64,000 bases of DNA from assembly GCF_003100395.1 (NCBI RefSeq), contig NZ_CP029210.1, positions 1,364,001 through 1,428,000 on the forward strand, written 5' to 3'. Below are positions 1 through 64,000 of this stretch, in pieces. The notes beneath the pieces were generated by a model. The model had not been told where the DNA came from, searched no databases, and was given only the letters and a program-made list of their open reading frames with translations. The number at the start of each line of letters is the position of its first letter. Position 1 is the first letter of the stretch. Position numbers and translations under genes: made by a program. This stretch comes from Aquabacterium olei (GTDB taxonomy: Bacteria; Pseudomonadota; Gammaproteobacteria; Burkholderiales; Burkholderiaceae_C).

Positions 1-226
1 GCACCATCAGGCGGCAGCCGGCCCGGCTCAGCGCCTGTTCCAGTTCGATCAGGCTTTCGCGCACAAACGCCCACTGCCGCGCCGATGCATCGGGTTGCCG
101 CCACAGCGAGGGCTCGATCACGTACAGGCAGCGCACCCCGGCTGCACCGTGGCGCGCCAGCGCTGCATGCAGCGGCGCGTGGTCGACCGTACGCAGGTCG
201 CGCTTGAACCAGACGAGGGCAGACAT
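1..226 (-). CDS. Cryptochrome/photolyase family protein (5' part only)
   Basis: The minus strand reads from an ATG at 226 to the window edge and gives about 75 residues beginning MSALVWFKRDLRTVDHAPL. The pattern V-W-F-K-R-D-L-R followed by D-H-xPL is the start of the N-terminal photolyase domain of the DNA photolyase/cryptochrome family, which binds the antenna chromophore. Members repair UV-induced pyrimidine dimers in light or act as blue-light receptors. The FAD-binding C-terminal domain lies outside the window, so the subclass (CPD photolyase, cryptochrome, FeS-BCP) cannot be told. The gene is divergent from parC across about 160 bases. The start is supported by the conserved N-terminus directly after the ATG. 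Confidence 0.8.
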   Translation of the reverse strand, partial: MSALVWFKRDLRTVDHAPLHAALARHGAAGVRCLYVIEPSLWRQPDASARQWAFVRESLIELEQALSRAGCRLMV

Positions 227-388
227 CCGATGAGCGTAGCGAGGCTGCGGCGCTCTGCCGCGAGACTGAGTCCGGCAATCCGATGCAAACCCGCGTCAAA
301 GGGAGGCCCGCCCGCCGCCGGCGAGAGGCCGCCGTGCCACTACACTTCCTTCCGCCCGGACAGCCCGGGCCCGCATTGACCGACCACG

Positions 389-2713
<2,325 letters not shown>

Positions 2714-2719
2714 CGCTGC

Positions 2720-3205
2720 TCAGGGCGTGGGCAGGGCGGCGCGCAGCGCTTTGCCAACCTGCTCGCGGTCGCCAGCCACGCTGGCCAGGTTCTGGTCCGG
2801 TCCCTGGACCGTGAAGCCCGCCTGTTCCAGGCGGCCGACCAGGGCCTCGACCGGCTCGCCGCGCAGCGCGGCCACCCGGCTCAAGGGGGCGTGGGTCAGG
2901 GTGTTGATGGCCAGGCCGGCCGGGCTGCCGCCACCCTGCTGAGGCACCAGGAAGGAGCCGATCAACAGCACGGCAAACACCCCGATCAGCACCCGCCCGA
3001 CGGGTTGCTTCAGGTGCCGCACAAAGGCCGGCCCGTTGGCGACCCCGTGCGCCACCACGCCGGCCACCATGGCCCAGCCCAGCCATTCGTGGGCGGCCTT
3101 GTTCAGGCCGGTATCGAGGTGGAAGAACATCAGAAGGCCGGTGACGGCCATCAGCAGAAAGCTGCCGATGGTGAGCGGCGTGGCCCAGTTGCGCGAGATG
3201 GTCAT
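2720..3205 (-). CDS. DUF4405-type membrane protein
   Basis: A 161-residue protein starting MTISRNWATPLTIGSFLLM. The first 100 residues form about three hydrophobic helices with histidines in or next to them (MFFHLD, KAAHEWLGW, AGVVAHG), the arrangement seen in DUF4405/cytochrome b561-like integral membrane proteins where histidines may ligate haem. After a linker (VPQQGGGSPAG) comes a soluble tail of about 70 residues containing a short helical motif (VEALVGRLEQAGF). The function of the family is not established; a respiratory or haem role is an inference from the histidine pattern. The gene converges on parC with almost no space. A longer in-frame extension upstream exists, but the chosen ATG begins exactly where family-like sequence starts. 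Confidence 0.7.
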   Translation of the reverse strand: MTISRNWATPLTIGSFLLMAVTGLLMFFHLDTGLNKAAHEWLGWAMVAGVVAHGVANGPAFVRHLKQPVGRVLIGVFAVLLIGSFLVPQQGGGSPAGLAINTLTHAPLSRVAALRGEPVEALVGRLEQAGFTVQGPDQNLASVAGDREQVGKALRAALPTP

Positions 3206-3365
3206 GGCGGGCGACGTGAATGAGGCCGGAGAGGCCGAGATGCCTGCCAGTGTCCGGCCTGCCGGCCGTGGCCGACTTGCCTTGTCGCAAGAAGCGGCGT
3301 GATGCCCGCGCCCGCGCCGACCCGCTACACGCTCATGCTGACCGGCCTGCCTGCGAGCGGGGCGC

Positions 3366-4373
3366 TCAGCCGTGCCACAGGCGCGCCACCACGGCCGTGT
3401 ACAGCGGGATGCCGGCCAGAATGTTGAACACGAAGGTGACGGCGAGCGACAGCCCCAGATAGAGGCCCGGGTTGGCCTCGGGGATGGCGTGGCGCAGCAC
3501 CGCGGGCACCACGATGTACGACGCACTGGCCGCCAGCACCGTCAGCAGGGTGGCGTCGCCCTGCGAGAGGCCCAGCGTCCATGCCAGCCCGATGGCCAGC
3601 GCCCCATGCACCAGCGGGCCCAGCAGGCCGTAGGCCAGCAGACCGGCCGGCACGCCCTTGAGCAGCGGCAACTGCCGCGCCACCAGCAGCCCCATGTCCA
3701 GCAGGAAGATGGCCAGCATGCCCTTGAACAGGCCCGACGAGAAGGGCTCCATCATGGCCTTGCCGTGTTCGCCCGTCACCATGCCGACCACCAGGCTGCC
3801 CAGCAGCAGCAACTGGGCGCCGTCGGTCAGGGCCTCGTGCAGTACGGCCTTGACACCCAGCGGCGGGCCTTCGGCGGCCGGTTGCGTGGCCGTGACCACG
3901 GGCGCCGTGTTCCGCTGCTGGCGTCGCACCCAGCTGGCCAGGGCCACGGCCATGATGATGGCCGGTGATTCCATCAGCACCAGGGCCGCCGCCATGTGGC
4001 CACCGAATTCGATGCCCTGGTTGGCGAGGTACTGCGTGGCCGCGATGAAGGTGGTGGCGGAGACCGAGCCGTAGGTGGCCGCGACGGCCGCGGCGTCGAG
4101 CTTGTTCAGCCAGCGCTTGAGCAGCACATACCCCATCAACGGGATCACCACCGCCAGCAGGGCCGCGGCCAGCAGGCCGGTGACCACATGGGGGCCCAGG
4201 CCGCTTTGGGACAGCGAGAAACCGCCCTTGAGGCCCACCGACATCAGCAGGTAGAGGGACAGGAAGCGGCTGATGGCCGCGGGGATCTCGAGGTTGGAGC
4301 GCAGCAGACCCGCGACCACGCCAAACACAAAGAACAGGACCGCAGGGTCCAGCAGATTCGACAGAGCATTCAT
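3366..4373 (-). CDS. SbtA-type sodium-dependent bicarbonate permease
   Basis: A 335-residue polytopic membrane protein with about ten hydrophobic segments. The text LDPAVLFFVFGVVAGLLRSNLEIP at the N-terminus, the conserved YGSVSATTFIAATQYL in the first half and AASASYIVVPAVLRHAIPEANPGLYLGLSLAVTFVFN near the end identify the SbtA family (formerly DUF897), whose cyanobacterial founder imports HCO3- with Na+. The two inverted halves are joined by a hydrophilic stretch (RRQQRNTAPVVTATQPAAEG, about 165-185). In cyanobacteria SbtA is controlled by the PII-like SbtB, but no such gene is next to it here. A role in bicarbonate supply in this heterotroph is inferred. It could also carry another small carboxylate, since bacterial homologues are mostly untested. 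Confidence 0.8.
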   Translation of the reverse strand: MNALSNLLDPAVLFFVFGVVAGLLRSNLEIPAAISRFLSLYLLMSVGLKGGFSLSQSGLGPHVVTGLLAAALLAVVIPLMGYVLLKRWLNKLDAAAVAATYGSVSATTFIAATQYLANQGIEFGGHMAAALVLMESPAIIMAVALASWVRRQQRNTAPVVTATQPAAEGPPLGVKAVLHEALTDGAQLLLLGSLVVGMVTGEHGKAMMEPFSSGLFKGMLAIFLLDMGLLVARQLPLLKGVPAGLLAYGLLGPLVHGALAIGLAWTLGLSQGDATLLTVLAASASYIVVPAVLRHAIPEANPGLYLGLSLAVTFVFNILAGIPLYTAVVARLWHG

Positions 4374-4465
4374 GGGGTCGGATGCTAGGGCTTCCGATCA
4401 ATCATGAAAACTAAAATGTTCGAATTCAAATCATCGGGATGGCCGATGTGATGGGGCGTGCCCCC

Positions 4466-5914
4466 TCAGACGCGAACCACCGTGACCGAACATTCGGCCT
4501 CGGCCACCACCTGCGCGCTCACGCTGCCCAGATAGCGCCGCAGCGCCGAGTTGCCCCGCGCGCCCATCACGATGTGGTCGACCTGGTTGCGGTTGGCGAA
4601 ATCGACGATGGCGGCGGCGGTGTCCGGCGCCTCGAGCACATGAAACGTCAGGCGCTGCTCGTCGAGCTTGAGGTCCTGCTGCAGCGGGCGGGCCCAGTGC
4701 TTGATCGCGACCAGCTGTTGCACGTGCAGGCTGTTGCCCTGTTCGTCGGTCAGGGTGTCCATGCCGATGCGGTTGGTCTTCATGATGCTCACGCAGGCCA
4801 GCCGGGCGCCGGGCTCGATCTGAAGGATGCGGCGCACGGTCGACAGCAGCTTCTGGTCGAGTTCCGGTGTACCGGTCTTCACGCCGATCGCCACCATGAT
4901 GATCGGGCAGCGCTCCACATGGCCCACGGTCGTGGTCTCGACCTTGGGCTCATTGCCCATGGCCTTGAACCAGCGGCTCAGGGTCTTGAGCTTGCCACTG
5001 GTGCCCAGGCGGTCTGCGCGCGGTGTCAGCGCGATCTGGTCGGGGTGCTGCAGGTCCTGGGCGATCTGGGCGGCGCTCTGATAGCGCTTGTCGGGATCGA
5101 CCTCCAGGCAGCGCAGGATGACCTCCTGCAGCCACGGCGGCAGATCGGGCTTGATGGCGCGCGGTGGCACCGGGTCCGTGTAGAGCCGCTTGCGCAGCCC
5201 GCTCACGGTGTTGGGCTGCCCGAAAGGCCGCTGGCCCGTGCTCAGGTGGTAGAGCATCACGCCCAGGGCGAACAGGTCGCTGCGCGGGTCGTTGCGCACG
5301 AACTGCACCTGCTCCGGCGAGATGTAGGGCCCTGTCCCCATGGGCAACGAGAACTCTTCCTCCAGCAGATCGGGGAGCTGGTCGTGCCGCGACAGGCCGA
5401 AGTCCACGAGCACCACGGTGCCATCGGGCCGGAACAGGATGTTGCTCGGCTTGATGTCGAGGTGCACGACGTGCTGCTTGTGCAGCGCATGCAGGGCCAC
5501 GGCCACGCGCGCGCCAATGCTGGCCACGTCGTCGGCAGGCAGGGGTGCCTCATCGAGCCGGGGGCGCAGCGACACGCCCGGAATGTGCTCCATCACGATG
5601 TAGGGCTGGCGGATGAAATCGCCCTTCGCGATGAAACGCGGCACGTGCGGCCCTTTGAGCATGGGCATGACCATCTGCTCGACCTCGAAGCCGACGATGG
5701 TGGCGGGATCTTCGCCGCCCTTGATGCGCGGGATCTTCATGATGAGCGGGCCTTCGCCATCGCCGGGCCCGGGCTGTCCGTCCACACGGACCACGTCCCA
5801 CAGCGTGGCCATGCCGCCCATGTGCAGCTTCTGCTTGAGCAGAAAGCCGTCGATCACCATGCCTTCCTGCAGACGCGGTGCAGGCGCCGTCAGGGTCGTC
5901 TCCTTATCGTCCAT
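4466..5914 (-). CDS. Ser/Thr protein kinase fused to a universal stress protein domain
   Basis: The 482-residue protein starts with a Hanks-type kinase: a glycine loop HMGGMATLW (31-39), the ATP lysine in LIMKIP (Lys60), the catalytic loop HLDIKPSN (Asp153), DFG at 171-173 and an activation segment leading to GPYISPEQ. After a linker (about 290-335) comes an UspA-like domain ending in GARGNSALRRYLGSVS and a final VTVVRV strand, which is the ATP-binding G-2x-G-9x-G-S signature of universal stress proteins. No membrane helix is seen, so it is probably cytoplasmic. Its ATG lies within the last codons of the upstream phosphoesterase gene (11-base overlap), so the two are co-translated. The substrate is unknown. 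The neighbouring SbtA gene is on the same strand but about 90 bases downstream. Confidence 0.85.
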   Translation of the reverse strand: MDDKETTLTAPAPRLQEGMVIDGFLLKQKLHMGGMATLWDVVRVDGQPGPGDGEGPLIMKIPRIKGGEDPATIVGFEVEQMVMPMLKGPHVPRFIAKGDFIRQPYIVMEHIPGVSLRPRLDEAPLPADDVASIGARVAVALHALHKQHVVHLDIKPSNILFRPDGTVVLVDFGLSRHDQLPDLLEEEFSLPMGTGPYISPEQVQFVRNDPRSDLFALGVMLYHLSTGQRPFGQPNTVSGLRKRLYTDPVPPRAIKPDLPPWLQEVILRCLEVDPDKRYQSAAQIAQDLQHPDQIALTPRADRLGTSGKLKTLSRWFKAMGNEPKVETTTVGHVERCPIIMVAIGVKTGTPELDQKLLSTVRRILQIEPGARLACVSIMKTNRIGMDTLTDEQGNSLHVQQLVAIKHWARPLQQDLKLDEQRLTFHVLEAPDTAAAIVDFANRNQVDHIVMGARGNSALRRYLGSVSAQVVAEAECSVTVVRV

Positions 5915-6647
5915 CGATCAGCCTTTCTGCGAGGGCCTCGGGCAGACCTGCCTCGCGCACACGGCGTGCGGCGGTCTCATGGTCATAAGGTACGCGATGG
6001 AAGGTGAGCAGGGCTGAATCCGTGTCAAAGGTGGCGTAGCACGCCGCCGGATTGCCGTCGCGTGGCTGGCCCACCGAGCCCGGGATGGCCAGCCAGCGCC
6101 GCGCGGGCGACAGGTTGATGGGCACGCCGCCGACCGGCATGAACTCGCCCGCCTTGCCGGTGGCCGACAGGTGGTACAGGCAGGGCTGATGCATGTGGCC
6201 GCAGAACACGAACTGGTGCTGGGTGGCAAACAGGCTGCGCGTGGCCTCCATGCGGCCCTGCAGGTACTCCCAGTGGGCGGGGTCGTGGACGTTCGCGTGG
6301 GCCACCAGACAGGGGCCGATCTCGGCGGTCAGCGGCAGGCCGATCACCCAGTCACGCTGCGCCGGCGTCAGCTGGGCCTTGGTCCACGCGAGCGAGGGCA
6401 TGACGTGGTCCGCCATCTGGCTGGTGGTGTGCTCGCCCAGGGCGTCATCGTGGTTGCCCCGCACGCACAGGGCGCCTTCCGCCTGCCGTGCACGCACGAA
6501 ATCCAGCGTCCAGCCCGGGTCGCCGCCGTAGTCCACGTAATCCCCGAGGAACACGAGGCGGTCGAAGCCCTGCGCGAGGGCGTCGGCGTAGACGGCTTCG
6601 GTGGCCTGGCGGTTGGCGTGGAGGTCGGACAGCAGCGCGAGTTTCAT
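5904..6647 (-). CDS. Calcineurin-like metallophosphoesterase
   Basis: The 247-residue product carries the full set of metallophosphoesterase motifs: D-x-H (SDLHAN, 7-12), GDYVDYG near 35, GNHDD near 64, the conserved H in VAHANVHDP and CGHMHQP near 160. This is the YfcE/PPP-like layout of two-metal phosphodiesterases and phosphatases; the natural substrate cannot be told. The gene overlaps by 11 bases the start of the Ser/Thr kinase-USP gene, which suggests a translationally coupled pair. A phosphatase that reverses the kinase would be a reasonable inference, but nucleotide or general phosphoester hydrolysis is equally open. It starts MKLALLSDLHAN, the normal N-terminus for the fold. Confidence 0.85.
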   Translation of the reverse strand: MKLALLSDLHANRQATEAVYADALAQGFDRLVFLGDYVDYGGDPGWTLDFVRARQAEGALCVRGNHDDALGEHTTSQMADHVMPSLAWTKAQLTPAQRDWVIGLPLTAEIGPCLVAHANVHDPAHWEYLQGRMEATRSLFATQHQFVFCGHMHQPCLYHLSATGKAGEFMPVGGVPINLSPARRWLAIPGSVGQPRDGNPAACYATFDTDSALLTFHRVPYDHETAARRVREAGLPEALAERLIDGR

Positions 6648-6773
6648 GGCAGAGGGGCGAGGGCAGACTCAGTCGAGTCTAGCCAGCCCAGCTCACGAAA
6701 TCGCCCGGATTGCCTCGGCGCGGCTCAGGATTAACCCCTGGCACGGCCCGCGTGCCAGGGGGTGAACGCAGGT

Positions 6774-8435
6774 TCAGCGGGAGGCGGGTGCGGCCTCGTG
6801 CGCGGTTTTGGCGGCCTTGCGCAGCGCCACGGCATCGGTGTCGCCGTGGTGCTTGTCGCTGGCGTCGAGGCGGAACACCTTCACCGAGTCGGCCAGCACG
6901 CGGGCGCGCTCGGCCATCGACATGGAGGCGGCCGCGATCTGCTCCACGGCCGCCGCGTTCTGCTGCGTGATGCCGTCCAGTTGCGACACCGCCTGGTTGA
7001 TCTGCGAGATGCCGCTGAGTTGCTCGCGCGCGCCGTGGCTGATCGTGCCCACCAGCGATCCGACCTGGTCGACCGAGGTGAGCGCCTCGCGCATGGACAC
7101 GCGTGCGGCTTCGCTCATGTCGGCGCCGGCCTTGACCTTCTCGCCCGAGTCGGTGATGAGTTGCTTGACCTCCTTGGCGGCGGTGGCAGTGCGCTGCGCC
7201 AGGGCCCGCACCTCGGCGGCCACCACGGCAAAACCGCGCCCTTGCTCGCCCGCCCGTGCGGCTTCCACCGCGGCGTTGAGCGCCAGGATGTTGGTCTGGA
7301 AGGCGATGCTGTCGATGACCTGGATGATGTCGTTGATGCGCGAGGACGATTCCTCGATCGCGCGGATTGTGCGGGTGAGGTTGTCGACCGCCTGGTCACT
7401 GCGTTGCGTGATGCTGGTGGTCTGCTCGGCAAGTTGGGCCGCCTGCTGGGCGGTGTCGGCGCTCTGGCGCACGGTGCCGGTGATCTCCTCCATCGAAGCC
7501 GCCGTTTCCTCCAGGCTGCTGGCCTGGGCTTCCGTGCGGCCGGAGAGGTCCTGGTTGCCCGAGGCGATCTCGCGGGTGGCGATCAGCATCTGGTCGACCT
7601 CGGTGCGCGCGTCGCTCACGATGGCTCGCAGGTTGACCTGCAACTGGTTGAGCGCCCGCGTGAACTGGCCCACGATGTCCAGCCGGTCGGAATGGATGGG
7701 CACGGTGAGGTCGCCGGCTGCCATGCGGTTGGCAAAGCTCAGCAGGTCGCGGAACGGCGCGACGGCCAGTCGACTGAAGACGACGCGGCCGAGCAGGCCG
7801 ATGCCCAGCATGAACAGCGCGGCGAGCAACCATTTGGCGTTGCCGAGTGCCTCCAGACCGTGTTCGACCAGCATGCCCAGGCCGAAGCCCAGCGCCGTCA
7901 TGATGACGGAGGCCACGGTCAGCTCGCCGGCCAGATCCATGTAGGTGAGGTCGGACAGCTTGCCGCGCCAGCCCAGACGCACCACGCGCCCGTTGTGCAG
8001 CCCGACCGTGCGGGCACCCGATTCGGCTTCGGCGCGCATCTGGGCGTACAGCCGCGTGGCGGCGTCGATCTCGGCGGCCTCCGGCTCGGTGCGCACGGAC
8101 ATGAAGCCGACGGGCTCGCTGCCCTGCATCAGCGGCGTCACGTTGGCGCGCACCCAGTAGTGCCGACCATCCTTGCGGCGGTTCTTCACCAGCCCCGACC
8201 ATGGCCGGCCGGCCTGGATGGCGGACCACATGTCCCGGAAGGCCTCCCCCGGCATGTCCGGATGCCGGATCATGTTGTGGGGTTGTCCCAGCAGTTCGTC
8301 CCGCGTGTAGCCGCTGACGTGGATGAAGGCCGGGTTGCAATAGGTGATGCGGCCCTTCAGGTCGGTGGTGGAGACGAGCGACATTCCCCGAGGGTAGGGG
8401 AAGGGCTCATCGATGACGGGCAGGTTCACGCGCAT
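6774..8435 (-). CDS. PAS-containing methyl-accepting chemoreceptor (Aer-like)
   Basis: A 553-residue energy/redox taxis receptor. Residues about 10-120 form a PAS domain ([52 protein letters not shown]), the FAD-binding type of E. coli Aer. A hydrophobic pair of segments (about 165-215, [17 protein letters not shown] and [19 protein letters not shown]) anchors it in the membrane without a large periplasmic domain. A HAMP-like region follows, then a methyl-accepting signalling hairpin with the invariant tip [34 protein letters not shown]. It would control the flagellar motor through CheA/CheW; no che or flagellar genes are in the window. A sigma-28-like promoter lies about 100 bases upstream. 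Confidence 0.9.
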
Positions 8436-8532
8436 GGTGTTCAGCAGTCAAGGGTTGTGCTTGACAGGAAGCAAACGGCCCGTCCTGTCTGCGGATCCCC
8501 GTTGGCAATGGGGATGAGGGAATGTAGAGGGG

Positions 8533-8559
8533 TATTCGGCATTACGGGCCGAAATTTGA
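8533..8559 (-). promoter_or_regulatory. Candidate sigma-28 (FliA) promoter of the Aer-like receptor gene
   Basis: Read on the minus strand, TCAA is followed after 15 bases by GCCGAATA. This matches the flagellar sigma factor consensus TAAA-N15-GCCGATAA in spacing and in most bases. It lies about 100 bases upstream of the receptor start at 8435, consistent with chemotaxis-class regulation. No experiment supports it. Confidence 0.45.
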
Positions 8560-8672
8560 GGGGAAACTGCCAGCGAAATCACACGATGTCCGGTAGCCGA
8601 TGATCGGTTTGCTAGCATCACGTCCGTGAACCGGACTCCCGGTTGAAACGCCCGGCCCTCCAGAGGCCCGCC

Positions 8673-8954
8673 ATGATGACCCCAGAACAAGAGGCCGTGC
8701 TGCGTGCGATCCGCAAGCTCGTGGATTTTTGGCATATCACGCCAAGCGAGCTGCACTCCGATGCCCCCGTTGTGGCAGCCGTGCCGCGGCCGGATGAGTC
8801 TCCGCCGCCGGCCCGCCACCGGTACCGTCATCCATTGAGCGGTGAGACGTGGGACGGGCAGGGTGCACAGCCGCAATGGCTGCGTGAGGCGCTGACGCGC
8901 GAGGGCTACACCGTGCAGGAACTGCGCGTGTCCGAAGACGTGGCGCCCGAGTGA
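8673..8954 (+). CDS. Small H-NS-like DNA-binding protein
   Basis: The 93-residue product begins MMTPEQEAVLRAIRKLVDFW and ends with YRHPLSGETWDGQGAQPQWLREAL, which follows the C-terminal DNA-binding domain of the H-NS family (YRHP-x-TG-x-TW-x-G-RGR-x-P-x-W). The AT-hook-like core that is usually Q/R-G-R reads Q-G-A here, so minor-groove binding may be weakened. The N-terminal part is short and carries one predicted helix, so an oligomerisation domain like that of full H-NS is reduced or missing. The ATG at 8673 has AGAGG six bases upstream and is preferred over an in-frame TTG at 8643. The gene stands alone just before a tRNA gene. Its role could be that of an H-NS modulator or a xenogeneic silencer accessory; this is inference. 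Confidence 0.6.
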   Translation: MMTPEQEAVLRAIRKLVDFWHITPSELHSDAPVVAAVPRPDESPPPARHRYRHPLSGETWDGQGAQPQWLREALTREGYTVQELRVSEDVAPE

Positions 8955-9000
8955 GCCGCGAGGGCCGGCCGGCTTGGTTGTACACTCGGCGCCCTGGTCT

Positions 9001-9075
9001 CTCCCTGTAGTACAACGGATAGTACGCTTGCCTCCTAAGCGAGAAATCCAGGTTCGATTCCTGGCGGGGGGACCA
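9001..9075 (+). tRNA. tRNA-Arg (anticodon CCT)
   Basis: A complete cloverleaf can be folded: acceptor stem CTCCCTG with CGGGGGG (two G-U pairs), D stem GTAC/GTAC, anticodon stem CTTGC/GCGAG with loop CTCCTAA and anticodon CCT, T arm CCAGG-TTCGATT-CCTGG, discriminator A and an encoded CCA at 9073-9075. It reads AGG codons, rare in this GC-rich genome. No integrase or direct repeat follows it, so there is no sign that it serves as an attachment site. Confidence 0.95.
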
Positions 9076-9236
9076 CCTGCGTCGTCGTCCACGGCGTACC
9101 CGACGCCAGCTTGCCTCGCGCTACGGACGTTACACCTCGAGCCCCGCGGTTGGGCGTAGATTCTTCCCTGGCTCTATCGGACACTCTTCTGCGAAGGCCC
9201 CCATCAGGGCCTCTAACAAAGAAGGGAACATCTGAA

Positions 9237-9836
9237 ATGAGCAAGCTTTCTTTCGTGGTCAAGGGCGTCGCGCTGGCCGTTGCCATGGTCGGGTCCATGT
9301 CGGCCCAGGCCAGCACCGGTGGTTTCGTTTGCGCGGGCACCACGAGTTGCGATGGCACGGGTTCTTCGGTGCTGAGCTGGTCGCTCAGCGATGCCGGGCT
9401 GTTGACCATCTCCAACGCCCTGCAGGACGGCAACCAGTCGTTCATCGCCGGTGTGAGCTTCGAAGTCGGCAGCGGTGATTCGGTGTCGTTCGCGGGTACC
9501 ACCGGGGACGTGAGCTTTCAGAAAGCCACCAAGGAGGCCGCCCACCTGCCGACCAGCCTGGGCTGGAATGTCGACTACTCGGTGGCCGCGCTGAAGCCGT
9601 CGTCGAAGGCGGGCGTCAATGCGGGCGAGTCGATTTCGTTCCAGCTGAGTGGTGTGAGCCTGGCCGACCTCGGCACGCCGGATTTCCGCTTTGCCGTCAA
9701 GTTACAGGGTACCGCGCTGAATGGCAAGGGCAGCGAGAAGCTGGTGGCCGTGGTGCCCGAGCCTTCGTCTTACGCCCTGGTGCTGGCCGGTCTGGCCGTG
9801 GCGGGCGGGCTGTCGCGCCGCCGTCGCGGCAACTGA
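9237..9836 (+). CDS. PEP-CTERM sorted exported protein
   Basis: A 199-residue secreted protein. The N-terminus (MSKLSFVVKGVALAVAMVGSM, then AQA) is a Sec signal peptide. The C-terminus is a textbook PEP-CTERM sorting signal: VPEPSS, a hydrophobic segment (YALVLAGLAVAGG) and an arginine cluster (SRRRRGN). Such proteins are processed by an exosortase (EpsH/XrtA family) and are associated with exopolysaccharide and biofilm; the exosortase gene is not in the window. The body contains one cysteine pair (VCAGTTSC) and is rich in Ser, Gly and Thr; no catalytic motif is visible. The ATG has GAAGGGA about 9 bases upstream, and a small hairpin (AGGCCC/GGGCCT, 9195-9212) sits in its leader. A strong terminator follows, so it is monocistronic. 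Confidence 0.85.
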   Translation: MSKLSFVVKGVALAVAMVGSMSAQASTGGFVCAGTTSCDGTGSSVLSWSLSDAGLLTISNALQDGNQSFIAGVSFEVGSGDSVSFAGTTGDVSFQKATKEAAHLPTSLGWNVDYSVAALKPSSKAGVNAGESISFQLSGVSLADLGTPDFRFAVKLQGTALNGKGSEKLVAVVPEPSSYALVLAGLAVAGGLSRRRRGN

Positions 9837-9866
9837 GCGTCAACCGCCGGAGAGGCAGCGTGCATG

Positions 9867-9888
9867 GGGGCCTCAGGCCCCTTTTTCC
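9867..9888 (+). terminator. Rho-independent terminator of the PEP-CTERM gene
   Basis: A stem GGGGCC/GGCCCC with a three-base loop (TCA) is followed at once by TTTTTCCTT. It lies about 30 bases after the stop codon of the PEP-CTERM gene and before the sulfatase gene. Confidence 0.8.
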
Positions 9889-9937
9889 TTAAGGCTGGGA
9901 TAAGGCAGCGTGCGTTCAATGACGTCTTCATTCTTTG

Positions 9938-11917
9938 ATGGCGTGGCGCGCGATGCAGTCCTGTGTACCTTCCCGACCGGCTGGTTGGCAGACCTGGCTC
10001 CGCTGGTGGGGACTCTTCCTTCTTCTCTCCAGCGCCCTGCGCGCCCTGCTGTGGTGGCGCATCGGCGGCCAGGCTCCCATCTCGCTTGGCACGGCGGGGC
10101 AGGTCATGGGGCGTGGGCTGATGTTCGATGCGCTCGCGGGCGCGTCGCTGCTGTGGCCGCTGGCCCTCTACCTCGCCCTGTCTCCGGCCGCCTGGTGGGC
10201 ACGCCACGGGTGGCGCGCGCTCACCGCGTGCGGGCTCGCTGCGTGGCTGATGCTGATGCTGTTCGTCTGCACGGCCGAGTGGCTCTTCTGGGAAGAATTC
10301 GGCACCCGCTTCAACTTCATCGCGGTGGATTACCTGCTCTACACCCATGAGGTGGTGGGCAACATCCGGGAGTCCTATCCCGTGGGCAAGTTGCTGGGCC
10401 TCATGGCGCTGGTGTCCGTCGGCGCGGTGTGGTTCGGGCGGCGCGTGCTGATGCCGGCCGCCGCCACCGAGGCCAAGGGCCGCCTGACCTGGGCGCTGCC
10501 TGTGGTGATCGGGATGCTGCTGGCGCCAGGCCATCTTGCCGTGCGTGCTGACATGAAGCAGCACTCGGACAACCGCTACCTCAACGACCTCAGCGGCGAC
10601 GGTGTCTACGAGTTCTTTGCCGCGTTGCGCCACAACGAACTCGATTTCGAGCACTTCTATCAGAGCCTGCCGGCCGAGGATGCGCTGGCACGCCTGCGCC
10701 GGCAACTGGCGACGCCGCACGCCCGGTTGCGCAACCGGGGCACGGACGACCTGACGCGGCTGGTGGACTATGGTGTGCCGGAACGTCACCTCAACGTGGT
10801 GCTGATCTCGGTGGAGAGCCTGTCGGCCGACTTCATGGCTGCCTTCGGCAACCGGGATGGCCTGACGCCCCGACTGGACCAGCTCGCCCGAGAGGGGCTG
10901 CTGTTCACGCGTTTGTATGCCACGGGCACCCGCACGGTGCGCGGTCTGGAGGCGCTGTCGCTGGCCGTGCCGCCCACGCCCGGTCAGTCCATCGTCAAGC
11001 GGCCGCACAACGAGGGGCTGTTCTCGCTGGGCAGCGTGTTCCGCGCCAAGGGCTATGACACACGCTATGTGTATGGCGGGTACGGCTACTTCGACAACAT
11101 GAACGCCTTCTTTTCCGCCAACAGTTACGAGGTCGTGGACCGCCTGTCCATCCCCGCCGCGGCGATCCACCACGAGAACATCTGGGGCGTGGCCGACGAA
11201 GACCTGTTCACGCTGGCGATGCAGCAGGCCGATGCATCGTACGCAAAGGGGCGCCCGTCGTTCATGCACGTCATGACCACGTCGAACCACCGCCCGTTCA
11301 CCTATCCGGACGGCCGCATCGACATCCCCTCGCACACGGGGCGCGCGGGCGGCGTGAAGTACACGGACTGGGCCATTGGCCGCTTCATCGACGAAGCAGC
11401 AAAGCACCCGTGGTTCCGCGACACGGTGTTCGTCATCGTGGCCGACCACTGTGCGGCCAGCGCGGGCAAGACCGATCTGCCGCTGGAGCGCTATCACATC
11501 CCGGCCATCGTCTACGCGCCTGCATACATCGGTCCGAAGCAGGTCGACCGCCTCGCCAGCCAGATCGACATCGCGCCCACCTTGCTGGGGTTGCTGAACT
11601 TCCGCTACGAGAGCCGCTTCCTCGGGTATGACTTGTTTGACCTGGAGCCCGGCCGCGAGCGGGCCTTCATCAGCACCTACCAGGATCTGGGGGTGGTGCG
11701 CGACGGGGTGCTGGTGCGGCTGGATCCGCGCGGCGGTGTCCGCTCGACGCGGGTGGCGCAGGGGCGCGCACTGCCCGAGCCCGTATCCGCGCCCTGGGAT
11801 GCCGTGGCCGATGCGATCAGCTGGTATCAGGGGGCTGCGTGGGCTTACCATCATGCCGGCCTGAAGGCCGATGAAAGGGTGGCAGACGGCCATGCGGATC
11901 CTGTTGGTGGAGGATGA
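9938..11917 (+). CDS. LTA synthase-family membrane sulfatase/phosphotransferase
   Basis: A 659-residue inner-membrane protein: about five N-terminal membrane helices (residues 20-190), then a large periplasmic alkaline-phosphatase-superfamily domain. Visible motifs are LNVVLISVESLSADF (metal ligands), GTRTVRGLEAL with the likely nucleophile Thr333, FMHVMTTSNHRPF and FVIVADHCA. In gram-negative bacteria this family transfers phosphoglycerol or phosphoethanolamine to periplasmic glucans, LPS or other glycans; the acceptor here cannot be predicted. The 3' end overlaps the next gene, an OmpR-type regulator, by 26 bases, and the kinase follows, so a TCS-controlled envelope modification operon is likely, similar in logic to eptA-pmrAB. 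ATG 9938 is chosen; ATG 9953 is also possible. Confidence 0.8.
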   Translation: MAWRAMQSCVPSRPAGWQTWLRWWGLFLLLSSALRALLWWRIGGQAPISLGTAGQVMGRGLMFDALAGASLLWPLALYLALSPAAWWARHGWRALTACGLAAWLMLMLFVCTAEWLFWEEFGTRFNFIAVDYLLYTHEVVGNIRESYPVGKLLGLMALVSVGAVWFGRRVLMPAAATEAKGRLTWALPVVIGMLLAPGHLAVRADMKQHSDNRYLNDLSGDGVYEFFAALRHNELDFEHFYQSLPAEDALARLRRQLATPHARLRNRGTDDLTRLVDYGVPERHLNVVLISVESLSADFMAAFGNRDGLTPRLDQLAREGLLFTRLYATGTRTVRGLEALSLAVPPTPGQSIVKRPHNEGLFSLGSVFRAKGYDTRYVYGGYGYFDNMNAFFSANSYEVVDRLSIPAAAIHHENIWGVADEDLFTLAMQQADASYAKGRPSFMHVMTTSNHRPFTYPDGRIDIPSHTGRAGGVKYTDWAIGRFIDEAAKHPWFRDTVFVIVADHCAASAGKTDLPLERYHIPAIVYAPAYIGPKQVDRLASQIDIAPTLLGLLNFRYESRFLGYDLFDLEPGRERAFISTYQDLGVVRDGVLVRLDPRGGVRSTRVAQGRALPEPVSAPWDAVADAISWYQGAAWAYHHAGLKADERVADGHADPVGGG

Positions 11918-12563
11918 CAGCCTGCTCGGCAACGGCTTGCAGCAAGGCCTGCGGCAGTCGGGCATGACGGTCGATTGGGTGGCGTCGGGTGAGCACGCCA
12001 TGACGGCGCTCGCGACCCACCGCTACGACGCCATCGTGCTGGACCGTCAGTTGCCCGGCATGCCTGGCGAGGCCGTGCTGACCGCACTGCGTCAGCGCGG
12101 TGACGCCACGCCGGTGCTGTTCCTGACGGCCCGCGATGCCATCGAGGACCGCGTGGCCGGGCTGGACGCGGGGGCCGACGACTACCTCATCAAACCCGTG
12201 GACATGGCCGAGCTGGCGGCCCGACTGCGGGCCATGGGGCGACGCGCGGCAGGGCAGGCGGCGCCGGTGTTCCGTTGGGGGGCACTGAGTCTCGACCCCG
12301 CCTCGCGCACCGTGACATGCCATGGGCAACCCGTGACGCTCGCCGTGCGCGAGTTCGACATCCTGGCCAGATTGATGCGATCGCCGCAGCGCCCGCAGTC
12401 TCAGGCCCAGTTGACCGAGGCGCTGTATGACTGGGGGCAAGACATTGCGAGCAATGCCGTCGAGGTTCACGTGCACCACCTGCGTCGCAAGCTGGGGGCA
12501 GACTGGATCGTGACGATCCGGGGTGTGGGCTACGTGCTCAACCCGGCGAAGGCGACAGCGTGA
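11892..12563 (+). CDS. OmpR-family response regulator (QseB/PmrA-like)
   Basis: A 223-residue DNA-binding response regulator. The receiver has the acidic pair EDD (7-9), the phospho-acceptor Asp51 (IVLDRQLPG) and the signalling Lys in YLIKP. The C-terminal winged helix shows LAVREFDILARLM and NAVEVHVHHLRRKL...IRGVGYVL, typical of the QseB/PmrA/TctD branch. The ATG at 11892 puts MRILLVEDD at the N-terminus and lies inside the end of the sulfatase gene (26-base overlap); the stop overlaps the GTG start of the kinase by 4 bases. The likely targets include the sulfatase operon itself, by analogy with PmrA and EptA; this is inference. Confidence 0.9.
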   Translation: MRILLVEDDSLLGNGLQQGLRQSGMTVDWVASGEHAMTALATHRYDAIVLDRQLPGMPGEAVLTALRQRGDATPVLFLTARDAIEDRVAGLDAGADDYLIKPVDMAELAARLRAMGRRAAGQAAPVFRWGALSLDPASRTVTCHGQPVTLAVREFDILARLMRSPQRPQSQAQLTEALYDWGQDIASNAVEVHVHHLRRKLGADWIVTIRGVGYVLNPAKATA

Positions 12564-13942
12564 GCACGTCCTTGCGCGCAAGGCTGGTTCGCAGCCTGCT
12601 GGTGGTCTTGCTGCCGGTGTGGGTGGCGATGGCCGCATGGACGTACTGGTCTGTGGTGGAGGAGGTCGACGAGATCTACGACCAGCAGCTGATGGCGGTG
12701 GCCTTGCCCCTGCTGCCGCAGTCCGTCGCGGCATTGCATGAGTCGCTGGACGAGATGCTGATCGACGAGCCCGACGGCGACGGGGTGGACCTCGCCGTGC
12801 TGGCGTGGTCACCACAGGGGGCGTTGCTGTACCGCAGCCCGATGGCGCCACCGCTGGCGTTTGCCGAACGCCCACGTGACCCGGCCGGCTTGCGCACCGC
12901 GAGCACCGTGGATGTCGGTGGGCTCGGCTGGCGGGTGTGGTGGTTCGAGCAGGCGCAGGCCGGGCGCTGGCTGGCGGTGCTCAAGCCCATGACCGAACGC
13001 AACGAACTGGCACGGGCGCTGGCGCTGGGCCTGGGCTTGCCAACCCTGGCCACGGTGCTCTTGCTCACGCCGGTGGTACGTTGGGGGGTGCGCAGGGGGT
13101 TGATGCCCTTGCATCAATTGGGCAAACAGATTGCGCGGCGTCGTGCGGTGGATCTGGCGCCGGTGAGTGAGGCCGGGCAGCCGTCGGAAACCGTGCCGCT
13201 GGTGCAGGAGATCAACGCGCTGATGACGCGGCTGGCACGAACCCTGGCGACCGAACGGCGCTTTACGGCCGATGCCTCACACGAACTCCGCACGCCGCTG
13301 GCGGCCTGCCGGGCTCAGATCGAGGTGGCACGCGGGGCAGACGAGGCGCAAGTGCGTGAGACGGCGCTGGCGAACGCCATGCAGGCGCTCGACCGGGCCA
13401 CGCGGCTGACCGACGAGCTGCTCGCGCTGGCCCGCCTTGACCATGACACGGAAGCGCCCTTGAGCGCCACGCCCGGCTGGCGGCATGACCTGGATCTGGC
13501 TGCGCTGGTGCAAGACCGGGTGGCCGCGGTCGCGGTGGCCGCCCTGGCACGTGGCCTGGAGGTGTCCTTGCAGGCTGCCCTCGGCGTGCCGCACGTGCCC
13601 GGGCACCCGGAGTGGATCGCGATGGCGGTCGACAACCTGCTGAGCAACGCGTTGAAGTACACGCCCTCAGGTGGTGAGGTGCGGGTCGCGGTCGATCCGA
13701 TGGAGGGCGGTGTCGCCGTTGTCGTGCACGACACCGGCCCGGGTGTGCGTCCGGAGGACCTGCCCAGGCTGGGCGACCGATTCGATCGACTCGGTGCGCG
13801 GGGAGACGGGGCGGGGCTCGGGCTGTCGATCGCGCGCCAGGTGGCGGCCCGGCATGGCGGGCACCTGGTCTTTGCGCTCGATGGCGGCCTGCGTGCGATG
13901 CTGACCCTGCCGCGGCAAGCCCCCGAGGTCACGCGGTCTTGA
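12560..13942 (+). CDS. Two-component sensor histidine kinase (QseC/PmrB-like)
   Basis: A 460-residue membrane kinase that starts with GTG overlapping the regulator stop. The N-terminal helix ([22 protein letters not shown]) and a second one near 155-180 enclose a short periplasmic sensor of about 120 residues. Then follow a HAMP-like linker ([20 protein letters not shown]), the phosphorylated His241 in [10 protein letters not shown] and the ATPase with N box ([14 protein letters not shown]), G1 ([11 protein letters not shown]) and G2 ([12 protein letters not shown]). The layout is that of the QseC/TctE family. The periplasmic part contains an acidic patch ([15 protein letters not shown]) that could bind cations, as in PmrB/PhoQ-type sensors; this is inference. 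Its 3' end overlaps the convergent ureG gene by 14 bases. Confidence 0.9.
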
Positions 13943-14576
13943 GCATCCCTTTGGTCTCGATGAACGAGATCACCTGGTCCAGCCCCGCCTTCGTCTTCAG
14001 GTTCGTCATCACGAACGGGCGCGTCGGGCGCATGCGTTTCGTGTCGGCCTCCATGACCTCGAGGTTGGCGCCCACGTAGGGGGCCAGGTCGGTCTTGTTG
14101 ATCACGAACAGGTCGCTCTTGGTGATGCCGGGGCCGCCCTTGCGCGGGATCTTCTCGCCGGCGGCCACGTCGATCACGTAGATGGTGAGGTCGGACAGCT
14201 CGGGGCTGAAAGTGGCGGCCAGGTTGTCGCCGCCCGACTCGATGAAGACGATGTCGGCGTTCGGGTACTTGGCCAGCATGCGGTCGACGGCTTCGAGGTT
14301 GATCGAGGCGTCTTCGCGGATGGCGGTGTGCGGGCAGCCGCCGGTCTCCACGCCCATGATGCGTTCCGGATCCAGCGCACCCGCCACGGTCAGCAGGCGC
14401 TGGTCTTCCTTTGTGTAGATGTCGTTCGTGATGACGACGAGGTCGTACTGCTCGCGCAGGGTCTTGCAGAGCATCTCGAGCAGGGTCGTCTTGCCGGAGC
14501 CCACCGGGCCGCCCACGCCCACGCGCAGCGGGGGCAGTTTCTTGGTGCGGCCGGGGATGTGGTGCAGGTTGCTCAT
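13929..14576 (-). CDS. ureG: Urease accessory GTPase UreG
   Basis: A 215-residue SIMIBI-class GTPase that energises nickel delivery to apo-urease together with UreE, UreF and UreD. The P-loop [11 protein letters not shown] (21-31), the metal-binding CPH motif in [34 protein letters not shown] and the guanine-specificity NKTD are all present. The ATG overlaps the ureF stop by 4 bases (ATGA), so they are translationally coupled. Length and motifs are standard. It is the last gene of the urease operon and runs into the convergent histidine kinase gene. Confidence 0.96.
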
Positions 14577-15331
14577 GATCGGAACAGGCGGGAGTATTGC
14601 GTTTCGTGCTGGGCACTCAGGATGGCCAGCATGGGGGTGAAGGCCTGGCGCTGCGAGTCGGGCAGGGTCAGGGCGTGGTCGATGGCGTCGGGGATGGCGT
14701 CCACCAGGGCCTGGAGGATGCGCTGGCCGGCGCTCTGGCCCAGCGGCACGGCCTTGATGGCTGCCTGCACCATGTTCTCGGCCCAGCCAAAGGTGAAGCT
14801 CAACAGGGCTTCGCGCAGGGCGGCGTCGCTGTCCTGACCGGGGGCGGCGGCGGGCAGGCACTGCGCCACGGCCAGCGCAAAGGCGACGGGCCAGGTGGGG
14901 GCGGGCGGTAGGGCCGCGCACTGGGCCAGCCTGGCGTCGTCGGCATCGGCCTGTGCGCCACCCCCGCGGTTGCGCAGCCACTCAACCAGCGAGCGGCCCA
15001 TCTGCTCGGTCTGCAGCCGCAACTCGCTGGTCTCGCGGGTCTGCAGCACCCAGTCGTTCAGTTCGTGCACGCGGGCAAGGTCATGTCGCTGCCAGGCCGG
15101 CACGGCACGTGCCACCACGGCCAGGTCGCTGCGGGCCACGGCCAGGTGGAGCTGGTCGCGCAGCCAGGCGGCGGCGTCGGCTTCACCGGTGACGCGGCCC
15201 GAATCGACCGCGGCCTCCAGGCCTTCGGAGTAGCTGAAGCCGCCCACCGGCAAGGCGGGCGAGGCCAGCCACATCAGATGCAACCGGGCGCCAGGCGAGA
15301 GCGGCGCCGGGCGAGACAGGACGCGCGGCAT
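14573..15331 (-). CDS. ureF: Urease accessory protein UreF
   Basis: A 252-residue all-helical accessory protein that bridges UreD and UreG in the urease activation complex. Motifs characteristic of UreF are [24 protein letters not shown] near the N-terminus, [26 protein letters not shown] in the middle and [26 protein letters not shown] toward the end. The start directly abuts the ureE stop (TGA-ATG) and the end overlaps ureG by 4 bases, so ureE-F-G form one tight translational unit. It is slightly longer than average owing to an Ala/Pro-rich stretch ([14 protein letters not shown]). Confidence 0.94.
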
Positions 15332-16060
15332 TCAGTGGTCGTGATCGTGGTCGTGACCGCAGCCCGGGCCGTGCACGTGCGGCGCCGGTGCGGCCTTCAC
15401 GGCGATGCCAATGGGTTTGCCGCGGCTGGCGCTGGCGGCGGGGGCGGCGTGATCGTGATGACCATGGCTGCAACCCGGGCCGTGCACGTGCCCGGGGGCG
15501 CCGTGGGGCGGGTTGGCCGTGCCGTGGGCGTGTCCATGGTCGTGGTCGTGCCCCGCGTGGTCGTGCCCGCCGTGGTCATGGCTGTGGCCGTGATGCCCAT
15601 GCCCGCCGCTGGCGTAGGCACCGCCTTCGGGCTCGAAGCCTTCGGTGGCCTCGCGCACCGTCAGGTGCATGGCGCGCAGCATGTCGGCCAGCACGTGATC
15701 GGGCTCGATCTTCAGGTAGTCGGGCTGCAGCTCGATCTGCACATGGCGGTTGCCCAGGTGGTAGGCGGCTCGCACCAGGTCGAAGGGCGAGCCGTGCTCG
15801 GCGCAGGGCGTGATCACCAGCACCGGCTGCGGGGCCGCCTGTACGCGGATCATTGCGCCATCTTCGGTCACCAGCACGTCGCCGCCGCGCACCACGGTGC
15901 CGCGGGGCAGGAACACGCCCAGGGTGCGGCCCTGGCTGTCGGTGGCGTCGAAGCGGCTCTTCTGGCGCACGTCCCAGTCGAGTTCGACGGTGGCAGCGCG
16001 TTTGAGCAGCACGGAGGCCAGGCCCTGGCCTTGGGGGAGGAGTTTGTTGACGGTCAGCAT
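15332..16060 (-). CDS. ureE: Urease nickel metallochaperone UreE with long His-rich tail
   Basis: UreE hands Ni2+ to the urease active site. Residues 1-150 hold the peptide-binding domain (LDWDVRQKSRFDATDSQGRTLGVFLPRGTVVRGGDVL) and the metal-binding domain (AAYHLGNRHVQIEL, with the conserved metal histidine in GNRH). From about residue 153 to 242 the protein turns into a histidine-rich tail with about 26 His and two Cys, built of H-x-H and H-D-H runs and two copies of HVHGPGC-x-H. The Klebsiella protein has a tail of about 15 residues, so this one is unusually long and may store nickel. The gene follows ureC after 15 bases and abuts ureF. Confidence 0.95.
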   Translation of the reverse strand: MLTVNKLLPQGQGLASVLLKRAATVELDWDVRQKSRFDATDSQGRTLGVFLPRGTVVRGGDVLVTEDGAMIRVQAAPQPVLVITPCAEHGSPFDLVRAAYHLGNRHVQIELQPDYLKIEPDHVLADMLRAMHLTVREATEGFEPEGGAYASGGHGHHGHSHDHGGHDHAGHDHDHGHAHGTANPPHGAPGHVHGPGCSHGHHDHAAPAASASRGKPIGIAVKAAPAPHVHGPGCGHDHDHDH

Positions 16061-16075
16061 GCCCGGCAGTGTGCG

Positions 16076-17803
16076 TCAGAACAGGAAGTAACGCTGCGCC
16101 ATGGGCAACTCGGTGGCCGGCTCGCACACCAGCAGCTGGCCGTCGGCACGCACCTGGTAGGTCTGCGCATCGATCTCCATCTTCGGCAGATAGTGGTTGT
16201 GCACCATGTCGGCCTTCTTCACGGTGCGGCAGCCCTTCACGCCCACGATGGTCTTCTTCAGGCCGTACTGCTCGGGCAGGCCGGCCGCGATGGCGGCCTG
16301 GCTCATGAAGGTCAGCGAGGTGCGCTGCAGGGCGCCCCCGAAACTGCCGAACATGGCGCGGTAGTGCACCGGCTGCGGCGTGGGAATCGAGGCGTTCGGG
16401 TCACCCATGGCCGCGGCCGCAATGAAGCCGCCCTTCATGATGATGCTGGGCTTGATGCCGAAGAAGGCGGGCTTCCAGATCACCAGATCGGCCCACTTGC
16501 CTTCTTCGACGCTGCCCACTTCGTGCGACACGCCGTGGGCGAGCGCCGGGTTGATGGTGTACTTGGCCACATAGCGCTTGACGCGCGCGTTGTCGTGGCG
16601 GGCCGTGTCGCCGGGCAGGGCGCCACGCTGGGCCTTCATCTTGTGAGCCGTCTGCCAGGTGCGCAGAATGACCTCGCCGACGCGGCCCATGGCCTGCGAG
16701 TCGGAGCTGAACATGCTGATGGCGCCCAGGTCGTGCAGGATGTCCTCGGCGGCAATCGTTTCACGGCGGATGCGGCTTTCGGCGAAGGCCAGGTCTTCGG
16801 CGATCGAGGCATCGAGGTGGTGACACACCATGAGCATGTCGAGGTGCTCGTCGATGGTGTTGACCGTGAAGGGGCGCGTCGGGTTGGTCGACGAGGGCAG
16901 CACGTTGGGCTCGCCCACCACCTTCATGATGTCGGGTGCGTGGCCACCGCCCGCGCCTTCGGTGTGGAAGCTGTGGATGGTGCGGCCCTTGAACGCGGCC
17001 ACGGTGTCCTCCACAAAGCCCGATTCGTTCAGCGTGTCAGTGTGGATGGCGACCTGCACATCCGTTTCTTCGGCCACGCTCAGGCAGGTGTCGATGGCCG
17101 CGGGCGTGGTGCCCCAGTCTTCGTGCAGCTTCATGCCGATCACGCCGGCGTTCACCTGCTGGCGCAGCGCCTCGGGCTGCGAGGCATTGCCCTTGCCCAG
17201 AAAGCCGATGTTCATGGGGAAGGCCTCGGCCGCCTTCAGCATCAGGGCGATGTTGTCGGGCCCCGGCGTGCAGGTGGTGGCAAAGGTGCCGGTAGCGGGG
17301 CCAGTGCCGCCGCCGATCATGGTGGTCACGCCGCTCATCAGCGCCTCTTCGATCTGCTGCGGGCAGATAAAGTGGATGTGCGTGTCGATGCCGCCGGCCG
17401 TGACGATCATGCCTTCGGCGGCCACGATCTCGGTGCCCGGGCCGATGACGATGTCGACGCCGGGTTGCACGTCGGGGTTGCCGGCCTTGCCGATCTTGAC
17501 GATGCGGCCGGCCTTGATGCCGATGTCGGCCTTGACGATGCCCCAGTGGTCGAGGATGAGTGCGTTGGTCAGCACGCAGTCACACGCGTCGCCAGCCTCC
17601 GGGCCGTTCATGCGCTGGCTCTGGCCCATGCCGTCACGGATGGTCTTGCCGCCGCCGAACTTCACCTCTTCGCCGTAGCCGCCGGCCTGCAAGGTCAGGT
17701 CACGCTCGACCTCGATGATGAGGTTGGTGTCGGCCAGGCGCACGCGGTCGCCGGTGGTGGGGCCGAACATCTCGGCATACGCGCGTCGGGGAATGCTTGC
17801 CAT
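16076..17803 (-). CDS. ureC: Urease alpha subunit
   Basis: The catalytic subunit (575 residues) hydrolyses urea to ammonia and carbamate at a di-nickel centre. All active-site residues are in place with a constant offset of +8 from the Klebsiella enzyme: His142 and His144 (THIHF), the carbamylated Lys225 (GMKLHEDWG), His254, His280, the mobile-flap Cys327 and His328 (MVCHHLD) and Asp368 (MFSSDSQ). The N-terminus [26 protein letters not shown] is canonical. The gene lies 62 bases after ureB and 15 bases before ureE on the minus strand. The product is expected to be a fully active cytoplasmic urease if UreD is supplied from elsewhere. Confidence 0.98.
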
Positions 17804-17865
17804 CGTCAGGAATCCAGTCGGGGCAGGGTGGGGCGATGTGAAGGGGGCTGGGGGCGTGCAGGGCG

Positions 17866-18171
17866 TCAGAGCGCGCCCTGAACAAGGCCGCGGAAGCCGA
17901 AGACCACGCGGTCGCCGGCGTAGTCCACCAGCTCGACGGTGCGTTGCTGGCCGGGCTCGAAGCGCACGGCGGTGCCGGATGCGATGTTCAGACGCATGCC
18001 GCGCGCGGCCTCACGGTCGAAGCGCAGGGCCCCGTTGGTTTCGGCGAAGTGGTAGTGCGAGCCGACCTGGATGGGACGGTCGCCCGCGTTCTCGACCACC
18101 AAGGTCAACGTGCGGCGGCCCGGGTTGAGCTCGATGTCCGGGCCGTCGGTGAGCAGTTCGCCGGGCGTCAT
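17866..18171 (-). CDS. ureB: Urease beta subunit
   Basis: A 101-residue structural subunit of urease, beginning [46 protein letters not shown], the conserved UreB sequence with the SHYHF motif. It ends with [15 protein letters not shown]. The ATG at 18171 shares one base with the stop of the preceding small gene; a GTG one codon upstream would give a 4-base overlap instead. UreA, UreB and UreC are separate polypeptides as in Klebsiella, not fused as in Helicobacter. Confidence 0.95.
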
Positions 18172-18353
18172 CACTTGCGGCCCTTGAACCAGACGGCCGC
18201 GCCCACGGCCACGGCGGCGGCCAGGAAGCCCAGCACGTCGGTGCTGTGCCAGTGCGCCACGCCCGGCATGCCGTGGCCTTCGTGGGCATGGGCAGACAGG
18301 CAGGTGAGGCCGGTGGCGAAGGCGGTCAGGGCAGTGTGAATGGCGTGCTTCAT
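18171..18353 (-). CDS. Small exported His-containing protein in the urease operon
   Basis: A 60-residue protein with an N-terminal signal-like helix ending in [13 protein letters not shown], a short His-rich stretch ([16 protein letters not shown]) and a second hydrophobic helix ([17 protein letters not shown]) closed by KGRK. Similar small proteins sit between ureA and ureB in other Burkholderiales as I remember it, but no function is established. The five histidines after the predicted cleavage site would suit periplasmic metal binding, so a nickel-related role is possible. It resembles the N- and C-terminal edges of the much longer HupE/UreJ nickel permease without its middle, so it may be a remnant or an independent small protein. 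Its stop shares a base with the ureB start. Confidence 0.6.
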
Positions 18354-18479
18354 CGTGGTGCTCGTCGGGTAGACAGTGCGGCCGGTAGGCCGGTCGAGAG
18401 GGGCGGCGTGGTGCGTGAGCTTATGACGTCGTTGGCGCAATGCGCTTGATTGGTGCATCGCGCGCCGGGTTGTACGGTG

Positions 18480-18782
18480 TCATGCAATCGGTTGGTGCAC
18501 GGTCACCAACTTGGTGCCATCCGGGAAGGTGGCTTCCACCTGAATCTCAGGAATCAGATCGGCCACACCGTCCATCACGTCGGCGCGGCTCAGCACGGTC
18601 TTGCCCTCGCTCATCAGCGCAGCCACGCTCTTGCCGTCGCGTGCGCCTTCCATGATGGCGGCCGTGATCATCGCCACCGCTTCCGGGTAGTTCAGCTTCA
18701 GCCCGCGGGCCTTGCGGCGCTCGGCCAGCAGGGCGGCGGTGAAGATCAGCAGCTTGTCTTTTTCGCGAGGGGTCAGTTCCAT
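18480..18782 (-). CDS. ureA: Urease gamma subunit
   Basis: A 100-residue urease structural subunit: [50 protein letters not shown] and [20 protein letters not shown] are all canonical UreA. It is the first gene of the leftward urease operon; the position usually occupied by ureD upstream of ureA is taken by a divergent permease-kinase gene only 71 bases away. About 125 bases separate it from the next (small) gene; I see no gene or clear structure in that gap. Confidence 0.96.
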
Positions 18783-18811
18783 GGTGTCTCGTGTGGAGCC
18801 AGGCAGGGCTG

Positions 18812-18827
18812 CGGCACTGAAATTGCG
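18812..18827 (+). promoter_or_regulatory. Candidate sigma-54 promoter of the permease-kinase gene
   Basis: The + strand reads GGCAC, five bases, TTGC (GG at 18813-18814, GC at 18825-18826, ten bases between), which matches the -24/-12 core of RpoN promoters. It is in the 71-base gap between ureA and the permease-kinase gene, and transcription would start near 18838, about 16 bases before the ATG. The leader would then be short and no strong Shine-Dalgarno is visible. Sigma-54 control would fit a nitrogen-scavenging locus. NtrC-type enhancer sites were not identified. Confidence 0.45.
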
Positions 18828-18853
18828 GTGTCAGGCCGGCTTGATCCTTCACT

Positions 18854-21800
18854 ATGCAAGACCCAGACCAAAACAGTCCAGCCCTGAACGCGGCGCCCGG
18901 CGAGGCGCTGCAGCGTGTCGTCAAGGTGCGACGCGACTACAACACCTGGGTGGCCACCGAGACGCTGGAAGACTATGCCCTGCGCTTCACGCCCCGCTCG
19001 GCGCGCCGCTGGAGCGACTGGCGTGTGGCCAACACCGCGTTCGGGGCCTCGTCGTTTCTGGTGCTCGAGGCGGTGGGAGCCACCTTGCTGGTCGAGCACG
19101 GCTTCCTCAACGCCTTCTGGGCCATTCTGGCCACGGGGCTGATCATCCTGCTGGCCGGCTGGCCGATCAGCGTCTATGCCGCCCGGCACGGCGTCGACAT
19201 GGACCTGCTGACGCGGGGCGCGGGCTTTGGCTACATCGGCTCGACCATCACCTCGCTGATCTACGCGAGCTTCACCTTCATCTTCTTCGCGCTCGAAGCC
19301 GCCGTCATGGCCTATGCGCTGGAGCTTGCCTTCGACATCCCGCCCGCCTGGGGTTACCTGGTCTGCGCGCTGGTGGTGATCCCGCTGGTCACCCACGGGG
19401 TCACGACCATCAGCCGGCTGCAGCTGTTCACGCTGCCTTTGTGGCTGGTGATGCTGGTGGTGCCCTATGTCTACGTCTTTCAGGATCACCCGACGATCCT
19501 GCATGACCTGGCCGGCTATGCGGGCGCCGATGGGCAGCATGGCGCCTTCAGTGTGCTGGGCTTCGGTGCGGCGCTGACGGTGGGCGTGGCCCTGATCACG
19601 CAGATGGGCGAGCAGGCCGACTACCTGCGCTTCATGCCGGAGGCCCGGCCCGGGCAGCCCGCACGCTGGTGGGCCTCGGTGTTCGTGGGCGGGCCGGGTT
19701 GGGTGATACCCGGCGTGCTGAAGATGCTGGGCGGTGCGTTGCTGGCCTGGCTGGCCATGAGCTTCGCCGTGCCGGTCGAGCGGGCGCTGGATCCGAACCA
19801 GATGTACCTCGTCGCGTGGGAGAAGGTTTTTCCCGATCAACGCTGGGCGATTGCCGCGGTGGCGCTGTTCGTCGTCGTGTCGCAGATCAAGATCAACGTG
19901 ACGAATGCCTATGCCGGTTCGCTGGCGTGGTCGAACTTCTTTGCGCGGGTCACGCACAGCCACCCCGGGCGGGTGGTGTGGGTCGTGTTCAACACCGTGA
20001 TTGCCTTGCTGCTGATGGAGCTGAATCTGTTCCAGGCGCTGGGCAAGGTGCTGGGGCTGTACGGCAACATCGCCATCGCGTGGATCATGGCGGTGGTGGC
20101 CGATCTGGTCATCAACAAGCCCTTGGGCTGGTCGCCGCCGGGCATCGAGTTCAAGCGGGCTTATCTGTACGACATCAACCCGGTCGGGGTGGGCGCGATG
20201 GGCGTGGCCTCGCTGGTGTCGGTGCTGGCCCATGTGGGGCTGCTGGGCGAGCTTGCCCAGGCCTTCTCGGCGGTGATCGCCATGGTCGTCGCCTTCGTCG
20301 TGTCGCCTTTGATCGCCTGGGCCACGAAAGGGCGCTACTACCTGGCGCGGGCCCAGTTCGAGCCCCAAGCCGCCGCGGCTGCGGAGGGCCATGAGCCAGC
20401 CGGCATCCCTGCGGGCCGGCCACTGAGCAAGGTGATCCGCCTGCGCGCACTGCACCGCTGCACGGTGTGTGAGCGCGAATACGAGCAGGACGACGTGGCG
20501 CAATGCCCGGCCTACCAGGGCTTCATCTGCTCGCTGTGCTGTTCGCTCGATGCGCGCTGCCAGGACCTGTGCAAGCCACACGCGCGCTGGGCCGTGCAGT
20601 GGCGGGCGCTGGGCCGGCGGCTGCTGCCGGATCGCCTGTGGCAGCGCGTGGACACCGAACTGGGCCAGTTCCTGGTGGTGATGCTGGTGCTGACGGGCCT
20701 GCTGGGCGCGCTGTTCGGCCTGGTGTTCCAGCAGCAGCTGCGCGAGCTGGACAGCATCGTGCCCACCGCGATGGACCCGGCCCAGCTGCTCCAGCAGGCC
20801 TTCACCAAGGTGTTCGCCGCGCTCGTGCTGATCGTGGGCGTGGTGGCGTGGTGGGTGGTGCTCACGCACAAGAGCCGTCAGGTGGCTCAGGAAGAATCGA
20901 ACCGGCAGACCCATCTGCTGGTGCGCGAGATTGCCTCGCACCGCGTCACCGACGAGAAGCTGCAGCAGGCCAAGCAGACCGCCGAGCAGGCCAACCTGGC
21001 CAAGAGCCGCTACATCTCGACCATCAGCCATGAGTTGCGCACACCACTCAACGGCATCCTCGGCTATGCCCAGCTGCTTGATGAAGACGAGAAGCTGCCC
21101 GAGCACGTCAAGCACGCCGTGGGTGTCATCAAGCGGGGGGGCGACCACCTGCTGTCGCTCATCGAAGGCACGCTCGACATCGCGCGCATTGAAAGCGGCA
21201 AGCTCACGCTGGACGTGAAGCCGGTCCGGCTGCCGGAGCTGCTGTATCAGATGGTGAGCCTCATCGAGCCCGAGGCGCGCGCCAAGCAGCTGCGTTTCGT
21301 CGCCGACATCGACCCGGGCCTGCCCGACGTGGTGCGGGCCGACGAAAGGCGTGTGCGCCAGATCCTGATCAACGTGCTGGGCAACGCGGTGAAGTTCACC
21401 CATGCCGGCGAGGTGTGCTTCAAGGTGCGCTATGCGCGAGAGATTGCGCAGATCGACATCACCGACACGGGGCCCGGGATTGCGCAGGAGGAGCTCGACA
21501 AGGTGTTCGAGCCGTTCGCGCGGGGTTCATCGGCGGCCGGCAGCTCGGCCAGTGGCACAGGGCTGGGGCTCACGATCAGCAAGATGCTGACGGACCTCAT
21601 GGGCGGCGAGATGCGGGTGCAGAGCGCACCAGGTATCGGCACGACGTTCAGCATCCGACTGTTCCTGCCCCAGGTGCGGGTGGCCGGCCTGGCCCAGGCG
21701 GCGCCACGCCGCGGGCAGCGCACGGGCTACGTCGGCGAGCGCCGCCGCATCTGGGTGGTGGACAACGAAGAGGCCGACCGCGGCCTGCTGGTCCGCATCC

Positions 21801-22405
21801 TCGAGCCGCTGGGCTTCGAGGTGACGCCGCTGCCGTCTGGCGTGGCGTGCCTGGCGCAGTTGCGCGCTACGCCGCCGCTGGCCTTGCCCCATGCCCTGTT
21901 CATGGATCTGGCCATGCCCGGCCTCGACGGGTGGGACACGCTGCGCGCCATCCGTGAGCAGCGCCTGTGCGACGCGCCGTCGGCCATCGTGTCGGCCAAC
22001 GCGTTCGACAAGGCGCTGGAAAACGATGTGGGCATCACGCCCGACGACTTCATCGTCAAGCCGGTGCGCGTGAGTGAACTGCTGGACTGGCTGGGGCGCC
22101 GACTAGGTTTGCAGTGGATCGAGTCGGTCACCGACCGGGGGGCGCCCGGCTCGGTGGTGCCGGCGCCCGCGACAGCGGCCCCGACGGCCTCGCTGCCGTC
22201 GCACGACGCCCTGCGCCGGCTGGAGGATCAAGTGCACACTGGCTACATGCGGGGCGTGCACCAGGCGCTCGACCAGATGGCCGCCGACGAGCCGGCCTGC
22301 GAGGCCTTCGTGCAGCGCATGCGGACGATGGCGCGCCAGTTTCAGCTCGATGCCATGGCCTCGAGCCTGCGCGAGGCGCTGGCGCAGGCACAATCGGCGC
22401 CGTGA
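18854..22405 (+). CDS. NCS1-type permease fused to hybrid histidine kinase (transporter-sensor)
   Basis: A 1183-residue fusion. Residues about 30-500 are an NCS1 (cytosine/purine/allantoin) permease of about 12 helices, starting with DYNTWVATETLEDYALRFTPRSARRWS and carrying SQIKINVTNAYAGSLAWSNFF. A cysteine-rich module follows (about 536-575, CTVCEREYEQDDVAQCP...CSLCCSLDARCQDLC) that looks like a metal-binding knuckle, then two more helices (about 615-670) and a coiled coil. The kinase core has His726 in [17 protein letters not shown] box (LINVLGNAVKFT) and G boxes (DTGPGIAQ, GTGLGLTIS). A receiver (VVDNEEADR, Asp1018 in LFMDLAMPG) and a helical C-terminus follow. It probably senses transport or binding of a nitrogenous compound. 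The REC-LuxR gene 18 bases downstream is the obvious partner. Fusions of this type near urea genes exist in related bacteria, but the ligand is unknown to me. Confidence 0.88.
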   Translation: MQDPDQNSPALNAAPGEALQRVVKVRRDYNTWVATETLEDYALRFTPRSARRWSDWRVANTAFGASSFLVLEAVGATLLVEHGFLNAFWAILATGLIILLAGWPISVYAARHGVDMDLLTRGAGFGYIGSTITSLIYASFTFIFFALEAAVMAYALELAFDIPPAWGYLVCALVVIPLVTHGVTTISRLQLFTLPLWLVMLVVPYVYVFQDHPTILHDLAGYAGADGQHGAFSVLGFGAALTVGVALITQMGEQADYLRFMPEARPGQPARWWASVFVGGPGWVIPGVLKMLGGALLAWLAMSFAVPVERALDPNQMYLVAWEKVFPDQRWAIAAVALFVVVSQIKINVTNAYAGSLAWSNFFARVTHSHPGRVVWVVFNTVIALLLMELNLFQALGKVLGLYGNIAIAWIMAVVADLVINKPLGWSPPGIEFKRAYLYDINPVGVGAMGVASLVSVLAHVGLLGELAQAFSAVIAMVVAFVVSPLIAWATKGRYYLARAQFEPQAAAAAEGHEPAGIPAGRPLSKVIRLRALHRCTVCEREYEQDDVAQCPAYQGFICSLCCSLDARCQDLCKPHARWAVQWRALGRRLLPDRLWQRVDTELGQFLVVMLVLTGLLGALFGLVFQQQLRELDSIVPTAMDPAQLLQQAFTKVFAALVLIVGVVAWWVVLTHKSRQVAQEESNRQTHLLVREIASHRVTDEKLQQAKQTAEQANLAKSRYISTISHELRTPLNGILGYAQLLDEDEKLPEHVKHAVGVIKRGGDHLLSLIEGTLDIARIESGKLTLDVKPVRLPELLYQMVSLIEPEARAKQLRFVADIDPGLPDVVRADERRVRQILINVLGNAVKFTHAGEVCFKVRYAREIAQIDITDTGPGIAQEELDKVFEPFARGSSAAGSSASGTGLGLTISKMLTDLMGGEMRVQSAPGIGTTFSIRLFLPQVRVAGLAQAAPRRGQRTGYVGERRRIWVVDNEEADRGLLVRILEPLGFEVTPLPSGVACLAQLRATPPLALPHALFMDLAMPGLDGWDTLRAIREQRLCDAPSAIVSANAFDKALENDVGITPDDFIVKPVRVSELLDWLGRRLGLQWIESVTDRGAPGSVVPAPATAAPTASLPSHDALRRLEDQVHTGYMRGVHQALDQMAADEPACEAFVQRMRTMARQFQLDAMASSLREALAQAQSAP

Positions 22406-22423
22406 TGCACAGAGCCTGAACCG

Positions 22424-23383
22424 ATGCTGGAGACACTCGACCGCAGCCGTACCGACGTCGTCCTCATCGTGGACGACGTGCCGGACAACCTCTCCTTGCT
22501 GCACGATGCGCTGGACGAAGCCGGCTACACCGTGCTGGTGGCCACCCACGGCGAGGCCGCGCTGCAACGGGCTTCGCAGATGGTGCCCGACATCATCCTG
22601 CTGGATGCCGTCATGCCCGGCATGGACGGCTTCGAAGTGGCCCGGCGTCTGAAGGCCACCGCCGAAACCAGCCACATCCCCATCGTCTTCATGACCGGCC
22701 TGAGCGAGACCGAGCATGTGGTGGCGGCCTTCCAGGCGGGCGGCGTGGATTACGTGGTCAAACCCATTCGGCCACGCGAGGTGCTGGCCCGCATCGAGGC
22801 CCACATGCACAGTGCCCGGCAGGCCCGGCAGGCGCGCAATGCGCTGGATGCGTTCGGTCATGCGTCGATGACCGTGCGCGTCCCGGATGGACGCATCCTG
22901 TGGCAGACGCCGCTGGCGCGCAAGCTGATGCAGGCCTTCTTCGACGTGCCGGAGACGGCTGCCCCGGCGGAGCTGGCCGACTGGCTGCGCCTGCACGCGC
23001 CACGCATGGCGCAGGCGATCGAGCGCGGCGAGGCACCGCCCCTCCCGCCGGCCTGGGTGGTGAACCAGGGTAGCCGTCGGTTGAGCTTTGCGCTGCACCA
23101 GCCCACGGGCGAAGACGAGTGGCTGCTGGTGATGCAGGAAAGCTCCGACCAGGCTGCGATGGAAGCCCTGAGCCAGGAGTTCAAGCTCACCACGCGCGAG
23201 GGCGAGGTGCTGTACTGGGTGGTGAAGGGCAAGACCAACCGCGACATCGGCGACATCCTGGGCAGCAGCCCGGCCACGGTCAAGAAGCAGCTCGAGCATA
23301 TCTTTGCCAAGCTGGGGGTGGAGACGCGCACGGCGGCGGCAGGGCTGGCGATGAGCCGGGTGGGGCAGCTGAAGGCCCGCTGA
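22424..23383 (+). CDS. REC-PAS-like-LuxR response regulator
   Basis: A 319-residue regulator directly downstream of the permease-kinase gene. The receiver occupies 10-130 with DD pair VDD (17-18), phospho-acceptor Asp61 (IILLDAVMPGMDG) and the Lys in YVVKPIRP. A middle region of about 100 residues (150-250) contains VRVPDGRILWQTPLARKLMQAFF and resembles a PAS fold. The C-terminus is a LuxR/GerE helix-turn-helix (LTTREGEVLYWVVKGKTNRDIGDILGSSPATVKKQLEHIFAKLGVETRTAA). Co-transcription with the kinase makes it the likely output of that sensor, with urease or urea transport genes as plausible targets. It converges on a Nudix gene with about 50 bases between. Confidence 0.88.
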   Translation: MLETLDRSRTDVVLIVDDVPDNLSLLHDALDEAGYTVLVATHGEAALQRASQMVPDIILLDAVMPGMDGFEVARRLKATAETSHIPIVFMTGLSETEHVVAAFQAGGVDYVVKPIRPREVLARIEAHMHSARQARQARNALDAFGHASMTVRVPDGRILWQTPLARKLMQAFFDVPETAAPAELADWLRLHAPRMAQAIERGEAPPLPPAWVVNQGSRRLSFALHQPTGEDEWLLVMQESSDQAAMEALSQEFKLTTREGEVLYWVVKGKTNRDIGDILGSSPATVKKQLEHIFAKLGVETRTAAAGLAMSRVGQLKAR

Positions 23384-23432
23384 GTCCGGTCTCCTCGGCC
23401 TGCTTGCGGCCCGTTGAGGCGCCTTGCACGGC

Positions 23433-23954
23433 TTACAGCTTGGGCAGCTCCAGCGCCTCGGGCGTGTGGCCCTGGCTCAGCAGCCAGTCACGCAAAGCGA
23501 GGCCGGTGGCGGCGGGCCAGTAGCGCAGCTTCTGTGGAAGGATGCGCTTGTAGTCGACCAGCTCTTCATTGAGCGTGATGGTGCCCTCGGCGACCACGTG
23601 GTAGGCCAGGATGATCTGGTTGTTCCTGGGGAAGGCGTAATGCCCGACGAAGGTGGCTGGTTGCGTGGCGTCGAGGCCGAGCTCTTCCTTCACCTCGCGC
23701 AGCACGGCTTCTTCCGGGCTGGGGTCATGCTTCTCCAGGAAGCCGGTGATCAGGGCATAGAAGGGCACGGCCCAGGCGGCGTTGCGGGCCAGGATGATGT
23801 GGTTTTCGTGTTCGACGATGGCCGCGACCACCGGCACCGGGTTGTCCCAGTGGACGAAGCCGCAGGCGGTGTCCGGGCAGCGCAGGCGCTGGGCGCCGTC
23901 TACCGGCTTGTCCAGCAGTGGCGTGGCGCATTGAGGGCAGAAGCGGAAGCTCAT
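23433..23954 (-). CDS. Nudix hydrolase with N-terminal zinc ribbon
   Basis: A 173-residue protein. The N-terminus MSFRFCPQCATPLLD...RLRCPDTACGFVHWDNP is a zinc ribbon of the NudC type, followed by a Nudix fold with the box GFLEKHDPSPEEAVLREVKEELGL. Compared with the consensus G-x5-E-x7-REUxEExGU, this box has one extra residue between the first G and the RE, and an Asp near the place of the first Glu, while the metal-binding REVKEE is intact. NAD(H) or another nucleotide diphosphate derivative is a plausible substrate, but not proven. The start ATG at 23954 precedes the zinc ribbon directly; the gene upstream on the same strand ends 14 bases away. Confidence 0.8.
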   Translation of the reverse strand: MSFRFCPQCATPLLDKPVDGAQRLRCPDTACGFVHWDNPVPVVAAIVEHENHIILARNAAWAVPFYALITGFLEKHDPSPEEAVLREVKEELGLDATQPATFVGHYAFPRNNQIILAYHVVAEGTITLNEELVDYKRILPQKLRYWPAATGLALRDWLLSQGHTPEALELPKL

Positions 23955-23968
23955 GCCGCAGCATAGCG

Positions 23969-24706
23969 TCACCCGATCGGGAATCCCTTGATCAGCGCCC
24001 GCTGAATGCGCTGCGACGTCACCGCCAGTGTGGCCTGGTGCGCGGGCCCCAGGGCTTGCCAGTGCCCCTCGAAATCGGCCCGGCACTGCTCGAACAGGTG
24101 CCGCGGCCCGGCCGTCACGATGTCGTTGCCGCCCTCGTCGGACAACACCGAGATCATCGAGCCCGAGAAGGCCTTGAACAGGCGCTTGCCGATCTCGCGG
24201 GTCTGGTCGGTGTCGGCCTGCACGTTGGCCACCAGCAGCCCCTCGGGCGTCAGCGCCTTGCGGCAGTGGTTGTAGAAACTGCGTGAGCACAGCGGCTCGG
24301 CAATGCCATCGCCCGTGAAGCCGTCGACGAGGATCAGGTCATAGGTGTGCGGTGGCTTCACCATGAACTTTGCGCCGTCGTCGCATACCGTGCGGAGGCG
24401 GTCGTCGTCGGGCGGGATGTGGAAGGCGTCGCGCAGATCGATCACGCTCTGGCTGATCTCGACCACGGTGAGGTCGGCCTCGGGCACATGGCGGTGCAGG
24501 TACTTGAGCATCGACCCGCCGCCCAGCCCGATCATCAGCACGCGGCGTGGCTTTGGGTTGAAGAGCAGGGCGCCCATCATGGTGCGGGTGTAGTCCAGCA
24601 CCAGGTCGTCCGGGTCGCCCAGGCGCATGCAGCTCTGGATCAGGGTGCCCTCGAAGCTGAGGGTCACGGTCTGGCTGTTGGTATGCAGCCGGGGGTCTAA
24701 GGGCAT
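23969..24706 (-). CDS. Spermidine synthase-like SAM-binding protein
   Basis: A 245-residue Rossmann-fold protein of the spermine/spermidine synthase family. The motif I is VLMIGLGGGSMLKYL, the ribose-binding acid is in DLTVVEISQSVIDLRDAF, the next motif is VCDDGAKFM and the catalytic-loop region reads DLILVDGFTGDG. The N-terminal beta-hairpin tetramerisation domain of true SpeE is shortened, and the LVDGF sequence departs from the D-x-x-D-P motif of polyamine synthases, so this is probably one of the SpeE-like methyltransferase homologues of unknown substrate. It precedes the Nudix gene on the same strand by 14 bases and may be co-transcribed with it. Confidence 0.75.
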   Translation of the reverse strand: MPLDPRLHTNSQTVTLSFEGTLIQSCMRLGDPDDLVLDYTRTMMGALLFNPKPRRVLMIGLGGGSMLKYLHRHVPEADLTVVEISQSVIDLRDAFHIPPDDDRLRTVCDDGAKFMVKPPHTYDLILVDGFTGDGIAEPLCSRSFYNHCRKALTPEGLLVANVQADTDQTREIGKRLFKAFSGSMISVLSDEGGNDIVTAGPRHLFEQCRADFEGHWQALGPAHQATLAVTSQRIQRALIKGFPIG

Positions 24707-24771
24707 GGTGCAGGCGGAGGCAAGGCTGCGAAGGCGGGGCGTTGCATTCTAGGGGCCCCGCCTCCATTCGC

Positions 24772-26349
24772 TCAGGCCACGCTGTCGCGCAGCCGGAAAA
24801 CGCGCACCGCGCTCGCGAGCTGTTCTGCCTGGGTCTTGAGCGTGGCCGCAGCCGAGGCGCTGTGCTCCACCAGCGAGGCGTTCTGCTGCGTGGTGCGATC
24901 CAGGCCGGCCACCGCCGAGCTCACCTCGCCGATGCCGGTGGCCTGTTGTGATGTGGCGGAGCTGATCTCGGCAATCAGTGTCGAGACGCTGCGCACGTGG
25001 GTGACGATGTCTTCCATCGTTGCGCCGGCCTCGCGCACCAGCCGCGAGCCCGCATCCACCTTCTCGACACTCGAGCCGATCAGCGACTTGATCTCGCGCG
25101 CTGCCTCGGCGCTGCGCTGCGCCAGGCTGCGCACCTCGCCCGCCACCACCGCAAAGCCGCGACCCTGCTCGCCGGCCCGGGCTGCCTCCACCGCCGCGTT
25201 GAGCGCCAGGATGTTGGTCTGGAAGGCGATGCCGTCGATCACGGTGATGATGTCGGCGATGCGGCGCGAACTCTCCGTGATGTCGTCCATCGTGCTGACG
25301 ACCTCGCCGACCACCGTGCCACCCTTCTCAGCCGCAGCGCTTGCCGTGCCAGCAAGCTGGGTGGCCTGGCGCGCTGCGTCTGCATTGCCCTTCACGCTGA
25401 CGTTCATCTGCTCCATCGAAGCGGCTGTCTGCTGCAGGCTGGATGCCTGCTGCTCGGTTCGAGACGACAGATCGACGCTGCCATGAGCGATCTCGGTGGA
25501 ACCACTCGCGATCGCATCCGAGGCCTTTCGCACCCGGCCGACCACTTCCGCCAGGCTCGTCTGCATGGCGGCGAGCGAAGCCAGCACGCTGCCGTCGGGC
25601 GCGGTGTGCCCGCCAAGCACCGGGTTGAGGTCGCCCTGGGCCACCCGCTGGGCAATGTCGCTCAGCGCCAATGGTTCCGCCCCGAGTTGCGCAAGGATGC
25701 TGCGGCCGATCACCCAGGCCAGCCAGGCGCCTCCCGCCAGCGACGTGGCCAGCACGCCGAGCATCACGGCGAGGAAGCCCTGTGCTTCGTCCAGCGCAAT
25801 CTTGTTCTTGGCCTGCAGTTTGGCTTCTTCGTAATCGATCAGCCTGTTGATGGCAGCCAGCCACTGCTCGTATTGCGGCTTGGCGTCGTGCCAGAGAACC
25901 TGGTGCGCGCCATCGGTGTCGCCGGCATCCACGCGCTGGATCACGGCCAGCGTCGATGCGACCGCCCGGCCCTCGATGTCCTTGATGTTGCGGTAGAGCG
26001 GAGCGAGATCGCCCGCATCGACCGAGGTTGCGAGCAGCTTTTCCAGCGGCGCAGCCGAGTCGGCATAAAACTTGGCGAGCCTGTTGATCGCAGCGAGCTC
26101 CTTGTTGCGTTCCTCGGGCGTCCTGCTCAGTGCGACGTCGCGGACCGCGATGGCGCGGTCGTGCGCAGAGCCCCGAAAGTTGATGGCGTAGCGCTGGATC
26201 ATCGAGTGTTCCGCGCTGTTGGCCTGCAGCGCGCGCTTGATGGACTGCACCTTGACCACGGCCATGGCCGTGACGACCACCAGCACGCCGAGCAACACGC
26301 CGAAGCCGACGGCCAGGCGTTTTCGGACGGTCATGCGATTCAAAGCCAT
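24772..26349 (-). CDS. Methyl-accepting chemotaxis protein
   Basis: A 525-residue transmembrane chemoreceptor. TM1 is about residues 10-32 ([21 protein letters not shown]), TM2 about 190-212 ([23 protein letters not shown]); between them lies a four-helix-bundle ligand domain of about 155 residues ([29 protein letters not shown]). The cytoplasmic hairpin has the invariant tip [40 protein letters not shown] lies a few bases before the ATG. It is divergent from urtA across 329 bases that hold three dyads, so a chemotactic role linked to urea or nitrogen compounds is possible but only inferred. No CheA/CheY genes are in the window. Confidence 0.9.
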
Positions 26350-26380
26350 TTGTTATCCCCAGTACAGCTGACACATGGAT

Positions 26381-26403
26381 GCTGTTTGTTCTAGACAAAC
26401 AGC
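26381..26403. promoter_or_regulatory. Inverted repeat upstream of the chemoreceptor gene
   Basis: GCTGTTTGT, five bases, ACAAACAGC: a perfect 9-bp dyad, about 30 bases upstream of the chemoreceptor start. It could be an operator or a leader hairpin for the leftward transcript. Confidence 0.5.
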
Positions 26404-26532
26404 GCTTTGCTGACTCATTTCGGTGCGCGGAGCCCAAACTGGAGGGGGTAAGTCATTGTCGTTGCCTATCGAACGGATAGCGTCAACTTCTTTGACGTGG
26501 ACATGCCGTCCGCGTGAGCCCCTGCACCACCG

Positions 26533-26550
26533 ATACGCCATGTGGCGTAT
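26533..26550. promoter_or_regulatory. Palindromic operator candidate upstream of urtA
   Basis: ATACGCCA, two bases, TGGCGTAT: a perfect 8-bp dyad centred about 137 bases upstream of the urtA ATG. The length and the tight spacing suit binding of a dimeric regulator. A second dyad, CGTCAA/TTGACG, lies at 26481-26497. The candidate binders in the window are the two LuxR-type regulators at 22424 and 32498, but any link is inference. Confidence 0.5.
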
Positions 26551-26678
26551 TCCGCCTTTGCGACCCCCTCGGCACACTGAACCCATCTGATCGCACAAGG
26601 GCCCGACAGGGCGCCCCGGATCAGAACCTGGTTCCCCTTGTTCACGTTCAACCCACCGCTTCAAAGGAGCGCCTTCAC

Positions 26679-27956
26679 ATGAACATCTCGCGTCGTAGCG
26701 CCGTCCAGTCCTTGTCTGCTGTCGCCCTGGGCGTCGCCGGTCTGGCCTTCAGCACCATGGCTTCGGCCGCAGACACCATCAAGGTCGGCGTGCTGCACTC
26801 GCTGTCCGGCACCATGGCCATCTCGGAAACGGTGCTCAAGGACACCGTGCTGATGGCGATCGACGAGATCAACGCGAAGGGCGGCCTGCTGGGCAAGAAG
26901 CTCGAACCCGTGGTGGTGGACCCAGCCTCGAACTGGCCGCTGTTCGCCGAGAAGGCCAAGCAGTTGCTGACCCAGGACAAGGTGGCCGTGACCTTCGGCT
27001 GCTGGACCTCGGTGTCGCGCAAGTCGGTGCTGCCGGTCTACAAGGAGAACAACGGCCTGCTGTTCTACCCCGTGCAGTACGAAGGTGAAGAGCTCGAGAA
27101 GAACGTGTTCTACACCGGCGCCGCGCCCAACCAGCAGGCCATTCCCGCGGTGGAATACCTGATGAGCAAGGACGGCGGCTCGGCCAAGCGCTTCGTGCTG
27201 CTGGGCACCGACTACGTCTACCCGCGCACCACCAACAAGATCCTGCGCGCCTTCCTGAAGTCCAAGGGTGTGGCCGAGGCCGACATCATGGAGGAGTACA
27301 CCCCCTTCGGCCACTCCGACTACCAGACCATCATTGCCAAGATCAAGAAGTTCGCTTCCGAAGGCAAGAAGACGGCCGTGGTCTCGACCATCAACGGCGA
27401 CTCGAACGTGCCCTTCTACAAGGAACTGGGCAACCAGGGTCTGAAGGCCAAGGACGTGCCCGTGGTGGCCTTCTCGGTGGGTGAAGAAGAACTGCGCGGC
27501 GTGGACACCAAGCCGCTGGTCGGCCACCTGGCTGCCTGGAACTACTTCATGAGCGTCAAGAGCCCGGCCAACACCGAGTTCATCAAGAAGTGGTCGGCTT
27601 ATGCCAAGGCCAAGAACATCGCCGGCCACAAGGACAAGCCGCTGACCAACGACCCGATGGAAGCCACCTACATCGGCATCAACATGTGGGCCCAGGCCGT
27701 CAAGAAGGCCGGCACCACCGATGTGGACAAGGTGATTGCCGCGATGGCCGGCCAGACCTTCCCGGCCCCGGGTGGCTTCATGTCCAAGATGGACGAGAAG
27801 AACCACCACCTGCACAAGCCGGTGTTCATCGGCGAGGTGAAGGCCGACGGCCAGTTCAAGGTGGTCTGGAAGACCCCGGGCCCGGTCAAGGCCCAGCCCT
27901 GGAGCCCCTACATCCCCGGAAACGACAAGAAGAAGGACGAGCCGGAAGCCAAGTAA
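26679..27956 (+). CDS. urtA: Urea ABC transporter substrate-binding protein
   Basis: A 425-residue periplasmic binding protein of the branched-chain amino acid/urea type. The signal peptide MNISRRSAVQSLSAVALGVAGL ends in ASA before ADTIKVGVLHSLSGTMAISE, the typical UrtA N-terminus. GCWTSVSRKSVLPVYKENNGLLFYPVQYEGEE and NDPMEATYIGINMWAQAVKKAG are strongly UrtA-like and distinguish it from LivJ. RBS AAAGGAG lies 9 bases before the ATG. It is the first gene of urtABCDE and is followed by a strong terminator-like hairpin that should give the binding protein in excess over the rest. NtrC or carbon/nitrogen control is usual for this operon, but no site was proven here. Confidence 0.95.
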   Translation: MNISRRSAVQSLSAVALGVAGLAFSTMASAADTIKVGVLHSLSGTMAISETVLKDTVLMAIDEINAKGGLLGKKLEPVVVDPASNWPLFAEKAKQLLTQDKVAVTFGCWTSVSRKSVLPVYKENNGLLFYPVQYEGEELEKNVFYTGAAPNQQAIPAVEYLMSKDGGSAKRFVLLGTDYVYPRTTNKILRAFLKSKGVAEADIMEEYTPFGHSDYQTIIAKIKKFASEGKKTAVVSTINGDSNVPFYKELGNQGLKAKDVPVVAFSVGEEELRGVDTKPLVGHLAAWNYFMSVKSPANTEFIKKWSAYAKAKNIAGHKDKPLTNDPMEATYIGINMWAQAVKKAGTTDVDKVIAAMAGQTFPAPGGFMSKMDEKNHHLHKPVFIGEVKADGQFKVVWKTPGPVKAQPWSPYIPGNDKKKDEPEAK

Positions 27957-28022
27957 GGCGAGATCAGGCGGGTGCCCGTCCCCGCCTTTTGACGACGGGA
28001 TGAACCAAGAAGCAGAGCGGTT

Positions 28023-28058
28023 CGCCCCTTGGGGGGTAACCCCAGGGGGCGTTTTTTT
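28023..28058 (+). terminator. Terminator hairpin between urtA and urtB
   Basis: A 12-bp stem (CGCCCCTTGGGG with CCCCAGGGGGCG, one G-T pair, loop GGTAA) is followed by seven T. It lies 66 bases after the urtA stop and 16 bases before the urtB start. It probably acts as a leaky terminator inside the operon, so that urtA transcript is in excess. Confidence 0.85.
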
Positions 28059-28073
28059 GCCGCCGACAACGAC

Positions 28074-29714
28074 ATGACTGGAATGCCTGTGAAGACACCA
28101 GACGCCGCATCGACCTGCCGTCGCCCCAGCCTGACCCGCTGGCTGAGCGCCGCCCTGATGGCCGCCTTGCTGGGCTGCCAGAGTGCCCACGCGCTGACCC
28201 CTGACGAGGCCTACGCCGTGGCCGCTGGAGACAACGATGCGCGCATTGCCGCCCTGCAGCTGCTGGTGGTGAAGAACGACCCGGGCCTGCCCGCCTTTCT
28301 GGAGGCGCTGGCCGCCGACAGTGTGAAGGTGGCCGGCAACCGCGCCTACATCGTCGAGGGCGACACCGCCCGCGAAGCCGCATCGGGCCAGCCCGCGAAG
28401 CTGCCCGACGACGCCGAGGACGTGGTCAACAACAACCGGATGTCCAGCGAGATCGAGGCGGCCCTGGCCGCGGGCAAGCTCAGCTCAACGGATCCGGCCG
28501 AGCGGGCGAGTGCCATCGAGGCCCTGAGCAACGCGGCCGATGAATCGAAGCTGGCCGTGATCGACAAGGCCCTGGCCAGCGAGCAAGATGCCCGTCTGAA
28601 GGCGCAACTGGAGATGGTGCGCGCGAAGGCGCTGTTGACGGCCACTGACGCTGCGCGCCGCATTGAGGCTGCACGTGCATTGGGCGAGCGCGCCAGCCCC
28701 GAGGCCCGCGCGCTGCTGATGGAGCGCCTGGCCGATGGTGGCGAAACCGATGCCGCCGTGCGCGGTGCGCTGCAAGCCGAACTGGACGCCATCAACCGCA
28801 AGCTGGCCTGGGGCGAGTACGCCGGTGTGCTGTTCACCGGCGTCAGCCTGGGCTCCATCCTGCTGCTGGCAGCGCTGGGCTTGGCCATCACCTACGGGCT
28901 GATGGGCGTGATCAACATGGCGCACGGCGAGCTGATGATGATCGGCGCCTACGCCACGTTCGTCATTCAGAACCTGTTCCGGCAGCACCTGCCGCAGTTC
29001 TTTGACTGGTACATCCTGCTGGCCGTGCCGGCGTCCTTCCTGGCTGCAGCTGCGGTCGGGGCGGTGCTCGAGCGCGGCGTGTTCCGCTTCCTGTATGGCC
29101 GCCCGCTCGAGACCCTGCTGGCGTCCTGGGGCATCAGCCTCATCCTGATGCAGGCGGTGCGGTCGGTGTTCGGCGCGCAGAACGTGCAGGTCGAGAACCC
29201 CAACTGGATGTCGGGCGGCTTCGAGGTGTTGAGCAACCTGACCTTGCCCTACAACCGCCTGGCCATCATCGCGTTTGCCGGCCTGGTGCTGCTCGGCATC
29301 ACGCTGCTGATCGCGAAGACCCGACTTGGCCTGTTCGTGCGCAGCGTCACCCAGAACCGCCCGATGGCCTCGTGCGTCGGCGTCAACACCGCGAAGGTCG
29401 ACACGATGGCGTTCTCGCTGGGTGCGGGGATTGCGGGCCTGGCCGGGTGTGCGCTTTCGCAGATCGGCAACGTGGGACCCGACCTCGGGCAGAACTACAT
29501 CGTCGATTCGTTCATGGTGGTGGTGACCGGCGGGGTGGGCCAACTGGCGGGCACCGTGTATGCAGCCATGGGCCTGGGCATGGTGAACAAGCTGCTGGAA
29601 GGCTGGTCCGGTGCCGTGCTGGCGAAGATCATGGTGCTGGTCATCGTGGTGATCTTCATCCAGAAGCGTCCGCAAGGACTGTTCGCCATGAAGGGCCGCA
29701 GCGCCGAAGCCTGA
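28074..29714 (+). CDS. urtB: Urea ABC transporter permease UrtB
   Basis: A 546-residue permease. Like UrtB in general it has an extra N-terminal half: a signal-like helix (SLTRWLSAALMAALLGCQSAHA) and a soluble, helical, Ala-rich domain of about 200 residues, before the LivH-type membrane domain (about 250-540) that starts LFTGVSLGSILLLAALGLAITYGLMGVINMAHGELMMIGAYATF. The conserved INMAHGE motif and GGVGQLAGTVYAA support the assignment. The start at 28074 is chosen over an earlier in-frame codon that would lie within the terminator hairpin; 28083 is also possible. Confidence 0.94.
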   Translation: MTGMPVKTPDAASTCRRPSLTRWLSAALMAALLGCQSAHALTPDEAYAVAAGDNDARIAALQLLVVKNDPGLPAFLEALAADSVKVAGNRAYIVEGDTAREAASGQPAKLPDDAEDVVNNNRMSSEIEAALAAGKLSSTDPAERASAIEALSNAADESKLAVIDKALASEQDARLKAQLEMVRAKALLTATDAARRIEAARALGERASPEARALLMERLADGGETDAAVRGALQAELDAINRKLAWGEYAGVLFTGVSLGSILLLAALGLAITYGLMGVINMAHGELMMIGAYATFVIQNLFRQHLPQFFDWYILLAVPASFLAAAAVGAVLERGVFRFLYGRPLETLLASWGISLILMQAVRSVFGAQNVQVENPNWMSGGFEVLSNLTLPYNRLAIIAFAGLVLLGITLLIAKTRLGLFVRSVTQNRPMASCVGVNTAKVDTMAFSLGAGIAGLAGCALSQIGNVGPDLGQNYIVDSFMVVVTGGVGQLAGTVYAAMGLGMVNKLLEGWSGAVLAKIMVLVIVVIFIQKRPQGLFAMKGRSAEA

Positions 29715-29724
29715 GGAGAAAACA

Positions 29725-30864
29725 ATGAGTGCAGTGATGACTTCCCCTTTGCCTGCGGCCGGTGTTGCGGTGCCCCGCAGCGCGCTGGGCCCCAAGGGCT
29801 GGACCGCCCTGATGGCCGCCGTGATCACGGTGGTCGTGCTGGCCCCGGTGCTCAACATGCTGGTGCCGGCCGGCTCGGCCTTCCACCTGTCGGACTACGC
29901 GGTCGCTCTGATCGGCAAGATCATGTGCTACGCCATCTGCGCGCTGGCCATGGACCTGATCTGGGGCTACACCGGCATCCTGTCGCTGGGCCACGGGCTG
30001 TTCTTTGCGCTGGGCGGCTACGGCATGGGCATGTACCTGATGCGCCAGATCGGCCGTGACGGCAGCTATGGCGCCGACATCCCGGACTTCATGGTCTTCC
30101 TGGACTGGAAGACGGTGCCCTGGCACTGGACGCTGAGCGAAAGCTTCATCGGGCAGATGCTGCTGGTGGTGCTGGTGCCGGGCCTGCTGGCCTTCGTGTT
30201 CGGCTTCTTCGCGTTCCGCAGCCGCATCAAGGGTGTGTATTTCTCGATCATCACGCAGGCGATGACGTTCGCGGCCATGCTGCTGTTCTTCCGCAATGAA
30301 ACGGGTTTCGGCGGCAACAACGGCTTCACCGACTTCAAGCGCATCCTCGACGTCCCGCTGGCGCAGCCGTCCACCCGCATGGTGCTGTTCGTCCTCACCG
30401 GCCTGACGCTGATCGGCTTCTACCTGATGGCCCGCTGGCTGGTGAACACCAAGTTCGGCCGGGTGCTCCAGGCCATCCGCGATGCCGAGAACCGCGTCAT
30501 GTTCTGCGGCTACAACCCGCTGGCCTACAAGCTCACCATCTGGACGATCTCGGCCGTGATGTGCGCCATTGCCGGTGCGCTGTATGTGCCCCAGGTCGGC
30601 ATCATCAACCCCAGCGAGATGTCCGCGGCGGCCTCCATCGAGATCGCGATCTGGACCGCGGTGGGGGGGCGTGCCACGCTGATCGGCCCGATCATCGGCG
30701 CCTTCTTCGTCAACGGGGCCAAAAGCTGGTTCACCGTGGCCTTCCCCGAGTTCTGGCTGTATTTCCTGGGGCTGCTCTTCGTGGTGGTGACCCTGTTCCT
30801 GCCGCACGGCATCGTCGGCGGCGTCAAGAAGCTGTTCAACAAGCAAGCAGAGGTGAAGGCATGA
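29725..30864 (+). CDS. urtC: Urea ABC transporter permease UrtC
   Basis: A 379-residue LivM-type permease with about nine to ten hydrophobic segments. Diagnostic text includes ALAMDLIWGYTGILSLGHGLFFALGGYGMGMYLMRQIG, NETGFGGNNGFTDFKRILD and WTAVGGRATLIGPIIGAFFVNGAKSWFT, the UrtC version of the permease motif. It pairs with UrtB to form the membrane channel for urea. GAGGAG is just upstream; the stop overlaps the urtD start by 4 bases (ATGA). Confidence 0.95.
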   Translation: MSAVMTSPLPAAGVAVPRSALGPKGWTALMAAVITVVVLAPVLNMLVPAGSAFHLSDYAVALIGKIMCYAICALAMDLIWGYTGILSLGHGLFFALGGYGMGMYLMRQIGRDGSYGADIPDFMVFLDWKTVPWHWTLSESFIGQMLLVVLVPGLLAFVFGFFAFRSRIKGVYFSIITQAMTFAAMLLFFRNETGFGGNNGFTDFKRILDVPLAQPSTRMVLFVLTGLTLIGFYLMARWLVNTKFGRVLQAIRDAENRVMFCGYNPLAYKLTIWTISAVMCAIAGALYVPQVGIINPSEMSAAASIEIAIWTAVGGRATLIGPIIGAFFVNGAKSWFTVAFPEFWLYFLGLLFVVVTLFLPHGIVGGVKKLFNKQAEVKA

Positions 30865-31760
30865 CCCCGGATCTGATGGAAGCGGGCACGCAGGCCCTGG
30901 CACGTGCTTACAAGACGCCCACCAATGCCGGCGAGTCAGGTGGCCGCGAGGCGAGCTACGGCCGCGTGGTGGACGATCCGGATCAGGTTGACCTGGCTCA
31001 CGGGTCGATCCTGTATCTCGACGACATCGAGGTGAGCTTCGACGGCTTCAAGGCTCTCAACAAGCTGAGCCTGGACATTGCCGTGGGCGAGATGCGCTGC
31101 ATCATCGGGCCCAACGGGGCGGGCAAGACCACGATGATGGACGTGATCACCGGGAAGACGCGGCCCGACAGCGGCACGGCCTTCTTCGGCTCGACCATCG
31201 ACCTGTTGAAGAAGCGCGAGAACGAGATCGCTCAGATCGGCATTGGCCGCAAGTTTCAGAAGCCCACGGTGTTCGAGCACCTGAGCGTGTTCGAAAACCT
31301 CGAGTTGGCGCTGAAGGCCGATCGCGGCCCGCGCGCCTCGGTGTTCTTCAAGCTGGGCAGCGAACAGCTGGACCGCATTGCCGCCATGCTGCAGCTCATC
31401 CACCTGAAGAGCCAGGCTCAGCGTACCGCCGGCCTGCTGTCGCACGGCCAGAAACAGTGGCTGGAGATCGGCATGCTGCTGATGCAGGACCCCAAGCTGT
31501 TGCTGCTCGATGAGCCCGTGGCCGGCATGACCGATGAAGAAACCGAGCGCACCGCCGAACTCTTCCTCTCGCTGGAAGGGGCCCATTCGCTGGTGGTGGT
31601 CGAGCACGACATGAAGTTCATCCACGAGCTCACCACGCAGGGCGCGACTGCCGGCAAGAAAAAGGTGACGGTGCTGCATGAGGGCAGCGTGCTGGCCGAA
31701 GGCACGCTCGCCGAGGTGCAGGCCAACGACAAGGTCGTCGAGGTCTACCTCGGACGCTGA
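30861..31760 (+). CDS. urtD: Urea ABC transporter ATP-binding protein UrtD
   Basis: A 299-residue ABC ATPase of the LivG class: Walker A GPNGAGKTT, Q-loop region IGRKFQKPTVFEHLSVFENLELALK, signature LLSHGQKQWLEIGMLL, Walker B LLLLDEPVAGMTDEE and the switch His in VVVEHDM. The signature LSHGQ replaces LSGGQ, as is usual for UrtD. A leader of about 45 residues precedes the nucleotide-binding domain, longer than in many homologues. It starts within the stop of urtC and is followed by urtE after 15 bases. Confidence 0.95.
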   Translation: MTPDLMEAGTQALARAYKTPTNAGESGGREASYGRVVDDPDQVDLAHGSILYLDDIEVSFDGFKALNKLSLDIAVGEMRCIIGPNGAGKTTMMDVITGKTRPDSGTAFFGSTIDLLKKRENEIAQIGIGRKFQKPTVFEHLSVFENLELALKADRGPRASVFFKLGSEQLDRIAAMLQLIHLKSQAQRTAGLLSHGQKQWLEIGMLLMQDPKLLLLDEPVAGMTDEETERTAELFLSLEGAHSLVVVEHDMKFIHELTTQGATAGKKKVTVLHEGSVLAEGTLAEVQANDKVVEVYLGR

Positions 31761-31775
31761 TCAGGAGAGAACGAC

Positions 31776-32480
31776 ATGCTGAAGATCGAAGCCGTCAACC
31801 AGTATTACGGTGGCTCGCACATCCTGCGCGGGCTGGATTTCGAGGCGAAGGTGGGCGAGGTGACCGTCATCCTGGGCCGCAACGGCGTGGGCAAGACCAC
31901 GCTGCTCAAGAGCCTGATGGGCCTGGTGCAGATCAAGTCGGGCAGCATCACGCTGGATGGTCAGGCGATCGACCGCCTCAAGCCCTATGAGCGAGTGCGA
32001 CTGGGCGTGGGGTATGTGCCCCAGGGCCGCGAGATCTTCGGGCGCCTCACGGTGGCCGAGAACCTGCAGATGGGCCTGGCGAGCAAGCCCGGCAGCACGC
32101 CGCTGCCCGAGCAACTGTTCGAGCTGTTTCCGGTGCTCCAGCAGATGCTGCACCGCCGCGGGGGCGACCTGTCGGGCGGGCAGCAGCAGCAACTGGCGAT
32201 TGCCCGCGCGCTGGCTGCGGGCCCCAAGCTGCTGATCCTGGATGAGCCGACCGAGGGTATCCAGCCCAGCATCATCAAGGACATCGGGCGGGCCATCCGC
32301 AAGCTGGCCGATGAAGGGCTGAACGGCCAGCGCATGGCCATCGTGCTGGTCGAGCAGTTCTACGACTTCGCCGCAGAACTGGCCGACCAGTACCTGGTGA
32401 TGGAACGCGGCGAAGTGATCCGCCGTGGTCGGGGCGCCGACATGGAAGCCGACGGCGTGCGCCAGCTGATGTCGATCTGA
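31776..32480 (+). CDS. urtE: Urea ABC transporter ATP-binding protein UrtE
   Basis: A 234-residue LivF-class ABC ATPase: Walker A GRNGVGKTTLLKSLMG, Q-loop VPQGREIFGRLTVAENLQMG, signature LSGGQQQQLAIARAL, Walker B LLILDEPTEGIQPSI and the switch His replaced by Gln (VLVEQFYDFA), normal for LivF/UrtE. RBS AGGAGA precedes the ATG. It closes urtABCDE; the next gene converges with 17 bases between stops, so the urea operon has no room for ureD behind urtE, where it often sits in this order. Confidence 0.95.
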   Translation: MLKIEAVNQYYGGSHILRGLDFEAKVGEVTVILGRNGVGKTTLLKSLMGLVQIKSGSITLDGQAIDRLKPYERVRLGVGYVPQGREIFGRLTVAENLQMGLASKPGSTPLPEQLFELFPVLQQMLHRRGGDLSGGQQQQLAIARALAAGPKLLILDEPTEGIQPSIIKDIGRAIRKLADEGLNGQRMAIVLVEQFYDFAAELADQYLVMERGEVIRRGRGADMEADGVRQLMSI

Positions 32481-32497
32481 GGCGGCCGCAGGGCCAA

Positions 32498-33148
32498 TCA
32501 GGCCTTGCGCAGCCGCTTGCCCAGGTTGGTGATGGCCGCGTGCAGTTCCTTGAAGCTCACGGGCTTCACGAAGAACGCATCGGCACCGCGCTCGAGTCCG
32601 GCGATGCGGTCGTCGGTGCGACCATGGGCTGACACGATGATGACACCGCAGCCGTTTTCCTGGCGGAAGCGGGCGGTGAGGTCGAGCCCGTTTTCCTGCG
32701 TGCCCAGTTCGATGTCGACCACCAGGATGTCGGCCGCGCCACGGGCCCATTCGTCGGCCAGTTCGTAGCCGTTGCGCACGCCCACCGCGTGGTGCCCGAA
32801 CTGGTTCAGGCTGCGGGTCATCAGCTGGCGCAGCAGATCCTGGTCTTCAACGACGATCACGCGCAGCGGGCGAGCCACGTCAATGAGGGGGGCGCCTCCC
32901 TCCAGGGGCTGAGGCGCCATGACGGCGCGCACCAGCTCGGCGACCGAATCGACGGCCATCTGGCGCATCACTTCGGCGCGGTGGACCTTCACGGTGTGCA
33001 CCGTGATGTCCAGCCGCTCGGCAATTTCCTTGTTCGTCAGCCCTTCGACGACCAGCTCGCAGACCTGCATCTGGCGTGGGGTGAGCGACTGCAGACGTCC
33101 GATGACGGTGTTGTGGGCCTGTTCGGGCAGAGGAGTGGGCGCGTTCAT
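32498..33148 (-). CDS. Response regulator with inverted order (LuxR HTH then receiver)
   Basis: A 216-residue protein whose domains stand in the reverse of the usual NarL order. Residues 20-77 are a LuxR/GerE helix-turn-helix (LTPRQMQVCELVVEGLTNKEIAERLDITVHTVKVHRAEVMRQM). After a linker, 95-212 form a receiver (VIVVEDQDLLRQLMTRSL) with phospho-acceptor Asp145 (ILVVDIELG), Thr/Ser position in VSAHG and Lys195 (FFVKPVSFKELHAAI). The receiver itself resembles FixJ/CheY types. It converges on urtE, and its promoter region is shared with the divergent FKBP gene. The ATG at 33148 is used; an in-frame TTG five codons upstream is possible. The kinase partner is not obvious; the permease-kinase at 18854 is one candidate. 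Confidence 0.85.
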   Translation of the reverse strand: MNAPTPLPEQAHNTVIGRLQSLTPRQMQVCELVVEGLTNKEIAERLDITVHTVKVHRAEVMRQMAVDSVAELVRAVMAPQPLEGGAPLIDVARPLRVIVVEDQDLLRQLMTRSLNQFGHHAVGVRNGYELADEWARGAADILVVDIELGTQENGLDLTARFRQENGCGVIIVSAHGRTDDRIAGLERGADAFFVKPVSFKELHAAITNLGKRLRKA

Positions 33149-33261
33149 GAGGGACGGTTCCAACTCGCGGGTCTCGGGCGGGTCCCCGAATAAACCTGAG
33201 TCGGCTGAGGCCTGAGCTGGAAAGGTAGACTGCAGTCCCCTATCTTAACGACACATTCACC

Positions 33262-33612
33262 ATGCCCATCACCACTGCATCCGGCCTGCAATTCGAAGAC
33301 ACCGTCGTGGGCGACGGGGCCGAAGCGAAGGCTGGCAACCACGTTTCCGTGCACTACACGGGCTGGCTCTATCAGAACGGCGTTCAGGGCGCCAAGTTCG
33401 ACTCCAGCAAGGACCGCGGCCAGCCGTTCGTGTTCCCGCTGGGCGCTGGGCACGTCATCCGCGGCTGGGACGAGGGTGTGCAGGGCATGAAGGTGGGCGG
33501 CACCCGCGTGCTGGTGATCCCGGCCGAGCTGGGCTACGGTGCGCGCGGTGCGGGCGGCGTGATCCCCCCGAACGCCACGCTGAAGTTCGAAGTCGAACTG
33601 CTGGGCGTCTGA
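33262..33612 (+). CDS. FKBP-type peptidyl-prolyl cis-trans isomerase
   Basis: A 116-residue single-domain FKBP without a signal peptide, so probably cytoplasmic. The motifs GNHVSVHYTGWLYQNG, GAKFDSSKDRGQPFVFPLGAGHVIRGWDEGVQGMKVGGTRVLVIPAELGYGARGAGGVIPPNATLKFEVELLGV cover the whole FK506-binding fold with the conserved active-site aromatic residues. It catalyses proline isomerisation in folding proteins. The DUF1841 gene follows 6 bases later and may be co-transcribed. Confidence 0.93.
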   Translation: MPITTASGLQFEDTVVGDGAEAKAGNHVSVHYTGWLYQNGVQGAKFDSSKDRGQPFVFPLGAGHVIRGWDEGVQGMKVGGTRVLVIPAELGYGARGAGGVIPPNATLKFEVELLGV

Positions 33613-33618
33613 CGCAGC

Positions 33619-34050
33619 ATGTTTGCCCCCAGTCAGGAGCAGGTGCGCCGCTTCTTCTGTGAGGCCTGGTCCAAGCACCAGGCCGGAATGCCGCTGACCC
33701 CGCTGGAGGCCCAGGCGGCCGACTGGATCGCCGAACACCCGGAGTACCACCCGGACCTGGGCGATGTGGATGCGGCCATTGCAGCGCAGTACAGCGTGGA
33801 GGACGGGCGAACCAATCCCTTTCTCCACCTGTCGATGCATCTGTCGCTGACCGAGCAGGTGAGCATCGACCAGCCGCGTGGCATCAAGGCGGCGGTGAGC
33901 AAACTGGCGGAACGCCGTGGCTCGCTGCACGCAGCCCACCATGAGGCCATGGAAGCTCTGGGCGAGATGGTGTGGGCTTCTCAGCGCTCCGGCCAGCCTT
34001 TCGACGGTCAGGCCTACATCGATCGCATCCTGGCGCTCGCCACCCGCTGA
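33619..34050 (+). CDS. DUF1841 family protein
   Basis: A 143-residue soluble helical protein with the DUF1841 pattern: MFAPSQEQVRRFFCEAWSKHQAGMPLTPLEAQAADWIAEHPEYH in the first half, and NPFLHLSMHLSLTEQVSIDQPRGI, LHAAHHEAMEALGEMVWASQRSG in the second. Family members occur in beta- and gammaproteobacteria and have no known function. The conserved His-rich helices (HLSMHL, HAAHHEAME) could bind metal; this is only an impression. About 275 bases without a gene separate it from the adhesin gene. Confidence 0.85.
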   Translation: MFAPSQEQVRRFFCEAWSKHQAGMPLTPLEAQAADWIAEHPEYHPDLGDVDAAIAAQYSVEDGRTNPFLHLSMHLSLTEQVSIDQPRGIKAAVSKLAERRGSLHAAHHEAMEALGEMVWASQRSGQPFDGQAYIDRILALATR

Positions 34051-34326
34051 TCCCCTGGCGACGGCCGGCTCACGGTCGTCGGCGTCTCTTTCCCCGGCTG
34101 AACATCGGAAGCGCCTTGGCTGCCGGGTGCGGCCGCCGCATGGCCGGGTGGGCCCGCGGGGGCGGGGAGCCAAAATGGCCAATGTCGGCTGTGGATGTGA
34201 TCAAACTCACACCATTGGCTGATTTAGTTGGCGTTAGGCCTGCATGGCGGGGGGGCTGGCGGCCGCAAGAAACTGTTACACGAATCTACACTTGGAGGGT
34301 TCACGACCGATAAGTTGGGTTTCTTC

Positions 34327-37300
34327 ATGCCGATTCTTGCCATGTCCGCTGGTGTTGTCACTGCCGTGTGGGGTTCTGCCTTTGTCCGAACCCCCGATGG
34401 GAAGCTCACGCCGATCCGTGTGGGCGACAAGATGAAGGGCGGCGAGCAGATCGTCACGGAGGCGGACGGCATCGTTCAGATCTCGCCCCTGGACGGCACG
34501 ACGGTGACGGCGAAACCTGCGAAGCCGCAGGCGGTGGACGTGGATCGGGCGCTGGACGCACTGGAGAACCCCACCGATGAAGAGGCGCCAGCCGCAGGTC
34601 TGACCGGGGGCGCCGAGGGCGGTTTTCAGCCCGGGCTGCGTGTGGACCGCGTGGTGGAGTCGGTCGGCCCACAGTCGTTCGTCTATGGCACGGCGCGCGG
34701 GCCGGCTGAAACACCGATTGCCGTGACAGCGGACAACCGGCCGCTGTTTGCCGCAACGCTCGTCCAGCCCGAGACGCCTGCACCGTCGTTGTCGATCAAC
34801 TCGGTCTCGGTGGATGAGGCCCTAGGGACCGCGACCTTCGTGATCACGCTGGACCGGTCTTCTGGCCAGACCGTGACCGTGAACTGGGCGACTGCCGATG
34901 GCACGGCCCTGGCGGGTCAGGACTATGTGGCAGGAGCAGGCAACGTCGTTTTCCTGCCCGGCGAAACCAGCAAGACCATCACGGTCAGCATCCTGGACGA
35001 TGCCGCGTTCGAGCGCAGTGAGTCGTTCACCGTCGTGCTCAGCAACCCGGTGAATGCGGCGATCTCGGCTGGCACGGGCGTTGGAACCATTGTGGACGAT
35101 GGCTCGGGCACCGTGCCGGAAGGGATCACACCGGATGACGACACCCCGGTGGTGTCAGCCATCAGCAGTCCGACCGCGGCAGAGGGCGGCAATCTGGACT
35201 TCCAGGTGACGCTCAGTGGGCCGAGCGCGACGCCGACTTCGGTGACGCTGACGCTGGGCACGAGCGGCCTGGCGAACCCAGCCACGCTGGGCACCGACAC
35301 CGGCACACCGAGCGTGAGCTTCGACGGCGGCCAGACCTTCACGCCGATCACGGTGAACCCGGACGGCACGGCGACGATCACGGTGCCGGCGAACACGCCG
35401 GCTGATCGGGTGGTGGTGCGTGTGCCGGTGAGTCCCGACGCCATCAGCGAGCCGACCGAGGCGATCAAGCTGGGTGCTTCGACACCGAGCCAGGCGACCC
35501 CGGTGGAAGGCACGGGCACGATCACCGACGGGACGAGCCAGCCGACGCTGAGCATCAGCGGCCCGGCCGAGGTTAACGAGGCCGCCGGCACGGTGACCTA
35601 CACGGTGACGCTGTCGAACCCGAGCGCCAGCCCGGTGACGGTGAACTACGCGACGCAGGACGACACGGCCAAGGCTGGCAGCACGCCGACCGCAGGCGAC
35701 TACGCTGCGACCAGTGGCGTGCTGACCTTCGCCCCGAACGAGACGAGCAAGACCATCACGGTGGCCATCAACGACGATGGCACGTTCGAAGGCAGCGAGT
35801 CGTTCAGCGTGGTGTTGAGCAATGCCACGGGCGCGGTCATCGCGACTGGCACGGCGAACACAGCCATCAAGGACGACGGGACCGGCAGCGTGCCCGAGGG
35901 GCTCACGCCGGACGATGACACGCCCACGGTGGTGTCTGTCAGCAGTCCGACCGAGGCGGAAGGCGGCAACCTCGACTTCCAGGTCACGTTGAGCAACACG
36001 AGCTCGACGGACACCCAGGTCACCATCGCACCGGGCGCGCCTGCGGGCGCGACCAACGCCGCCACGCCTGGCGCCGACACCAGCGTGCCGCAGGTCAGTG
36101 TGGACGGCGGGCAGACATTCGGCCCGGTCACGCTGAACCCGGACGGCACGGCGACCTTCGTCGTCCCGGCGAACACCCCCGCCGACCAGGTCGTGGTGCG
36201 GGTGCCGGTCAACACCGATGCTGCCAGCGAGCCGATTGAAACCCTCACGCTTCAGGCTGGCACGCCGGCGCAGACGGTGCCTGCCGAAGGCACCGGCACG
36301 ATCACCGACACGACGGGGCAACCCACGCTGAGCATCAGCGGCCCGGCCGAGGTGAACGAGGCCGCCGGCACGGTGACCTACACGGTGACGCTGTCGAACC
36401 CGAGCGCCAGCCCGGTGACGGTGAACTACGCGACACAGGACGGCACGGCCAAGGCTGGCAGCACGCCGATGGCCGGCGACTACGCGGCCACCAGCGGCGT
36501 GCTGACCTTCGCCCCGAACGAGACGAGTAAGACCATCACGGTGGCCATCAACGATGACGGCACGTTCGAAGGCAGCGAGTCGTTCAGCGTGGTGCTGAGC
36601 AATGCAACAGGCGCCGTGATCACCACGAACACGGCCACCACCGCCATCCAGGACGATGGCACGGGCACCGTGCCCCCTGGCGTGACGCCCGATGACGACA
36701 CTCCGGTGGTGTCGAACATCAGCAGCCCGACGGCAGCTGAAGGCGGCAACCTGGACTTCCAGGTGACGCTGAGCGCGCCGAGCACGACACCGACGACAGT
36801 GACGCTGACCCTCGGCACGAGCGGCCTGACGAACCCGGCCACGCCGGGGACCGACACCGGCACACCGAGCGTGAGCTTCGACGGCGGCCAGACCTTCACG
36901 CCGATTACGGTGAACCCGGATGGCACGGCGACGATCACGGTGCCGGCCAACACCCCGGCCGACCAGGTGGTGGTGCGCGTGCCGGTGAACACCGACACGA
37001 CGAGTGAGCCGACCGAGGCGATCAAGCTGCAAGCCAGCACGCCGGGTCAGACCACGCCCACAGAAGCCACCGGCACGATCACCGACACAACGGGCCAGCC
37101 GACGCTGAGCATCAGCGGCCCGGCCGATGTCAATGAAGCGGCCGGCACGGTGACCTACACGGTGACGCTGTCGAACCCGAGCGCCAGCCCGGTGACGGTG
37201 AACTACGCGACGCAGGACGGCACGGCAAAGGCCGGCACGACGCCGACCAGTGGCGACTACGCGGCGACCAGCGGCGTACTGACGTTCGCGCCCAACGAGA

Positions 37301-40300
37301 CGAGCAAGACCATCACGGTGGCCATCAACGACGACGGCACGTTCGAAGGCAGCGAGTCGTTCAGCGTGGTGCTGAGCAACCCGAGCGGTGCGGTCATCAC
37401 GACCGGCACGGTCACCACGGCCATCCAGGACGACGGCACGGGTAGCATGCCGCCTGGCGTGACGCCCGATGACGACACCCCCGTGGTGTCGGACATCAGC
37501 AGCCCGGCGGCGGCTGAAGGCGGCAACCTGGACTTCCAGGTGACGCTGAGCGCGCCGAGCACGACGGACACGCCGATCCAGATCACGCTGGGCACCGCCG
37601 GCCTGACGAACCCAGCCACGCCGGGCACCGACACCGGCACGCCGAGCGTGAGCTTCGACGGTGGCCAGACCTTCACGCCGATCACGGTGAACCCGGACGG
37701 CACGGCGACGATCACGGTGCCGGCCAACACCCCGGCCGACCAGGTCGTGGTGCGTGTGCCGGTGAGCACCGACACGACGAGCGAGCCGACCGAGGCAATC
37801 AAGCTGCAAGCCAGCACGCCGGGTCAGACCACGCCCGCAGAAGCCACCGGCACGATCACCGACACGACGGGCCAGCCGACGCTGAGCATCGCAGGCCCGG
37901 CCGAAGTGAACGAGGCCGCCGGCACGGTGACCTACACGGTGACGCTGTCGAACGCGAGCGCCAGCCCGGTGACGGTGAACTACGCGACGCAGGACGGCAC
38001 GGCAAAGGCCGGCACGACGCCGACCGCAGGCGACTACGCTGCGACCAGTGGCGTGCTGACCTTCGCCCCGAACGAGACGAGCAAGACCATCACGGTGGCC
38101 ATCAACGACGATGGCACGTTCGAAGGCAGTGAGTCGTTCAGCGTGGTGCTGAGCAATGCAACAGGCGCCGTGATCACCACGAACACGGCCACCACCGCCA
38201 TCCAGGACGATGGCACCGGCAGCGTGCCGCCCGGCGTGACGCCCGATGACGACACCCCCGTGGTGTCGGGCATCAGCAGCCCGACGGTGGCAGAAGGCGG
38301 CAACCTGGACTTCCAGGTGACGCTGAGCGCGCCGAGCACGACACCGACGACAGTGACGCTGACCCTCGGCACGAGCGGCCTGACGAACCCGGCCACGCCG
38401 GGCACCGACACCGGCACACCGAGCGTGAGCTTCGACGGTGGCCAGACCTTCACGCCGATCACGGTGAACCCGGACGGCACGGCGACGATCACGGTGCCGG
38501 CCAACACCCCGGCCGACCAGGTGGTGGTGCGTGTGCCGGTGAACACCGACACGACGAGCGAGCCGACCGAGGCGATCAAGCTGACGGCCGGCACCCCGGA
38601 TCAAGCGACACCGGTGGAAGCCACCGGCACGATCACCGACACCACGGGCCAGCCGACGCTGAGCATCGCAGGCCCGGCCGAAGTGAACGAGGCGGCCGGC
38701 ACGGTGACCTACACGGTGACGCTGTCGAACCCGAGCGCCAGCCCGGTGACGGTGAACTACGCGACGCAGGACGGCACGGCAAAGGCCGGCACGACGCCGA
38801 CCAGTGGCGACTACGCGGCGACCAGCGGCGTACTGACGTTCGCGCCCAACGAGACGAGCAAGACCATCACGGTGGCCATCAACGACGACGGCACGTTCGA
38901 AGGCAGCGAGTCGTTCAGCGTGGTGCTGAGCAATGCAACAGGCGCCGTGATCACCACGAACACGGCCACCACCGCCATCCAGGACGATGGCACCGGCAGC
39001 GTGCCGCCCGGCGTGACGCCCGATGACGACACCCCCGTGGTGTCGGGCATCAGCAGCCCGGCGGCGGCTGAAGGCGGCAACCTGGACTTCCAGGTGACGC
39101 TGAGCGCGCCGAGCACGACGGACACGCCGATCCAGATCACGCTGGGCACCGCCGGCCTGACGAACCCAGCCACGCCGGGCACCGACACCGGCACGCCGAG
39201 CGTGAGCTTCGACGGCGGCCAGACCTTCACGCCGATCACGGTGAACCCGGATGGCACGGCGACGATCACGGTGCCGGCGAACACGCCGGCGGATCAGGTC
39301 GTGGTGCGCGTGCCGGTCAACACCGACACGACGAGCGAGCCGACCGAGGCGATCAAGCTCGGCGCTTCGACACCCAGCCAGACGGTGCCAGTGGAAGCCA
39401 CCGGCACGATCACCGATACGACGGGCCAACCGACGCTGAGCATCAGCAGCCCGGCCGAGGTCAACGAGGCGGCCGGCACGGTGACCTACACGGTGACGCT
39501 GTCGAACCCGAGCGCCAGCCCGGTGACGGTGAACTACGCGACGCAGGATGGCACGGCCAAGGCTGGCAACACGCCGACCGCAGGCGACTACGCAGCCACC
39601 AGCGGCGTGCTGACCTTCGCCCCCAACGAGACCAGCAAGACCATCACGGTGGCCATCAACGACGATGGCACGTTCGAAGGCAGTGAGTCGTTCAGCTTGG
39701 TGCTGAGCAATTCCACGGGCGCCACGATCACCAGCGGCACCGCGACCACGGCGATCAGGGACGACGGCACTGGCAGCGTGCCGCCTGGCGTGACGCCCGA
39801 TGACGACACCCCCGTGGTGTCGGACATCAGCAGCCCGGCGGCGGCTGAAGGCGGCAACCTGGACTTCCAGGTGACGCTGAGCGCGCCGAGCACGACGGAC
39901 ACGCCGATCCAGATCACGCTGGGCACCGCCGGCCTGACGAACCCAGCCACACTGGGGACCGACACCGGCACACCGAGCGTGAGCTTCGACGGCGGCCAGA
40001 CCTTCACGCCGATTACGGTGAACCCGGATGGCACGGCGACGATCACGGTGCCGGCCAACACCCCGGCCGACCAGGTGGTGGTGCGCGTGCCGGTGAACAC
40101 CGACACGACGAGCGAGCCGAGCGAAGCGATCAAGCTGACCGCAGGCACACCGGATCAAGCGACTCCGGTGGAAGCCACCGGCACGATCACCGACACGACG
40201 GGCCAGCCGACGTTGAGCATCAGCGGCCCGGCCGAGGTGAACGAGGCCGCCGGCACGGTGACCTACACGGTGACGCTGTCGAACCCGAGCGCCAGCCCGG

Positions 40301-43300
40301 TGACGGTGAACTACGCGACACAGGACGGCACGGCCAAGGCTGGCAGCACGCCGATGGCCGGCGACTACGCGGCCACCAGCGGCGTGCTGACCTTCGCCCC
40401 GAACGAGACGAGTAAGACCATCACGGTGGCCATCAACGATGACGGCACGTTCGAAGGCAGCGAGTCGTTCAGCGTGGTGCTGAGCAATGCAACAGGCGCC
40501 GTGATCACCACGAACACGGCCACCACCGCCATCCAGGACGATGGCACGGGCACCGTGCCCCCTGGCGTGACGCCCGATGACGACACTCCGGTGGTGTCGA
40601 ACATCAGCAGCCCGACGGCAGCTGAAGGCGGCAACCTGGACTTCCAGGTGACGCTGAGCGCGCCGAGCACGACACCGACGACAGTGACGCTGACCCTCGG
40701 CACGAGCGGCCTGACGAACCCGGCCACGCCGGGGACCGACACCGGCACACCGAGCGTGAGCTTCGACGGCGGCCAGACCTTCACGCCGATTACGGTGAAC
40801 CCGGATGGCACGGCGACGATCACGGTGCCGGCCAACACCCCGGCCGACCAGGTGGTGGTGCGCGTGCCGGTGAACACCGACACGACGAGTGAGCCGACCG
40901 AGGCGATCAAGCTGCAAGCCAGCACGCCGGGTCAGACCACGCCCACAGAAGCCACCGGCACGATCACCGACACAACGGGCCAGCCGACGCTGAGCATCAG
41001 CGGCCCGGCCGATGTCAATGAAGCGGCCGGCACGGTGACCTACACGGTGACGCTGTCGAACCCGAGCGCCAGCCCGGTGACGGTGAACTACGCGACGCAG
41101 GACGGCACGGCAAAGGCCGGCACGACGCCGACCAGTGGCGACTACGCGGCGACCAGCGGCGTACTGACGTTCGCGCCCAACGAGACGAGCAAGACCATCA
41201 CGGTGGCCATCAACGACGACGGCACGTTCGAAGGCAGCGAGTCGTTCAGCGTGGTGCTGAGCAACCCGAGCGGTGCGGTCATCACGACCGGCACGGTCAC
41301 CACGGCCATCCAGGACGACGGCACGGGTAGCATGCCGCCTGGCGTGACGCCCGATGACGACACCCCCGTGGTGTCGGACATCAGCAGCCCGGCGGCGGCT
41401 GAAGGCGGCAACCTGGACTTCCAGGTGACGCTGAGCGCGCCGAGCACGACGGACACGCCGATCCAGATCACGCTGGGCACCGCCGGCCTGACGAACCCAG
41501 CCACACTGGGGACCGACACCGGCACACCGAGCGTGAGCTTCGACGGCGGCCAGACCTTCACGCCGATTACGGTGAACCCGGATGGCACGGCGACGATCAC
41601 GGTGCCGGCCAACACCCCGGCCGACCAGGTGGTGGTGCGCGTGCCGGTGAACACCGACACGACGAGCGAGCCGACCGAGGCGATCAAGCTGCAAGCCAGC
41701 ACGCCGGATCAGACGGTGCCTGCCGAAGCCACCGGCACGATCACCGACACCACGGGCCAGCCGACGCTGAGCATCAGCGGCCCGGCCGAGGTGAACGAGG
41801 CTGCCGGTACGGTCACCTACACGGTGACGCTGTCGAACGCGAGCGCCAGCCCGGTGACGGTGAACTACGCGACGCAGGACGGCACGGCAAAGGCCGGCAC
41901 GACGCCGACCGCAGGCGACTACGCAGCCACCAGCGGCGTGCTGACCTTCGCCCCCAACGAGACCAGCAAGACCATCACGGTGGCCATCAACGACGATGGC
42001 ACGTTCGAAGGCAGTGAGTCGTTCAGCTTGGTGCTGAGCAATTCCACGGGCGCCACGATCACCAGCGGCACCGCGACCACGGCGATCAGGGACGACGGCA
42101 CTGGCAGCGTGCCGCCTGGCGTGACGCCCGATGACGACACCCCCGTGGTGTCGGACATCAGCAGCCCGGCGGCGGCTGAAGGCGGCAACCTGGACTTCCA
42201 GGTGACGCTGAGCGCGCCGAGCACGACACCGACGACAGTGACGCTGACCCTCGGCACGAGCGGCCTGACGAACCCGGCCACGCCGGGCACCGACACCGGC
42301 ACACCGAGCGTGAGCTTCGACGGCGGCCAGACCTTCACGCCGATCACGGTGAACCCGGACGGCACGGCGACGATCACGGTGCCGGCCAACACGCCGGCCG
42401 ATCAGGTGGTGGTGCGCGTGCCGGTGAACACCGACACGACGAGTGAGCCGACCGAGGCGATCAAGCTGCAAGCCAGCACGCCGGGTCAGACCACGCCCAC
42501 AGAAGCCACCGGCACGATCACCGACACAACGGGCCAGCCGACGCTGAGCATCAGCGGCCCGGCCGATGTCAATGAAGCGGCCGGCACGGTGACCTACACG
42601 GTGACGCTGTCGAACCCGAGCGCCAGCCCGGTGACGGTGAACTACGCGACGCAGGACGGCACGGCAAAGGCCGGCACGACGCCGACCAGTGGCGACTACG
42701 CGGCGACCAGCGGCGTACTGACGTTCGCGCCCAACGAGACGAGCAAGACCATCACGGTGGCCATCAACGACGACGGCACGTTCGAAGGCAGCGAGTCGTT
42801 CAGCGTGGTGCTGAGCAACCCGAGCGGTGCGGTCATCACGACCGGCACGGTCACCACGGCCATCCAGGACGACGGCACGGGTAGCATGCCGCCTGGCGTG
42901 ACGCCCGATGACGACACCCCCGTGGTGTCGGACATCAGCAGCCCGGCGGCGGCTGAAGGCGGCAACCTGGACTTCCAGGTGACGCTGAGCGCGCCGAGCA
43001 CGACGGACACGCCGATCCAGATCACGCTGGGCACCGCCGGCCTGACGAACCCAGCCACGCCGGGCACCGACACCGGCACGCCGAGCGTGAGCTTCGACGG
43101 TGGCCAGACCTTCACGCCGATCACGGTGAACCCGGACGGCACGGCGACGATCACGGTGCCGGCCAACACCCCGGCCGACCAGGTCGTGGTGCGTGTGCCG
43201 GTGAGCACCGACACGACGAGCGAGCCGACCGAGGCAATCAAGCTGCAAGCCAGCACGCCGGGTCAGACCACGCCCGCAGAAGCCACCGGCACGATCACCG

Positions 43301-46300
43301 ACACGACGGGCCAGCCGACGCTGAGCATCAGCGGCCCGGCCGACGTCAACGAGGCGGCCGGCACGGTGACCTACACGGTGACGCTGTCGAACCCGAGCGC
43401 CAGCCCGGTGACGGTGAACTACGCGACGCAGGACGACACGGCCAAGGCTGGCAGCACGCCGACCGCAGGCGACTACGCTGCGACCAGTGGCGTGCTGACC
43501 TTCGCCCCGAACGAGACGAGCAAGACCATCACGGTGGCCATCAACGACGATGGCACGTTCGAAGGCAGTGAGTCGTTCAGCGTGGTGCTGAGCAATGCAA
43601 CAGGCGCCGTGATCACCACGAACACGGCCACCACCGCCATCCAGGACGATGGCACCGGCAGCGTGCCCCCTGGCGTGACGCCCGATGACGACACCCCTGT
43701 GGTGTCTGGCATCAGCAGCCCGACGGCGAGCGAAGGCGGCAACCTGGACTTCCAGGTGACGCTGAGCGCGCCGAGCACGACACCGACGACAGTGACGCTG
43801 ACCCTCGGCACGAGCGGCCTGACGAACCCAGCCACGCCGGGCACCGACACCGGCACACCGAGCGTGAGCTTCGACGGCGGCCAGACCTTCACGCCGATCA
43901 CGGTGAACCCGGACGGCACGGCAACGATCACGGTGCCGGCCAACACCCCGGCCGACCAGGTGGTGGTGCGCGTGCCGGTGAACACCGACACGACGAGCGA
44001 GCCGACCGAGGCAATCAAGCTGCAAGCCAGCACGCCGGATCAGACCACGCCCGCAGAAGCCACCGGCACGATCACCGACACGACGGGCCAGCCGACGCTG
44101 AGCATCAGCGGCCCGGCCGACGTCAACGAGGCGGCCGGCACGGTGACCTACACGGTGACGCTGTCGAACCCGAGCGCCGGCCCGGTGACGGTGAACTACG
44201 TGACGCAGGACGGCACGGCGAAGGCCGGCGCAACCCCGACCAGTGGCGACTTTGCCTCGACGAGTGGCGTGCTTACCTTCGCCCCGAACGAGACGAGCAA
44301 GACCATCACGGTGGCCATCAACGACGATGGCACGTTCGAAGGCAGCGAGTCGTTCAGCGTGGTGCTGAGCAATGCAACAGGCGCCGTGATCACCACGAAC
44401 ACGGCCACCACCGCCATCCAGGACGATGGCACGGGCACCGTGCCCCCTGGCGTGACGCCCGATGACGACACCCCGGTGGTGTCGGGCATCAGCAGCCCGA
44501 CGGCGAGCGAAGGCGGCAACCTGGACTTCCAGGTGACGCTGAGCGCGCCGAGCACGACACCGACGACAGTGACGCTGACCCTCGGCACGAGCGGCCTGAC
44601 GAACCCAGCCACGCCGGGCACCGACACCGGCACGCCGAGCGTGAGCTTCGACGGTGGCCAGACCTTCACGCCGATCACGGTGAACCCGGACGGCACGGCG
44701 ACGATCACGGTGCCGGCCAACACCCCGGCCGACCAGGTGGTGGTGCGCGTGCCGGTGAGCACCGACACGACGAGCGAGCCGACCGAGGCAATCAAGCTGC
44801 AAGCCAGCACGCCGGGTCAGACCACGCCCGCAGAAGCCACCGGCACGATCACCGACACGACGGGCCAGCCGACGCTGAGCATCGCAGGCCCGGCCGAAGT
44901 GAACGAGGCCGCCGGCACGGTGACCTACACGGTGACGCTGTCGAACGCGAGCGCCAGCCCGGTGACGGTGAACTACGCGACGCAGGACGGCACGGCAAAG
45001 GCCGGCACGACGCCGACCGCAGGCGACTACGCTGCGACCAGTGGCGTGCTGACCTTCGCCCCGAACGAGACGAGCAAGACCATCACGGTGGCCATCAACG
45101 ACGATGGCACGTTCGAAGGCAGTGAGTCGTTCAGCGTGGTGCTGAGCAATGCAACAGGCGCCGTGATCACCACGAACACGGCCACCACCGCCATCCAGGA
45201 CGATGGCACCGGCAGCGTGCCGCCTGGCGTGACGCCCGATGACGACACCCCGGTGGTGTCTGGCATCAGCAGCCCGACGGCGAGCGAAGGCGGCAACCTG
45301 GACTTCCAGGTGACGCTGAGCGCGCCGAGCACGACGGACACGCCGATCCAGATCACGCTGGGCACCGCCGGCCTGACGAACCCAGCCACACTGGGGACCG
45401 ACACCGGCACACCGAGCGTGAGCTTCGACGGCGGCCAGACCTTCACGCCGATTACGGTGAACCCGGATGGCACGGCGACGATCACGGTGCCGGCCAACAC
45501 CCCGGCCGACCAGGTGGTGGTGCGCGTGCCGGTGAACACCGACACGACGAGCGAGCCGAGCGAAGCGATCAAGCTGACCGCAGGCACACCGGATCAAGCG
45601 ACTCCGGTGGAAGCCACCGGCACGATCACCGACACCACGGGCCAGCCGACGCTGAGCATCAGCGGCCCGGCCGAGGTGAACGAGGCTGCCGGTACGGTCA
45701 CCTACACGGTGACGCTGTCGAACCCGAGCGCCAGCCCGGTGACGGTGAACTACGCGACGCAGGACGGCACGGCCAAGGCCGGCACGACGCCGACCAGTGG
45801 CGATTACGCAGCCACCAGCGGCGTGCTGACGTTCGCGCCCAACGAGACGAGCAAGACCATCACGGTGGCCATCAACGACGATGGCACGTTCGAAGGCAGC
45901 GAGTCGTTCAGCGTGGTGCTGAGCAACCCGAGCGGTGCGGTTATCACTACGAGCACCGCGACCACGGCCATCCAGGACGACGGCACGGGCACCGTGCCCC
46001 CTGGCGTGACGCCCGATGACGACACCCCGGTGGTGTCGGGCATCAGCAGCCCGACGGCGAGCGAAGGCGGCAACCTGGACTTCCAGGTGACGCTGAGCGC
46101 GCCGAGCACGACACCGACGACAGTGACGCTGACCCTCGGCACGAGCGGCCTGACGAACCCAGCCACGCCGGGCACCGACACCGGCACGCCGAGCGTGAGC
46201 TTCGACGGCGGCCAGACCTTCACGCCGATTACGGTGAACCCGGACGGCACGGCGACGATCACGGTGCCGGCGAACACCCCGGCCGATCAGGTGGTGGTGC

Positions 46301-49300
46301 GCGTGCCGGTGAACACCGACACGACGAGCGAGCCGACCGAGGCGATCAAGCTGCAAGCCAGCACGCCTGGTCAGACCACGCCCGCAGAAGCCACCGGCAC
46401 GATCACCGACACGACGGGCCAACCGACGCTGAGCATCAGCGGCCCGGCCGATGTCAATGAAGCGGCCGGCACGGTGACCTACACGGTGACGCTGTCGAAC
46501 CCGAGCGCCAGCCCGGTGACGGTGAACTACGCGACGCAGGACGGCACGGCAAAGGCCGGCACGACGCCGACCAGTGGCGACTACGCGGCGACCAGCGGCG
46601 TACTGACGTTCGCGCCCAACGAGACGAGCAAGACCATCACGGTGGCCATCAACGACGACGGCACGTTCGAAGGCAGCGAGTCGTTCAGCGTGGTGCTGAG
46701 CAATGCAACAGGCGCCGTGATCACCGCAATCACCGCCACCACCGCCATCAAGGATGACGGCACCGGGAGCGTGCCGACCGGCATCACCCCGGACAATGAC
46801 ACCCCCGCGCTTGCGGTGACCGATGTCACCGTGACCGAGGGCAACCAGGCCACCTTTACCGTCTCCCTGACGCATCCGCTGTCCTCGAGTCAGCCTCTCA
46901 GCCTGCAGCTCAACGCCGGCACCGCCATGGCGCCGAGCGACTACGCCAACGCGATGGAGGTCTCCGCGGACGGCGGCACATCCTGGGCACCGGTCTCCGG
47001 CGGCGTGGTCACCCTGGCTGCCGGCACCACGAGCCTGCTCGTGCGCGTGCAGACCACCAACGACACCCAGACGGAGTCCACCGAGACCTTCACGCTGACC
47101 GCGTCGCTGCCGCAGTCCTCCAACGGCACCGCCACAGGCACCGCGCGCATCACCGACAACGACGCGCCAACCCAGATCGACCTGGACAGCAACGACTCCA
47201 GCGGTGTCACCGGCACGGGCTATCAGACGAACTACGTCGAAAACGGCAGCCCCGTCTCGGTGGCCGATGTCGACCTGCGCCTCACTGATGTCGACAGCAC
47301 ACAGCTCACCCGCGCCACGATCACGCTCACCAATGCGCAAGCGGGTGATGTGCTCTCCGTGCAAGGCGGGCTGCCTGCTGGCCTGTCCGTGGCGATCGTT
47401 GGCAACGTCGTCACCCTGACCGGTGTCGCCAGCCTCGCCACCTACGAGCAGGCCATCCGGAGCATCGGCTTCAGCAACACGACCGACACCCCGTCGACCG
47501 TGGCGCGCACGGTGGCCGTTCAAGTGTTCGATGGCACGATGGCCAGCAACGTGGCCATCACCACCATCTCCGTCACCGCGGTCAACGACGCGCCCGTGGT
47601 GGCCAACGCCACGGCCGCCGTGTCCGAAGAGGGCCTGGCCTTCGGCGCGCCGGACGCAACCGGCACGCCGGACACCACCAACGCGAGCACCGTGAGCGGT
47701 CAGATCGCCTTCAGCGATCCGGACAGCAGCAACCTCAGCATCAGCCTGCTGGCACCGAGCAACCCGGTCTACACCAGCACCGGCACGCAGGTGGTGTGGC
47801 GCAGCGACGGCGCAGGCGGCCTGATCGGCAAGGCCGGTACAGCCCCTGACGCCGCCACCGTGGCGACCGTCACCATGGATGCGGCAGGCCGCTACAGCTT
47901 CACACTGTCTGCGCCGTTGCAGCACGGCGCACAGGGCGAAGACACCCTGAGCCTCAACTTCGGCGTGCGCGTGGGCGACGGCGTGAACACCGCCACCGGC
48001 GCGCTCACCATCGTTGTCGAAGACGATGCGCCGACCGTGCCGGCCAGCCAGTCCGCCACCGTCTCGGTGCAGGACACCAACCTGATGGTCGTGCTCGACA
48101 TCTCGGGCAGCATGAACGACGCCAGCGGCATCGACAGCCTCACGCGGCTGCAGGCCGCCGTGCAGTCCATCCAGAAGCTGCTGGACCGCTACGACGAGCT
48201 GGGTACCGTGGCCGTGCGCCTCGTCACCTTCTCGGGCAGCGCGCAGACCGTGGGTGACACATGGCTCAGCGTGTCGGAGGCCAAGTCGGCCCTGGCCACC
48301 ATCGTGGCCTCCGGTGGCACCAACTACGACTACGCCCTCAGCGCGGCCCAGTCGGCCTTCCTCACCAGCGCCGGCAAGATCAGCGGGGCACAGAACGTGT
48401 CCTACTTCTTCTCGGACGGCAATCCCACGCTCTCCAGCACCAACCCGACGGCAGGCACCAACAACCAGAATGGCACGACCACGCAGACCAATCTCGGAGA
48501 CGGCATCGACGCCACCGAGGAAGCGGCCTGGCGCTCGTTCCTCAACACCTACGAGATCAATTCCTACGCGGTGGGCCTGGGCTCGGGTGTGAGCCAGACC
48601 TATCTGGATCCGGTGGCCTACAACGGCCAGTTTGCACTCGACACCAGCGGCACGGTCGTGGCCAACCTGAACCAGCTCGACAGCACCCTCAGCGGCACGC
48701 TGGCGGGCTCGACCAGCGGTCAGATCCTTGCTTCGGGCAGCGTCGGCCAGACAGCCTTCGGCGCCGATGGTGGCCGCCTCCACACGGTGACGATCGACGG
48801 GCAGACTTACACCTACAGCACCACGCAACCGCAGCTCACTGTCACGACGGCACTGGGCGGTCAGTTCACGCTGAACTGGCTGACGGGGGCCTACACCTAC
48901 CGCGCGCCGGAAGGCCTGGCCGCCGACGTCCGGGAGAGCATCACCTATACGCTGATCGATGGCGACGGCGACCTCGCAAGCTCCAATCTGCTGCTCGACG
49001 TGGTGCGCAACGCCCCGGTGCCTGGTGCACCGACCGCGTCGGCCACGTCGGTGAGCGTCTCGGAAGAAGGCCTGGCGGGCGGCAACGCCGACACGACCGG
49101 CAGCCCCGACACCACCAACGCCACAGCGGCCACCGGTCAGATCACCGTGACGACCACGGGCGGCGCCACCGTTCAGGCCATCGCACTCGACGCACCGTCG
49201 AGCCCGCTGGTGACGGCATCCGGCAAGACCGTGGTGTGGACCAACGACGGCGCCGGCGGCCTCATCGGCCGCGATGGCACGGACGGCAGCGCCACCGTGG

Positions 49301-51114
49301 TGGCCACCGTCAAGGTCACCGCGTCCGGCAGCTACACCTTCGCACTCCTTCAGCCGGTGCAGCACGCGGCGTCCGGCGAGGACGTCCGCGACATCACGTT
49401 CGGTGTGCGCGTGCTCGACAGCACGGGCAAGGTGGGCACCGGCAGCCTGGTGGTCCACGTCGAGGATGACGCGCCGACCAACCCGGCGCCCATCTCCGCC
49501 ACGCTCAACACGATCGACACCAACCTGATGATCGTGCTCGACGTGTCGGGCAGCATGAACGACGCCAGCGGCATCAATGGGCTCACCCGTCTGCAGGTCG
49601 CCGTGCAGTCCATCCAGAACCTGCTGGACAAGTACGACGAGTTCGGCAGCGTGGCCGTGCGTCTGGTCACCTTCTCGAACACGGCGCAGTCCGTGGGCGC
49701 GCAGTGGCTCAGCGTGGCCGATGCCAAGGCTCTGCTGCAGACCATCATCGCAGAGGGTGGCACCAACTACGACTATGCGCTCTCCGCGGCACGCACCGCG
49801 TTCGACACCAGCACCGGCAAGCTGAGCGGCGCGCAGAACATCTCCTACTTCTTCTCGGACGGCAACCCGACGCTGTCGAGCGCCAACCCCACCCCCGGTG
49901 TGAACGGCCAGTCCTCTGCCAGCACCCAGACCGGCCTGGGCGACGGCATCGACACCACGGAAGAGGCCAGCTGGCTCAGCTTCCTGCGTTCCAACCAGAT
50001 CAAGAGCTACGCGATCGGTCTCGGGGCCGACGTGAGCGCCACCTACCTCAACCCCGTGGCCTACGACGGGCAGGCCGGTGCCGATCTGTCGGGCACCGTG
50101 GTGAGCGCGTTGGCCCAGCTGGATGGCGTGCTGGCTGGCTCCCTCGGGGCGTCCGTCAACGGCAACCTCAAGACCAGTGGCACGGTGGTGGCCGCAATGG
50201 GCGCCGACGGCTTCAGCCACGTCGCCAGTGTCACGGTCGACGGCGTCGTCTACCAGTACGACAGCGCGAGCACGCAGCTGGCCATCACGACCGCCCTGGG
50301 CGGCAAGCTCGTGGTCGACATGGCCACCGGTGCCTACGCCTACTCGGCGCCGGGTCAGCTGACCGGCACCCAGTTCGAGAACGTCACCTTCGCCCTGGCC
50401 GACCGCGACGGCGACACGGCCTCGTCGACACTGTCCATCCAGCTCGATCAGACCCGCGTCGTCGTCGGCACCACCGGCGCAGAGCAGCTGCTGGGCTCCG
50501 ACGCGCCCGACCTGCTCATGGGCCGCGATGGCGATGACATTCTGTCTGGCGGGGCCTCTGCCGACCGCCTGTATGGCGAAGCCGGCAACGACACCCTGTC
50601 CGGTGGCGCCGGGGCCGATCTGTTGCATGGTGGCGCGGGCAACGACACGCTCAGCGGCGGTGACGGCAACGACACCCTGGTGGGCGGCGCGGGCAACGAC
50701 ACCCTGACGGGTGGCCTGGGCGTGGACGTCTTCGCCTGGAACCTGGGTGAGGCCGGCACCAGCGGGGCAGGCCGTGCGGTCGACACGATCAAGGACTTCG
50801 ACGTCCGCCCGGCCGGCTCGGGTGGCGATGTCCTGGATCTGCGCGATCTGCTGCAGGGTGAAACCAGCAGCAATCTGGTGAACTACCTCGAGTTCGACAC
50901 CACCAGCGTGGCCGGCAGCACGGTCATCAAGGTGAGCCCGACGGGGGGGTTCACCTTCGGCAATGCGAATCTGGCGCCCAACGCCGAAACGCAGCGCATC
51001 GTGCTGGAAGGGGTGGACTTGCGGGCTTCAGGCTATGCAGGCAGCTCGGCGTCTGATCAGCAGATCATCACCAAGCTGATCAACGACGGCAAACTGCTGG
51101 TCGATAACGGCTGA
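34327..51114 (+). CDS. Giant LapA-like RTX adhesin with retention module
   Basis: About 5,595 residues, the largest gene here. The N-terminus (VVTAVWGSAFVRTPDGKLTPIRVGDKMKGGEQIVTEADGIVQI) fits the retention module of LapA-type adhesins, which plugs the outer-membrane pore of the type I system. PAAG at 88-91 after an amphipathic stretch fits a LapG protease site. A Calx-beta-like domain (about 155-275) is followed by 15 tandem repeats of 259-260 residues, another Calx-beta, cadherin-like domains and two modules with von Willebrand A folds (MIDAS DISGSMN at 4591, DVSGSMN at 5072). RTX nonapeptides (GGxGNDTL) and a terminal T1SS signal end the protein. No lapBCE, lapG or lapD genes are in the window. 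The start is uncertain: the ATG at 34327 matches the family best, while a TTG at 34315 or 34228 is possible; GGAGGG lies at 34294. Confidence 0.88.
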   Translation: MPILAMSAGVVTAVWGSAFVRTPDGKLTPIRVGDKMKGGEQIVTEADGIVQISPLDGTTVTAKPAKPQAVDVDRALDALENPTDEEAPAAGLTGGAEGGFQPGLRVDRVVESVGPQSFVYGTARGPAETPIAVTADNRPLFAATLVQPETPAPSLSINSVSVDEALGTATFVITLDRSSGQTVTVNWATADGTALAGQDYVAGAGNVVFLPGETSKTITVSILDDAAFERSESFTVVLSNPVNAAISAGTGVGTIVDDGSGTVPEGITPDDDTPVVSAISSPTAAEGGNLDFQVTLSGPSATPTSVTLTLGTSGLANPATLGTDTGTPSVSFDGGQTFTPITVNPDGTATITVPANTPADRVVVRVPVSPDAISEPTEAIKLGASTPSQATPVEGTGTITDGTSQPTLSISGPAEVNEAAGTVTYTVTLSNPSASPVTVNYATQDDTAKAGSTPTAGDYAATSGVLTFAPNETSKTITVAINDDGTFEGSESFSVVLSNATGAVIATGTANTAIKDDGTGSVPEGLTPDDDTPTVVSVSSPTEAEGGNLDFQVTLSNTSSTDTQVTIAPGAPAGATNAATPGADTSVPQVSVDGGQTFGPVTLNPDGTATFVVPANTPADQVVVRVPVNTDAASEPIETLTLQAGTPAQTVPAEGTGTITDTTGQPTLSISGPAEVNEAAGTVTYTVTLSNPSASPVTVNYATQDGTAKAGSTPMAGDYAATSGVLTFAPNETSKTITVAINDDGTFEGSESFSVVLSNATGAVITTNTATTAIQDDGTGTVPPGVTPDDDTPVVSNISSPTAAEGGNLDFQVTLSAPSTTPTTVTLTLGTSGLTNPATPGTDTGTPSVSFDGGQTFTPITVNPDGTATITVPANTPADQVVVRVPVNTDTTSEPTEAIKLQASTPGQTTPTEATGTITDTTGQPTLSISGPADVNEAAGTVTYTVTLSNPSASPVTVNYATQDGTAKAGTTPTSGDYAATSGVLTFAPNETSKTITVAINDDGTFEGSESFSVVLSNPSGAVITTGTVTTAIQDDGTGSMPPGVTPDDDTPVVSDISSPAAAEGGNLDFQVTLSAPSTTDTPIQITLGTAGLTNPATPGTDTGTPSVSFDGGQTFTPITVNPDGTATITVPANTPADQVVVRVPVSTDTTSEPTEAIKLQASTPGQTTPAEATGTITDTTGQPTLSIAGPAEVNEAAGTVTYTVTLSNASASPVTVNYATQDGTAKAGTTPTAGDYAATSGVLTFAPNETSKTITVAINDDGTFEGSESFSVVLSNATGAVITTNTATTAIQDDGTGSVPPGVTPDDDTPVVSGISSPTVAEGGNLDFQVTLSAPSTTPTTVTLTLGTSGLTNPATPGTDTGTPSVSFDGGQTFTPITVNPDGTATITVPANTPADQVVVRVPVNTDTTSEPTEAIKLTAGTPDQATPVEATGTITDTTGQPTLSIAGPAEVNEAAGTVTYTVTLSNPSASPVTVNYATQDGTAKAGTTPTSGDYAATSGVLTFAPNETSKTITVAINDDGTFEGSESFSVVLSNATGAVITTNTATTAIQDDGTGSVPPGVTPDDDTPVVSGISSPAAAEGGNLDFQVTLSAPSTTDTPIQITLGTAGLTNPATPGTDTGTPSVSFDGGQTFTPITVNPDGTATITVPANTPADQVVVRVPVNTDTTSEPTEAIKLGASTPSQTVPVEATGTITDTTGQPTLSISSPAEVNEAAGTVTYTVTLSNPSASPVTVNYATQDGTAKAGNTPTAGDYAATSGVLTFAPNETSKTITVAINDDGTFEGSESFSLVLSNSTGATITSGTATTAIRDDGTGSVPPGVTPDDDTPVVSDISSPAAAEGGNLDFQVTLSAPSTTDTPIQITLGTAGLTNPATLGTDTGTPSVSFDGGQTFTPITVNPDGTATITVPANTPADQVVVRVPVNTDTTSEPSEAIKLTAGTPDQATPVEATGTITDTTGQPTLSISGPAEVNEAAGTVTYTVTLSNPSASPVTVNYATQDGTAKAGSTPMAGDYAATSGVLTFAPNETSKTITVAINDDGTFEGSESFSVVLSNATGAVITTNTATTAIQDDGTGTVPPGVTPDDDTPVVSNISSPTAAEGGNLDFQVTLSAPSTTPTTVTLTLGTSGLTNPATPGTDTGTPSVSFDGGQTFTPITVNPDGTATITVPANTPADQVVVRVPVNTDTTSEPTEAIKLQASTPGQTTPTEATGTITDTTGQPTLSISGPADVNEAAGTVTYTVTLSNPSASPVTVNYATQDGTAKAGTTPTSGDYAATSGVLTFAPNETSKTITVAINDDGTFEGSESFSVVLSNPSGAVITTGTVTTAIQDDGTGSMPPGVTPDDDTPVVSDISSPAAAEGGNLDFQVTLSAPSTTDTPIQITLGTAGLTNPATLGTDTGTPSVSFDGGQTFTPITVNPDGTATITVPANTPADQVVVRVPVNTDTTSEPTEAIKLQASTPDQTVPAEATGTITDTTGQPTLSISGPAEVNEAAGTVTYTVTLSNASASPVTVNYATQDGTAKAGTTPTAGDYAATSGVLTFAPNETSKTITVAINDDGTFEGSESFSLVLSNSTGATITSGTATTAIRDDGTGSVPPGVTPDDDTPVVSDISSPAAAEGGNLDFQVTLSAPSTTPTTVTLTLGTSGLTNPATPGTDTGTPSVSFDGGQTFTPITVNPDGTATITVPANTPADQVVVRVPVNTDTTSEPTEAIKLQASTPGQTTPTEATGTITDTTGQPTLSISGPADVNEAAGTVTYTVTLSNPSASPVTVNYATQDGTAKAGTTPTSGDYAATSGVLTFAPNETSKTITVAINDDGTFEGSESFSVVLSNPSGAVITTGTVTTAIQDDGTGSMPPGVTPDDDTPVVSDISSPAAAEGGNLDFQVTLSAPSTTDTPIQITLGTAGLTNPATPGTDTGTPSVSFDGGQTFTPITVNPDGTATITVPANTPADQVVVRVPVSTDTTSEPTEAIKLQASTPGQTTPAEATGTITDTTGQPTLSISGPADVNEAAGTVTYTVTLSNPSASPVTVNYATQDDTAKAGSTPTAGDYAATSGVLTFAPNETSKTITVAINDDGTFEGSESFSVVLSNATGAVITTNTATTAIQDDGTGSVPPGVTPDDDTPVVSGISSPTASEGGNLDFQVTLSAPSTTPTTVTLTLGTSGLTNPATPGTDTGTPSVSFDGGQTFTPITVNPDGTATITVPANTPADQVVVRVPVNTDTTSEPTEAIKLQASTPDQTTPAEATGTITDTTGQPTLSISGPADVNEAAGTVTYTVTLSNPSAGPVTVNYVTQDGTAKAGATPTSGDFASTSGVLTFAPNETSKTITVAINDDGTFEGSESFSVVLSNATGAVITTNTATTAIQDDGTGTVPPGVTPDDDTPVVSGISSPTASEGGNLDFQVTLSAPSTTPTTVTLTLGTSGLTNPATPGTDTGTPSVSFDGGQTFTPITVNPDGTATITVPANTPADQVVVRVPVSTDTTSEPTEAIKLQASTPGQTTPAEATGTITDTTGQPTLSIAGPAEVNEAAGTVTYTVTLSNASASPVTVNYATQDGTAKAGTTPTAGDYAATSGVLTFAPNETSKTITVAINDDGTFEGSESFSVVLSNATGAVITTNTATTAIQDDGTGSVPPGVTPDDDTPVVSGISSPTASEGGNLDFQVTLSAPSTTDTPIQITLGTAGLTNPATLGTDTGTPSVSFDGGQTFTPITVNPDGTATITVPANTPADQVVVRVPVNTDTTSEPSEAIKLTAGTPDQATPVEATGTITDTTGQPTLSISGPAEVNEAAGTVTYTVTLSNPSASPVTVNYATQDGTAKAGTTPTSGDYAATSGVLTFAPNETSKTITVAINDDGTFEGSESFSVVLSNPSGAVITTSTATTAIQDDGTGTVPPGVTPDDDTPVVSGISSPTASEGGNLDFQVTLSAPSTTPTTVTLTLGTSGLTNPATPGTDTGTPSVSFDGGQTFTPITVNPDGTATITVPANTPADQVVVRVPVNTDTTSEPTEAIKLQASTPGQTTPAEATGTITDTTGQPTLSISGPADVNEAAGTVTYTVTLSNPSASPVTVNYATQDGTAKAGTTPTSGDYAATSGVLTFAPNETSKTITVAINDDGTFEGSESFSVVLSNATGAVITAITATTAIKDDGTGSVPTGITPDNDTPALAVTDVTVTEGNQATFTVSLTHPLSSSQPLSLQLNAGTAMAPSDYANAMEVSADGGTSWAPVSGGVVTLAAGTTSLLVRVQTTNDTQTESTETFTLTASLPQSSNGTATGTARITDNDAPTQIDLDSNDSSGVTGTGYQTNYVENGSPVSVADVDLRLTDVDSTQLTRATITLTNAQAGDVLSVQGGLPAGLSVAIVGNVVTLTGVASLATYEQAIRSIGFSNTTDTPSTVARTVAVQVFDGTMASNVAITTISVTAVNDAPVVANATAAVSEEGLAFGAPDATGTPDTTNASTVSGQIAFSDPDSSNLSISLLAPSNPVYTSTGTQVVWRSDGAGGLIGKAGTAPDAATVATVTMDAAGRYSFTLSAPLQHGAQGEDTLSLNFGVRVGDGVNTATGALTIVVEDDAPTVPASQSATVSVQDTNLMVVLDISGSMNDASGIDSLTRLQAAVQSIQKLLDRYDELGTVAVRLVTFSGSAQTVGDTWLSVSEAKSALATIVASGGTNYDYALSAAQSAFLTSAGKISGAQNVSYFFSDGNPTLSSTNPTAGTNNQNGTTTQTNLGDGIDATEEAAWRSFLNTYEINSYAVGLGSGVSQTYLDPVAYNGQFALDTSGTVVANLNQLDSTLSGTLAGSTSGQILASGSVGQTAFGADGGRLHTVTIDGQTYTYSTTQPQLTVTTALGGQFTLNWLTGAYTYRAPEGLAADVRESITYTLIDGDGDLASSNLLLDVVRNAPVPGAPTASATSVSVSEEGLAGGNADTTGSPDTTNATAATGQITVTTTGGATVQAIALDAPSSPLVTASGKTVVWTNDGAGGLIGRDGTDGSATVVATVKVTASGSYTFALLQPVQHAASGEDVRDITFGVRVLDSTGKVGTGSLVVHVEDDAPTNPAPISATLNTIDTNLMIVLDVSGSMNDASGINGLTRLQVAVQSIQNLLDKYDEFGSVAVRLVTFSNTAQSVGAQWLSVADAKALLQTIIAEGGTNYDYALSAARTAFDTSTGKLSGAQNISYFFSDGNPTLSSANPTPGVNGQSSASTQTGLGDGIDTTEEASWLSFLRSNQIKSYAIGLGADVSATYLNPVAYDGQAGADLSGTVVSALAQLDGVLAGSLGASVNGNLKTSGTVVAAMGADGFSHVASVTVDGVVYQYDSASTQLAITTALGGKLVVDMATGAYAYSAPGQLTGTQFENVTFALADRDGDTASSTLSIQLDQTRVVVGTTGAEQLLGSDAPDLLMGRDGDDILSGGASADRLYGEAGNDTLSGGAGADLLHGGAGNDTLSGGDGNDTLVGGAGNDTLTGGLGVDVFAWNLGEAGTSGAGRAVDTIKDFDVRPAGSGGDVLDLRDLLQGETSSNLVNYLEFDTTSVAGSTVIKVSPTGGFTFGNANLAPNAETQRIVLEGVDLRASGYAGSSASDQQIITKLINDGKLLVDNG
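34588..34599 (+). other. Codons of the probable LapG-type cleavage site (PAAG)
   Basis: Residues 88-91 of the adhesin read P-A-A-G, preceded by EEA and followed by LTGG, about 30 residues after the end of the retention fold. LapG-type proteases cut between the two alanines of T/PAAG in known adhesins. Position and context fit; cleavage is inferred. Confidence 0.6.
35147..46804 (+). repeat. 15 tandem 777-780 bp coding repeats in the adhesin
   Basis: Fifteen direct repeats, the first 780 bp and the other fourteen exactly 777 bp. The marker CGGTGGTGTC begins at 35147, 35927, 36704 and then every 777 bases to 46028. Each unit encodes two Ig-like domains of about 130 residues: one starting VVSxISSPTAAEGGNLDFQVTL and one Calx-beta-like starting QPTLSISGPAEVNEAAGTVTYTV. 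The first two units are the most divergent; units 3 to 15 are very similar to each other. The array ends at 46804, where the sequence changes to a different Calx-beta domain. Confidence 0.95.
50488..50718 (+). repeat. RTX (GGxGxDxLx) nonapeptide repeats in the adhesin
   Basis: The region encodes about eight glycine- and aspartate-rich nonapeptides, such as GGAGNDTLS, GGDGNDTLV and GGAGNDTLT. They are the calcium-binding parallel beta-roll of type I-secreted proteins, placed just before the C-terminal secretion signal (VDVFAWNLGEAG, DTIKDFDV, DVLDLRDLL). Confidence 0.9.
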
Positions 51115-51119
51115 CCCCG

Positions 51120-51148
51120 GCGGACGCTCCCCAGGCGGGGGCGTCCGC
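51120..51148. terminator. Hairpin between adhesin and cytochrome genes
   Basis: GCGGACGC and GCGTCCGC form an 8-bp stem with an inner CCCC/GGGG stem, in the 42 bases between two convergent stop codons. No T tract follows on either strand, so it is a weak intrinsic terminator or a hairpin that protects the transcript ends. Confidence 0.5.
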
Positions 51149-51156
51149 TTCGGGCC

Positions 51157-51855
51157 TCAGCGGAAACGCGACTGCGGCACCGTCTTCAGGTCGCCTTGCA
51201 GCCCGGCCGTGTACGCGGCCAGCAGCTTCAACTCGGCCTGCGTGAAAGCCTTGACCTGCGAGCTCATGATGGCGTTGTTGCGCCCGATCGGCCCCTTGCC
51301 GGCCGTCTGGTACGACTTCAGCGCCACGTACAGGTAATCGGCATGCTGGCCGGCGAGCTTGGGGTAACCCGCGTCGATGGGCTTGTTCAGCCCCTCGCCG
51401 TGGCAGGCGATGCAGTTGCCGCGGGTCAGCAGTGCCTGGACCTCGGGAGAGGCCGCGCCACCTTTGGCCACCGGGGCAGGGCGGTCCTTGCCGTGCGACT
51501 CGTAGTAGGCCGCAATGTCCTGGATGTCCTGGTCGGTCAGGGATGCGGCCACGCTCTTCATCGTGGGGTGCTTGCGGTCACCTTGCCGGTAGGCCGTCAG
51601 CGCCGCGGCGATGTACTTGGCGTTCTGCCCGGAGATCATCGGCACCTTGTGCACCTCCGGGAAGCTTGCCTGGTAGCCCGGGATGCTGTGGCAACCGATG
51701 CACATGGCGACCTTGGCCGTCACGCCGGGTGGCGTGTCGTCGGCGGCGCGGACCCCGGTGGCGGTCAGGCTCGCCAGCAGGATGGCACCGAGTGCCGGCA
51801 CGTTGAACAGCAGGCGGCCACGCAGGCCTTGAGACAGCTCGGACGGTGTTTTCAT
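51157..51855 (-). CDS. Dihaem cytochrome c4-like protein
   Basis: A 232-residue exported protein with two CxxCH haem sites: CIGCHSIPGYQ near residue 50 and CIACHGEGLNKP near 145. The signal peptide reaches about residue 37 (LLFNVPALGAILLASLTATGVRA before ADDTPPG). The repeat of SGQNAKYIAAALTAYRQGDRKHPTM and AGQHADYLYVALKSYQTAGKGPIGRNNAIM shows two similar cytochrome domains with Met as the sixth ligand, as in cytochrome c4. It would be a periplasmic electron carrier to a terminal oxidase. The ATG at 51855 is used; a longer in-frame start near 51903 would add 16 residues before the signal. Confidence 0.88.
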   Translation of the reverse strand: MKTPSELSQGLRGRLLFNVPALGAILLASLTATGVRAADDTPPGVTAKVAMCIGCHSIPGYQASFPEVHKVPMISGQNAKYIAAALTAYRQGDRKHPTMKSVAASLTDQDIQDIAAYYESHGKDRPAPVAKGGAASPEVQALLTRGNCIACHGEGLNKPIDAGYPKLAGQHADYLYVALKSYQTAGKGPIGRNNAIMSSQVKAFTQAELKLLAAYTAGLQGDLKTVPQSRFR

Positions 51856-51963
51856 TGGGCGGACAGATGAGGGTGAACTGACGCAGGGAAAAACACGAAC
51901 CACAACCCATTATTGGGGGGCGTCCTATACTCGAACACAGTAACAACCCGGTTGAGACTGCGC

Positions 51964-52806
51964 ATGAAATTCCAAGGCACCGATCAATACGTCGCGACGG
52001 ACGACCTGAAACTGGCGGTCAACGCGGCGCTGAAATTGCAGCGCCCCCTGCTGGTCAAGGGCGAGCCCGGCACGGGCAAGACCATGCTCGCCGAGCAGGT
52101 CTCCGAGGCACTGGGCATGCCGCTGCTTCAGTGGCACATCAAGTCGACCACCAAGGCCCAGCAGGGCCTCTACGAATACGACGCGGTCAGCCGCCTGCGC
52201 GACAGCCAGCTCGGTGAAGAGAAAGTCCGCGACATTCACAACTACATCGTCAAGGGTGTGCTGTGGCAGGCTTTCGATGCCGACCAGCCCGTGGCGCTGC
52301 TGATCGACGAGATCGACAAGGCCGACATCGAGTTCCCCAACGATCTGTTGCGCGAACTCGACCGCATGGAGTTCTACGTCTACGAGACGCGCCAGCTGGT
52401 GAAGGCCAAGCACCGCCCGCTGGTCATCATCACGTCGAACAACGAGAAGGACCTGCCGGATGCATTCCTGCGTCGGTGTTTCTTCCATTACATCCGCTTT
52501 CCGGATCCGACCACGATGCAGCAGATCGTTGATGTGCATTTCCCACACATCAAGAAAGACCTGCTGGCGGCCGCACTGCGTCACTTCTATGAAGTCCGCA
52601 ATCTGCCGGGGCTCAAGAAGAAGCCCAGCACGTCCGAGCTGATCGACTGGCTGAAGCTGCTTGTGGCCGAGGACATCCCGGCCGACGCGCTGCAAAGTCA
52701 GGACGAAAAGGTGAGCGTGCCGCCGCTGGTGGGCGCGCTGCTCAAGAACGAGCAGGACCTGAGCCTGTTCGAAAAGCTGGTCTACATGGCCCGCCACCAC
52801 CGCTGA
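51964..52806 (+). CDS. MoxR-type AAA+ ATPase
   Basis: A 280-residue AAA+ ATPase: Walker A KGEPGTGKTMLAEQ, Walker B ALLIDEIDKAD, sensor 1 IITSNNEKDLPDAFLRRC with arginine finger, and the MoxR-type C-terminal lid. MoxR ATPases work with von Willebrand A proteins to insert cofactors or assemble protein complexes. The matching vWA gene lies at 54096, beyond an inverted gene, which is unusual because the two are normally adjacent. ATG 51964 starts MKFQGTDQYVATDDLKLAV, the common N-terminus of this subgroup. No Shine-Dalgarno of strength is visible. Confidence 0.9.
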   Translation: MKFQGTDQYVATDDLKLAVNAALKLQRPLLVKGEPGTGKTMLAEQVSEALGMPLLQWHIKSTTKAQQGLYEYDAVSRLRDSQLGEEKVRDIHNYIVKGVLWQAFDADQPVALLIDEIDKADIEFPNDLLRELDRMEFYVYETRQLVKAKHRPLVIITSNNEKDLPDAFLRRCFFHYIRFPDPTTMQQIVDVHFPHIKKDLLAAALRHFYEVRNLPGLKKKPSTSELIDWLKLLVAEDIPADALQSQDEKVSVPPLVGALLKNEQDLSLFEKLVYMARHHR

Positions 52807-52834
52807 GCGTGGCCGCGGCCCGCCACAGGCCACG

Positions 52835-54013
52835 TCACGCCGCAGCGGGCAGCATGGACAGCACCACGCGGTTGCGGCCGGCGGCCTTGGCTTGATAGAG
52901 GGCCTCGTCGGCCCGCCGCAGCAACTGCGACAGCGTCTCGGTCGGATGCTCGGCGCAGGCCAGCCCGATGCTGATCGTGACCGACACGCCTTCGTCGCCC
53001 CAGCGCACGTCGAGCGCCGCCACGGCGGCCCGCAGGCGCTCGGCTGCGTGCAGGGCGCCTTCCTCGCTGGTGTGCGGCAACACCACGCAGAACTCCTCGC
53101 CACCAAAGCGCGCCACGCGGTCCACCTCGCGCGCCTCTTCCTTCAGGGCTCCGGCCACGGCGGCCAGCACCGCGTCGCCGGCGGCGTGGCCCAGGCGGTC
53201 GTTGATGCGCTTGAAGTGGTCGATGTCGATCAGCAGCAGCGAGAACGGTTGGCCAAAACGCTGCAGCCGCTGCACCTCCCGGTCGAGCATGGCCTCGATG
53301 GCGCGGCGGTTCAGCAGGCCGGTCAGGCCGTCATGGTGCGACAGGTGTTCGAGGCGTCGCACCAGGCGCATCACCACCACATAGCCCAGCACGAAACTGG
53401 AGAGGATCGACAGCGTGAGGCTGCCCATCACCAGCCATTGGTAGACCATGTCGCGCGGCAACTGCTGCCAGGGCGACGGGGTTTGGGGCAGGGTGAGGGC
53501 CAGGGCGGTCGTCATGAAAGTCAGCACCACCAGTCCCATCAGCGTGGCGTGGGTGGCGGCGGTCTCGGGGCCGAACTCCGCCCTGAGGGGACGGAAGCAC
53601 TCCAGCGCCAGGCGGGCCAGCACCCAGGCTGTGGCCGCGGTGCACGCCGCCATCCCGCCGCCTCGCCAGCCCATCGGCAGGGCCACGATCAGCGCGAACC
53701 CGACCCCCACCAGGGTGACCAGCGCGTGCTCGCACGCCGTCTCCGGCAGCTTGAGGAAGGTCTGCATCCCGCGGCGCAGGCTCACGGCCCCCACCACCAC
53801 CAGCAGCCCGGCCATCATCCACTGCACCGTGTCCACACTGTCGGCGTACAGCACGGTCAGCAACAGGCCGATGCCGAAGCAGGCGCTGGACAGCATCCAG
53901 TGCTTGGAAGCCCGACGCGACAGCCCCATCCAGCTGCCCGCGGCCCACCACATGCCCGACGTCAGCGTGTGGGTGACCAGAATGTAGATGATCAGAAAAT
54001 GGGACGCTTCCAT
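52835..54013 (-). CDS. Membrane diguanylate cyclase (GGDEF)
   Basis: A 392-residue protein. The first 210 residues hold about six to seven membrane helices (a MASE-like sensor: LIIYILVTHTLTSGMWWAAGSWMG ... MVYQWLVMGSLTLSILSSFVLGYVVVM). The C-terminal GGDEF domain starts HDGLTGLLNRRAIEAML and has the active-site motif GGEEF at 304-308, which is catalytically competent. An inhibitory I-site RxxD (REVD, 295-298) is placed five residues before it, so product inhibition is expected. It makes cyclic di-GMP. It is in the opposite direction to the neighbouring genes, and lies between the MoxR and vWA genes and downstream of the giant adhesin, whose type is controlled by cyclic di-GMP in Pseudomonas. 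Confidence 0.9.
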   Translation of the reverse strand: MEASHFLIIYILVTHTLTSGMWWAAGSWMGLSRRASKHWMLSSACFGIGLLLTVLYADSVDTVQWMMAGLLVVVGAVSLRRGMQTFLKLPETACEHALVTLVGVGFALIVALPMGWRGGGMAACTAATAWVLARLALECFRPLRAEFGPETAATHATLMGLVVLTFMTTALALTLPQTPSPWQQLPRDMVYQWLVMGSLTLSILSSFVLGYVVVMRLVRRLEHLSHHDGLTGLLNRRAIEAMLDREVQRLQRFGQPFSLLLIDIDHFKRINDRLGHAAGDAVLAAVAGALKEEAREVDRVARFGGEEFCVVLPHTSEEGALHAAERLRAAVAALDVRWGDEGVSVTISIGLACAEHPTETLSQLLRRADEALYQAKAAGRNRVVLSMLPAAA

Positions 54014-54095
54014 TCGGCCCTCGACTTCAGGGACGGTGCTTCAGATAGAGAGACGCAAGCCGGTCCACAATACCAGTCATCTCGCAGGACGCCCT

Positions 54096-55265
54096 ATGCT
54101 CATCGACTTCTTCTATGCCTTGCGCTCGGCCAAGCTGCCGGTGACGATTCCGGAGTATCTCAGCCTGCTCGACGCGATCCGTCAGGACGTGATCGGCCCG
54201 TCGGTGGACGATTTCTACCACCTCGCGCGCATGACGCTGGTGAAGAACGAAGCCCATTTCGATAAGTTCGACCGCGCTTTCGGGGCTTACTTCAAAGGCG
54301 TGTCCGAAATAGACATGACGCGCGAGCTGCCGCTGGAATGGTTGCGCAAACATTTCGAACGGGACCTGAGCCCGGAGGACCGCGCCAAGATCGAGGCGAT
54401 GGGCTGGGATCAGCTGATGGAGCGCCTGAAGCAGCTGCTGGAAGAGCAGAAGGAGCGCCACGAAGGCGGCAACAAGTGGATCGGCACCGGCGGCACGTCG
54501 CCCTTCGGTGCCTACGGTGACAACCCGGCCGGCATCCGCATCGGACAGGACCGCAGCCGCAAGCGCAGCGCCGTGAAGGTGTGGGACCAGCGCGCGTTCA
54601 AGGACTATGACGACACGGTGGAGCTGGACACGCGCAACATCAAGGTGGCGCTGCGCCGCCTGCGCAAGTTTGCGCGCCAGGGGGCGGCCGAGGAGCTGGA
54701 CCTGGACCACACCATCCACGCCACGGCGGCGGCCGGCGGCATGCTGGACATCAAGATGGTGCCCGAGCGGCACAACACGGTGAAGGTGCTCCTGCTGATG
54801 GACGTCGGCGGCACCATGGACGACCACATCCACCGCGTCGAGGAGCTGTTTTCCGCGGCAAAGTCCGAATTCAAGCACCTGGAGTTCTACTACTTCCACA
54901 ACTGTGTGTATGACTTCATGTGGAAGAACAACCACCGGCGCTTTACCGAGAAGATCCCCACGTGGGACATCATCCGCAAGTACAACAAGGACTACAAGCT
55001 GGTTTTCGTGGGGGATGCGACCATGAGCCCCTATGAAATCCTGCAGGCCGGTGGCAGCACCGAGTACAACAACGACGAGCCGGGGGCCGAATGGATCGGC
55101 CGCCTGACGCACGCGTTCCCCAATCACGTGTGGATCAATCCAGAGCCGCAGGGGGTGTGGCCCTACCGGCAGAGCGTCTCGATCATGCAGCAGCTGGTCG
55201 GCGGGCGGATGTTTCCGTTGACGCTGCAGGGCCTCGAGAGCGCAATGCGGTTGCTGAGCAAATGA
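54096..55265 (+). CDS. von Willebrand A domain protein (CoxE-like), MoxR partner
   Basis: A 389-residue soluble protein. The N-terminal half is helical and charged (MLIDFFYALRSAKLPVTIPEYLSLLDAIRQDV). The C-terminal half is a vWA-like fold with the metal site DVGGTMDDHIHRVEELFSAAKSEF in place of the usual DxSxS, then FYYFHNCVYDFMW and LVFVGDATMSPYEI. This MIDAS variant is normal for the CoxE/MoxR-associated group. It probably works with the MoxR ATPase at 51964 on an unknown target complex. The stop overlaps the tamA start by 4 bases (ATGA), so it heads a vWA-tamA-tamB operon. Confidence 0.85.
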   Translation: MLIDFFYALRSAKLPVTIPEYLSLLDAIRQDVIGPSVDDFYHLARMTLVKNEAHFDKFDRAFGAYFKGVSEIDMTRELPLEWLRKHFERDLSPEDRAKIEAMGWDQLMERLKQLLEEQKERHEGGNKWIGTGGTSPFGAYGDNPAGIRIGQDRSRKRSAVKVWDQRAFKDYDDTVELDTRNIKVALRRLRKFARQGAAEELDLDHTIHATAAAGGMLDIKMVPERHNTVKVLLLMDVGGTMDDHIHRVEELFSAAKSEFKHLEFYYFHNCVYDFMWKNNHRRFTEKIPTWDIIRKYNKDYKLVFVGDATMSPYEILQAGGSTEYNNDEPGAEWIGRLTHAFPNHVWINPEPQGVWPYRQSVSIMQQLVGGRMFPLTLQGLESAMRLLSK

Positions 55266-57142
55266 AGAGAGGCCGCGGCCGCCATCGCCTGCTGGCCGGT
55301 CTGTCCGCTTTGCTGATGGCGTCTGCCGGATGGGCGCAGGGCACCGGCGCGGGAGGGTCCGAGCCCGTCGCCCCGGCGCACGCCGAAGAGGCCGACCTGT
55401 TGCGTGCCGACGGCTGGCGGCTGGTCATCCAGGCGCCCGAGCCGCTCGACCGGCTGTTGCGTGAATACCTCGACATTGCGCGTTTCCAGCGCGAAGCCGC
55501 CGAGCCGGGGGCGTTGCCCATCTCGCGTGCCGAACTGCGGCGGCTGGTGGTTTCGGCACCCGAGCAGGCCCGTGGCCTGATCGACGCGGAAGGCTATTTC
55601 GGTGCCCGCATCACCACGCGCGTCCACGACGAGGTGCCCGGCCAGCCCATCGAGGTGACGCTGACGGTCGAGCCGGGCGAGCTGACCCAGGTGTCGCGGG
55701 TGCAGTTCGTGTTTGAAGGCGAACTTGACGCGCGGCTCGAAGCAGGTGAGGCCGCGGCACAGACGCTGGTCGATGGCTTGTCGGCACAGTGGGGGCTGCC
55801 CGTGGGCGCGGTGTTTCGGCAGGTCGACTGGACGGCGGCCAAGAACGCGGCGCTGGCCCGGTTGCGCGCCGACGGCTACCCGACTGCGGTCTGGAGCGGG
55901 ACGTCCTCGACCGTGGACGCGACGACCCGTCAGGCCCGGCTGTTCATGGTGGCCGACAGCGGGCCGGCGTTTGCCTTCGGCGACATCCGCATCGAGGGAC
56001 TGGATCGGCAGCCGGCCTCCGCCATCGTGAACACGGCCCCCTTCCGGCCTGGTGATCCCTACAGCGAGAAGCAGCTGCTCGACTGGCAGGAGCGCATCCA
56101 GAAGCTGAACCTGTTCGAGAGCATCTTCGTCTCCACCGACCTGGACCCGGCCCATGCCAAGGCCGCACCGGTGCTCGTGCAGGTGCGCGAGCAGCAGATG
56201 CAGGCGGCCACCACTGGCGTCGGCGTCAGCAGTGACACCGGGCCCCGCGTGTCGGCCGAGTACCTCCACCGCAATCTGTTCGGGCTCGACTGGCAGGCCA
56301 AGGCCGCGGTGCGCCTGGGGCGCAACGACCGGGCGGGCTCGCTCGACTTCACCTCGCATCCCTGGGAAGGGCGGCGGCGCGGGCTCGTGTCCACCCAGGC
56401 CACCCGCATCGTGGAAGACGACCAGGCGGTGACCCTCAGTGCACGGGCCCGCGTGGGCTTGCTGCGTGAGGGCGAACGGCTCGAGCGCACCGACTACATC
56501 GAGGTGCAGAACGCCAGCGTGACGGCCGACGGCGGCGCCAAGGTGTCCGAGGCCTCGGCCTACAGTGCCACCGTGCAATGGATCTACCGCGATGTGGACA
56601 GCCGCACGCTGCCCACGCGGGGCTCCACCACGCTGGCCCAGCTGACCGCGGGCCGCAGCTACAGCGCGCTGGAAGAAAAAGGCTTTTTCGGCCGGGCCTA
56701 TGTGCGGTCGACCTGGTACTGGCCACTCCCGGCCAACTGGTATGCCACCGTGCGCGGCGAGGCCGGGCAGGTGTTTGCACGCGAGGCCGTCAGCATTCCG
56801 GACACGCTGCTGTTCCGTGCCGGCGGCGATGAATCGGTGCGCGGTTATGCCTACCGCTCGCTTGGCGTCATCACCGATGGCGTGGTGACGGGCGGCCGGG
56901 TGATGTTCACGTCGAGTGTCGAAGTGGCGCGGCCCATCCTGGCACGCCTGCCTGCCTTGTGGGGCGCGCTGTTCCTGGATGTGGGTGATGCCGCGGCCAG
57001 CGCCGACAAACTCGATCCGAAGGTCGGTTACGGGGTCGGCGTGCGCTTTCGCAGCCCGGTCGGCCCGCTGAAGCTCGACATCGCGCGGGGCCAGCAACTG
57101 CAGGACTGGCGCATTCACTTCAGCGTGGGGATCAGCCTGTGA
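55262..57142 (+). CDS. tamA: Omp85-family outer-membrane assembly protein TamA
   Basis: A 626-residue outer-membrane protein. The signal peptide (HRLLAGLSALLMASAGWAQ) is followed by about three POTRA domains (LRRLVVSAPEQARGLIDAEGYFGARI, GDIRIEGLDRQPASAIVNTAPFRPGDPYSEKQLLDWQERIQKLNLFESIFVS) and a 16-strand barrel with the Omp85 text LFRAGGDESVRGYAYRSLG and YGVGVRFRSPVGPLKLDIARG at the end. The order tamA-tamB with overlapping start and stop is diagnostic for the translocation and assembly module, which moves autotransporters and probably lipids across the envelope. Confidence 0.9.
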   Translation: MKRGRGRHRLLAGLSALLMASAGWAQGTGAGGSEPVAPAHAEEADLLRADGWRLVIQAPEPLDRLLREYLDIARFQREAAEPGALPISRAELRRLVVSAPEQARGLIDAEGYFGARITTRVHDEVPGQPIEVTLTVEPGELTQVSRVQFVFEGELDARLEAGEAAAQTLVDGLSAQWGLPVGAVFRQVDWTAAKNAALARLRADGYPTAVWSGTSSTVDATTRQARLFMVADSGPAFAFGDIRIEGLDRQPASAIVNTAPFRPGDPYSEKQLLDWQERIQKLNLFESIFVSTDLDPAHAKAAPVLVQVREQQMQAATTGVGVSSDTGPRVSAEYLHRNLFGLDWQAKAAVRLGRNDRAGSLDFTSHPWEGRRRGLVSTQATRIVEDDQAVTLSARARVGLLREGERLERTDYIEVQNASVTADGGAKVSEASAYSATVQWIYRDVDSRTLPTRGSTTLAQLTAGRSYSALEEKGFFGRAYVRSTWYWPLPANWYATVRGEAGQVFAREAVSIPDTLLFRAGGDESVRGYAYRSLGVITDGVVTGGRVMFTSSVEVARPILARLPALWGALFLDVGDAAASADKLDPKVGYGVGVRFRSPVGPLKLDIARGQQLQDWRIHFSVGISL

Positions 57143-60100
57143 GCGCGTGGGCACGTTGGGGCCGGGGTGTGGGGGTGCTGGGCGCTGCGGCGGCCCGGCT
57201 GCTGGGCGTGGTCGTGGCGCTCATCGTGCTGCTGTTGGGCGTGGTGTGGGCGCTGGCGCACAACGAGGCGGCCACACGGCGGGCGCTCGGCTGGCTGCCC
57301 GGCATCACGGTGGTCGAGCCCCGCGGTGCCCTGCTGGGTGACTTTGCAGCGCGCCGGCTGGAGGTGGCCTTGCCGCGAGGCGGGCGACTGACGCTGGTCG
57401 AGCCGGCGTGGCAAGGCCTGACGCTGGTTCTGGATCCGCAGGTGCGCTGGCGCCTCGGGGTGCGCGCCGAGACGCTGTCTGCGCGTCGGTTGCAGCTCGA
57501 CTGGGTGAGTGGCCCGCCGGGGCCGGCCAGCCCGCCGCCAGAGTCCTTTGCGGTGCCGGTGTCGCTGGAAGTGAAGACGCTGCGCCTGCAGGAAGCGCAC
57601 AGCGGTCTGTGGGGGGGCACGACACCGTTCACTGCGCTGGACGCCACCGTGCGCGTGCAGCGTGCGCCCGAGCGCGCCACCGACACCCCCGTGGCGGTGC
57701 ACGCCGTGATGCTGCGCAGCCTGGCGTGGATGGGATGGGGTGCCAGCGGACAGGCCGAGATCGGCACGGATGGCCCGCTGGCCGTGGTGGCCACGGCGGA
57801 CCTCAAGCGCGCGGAAGGCGGCGGAACCTGGTCTGTACGGGGGCCGCTGCGTGACTTGCGTGTTCAGGGTGAACTGGCGTGGCGCGGTGAGGGCCCCACG
57901 CCACCGGCACTGACCGTGCAGGCGCGGCTGCAGCCCTTTGCAGCGTGGCCCTTGCCTGAACTGGCGGCGCGCGCGCGGGACGTCGATCTGTCGGCCCTGT
58001 GGCCCGGTGGCCCGCTTACGCGGCTGCAAGGTGACATCGCCTTGCGCCCGACGGATGCCCGCGGCCTGGAGGCCGACGTGGATTTGCGCAACAGCGAGTC
58101 CGGCGCCTGGGACGTGGGGCGCGTGCCGGTGCAGGGGCTGCGCGGAAGGATCGCCCTCGACCAGGCACGGCAGAAGGGCGGGCTGCAGGCCATGCTGGCC
58201 TCGGGATCGATCACGCTCACGGCCCAGTTGCCCGGTGTGCCTCGCCAGCCGGGCACCGCAGGCCAGCTGGCCCTGACCGGCGGGTGGCGTTTGCAGGAGA
58301 CCCCGACGGCCGCGCGGGCCACCCCACCGCCGCGGCTGACGCTGGCCCTGCAGGGCGTGCACCTGCCCGCGCTGGATGGTCGCGCCCCGCCGCTGCGCTT
58401 GCAGGGCGACGTGCAGTTCGCGCCCGGCCTCGTGCAAGGCGGCCGCCTGACCGATGTGCGGGCCTGGCAAGGTGAGCTGATCGCGCGTCTGCGCGGCGAG
58501 GCGCGCCCGGCGCCCGGCACCGCAGCCCGTTGGCCGGCTCAACCGGTGAGCCTGATGCTGGATGGGCGCGTGAAGGCCGACTCGCTGTCCGTGTCGCGCC
58601 TGGTGTTGCAGGCGCCGCAGGGGCAGGAAGCGGTGATGAGCGACACCTCGGTGCGCTGGTCGGCGTCTGCTACGCCGGCTCCCTGGGTCGCCAAGGGCAC
58701 CCTCACCGTGCGCGCGTTCGACCCCCGGCTGTGGCTGCCCTGGCCGGCGGCTGCGCAGGGCGCCAACCGCCTGTCTGGCGAGGCCCGATTCGATGTCAAC
58801 GGCCTGGGCGGGGGGCAGGCCGATCTGGCCTTGCAGCCCAGCCAGCTGGCTGGCCTGGCCGTTCAGGGCGATGTGCGCTGGCGGGGCGGCACCGCCCAGC
58901 GGCGGGCCACCCTGGGCGTGAAGGCCGATGCGGCAGGCAACAGCGTGGCCCTGCAGGGCGACTGGCCGGTGAAGCCAGGTCAGGGCGCAGCAGCCTGGTG
59001 GATGGCATCGCTGCCCGATCAGCGCTGGCAGGCGCAGCTCCTGGGCCCGGCCCTGGCCGCGCTGCAACCCATGCTGCCGCTGGTGGGTCTGAGTCGCCTG
59101 GGCGGCACGGCACAGGGCCGCATCCAATGGGCTGGCAACTGGCCGCGCTTCAGCACCGAGGGGGAACTGTCGGCTGCGCAGCTGACCTGGCAGACCCCGC
59201 AAGGGCAGCCCGGCCTGCTGAGCACTGCGACGGCGCGCTGGCAGTTGGACACCCGACAGGCCGATGCCGTGCTGGATGCCGCGGTGGACGTGGCCGGCGT
59301 GCGCACGGCACTGGGCCGCATGGATCAGGCGCGCCTGCGGCTGGACGGGCGGGGCTCGGCCCATCGCCTCGCTGCCGAGGCCGACATGGTGATGGTGTCC
59401 CAGCCCAAGAACAAGGAGGGGGCCGTTGCCCGGGCCGAGCTGCCGCTGCGGCTGAACCTGCAAGCGCAGGGCGGCATGGTGGGGCAGGGGTGGCAGGGGT
59501 GGCAGGGGCAGTTGCAGAAGTTGTTGTGGCAGGGCACCCGTTCGTCGACCCAGACCGTGCTGGAGGCTCAGCCTGTGAGCCTGAGCGTGATGCCCGAGGG
59601 CGGCGGGCAGCGCCTGCGCCTGGGCGCCAGCCGCCTGACCGTGATGGGCATGACGTTGAACCTGCAGAGTCTGCAAGGGTTGTGGGTGGCCGGCGAGTCG
59701 GGCGGGGTGACCGAGGCGGATCTGCGCCTTCAGGTGCCACCGCAGAACATGCCCGCCCTGCTGCAGCGTTGGCAGCCTGAGGGGGGCTGGGGCGGCGACC
59801 TCATGGTCGGGGGCGATGTGCAGGTGCGGCACAGCCGGGGCCAGCCCTGGGCGGTCGACGTCGTGCTGGCCCGCCAGTCGGGCGATGTCACGGTGTCCGA
59901 GCCCACGATCGAGGGCAACAGCCAGCAGCCGCTGGGCATCACCGAGGCCCGGGTCGTTCTGCAGGCGCGCAACGGCGTCTGGCGTCTCACCGAGTTGTTC
60001 GAAGGCCGTGTGCTGGGCCGCCTGAGTGGCGAGCAGGTCGTGCAGGCCGCGGCACCGGATCGCCTGCCTGCTGGCACGGACGCGCTGAGCGGCACGCTGA

Positions 60101-61395
60101 ACGTGCAGATCGGCAGCCTGCGCCCCTGGGGGGGCTGGATGCCAGCGGGCTGGCGTCTTGGCGGGCAACTGCAGGGGCAGGCGACGCTGGCGGGCACGCT
60201 GGGTGTGCCGCAGTACCGCGGCCGCCTGACCGGGCAGCGCCTGGCGCTGGCCCAGCCCTTGTTGGGCGTGCAGCTCAGCGACGGCGAGTTCGTACTGGAG
60301 CTGGAGGGGGACCACGCGCGGCTGGTGAGCCTGCAGGCGCGGGGCGTGCAAGGTGGTGTGTTGCGGGCCGACGGCGAGGCGCTGCTCACCGAGGCGGCGC
60401 AAGCCACGCTGCGCGTGCAGGCCGAGCAGTTCACGCTGTTGCAGCGGGTGGACCGGCGCCTGCGCGTGAGCGGTGCGCTGCAGGCCACCTTCGGCGCGCA
60501 GGACATCGGCCTGACCGGTCGCATCGGCGTCGACGAGGGCTTGTTCGACATCAGCCGATCCGACGCACCCACCATCGGTGAAGATGTGAACGTGGTGCGT
60601 CGGCCGGGGCAGCTCGATGTGGCCGAGGCCGAGGCCACTGCGGCCCCCGCCACGCCGCGCAAGCTCAACGCCTCGGTGGACATCAACCTGGGCGAAGCGC
60701 TGCGCCTGCGCGGGCGCGGCATCGACACACTGCTGACGGGTCAGTTGCGCTTCACGACGCCGAACAACCGGCCCTCGCTGACGGGCACGGTGCGTACGCA
60801 GCAGGGCACCTACGCGGCCTATGGGCAGAAGCTGGTGATCGAGCGGGGGGCCATCACCTTCACGGGGCCGATCGAGAACCCGCGCCTGGATGTGCTGGCC
60901 ATGCGGCCCCGCGCTGCCAGCGCGGGCGCCATCGTGTCCGTGGTGGACGTGAAGGTCGGGGTGGCCATCACCGGCACGGCACAGGATCCCCGCGTGAGCC
61001 TGTATTCCGACCCCGCCATGTCCGAGACCGAAAAGCTGTCCTGGCTGGTCCTGGGCCGCGCACCGAGTGGCCTGGGCGGCGCCGACATCGGGTTGCTGCA
61101 GAGTGCCGCCGTGGCGCTGTTGTCGGGCGAGAAGTCGTCACCGTCCGACAACCTCATCGGCCGCCTGGGGCTTGACCAGCTTTCGGTGCGGCAAACGGAC
61201 GGCGCGGTGCGTGACACCGTCGTGAGCCTGGGCAAGCAGGTCTCGCGCTTCTGGTACGTCGGCTACGAACGCAACCTCAATGCCACCAGCGGCAGCTGGC
61301 AGCTGATCTATCGCCTGGGCCAGCGGATGACGCTGCGCTTCCAGGCCGGGCAGGACAACGCGGTCGACCTGATCCGCGCCTGGCGTTGGGACTGA
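57139..61395 (+). CDS. tamB: Translocation and assembly module protein TamB
   Basis: A 1418-residue AsmA-like protein starting with GTG inside the tamA stop (4-base overlap). One N-terminal membrane helix (LLGVVVALIVLLLGVVWALA) anchors it in the inner membrane; the rest is a long run of beta-strands forming a hydrophobic groove through the periplasm. The C-terminal TamB domain (DUF490) is clear: FTTPNNRPSLTGTVRTQQGTYAAYGQKLVIERGAITFTGPIENPRLDVLAMRP, DPRVSLYSDPAMSETEKLSWLVLGR and RFWYVGYERNLNATSGSWQLIYRLGQRMTLRFQAGQDNAVDLI. It is thought to bridge lipid or protein transport with TamA. Confidence 0.92.
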   Translation: MSAWARWGRGVGVLGAAAARLLGVVVALIVLLLGVVWALAHNEAATRRALGWLPGITVVEPRGALLGDFAARRLEVALPRGGRLTLVEPAWQGLTLVLDPQVRWRLGVRAETLSARRLQLDWVSGPPGPASPPPESFAVPVSLEVKTLRLQEAHSGLWGGTTPFTALDATVRVQRAPERATDTPVAVHAVMLRSLAWMGWGASGQAEIGTDGPLAVVATADLKRAEGGGTWSVRGPLRDLRVQGELAWRGEGPTPPALTVQARLQPFAAWPLPELAARARDVDLSALWPGGPLTRLQGDIALRPTDARGLEADVDLRNSESGAWDVGRVPVQGLRGRIALDQARQKGGLQAMLASGSITLTAQLPGVPRQPGTAGQLALTGGWRLQETPTAARATPPPRLTLALQGVHLPALDGRAPPLRLQGDVQFAPGLVQGGRLTDVRAWQGELIARLRGEARPAPGTAARWPAQPVSLMLDGRVKADSLSVSRLVLQAPQGQEAVMSDTSVRWSASATPAPWVAKGTLTVRAFDPRLWLPWPAAAQGANRLSGEARFDVNGLGGGQADLALQPSQLAGLAVQGDVRWRGGTAQRRATLGVKADAAGNSVALQGDWPVKPGQGAAAWWMASLPDQRWQAQLLGPALAALQPMLPLVGLSRLGGTAQGRIQWAGNWPRFSTEGELSAAQLTWQTPQGQPGLLSTATARWQLDTRQADAVLDAAVDVAGVRTALGRMDQARLRLDGRGSAHRLAAEADMVMVSQPKNKEGAVARAELPLRLNLQAQGGMVGQGWQGWQGQLQKLLWQGTRSSTQTVLEAQPVSLSVMPEGGGQRLRLGASRLTVMGMTLNLQSLQGLWVAGESGGVTEADLRLQVPPQNMPALLQRWQPEGGWGGDLMVGGDVQVRHSRGQPWAVDVVLARQSGDVTVSEPTIEGNSQQPLGITEARVVLQARNGVWRLTELFEGRVLGRLSGEQVVQAAAPDRLPAGTDALSGTLNVQIGSLRPWGGWMPAGWRLGGQLQGQATLAGTLGVPQYRGRLTGQRLALAQPLLGVQLSDGEFVLELEGDHARLVSLQARGVQGGVLRADGEALLTEAAQATLRVQAEQFTLLQRVDRRLRVSGALQATFGAQDIGLTGRIGVDEGLFDISRSDAPTIGEDVNVVRRPGQLDVAEAEATAAPATPRKLNASVDINLGEALRLRGRGIDTLLTGQLRFTTPNNRPSLTGTVRTQQGTYAAYGQKLVIERGAITFTGPIENPRLDVLAMRPRAASAGAIVSVVDVKVGVAITGTAQDPRVSLYSDPAMSETEKLSWLVLGRAPSGLGGADIGLLQSAAVALLSGEKSSPSDNLIGRLGLDQLSVRQTDGAVRDTVVSLGKQVSRFWYVGYERNLNATSGSWQLIYRLGQRMTLRFQAGQDNAVDLIRAWRWD

Positions 61396-61414
61396 CGGGG
61401 CAGGGCGCCGTCAG
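61392..61414. terminator. Dyad spanning the stops of tamB and the DUF3422 gene
   Basis: CTGACGG, nine bases, CCGTCAG: the two arms contain the stop codons of the convergent genes tamB (TGA at 61393-61395) and DUF3422 (61411-61413, reverse strand). No T tract follows. It could be a shared bidirectional end hairpin; function is not proven. Confidence 0.4.
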
Positions 61415-62757
61415 TGCCCGTCGCCGTGCAGCTTGCGGTGCAGGCGACGCGTGCCCCACCAGATGCTCAGCAGCACAAGTGGGATGAGCGCTCCTGCCAG
61501 CATCTCGGGGTTGACCGGCATGCCGCCGGCCTTCGCGGCCTTGCCCACGTACAGGATCAGGCTGACCACGTAGTACGAGATGGCAGCAATCGACAGGCCT
61601 TCCACGGTGGTCTGCAGTTTGAGTTGCATGTCCTGGCCCTTGGTGAGCTGGGCCAGCAGCTGCTGGTTCTGCGCCTCGGTGACGATGTCCACGCGCGTGC
61701 GCAGCAGGGCGCTGGTGCGTTCGATCCGCTGCGACAGCGAACTCAGGCGCTGTGCGGTGGCCGCCACGGTCGCGATGGCGGGTGACAGCCGGCGCTGCAT
61801 GAACTCGCCCAGGGTCTGCGTGCCCGGGATGGCGCGCTCGCGCAGTTCGCGGATGCGTTGCTGCACCAGGTCGTTGTAGGCCCGCGTGGCCGAGAAACGG
61901 TACATGTGCTCGGCCGTGGCCCGCTCGACGCGCGCGGCCAGTTTGATCAGCGTGTCGAGCAGTTCCTGGTCGCTGGAGTGGGTGTCTTCCATGCGGGCCG
62001 TGATGTCGGCCAGTTCGGCCTCGGCACTGGTCAGCATGGGGCCCAGGGTCTTCGCCACCGGCAGCCCACGCAGGGCCATGATGCGGTAGGTCTCCATCTC
62101 GAGCAGGCGCTGCGAGATGCGGCCGGCGCGGGTTTCGCTGGTGCCTTCGGGCGCGACGACGAACATGCGCTCGAAGCCGCTGGGGCGCAGCGCGAAATCC
62201 GTCAGTCCACAGGAGTGGCCGTTGCCCAGCATCGAGGCCAGCACGGGCCGGCCTTCGAACCACTGGCTTGCGCGGTCCTTGATGGCCTGGCCGTCGTCAA
62301 TGCCGTCGTTGACCATGGCGAGCATCACCGCGGCCACCGTGCGGCCCGGGATGGTCCGCAGCCATTCGGTCTCGACCGCCAGGTGCGACAGCAGGGTCGC
62401 TTCGTCCATGCCCTCGTCGGCGCCGTCGGGCAGTGTCTGCACCAGCGAATAGCGGGTGAACTCGGTGTGCCGCTCCCACTTGAAAGTGTGGTCGGCAAAA
62501 CGCATGCGCACGAACGAGCCGTTCAGGGCTTCCAGCGGCAGATCCTGCTGCCCGGGCAGCAGGCGCAGATGCGCCCATTCCTGTTCGCGCGTCACGTCGG
62601 CGTTGAGCACGGCCACATGCACCACCAGGGCCGGAAGGCGGATGCGGGGCGAGGGCCGCGTGTGCACCTCGTTGTGCAGCACCTCGCGCAGCGCGTCGTC
62701 CGCAGGCAGGGCGTTGATGAGCGGCGGGGCGTTCACGGCGGTGGGGGCGGTCAGCAT
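61411..62757 (-). CDS. DUF3422 family inner-membrane protein
   Basis: A 448-residue protein with the DUF3422 pattern: LREVLHNEVHTRPSPRIRLPALVVHVAVL near the N-terminus, WFEGRPVLASMLGNGHSCGLTDFALRPSGFERMFV in the middle, and a helical region rich in charged residues before two membrane helices at the C-terminus (LSIAAISYYVVSLILYVGKAA and LAGALIPLVLLSIWWGTRRLHRK). The family occurs in alpha- and betaproteobacteria; its role is unknown. The ATG at 62757 is taken as start; a GTG six codons upstream is possible. A 176-base gap upstream holds no gene that I can see. Confidence 0.85.
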   Translation of the reverse strand: MLTAPTAVNAPPLINALPADDALREVLHNEVHTRPSPRIRLPALVVHVAVLNADVTREQEWAHLRLLPGQQDLPLEALNGSFVRMRFADHTFKWERHTEFTRYSLVQTLPDGADEGMDEATLLSHLAVETEWLRTIPGRTVAAVMLAMVNDGIDDGQAIKDRASQWFEGRPVLASMLGNGHSCGLTDFALRPSGFERMFVVAPEGTSETRAGRISQRLLEMETYRIMALRGLPVAKTLGPMLTSAEAELADITARMEDTHSSDQELLDTLIKLAARVERATAEHMYRFSATRAYNDLVQQRIRELRERAIPGTQTLGEFMQRRLSPAIATVAATAQRLSSLSQRIERTSALLRTRVDIVTEAQNQQLLAQLTKGQDMQLKLQTTVEGLSIAAISYYVVSLILYVGKAAKAGGMPVNPEMLAGALIPLVLLSIWWGTRRLHRKLHGDGH

Positions 62758-62933
62758 GGCGATACGGCAGCGCACGAATGCAGGAGCCGGCTACTGTACT
62801 AAAGCTGATCGCCCTCAGGTGTCTCGTTTTGGGCCAGCCGCCCCGCGGCACCGTGAACCCGGGGGCGGCTCATCCCATGAGCCCCGTGCGGCGGCCGTGG
62901 CTGTGTCACCCAGGGGGTGGCTGGCAATGCTTG

Positions 62934-63380
62934 TCAGCGCAGCATCACGCCGTCCGCGTCCATCACCCGGGTGGTGATGGGAATGCCCTGGCCCACGCTC
63001 TGGGTCACGGTGCAGAAGGCCTCGAACTGGTCGAGCACACGCTCCAGATGTTGCAGCGCGCTGGCCGTCACGCCCAGGTGGAGCGTGGCCGTCATCTTCA
63101 GCACACGCAGGCGGCCCTCGGCATTGCGTCCAACCTCGGCCTCGACCTCACAGCGCAGTGGCTCGGGGGCCTGTTTGAACTTGCGCAGCGCGAACAGCAG
63201 TGAGTCGGCCAGGCAGTTGCCCACCGCAGCGCACAGCAGCTGCACGGGCGAAGGCCCTGCAGACTGCCCGAGCGGTGGCGGCTCGTCACCCAGCATGGCG
63301 GGGGCGCCGCCTTCGAAGCGGATCTCGAAGCGGTAGTCGGCCTGCTGCTGCAGGTGAACGTGGATGAGGCCCTGGGCCAT
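62934..63380 (-). CDS. OsmC family protein
   Basis: A 148-residue OsmC/Ohr-fold protein. The two reactive cysteines are present, Cys56 (AAVGNCLADSLLFAL) and Cys123 (QFEAFCTVTQSV), with the 66-67 residue spacing of OsmC and Ohr peroxidases, so it probably reduces organic hydroperoxides, or acts in the more general thiol chemistry of the YhfA branch. The motif GPSPVQLLCAAVGNC resembles the second group. It precedes the metallo-beta-lactamase-fold gene's end by 33 bases on the same strand, so both may be in one operon with a role in thiol or sulfide stress. Confidence 0.8.
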   Translation of the reverse strand: MAQGLIHVHLQQQADYRFEIRFEGGAPAMLGDEPPPLGQSAGPSPVQLLCAAVGNCLADSLLFALRKFKQAPEPLRCEVEAEVGRNAEGRLRVLKMTATLHLGVTASALQHLERVLDQFEAFCTVTQSVGQGIPITTRVMDADGVMLR

Positions 63381-63413
63381 GGTGTCGTCCTCGGGTGGGT
63401 GGGAGATGGGCGC

Positions 63414-64000
63414 TCAGAGTGCGTCAACCGGGATCTTCAGGTAGCGGCGGCCGTCGGCCTCGGGCGGCGGCATGTGGCCGGCGCGGATGTTGACTTGCAC
63501 CGAGGGCAGGATGAGCACCGGCATTTCCAGCGTGGCGTCGCGCGCCTGGCGGCGGGCCACGAAGTCGTCTTCGCCGATGCCGTCGCGCACGTGGATGTTG
63601 GCCTCGCGCTGGGCGCGCACCGTGGTCATGGCCTGGGGCTTGCGGCCGTCGGGCGGGTAGTCGTGGCACAGGTAGAGGCGCGTCTCGCCGGGCAGGCCCA
63701 GCAGCCGCTGCACCGAGCGGTACAGCTGGTGCGCGTCGCCACCGGGGAAGTCGCAGCGCGCGGTGCCCACGTCGGGCATGAACAGCGTGTCGCCCACGAA
63801 CACGGCGTCGCCCACCACGAAGGCCATGTCGGCCGGGGTGTGGCCGGGCACGTGCCAGGCCTGCGCGGTCAGCGTGCCGATCGAGAAGGTCTCGCCGTCG
63901 GCAAACAGGTGGTCGAACTGGCTGCCATCGGTGGCAAAGCCGGCCTCGAGATGGAACAGCTTCTTGAAGACGTGCTGCACGCGGTGAATGTGCTGGCCGA
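63414..64000 (-). CDS. Metallo-beta-lactamase-fold hydrolase, 3' part (persulfide dioxygenase-like)
   Basis: The gene runs off the right edge, so the start and the first metal motif (HxHxDH) are missing. About 195 residues are seen: [38 protein letters not shown] includes the second metal histidine (PGHTP), the bridging Asp (GDTL) and the RCDFPGG stretch typical of the ETHE1/Blh-type branch, and [13 protein letters not shown] carries the last histidine. The tail [36 protein letters not shown] is characteristic of the bacterial Blh-like group. Oxidation of glutathione persulfide is therefore plausible; glyoxalase II activity is an alternative. The OsmC gene follows it. Confidence 0.8.

Follow-up and report, generated by a model that had tools for sequence, protein, structure and literature searches.

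Fusions of a transporter to a histidine kinase have so far been known mainly from the SLC5-STAC group, and of the systems described so far the closest that we found are three of its histidine kinases, CbrA, CrbS and RpuS (excerpts of PMC13022988, PMC5715377 and PMC9100948). Like them, the kinase reported here is a single chain made up of a membrane domain of transporter fold, a linker module and kinase domains. Its membrane domain has the NCS1 fold and falls outside the SLC5 (SSF) definition, whereas theirs has the SLC5 fold; in place of their STAC four-helix bundle, the linker appears in the model as an eight-cysteine module and a membrane hairpin; and the proposed ligand is urea or an amide rather than histidine, acetate or pyruvate. 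Unlike these systems, the family of the present module also has GGDEF-EAL and SpoIIE outputs. In Ectopseudomonas guguanensis G3 (2026), a second urtABCDE operon lies by two-component genes of the LuxR family, fmdA has the adjoining locus tag, and a figure legend names a hybrid kinase; the excerpts of this paper (PMC13296017) treat the locus as annotation only and speak of no permease fusion and no role in sensing. We found neither an NCS1-kinase fusion nor the present urea or formamide sensor described in the literature searched, which mostly leaves out subscription titles, so that this is not proof of absence, and the excerpts of PMC11109136 and PMC8905175 contain nothing on an NCS1-kinase fusion. 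We consider it probable that the kinase beside the urease operon is a receptor derived from an NCS1-type permease, with urea as ligand, the cysteine module and hairpin as relay and a LuxR-type output to the ure and urt genes.

Architecture of the chain and fold of its membrane domain

The window, that is, the whole stretch of 64,000 nucleotides of Aquabacterium olei DNA analysed here, contains an uninterrupted single frame with an ATG start (18854..22405, +) that encodes an NCS1-fold hybrid histidine kinase of 1183 residues. Pfam matches HisKA at residues 716-782 and HATPase_c at 830-938 (together 716-938; 20999..21667, +), followed by a receiver domain, Response_reg, at 966-1078 (21749..22087, +). 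The phospho-acceptor His726 and Asp1018 of the receiver were assigned by motif, and the presence of HisKA, HATPase_c and a receiver with both residues classes the protein as a hybrid histidine kinase. The C-terminal stretch (residues about 1110-1183; 22181..22402, +) has no Pfam match, and the rows shown for TorS, LuxQ and similar NCBIfam models score below their cut-offs and cover the kinase part. The database search scored 7999 relatives; among the best 120, which are 64-95% identical, 119 span 98-100% of the query and one spans 85%. Because the relatives cover the full query length, the permease-kinase fusion is not an assembly artefact. The reading frame, Pfam and these relatives together bear out the gapless one-frame fusion of permease, cysteine-rich module, kinase and receiver proposed in the preliminary description.

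The membrane domain (residues about 24-495; 18923..20338, +), for which we propose a role as urea or amide sensor, is a bundle of about 12 helices with the NCS1 type of the LeuT fold in a predicted model for which 141 relatives were thinned to 68. CodB and Mhp1 were its best matches in the fold search, by a clear margin. Pfam gave no match for residues 1-504 even at E<=10, and Transp_cyt_pur (PF02133) was absent from five fused relatives at E<=1. The earlier label NCS1, a family which we take to be TC 2.A.39, is kept because of the fold, of the stand-alone permease relatives G103 and G343, which do match Transp_cyt_pur, and of the JGI source name 'purine-cytosine permease-like protein'. The fold thus supports the label, whereas Pfam is silent, and since the domain itself lacks a Transp_cyt_pur match we call it an NCS1-fold relative, not a member by the curated model. 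In a profile search of PDB sequences, RING fingers appeared at E 2.4-4.4 and CodB at 5.4, values not significant alone; the same search with G103 gave nothing useful.

Unlike CodB and Mhp1, the domain has no Pfam match and is fused to signalling domains; judged by sequence alignment, it also carries Lys-Ile in place of the sodium-binding threonines and has altered nucleobase contacts. We took the contacts of CodB from excerpts of PMC9379551 and those of Mhp1 from excerpts of PMC4195764. The CodB residue map is sequence-based, and the match behind it is weak (30% hhalign probability, E 5e-4, over the first half). In this map T141, F144 and L247 or I248 occupy the positions of the cytosine contacts Gln105, Trp108 and Phe204, and Lys346/Ile347 those of the sodium ligands Thr278/Thr279. 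The missing Na2 threonines and aromatic sandwich do not exclude an NCS1 assignment, because the NCS1 protein L238 lacks them too. Judged by spacing from Trp108, the position of Mhp1 Gln121 carries Glu148, which is replaced by Val in the close relative L021. Many residues of the domain are invariant in alignment A2 and among the listed matches of two database searches (240 proteins, the best 120 matches from each); Lys346 is conserved in 239 of these 240, the last one being gapped. The Na2 site of CbrA contains a lysine, K196 (excerpt of PMC13022988), to which K346, aligned with the sodium ligand Thr278, may correspond, a tentative parallel in view of the weak CodB sequence match.

The linker appears in the model as a cysteine module with short strands, followed by a hairpin. 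The module (residues about 533-577; 20450..20584, +) contains Cys 536, 539, 551, 559, 562, 563, 569 and 573, and all eight are invariant in alignment A2 and in 240 of the 240 database proteins among the matches listed. The second helix of the predicted two-helix hairpin (residues about 602-676; 20657..20881, +) runs unbroken from 642 to 699 in the model, nearing HisKA at 716. Modelled alone, module and hairpin had no significant match in a PDB fold search: the best Foldseek match to the module had an E of 1.3, RING- and PHD-type fingers were among the weak ones (all E>1), and a second aligner returned rows mostly over the helices. This weak resemblance to two-zinc fingers hints at a structural role for the cysteines, and the module probably binds zinc. 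As urease needs nickel and the cysteines are constant among the matches listed, one could instead suppose that the module is the true sensor, of a metal such as nickel or of redox state, and that the permease part is an anchor. We hold this to be very improbable: the same cysteines are invariant across the urease-linked, formamidase-linked and unlinked members that alignment A2 mixes, the weak finger resemblances hint at a structural part, and a long conserved permease would be needless.

Gene neighbourhoods of the kinase and its relatives

The urease operon diverges from the kinase. Its ureA (18480..18782, -), 71 bases from the kinase coding region, is followed by a 95-aa ORF without Pfam match (18171..18458, -), ureB (17866..18171, -), the urease alpha gene ureC (16076..17803, -), ureE (15332..16060, -), ureF (14573..15331, -) and ureG (13929..14576, -). 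We assigned ureA and ureB by similarity, both being conserved beside relatives, ureC and ureE by Pfam and NCBIfam, ureF by Pfam, and ureG by Pfam and similarity. On the other side, after 18 bases, lies a REC-LuxR response regulator of 319 aa (22424..23383, +) with the Pfam matches Response_reg 13-125 and GerE 255-308. About 3.1 kb beyond it begins urtA, which encodes a periplasmic binding protein (26514..27956, +; assigned by similarity, start codon uncertain), and then come urtB, urtC, urtD and urtE (28029..32480, +), which we named from similarity and gene order; the start of urtB, too, is uncertain. This is the layout given in the preliminary description, with a divergent urease operon, a urea transporter 3 kb away and a regulator 18 bases downstream, except that Pfam finds no PAS domain between the receiver and LuxR parts of the regulator.

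The matches to ureB and ureA are spaced roughly 1 kb in many relatives. The ureD gene, often found beside ureABC, lies outside the window at G000:C1:2217669-2218292, about 0.8 Mb from the urease operon. Another regulator (32498-33163, -), with a LuxR-type HTH followed by a receiver, adjoins urtE. Further on, there is a giant frame of 5628 codons (34228-51114, +), probably for a giant surface adhesin, whose first 1000 residues include Calx-beta and LapA-type domains; the opposite strand of this region is also open for 5157 codons.

The linkage to urea genes recurs across the host's family, where a survey of 120 genomes gave matches in 73; with weak NCS1 matches in G545 and G575 dropped, 96 kinase matches in 71 of the 73 genomes remained. 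Within a radius of 12 kb, 57 of these are near ureC, 28 near fmdA, 2 near both and 9 near neither; eight of the nine are on contigs where no ureC or fmdA was found, and one is 821 kb distant. The kinase is present in each of the 31 genomes that carry fmdA, and in 30 it lies within 12 kb of this gene. The tie to ureC is less exclusive, and urease often occurs without the kinase: 59 of the 97 ureC matches have one within 12 kb. Counted by genome, 68 have ureC and kinase, 3 the kinase only, 25 ureC only and 24 neither. The neighbouring gene pairs are divergent in 82 of 89 cases. In the host's own genome, which served as a control, none of 63 other kinase-like matches is within 12 kb of ureC or fmdA.

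Beyond this survey, ure, urt or fmd genes occur within 9 kb of 124 of 141 kinase relatives, a set that is not independent, since 81 of its proteins come from the 80 top-ranking loci among 577 that a 12-row alignment recovered. The truncated L201 was left out of one set and three of 69 rows out of another. The regulator follows within 200 bases of the kinase in 125 of 133 testable relatives. Among 20 further loci, 15 are linked to ure, urt or fmd genes. The co-occurrence with ure and urt genes suggested earlier is thus strong in all three samples. No such genes were found in 17 of the 141 and 5 of the 20 neighbourhoods. Contig ends truncate five of the 17; L022, L024, L026, L035, L037, L070, L078, L091 and L097 have none despite 6.6-10 kb on both sides. 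The same holds, over flanks of 6.6-10 kb, for L223, L224 and L227, from one genus, and for L229, which lack the urea and formamide reference genes. These four loci, fetched as 20 kb, belong to another class of the phylum and have a LuxR regulator; their ligand or targets may lie elsewhere.

In sister clades the neighbours are formamidase or an AmiS/UreI channel. The host's own genome carries a paralogue with 51% identity, and the operon divergent from it is a urt-type ABC operon with formamidase as its last gene. This paralogue (L004 9311-12766; G000:C1 about 897310-900741) is full-length but has a single in-frame TAG a short way upstream of the kinase domain, so that the formamide sensor of the strain may be inactive or in two pieces; alternatively, the TAG may be a sequencing error. 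The permease tree, several deep nodes of which are weakly supported, interleaves formamidase-linked with urea-linked proteins. The urea-linked ones form a large group with the named Burkholderiales and Rhodocyclales relatives, a group of six loci of another class (L190, L193-L195, L197 and L199) and a small group (L181, L183 and L184), to which two further loci (L198 and L200) are added. The pair L189 and L196 adjoins an AmiS/UreI channel and formamidase. G343, the closest stand-alone permease of the phylum survey, adjoins a carbon-nitrogen hydrolase, a Peripla_BP_5 protein and an AmiR/ANTAR regulator; around the second, G103, the search found none of the reference genes for urea or amides. 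Small amides and urea are the shared theme of these neighbourhoods, with exceptions.

Residue 313, between the seventh and eighth membrane helices, was considered as a switch between urea and formamide. In the first set, it is D in the urea-linked proteins of four groups (71/72, 6/6, 3/3 and 2/2) and E in 30 of 36 fmd-linked ones, the others having D (5) or Q (1). In the 20 further loci, 15 of them linked, the E rule held (8 of 9 fmd-linked, one D) and the D rule failed, with D in one of six urea-linked proteins and E, Q, Q, T and T in the others. Residue 313 is therefore a weak candidate for a ligand switch, by counts that ignore kinship.

The ligand is most likely urea in the kinase described here and formamide-like amides in the sister clades, as we infer from gene neighbourhood. 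The preliminary description had pointed to cytosine, allantoin, hydantoin or purines, as precursors of urea or ammonia; a sensor of these could induce the use of urea in advance. CodB and Mhp1 are indeed the nearest folds, and urea can arise from ureides. We nevertheless find this quite unlikely. When we searched 163 neighbourhoods with E. coli references at E<=1e-10, homologues of codA, allA, allB, allC, allE, hyuA, guaD, xdhD and xanQ appeared as weak matches in one of them (L084, 26% to allB, with hyuA matching the same place), whereas UreC was found in 70 of these neighbourhoods, FmdA in 46 and UrtA-type proteins in 93. The cytosine contacts of CodB are changed in the sequence alignment, sister clades have formamidase or AmiS/UreI, and the breakdown of ureides is not known to yield formamide as a rule. 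The fold, the transceptor-like reading and the urea co-occurrence of that first interpretation are supported, and its ligands are not.

Guilt by association cannot separate a ligand from a target, and the amide genes could be the regulon of a sensor that does not bind the amide and responds instead to the energisation of the membrane, to ammonium status or to the state of a partner, for instance the ABC transporter. An urt- or fmd-type ABC operon adjoins the kinase in most loci examined, and a sigma-54-like site described below points to general nitrogen control. Against this, the transport partner varies between Urt, an fmd-linked ABC transporter and AmiS/UreI while the sensor stays, and many residues of the membrane domain are invariant. 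Such an input is in our estimate unlikely.

Promoter region and proposed signalling route

Between ureA and the kinase, a sigma-54-like -24/-12 site (18812..18826, +) faces the kinase, 27 bases before its start codon, and agrees with 9 of 10 bases of the consensus. Sites scoring at least 9/10 were found in 50 of 82 urea-linked upstream regions, in 11 of 42 formamide-linked and in 2 of 15 unlinked ones, where shuffling of the bases predicts 1.8, 0.6 and 0.6, respectively; this count left out two loci with fewer than 200 bases upstream. Some of these sites in relatives face the divergent operon. The regions upstream of urtA in the window and of the own-genome paralogue yielded no such site, with best scores of 5/10 and 7/10. 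The enrichment is suggestive only, because the loci are related and the consensus was picked after viewing the alignment. To our knowledge, LuxR-type regulators do not themselves open sigma-54 promoters.

Under the reading that we prefer, an amide receptor derived from a permease, the membrane domain would bind, and perhaps transport, urea, or formamide and other short amides in sister clades. Its rocking would be relayed through the cytosolic, probably zinc-binding eight-cysteine module and the membrane hairpin, the last helix of which is predicted to run towards the dimerisation helix of the kinase. Phosphate from His726 would then pass to Asp1018 of the same chain, to the neighbouring LuxR-type regulator, or to both, and the regulator would adjust the divergent urease operon and the urt transporter. 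Nitrogen supply may gate production of the sensor via a sigma-54 promoter. A transporter fold and a signalling output in one chain, as modelled, support a transceptor-like role.

A portable input module and its spread

A search of the class recovered a protein (L213 7365-10994, -) in which the permease-cysteine module is joined to PAS-GGDEF-EAL instead of a kinase. Among the best 120 matches listed for its residues 1-620, 55 have GGDEF and EAL, 48 a kinase domain, 9 a SpoIIE-type phosphatase and 5 GGDEF alone, and 3 have no listed output. All of these 120 have the eight cysteines as well as E148, Q250, E253, K346 and N348, our candidates for pocket residues. Varied outputs combined with conserved cysteines and pocket residues argue that the permease-cysteine-hairpin unit is a sensory input. 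The fusion beside the urea genes is one branch of a phylum-wide family, and the input module also feeds other outputs. Membrane sensory modules of the MASE and CHASE types are a comparable case of one input common to kinases, diguanylate cyclases and phosphatases; compared with these, the present module has a transporter fold of about twelve helices and a cysteine module, and no Pfam model matches it. It could be named and annotated at once. L213 and the kinases L214 and L215 have no ure, urt or fmd genes nearby, so the ancestral ligand may differ.

For the family as a whole, we put forward a broader proposal, more tentatively and at somewhat less than even chances. An NCS1-type bundle in which a sodium ligand became a fixed lysine would have been joined by a two-zinc module and hairpin to any output, serving in the phylum as a receptor for urea and amides outside the cell, with repeated switches between urea and formamide while the divergent layout was kept. 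If this is true, conversion of a permease into a receptor would be a general route, with a second transporter family, many genomes and at least three kinds of output. The sensor is also a candidate, open to direct test, for the means by which bacteria of soil and water recognise urea and formamide before they break them down, which bears on the loss of fertiliser nitrogen.

The permease part occurs in 11 of 184 genomes of the class (own genome and one stand-alone permease included), in 54 of 348 genomes of the phylum (own genome and one weak match included) and, at a strict cut-off, in 20 of 241 genomes of another class, four of which were already in the earlier sets. Some source names among the matches listed for L213 point beyond the phylum, to Campylobacterota and Mariprofundaceae. 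L213 itself joins a transporter fold to c-di-GMP turnover.
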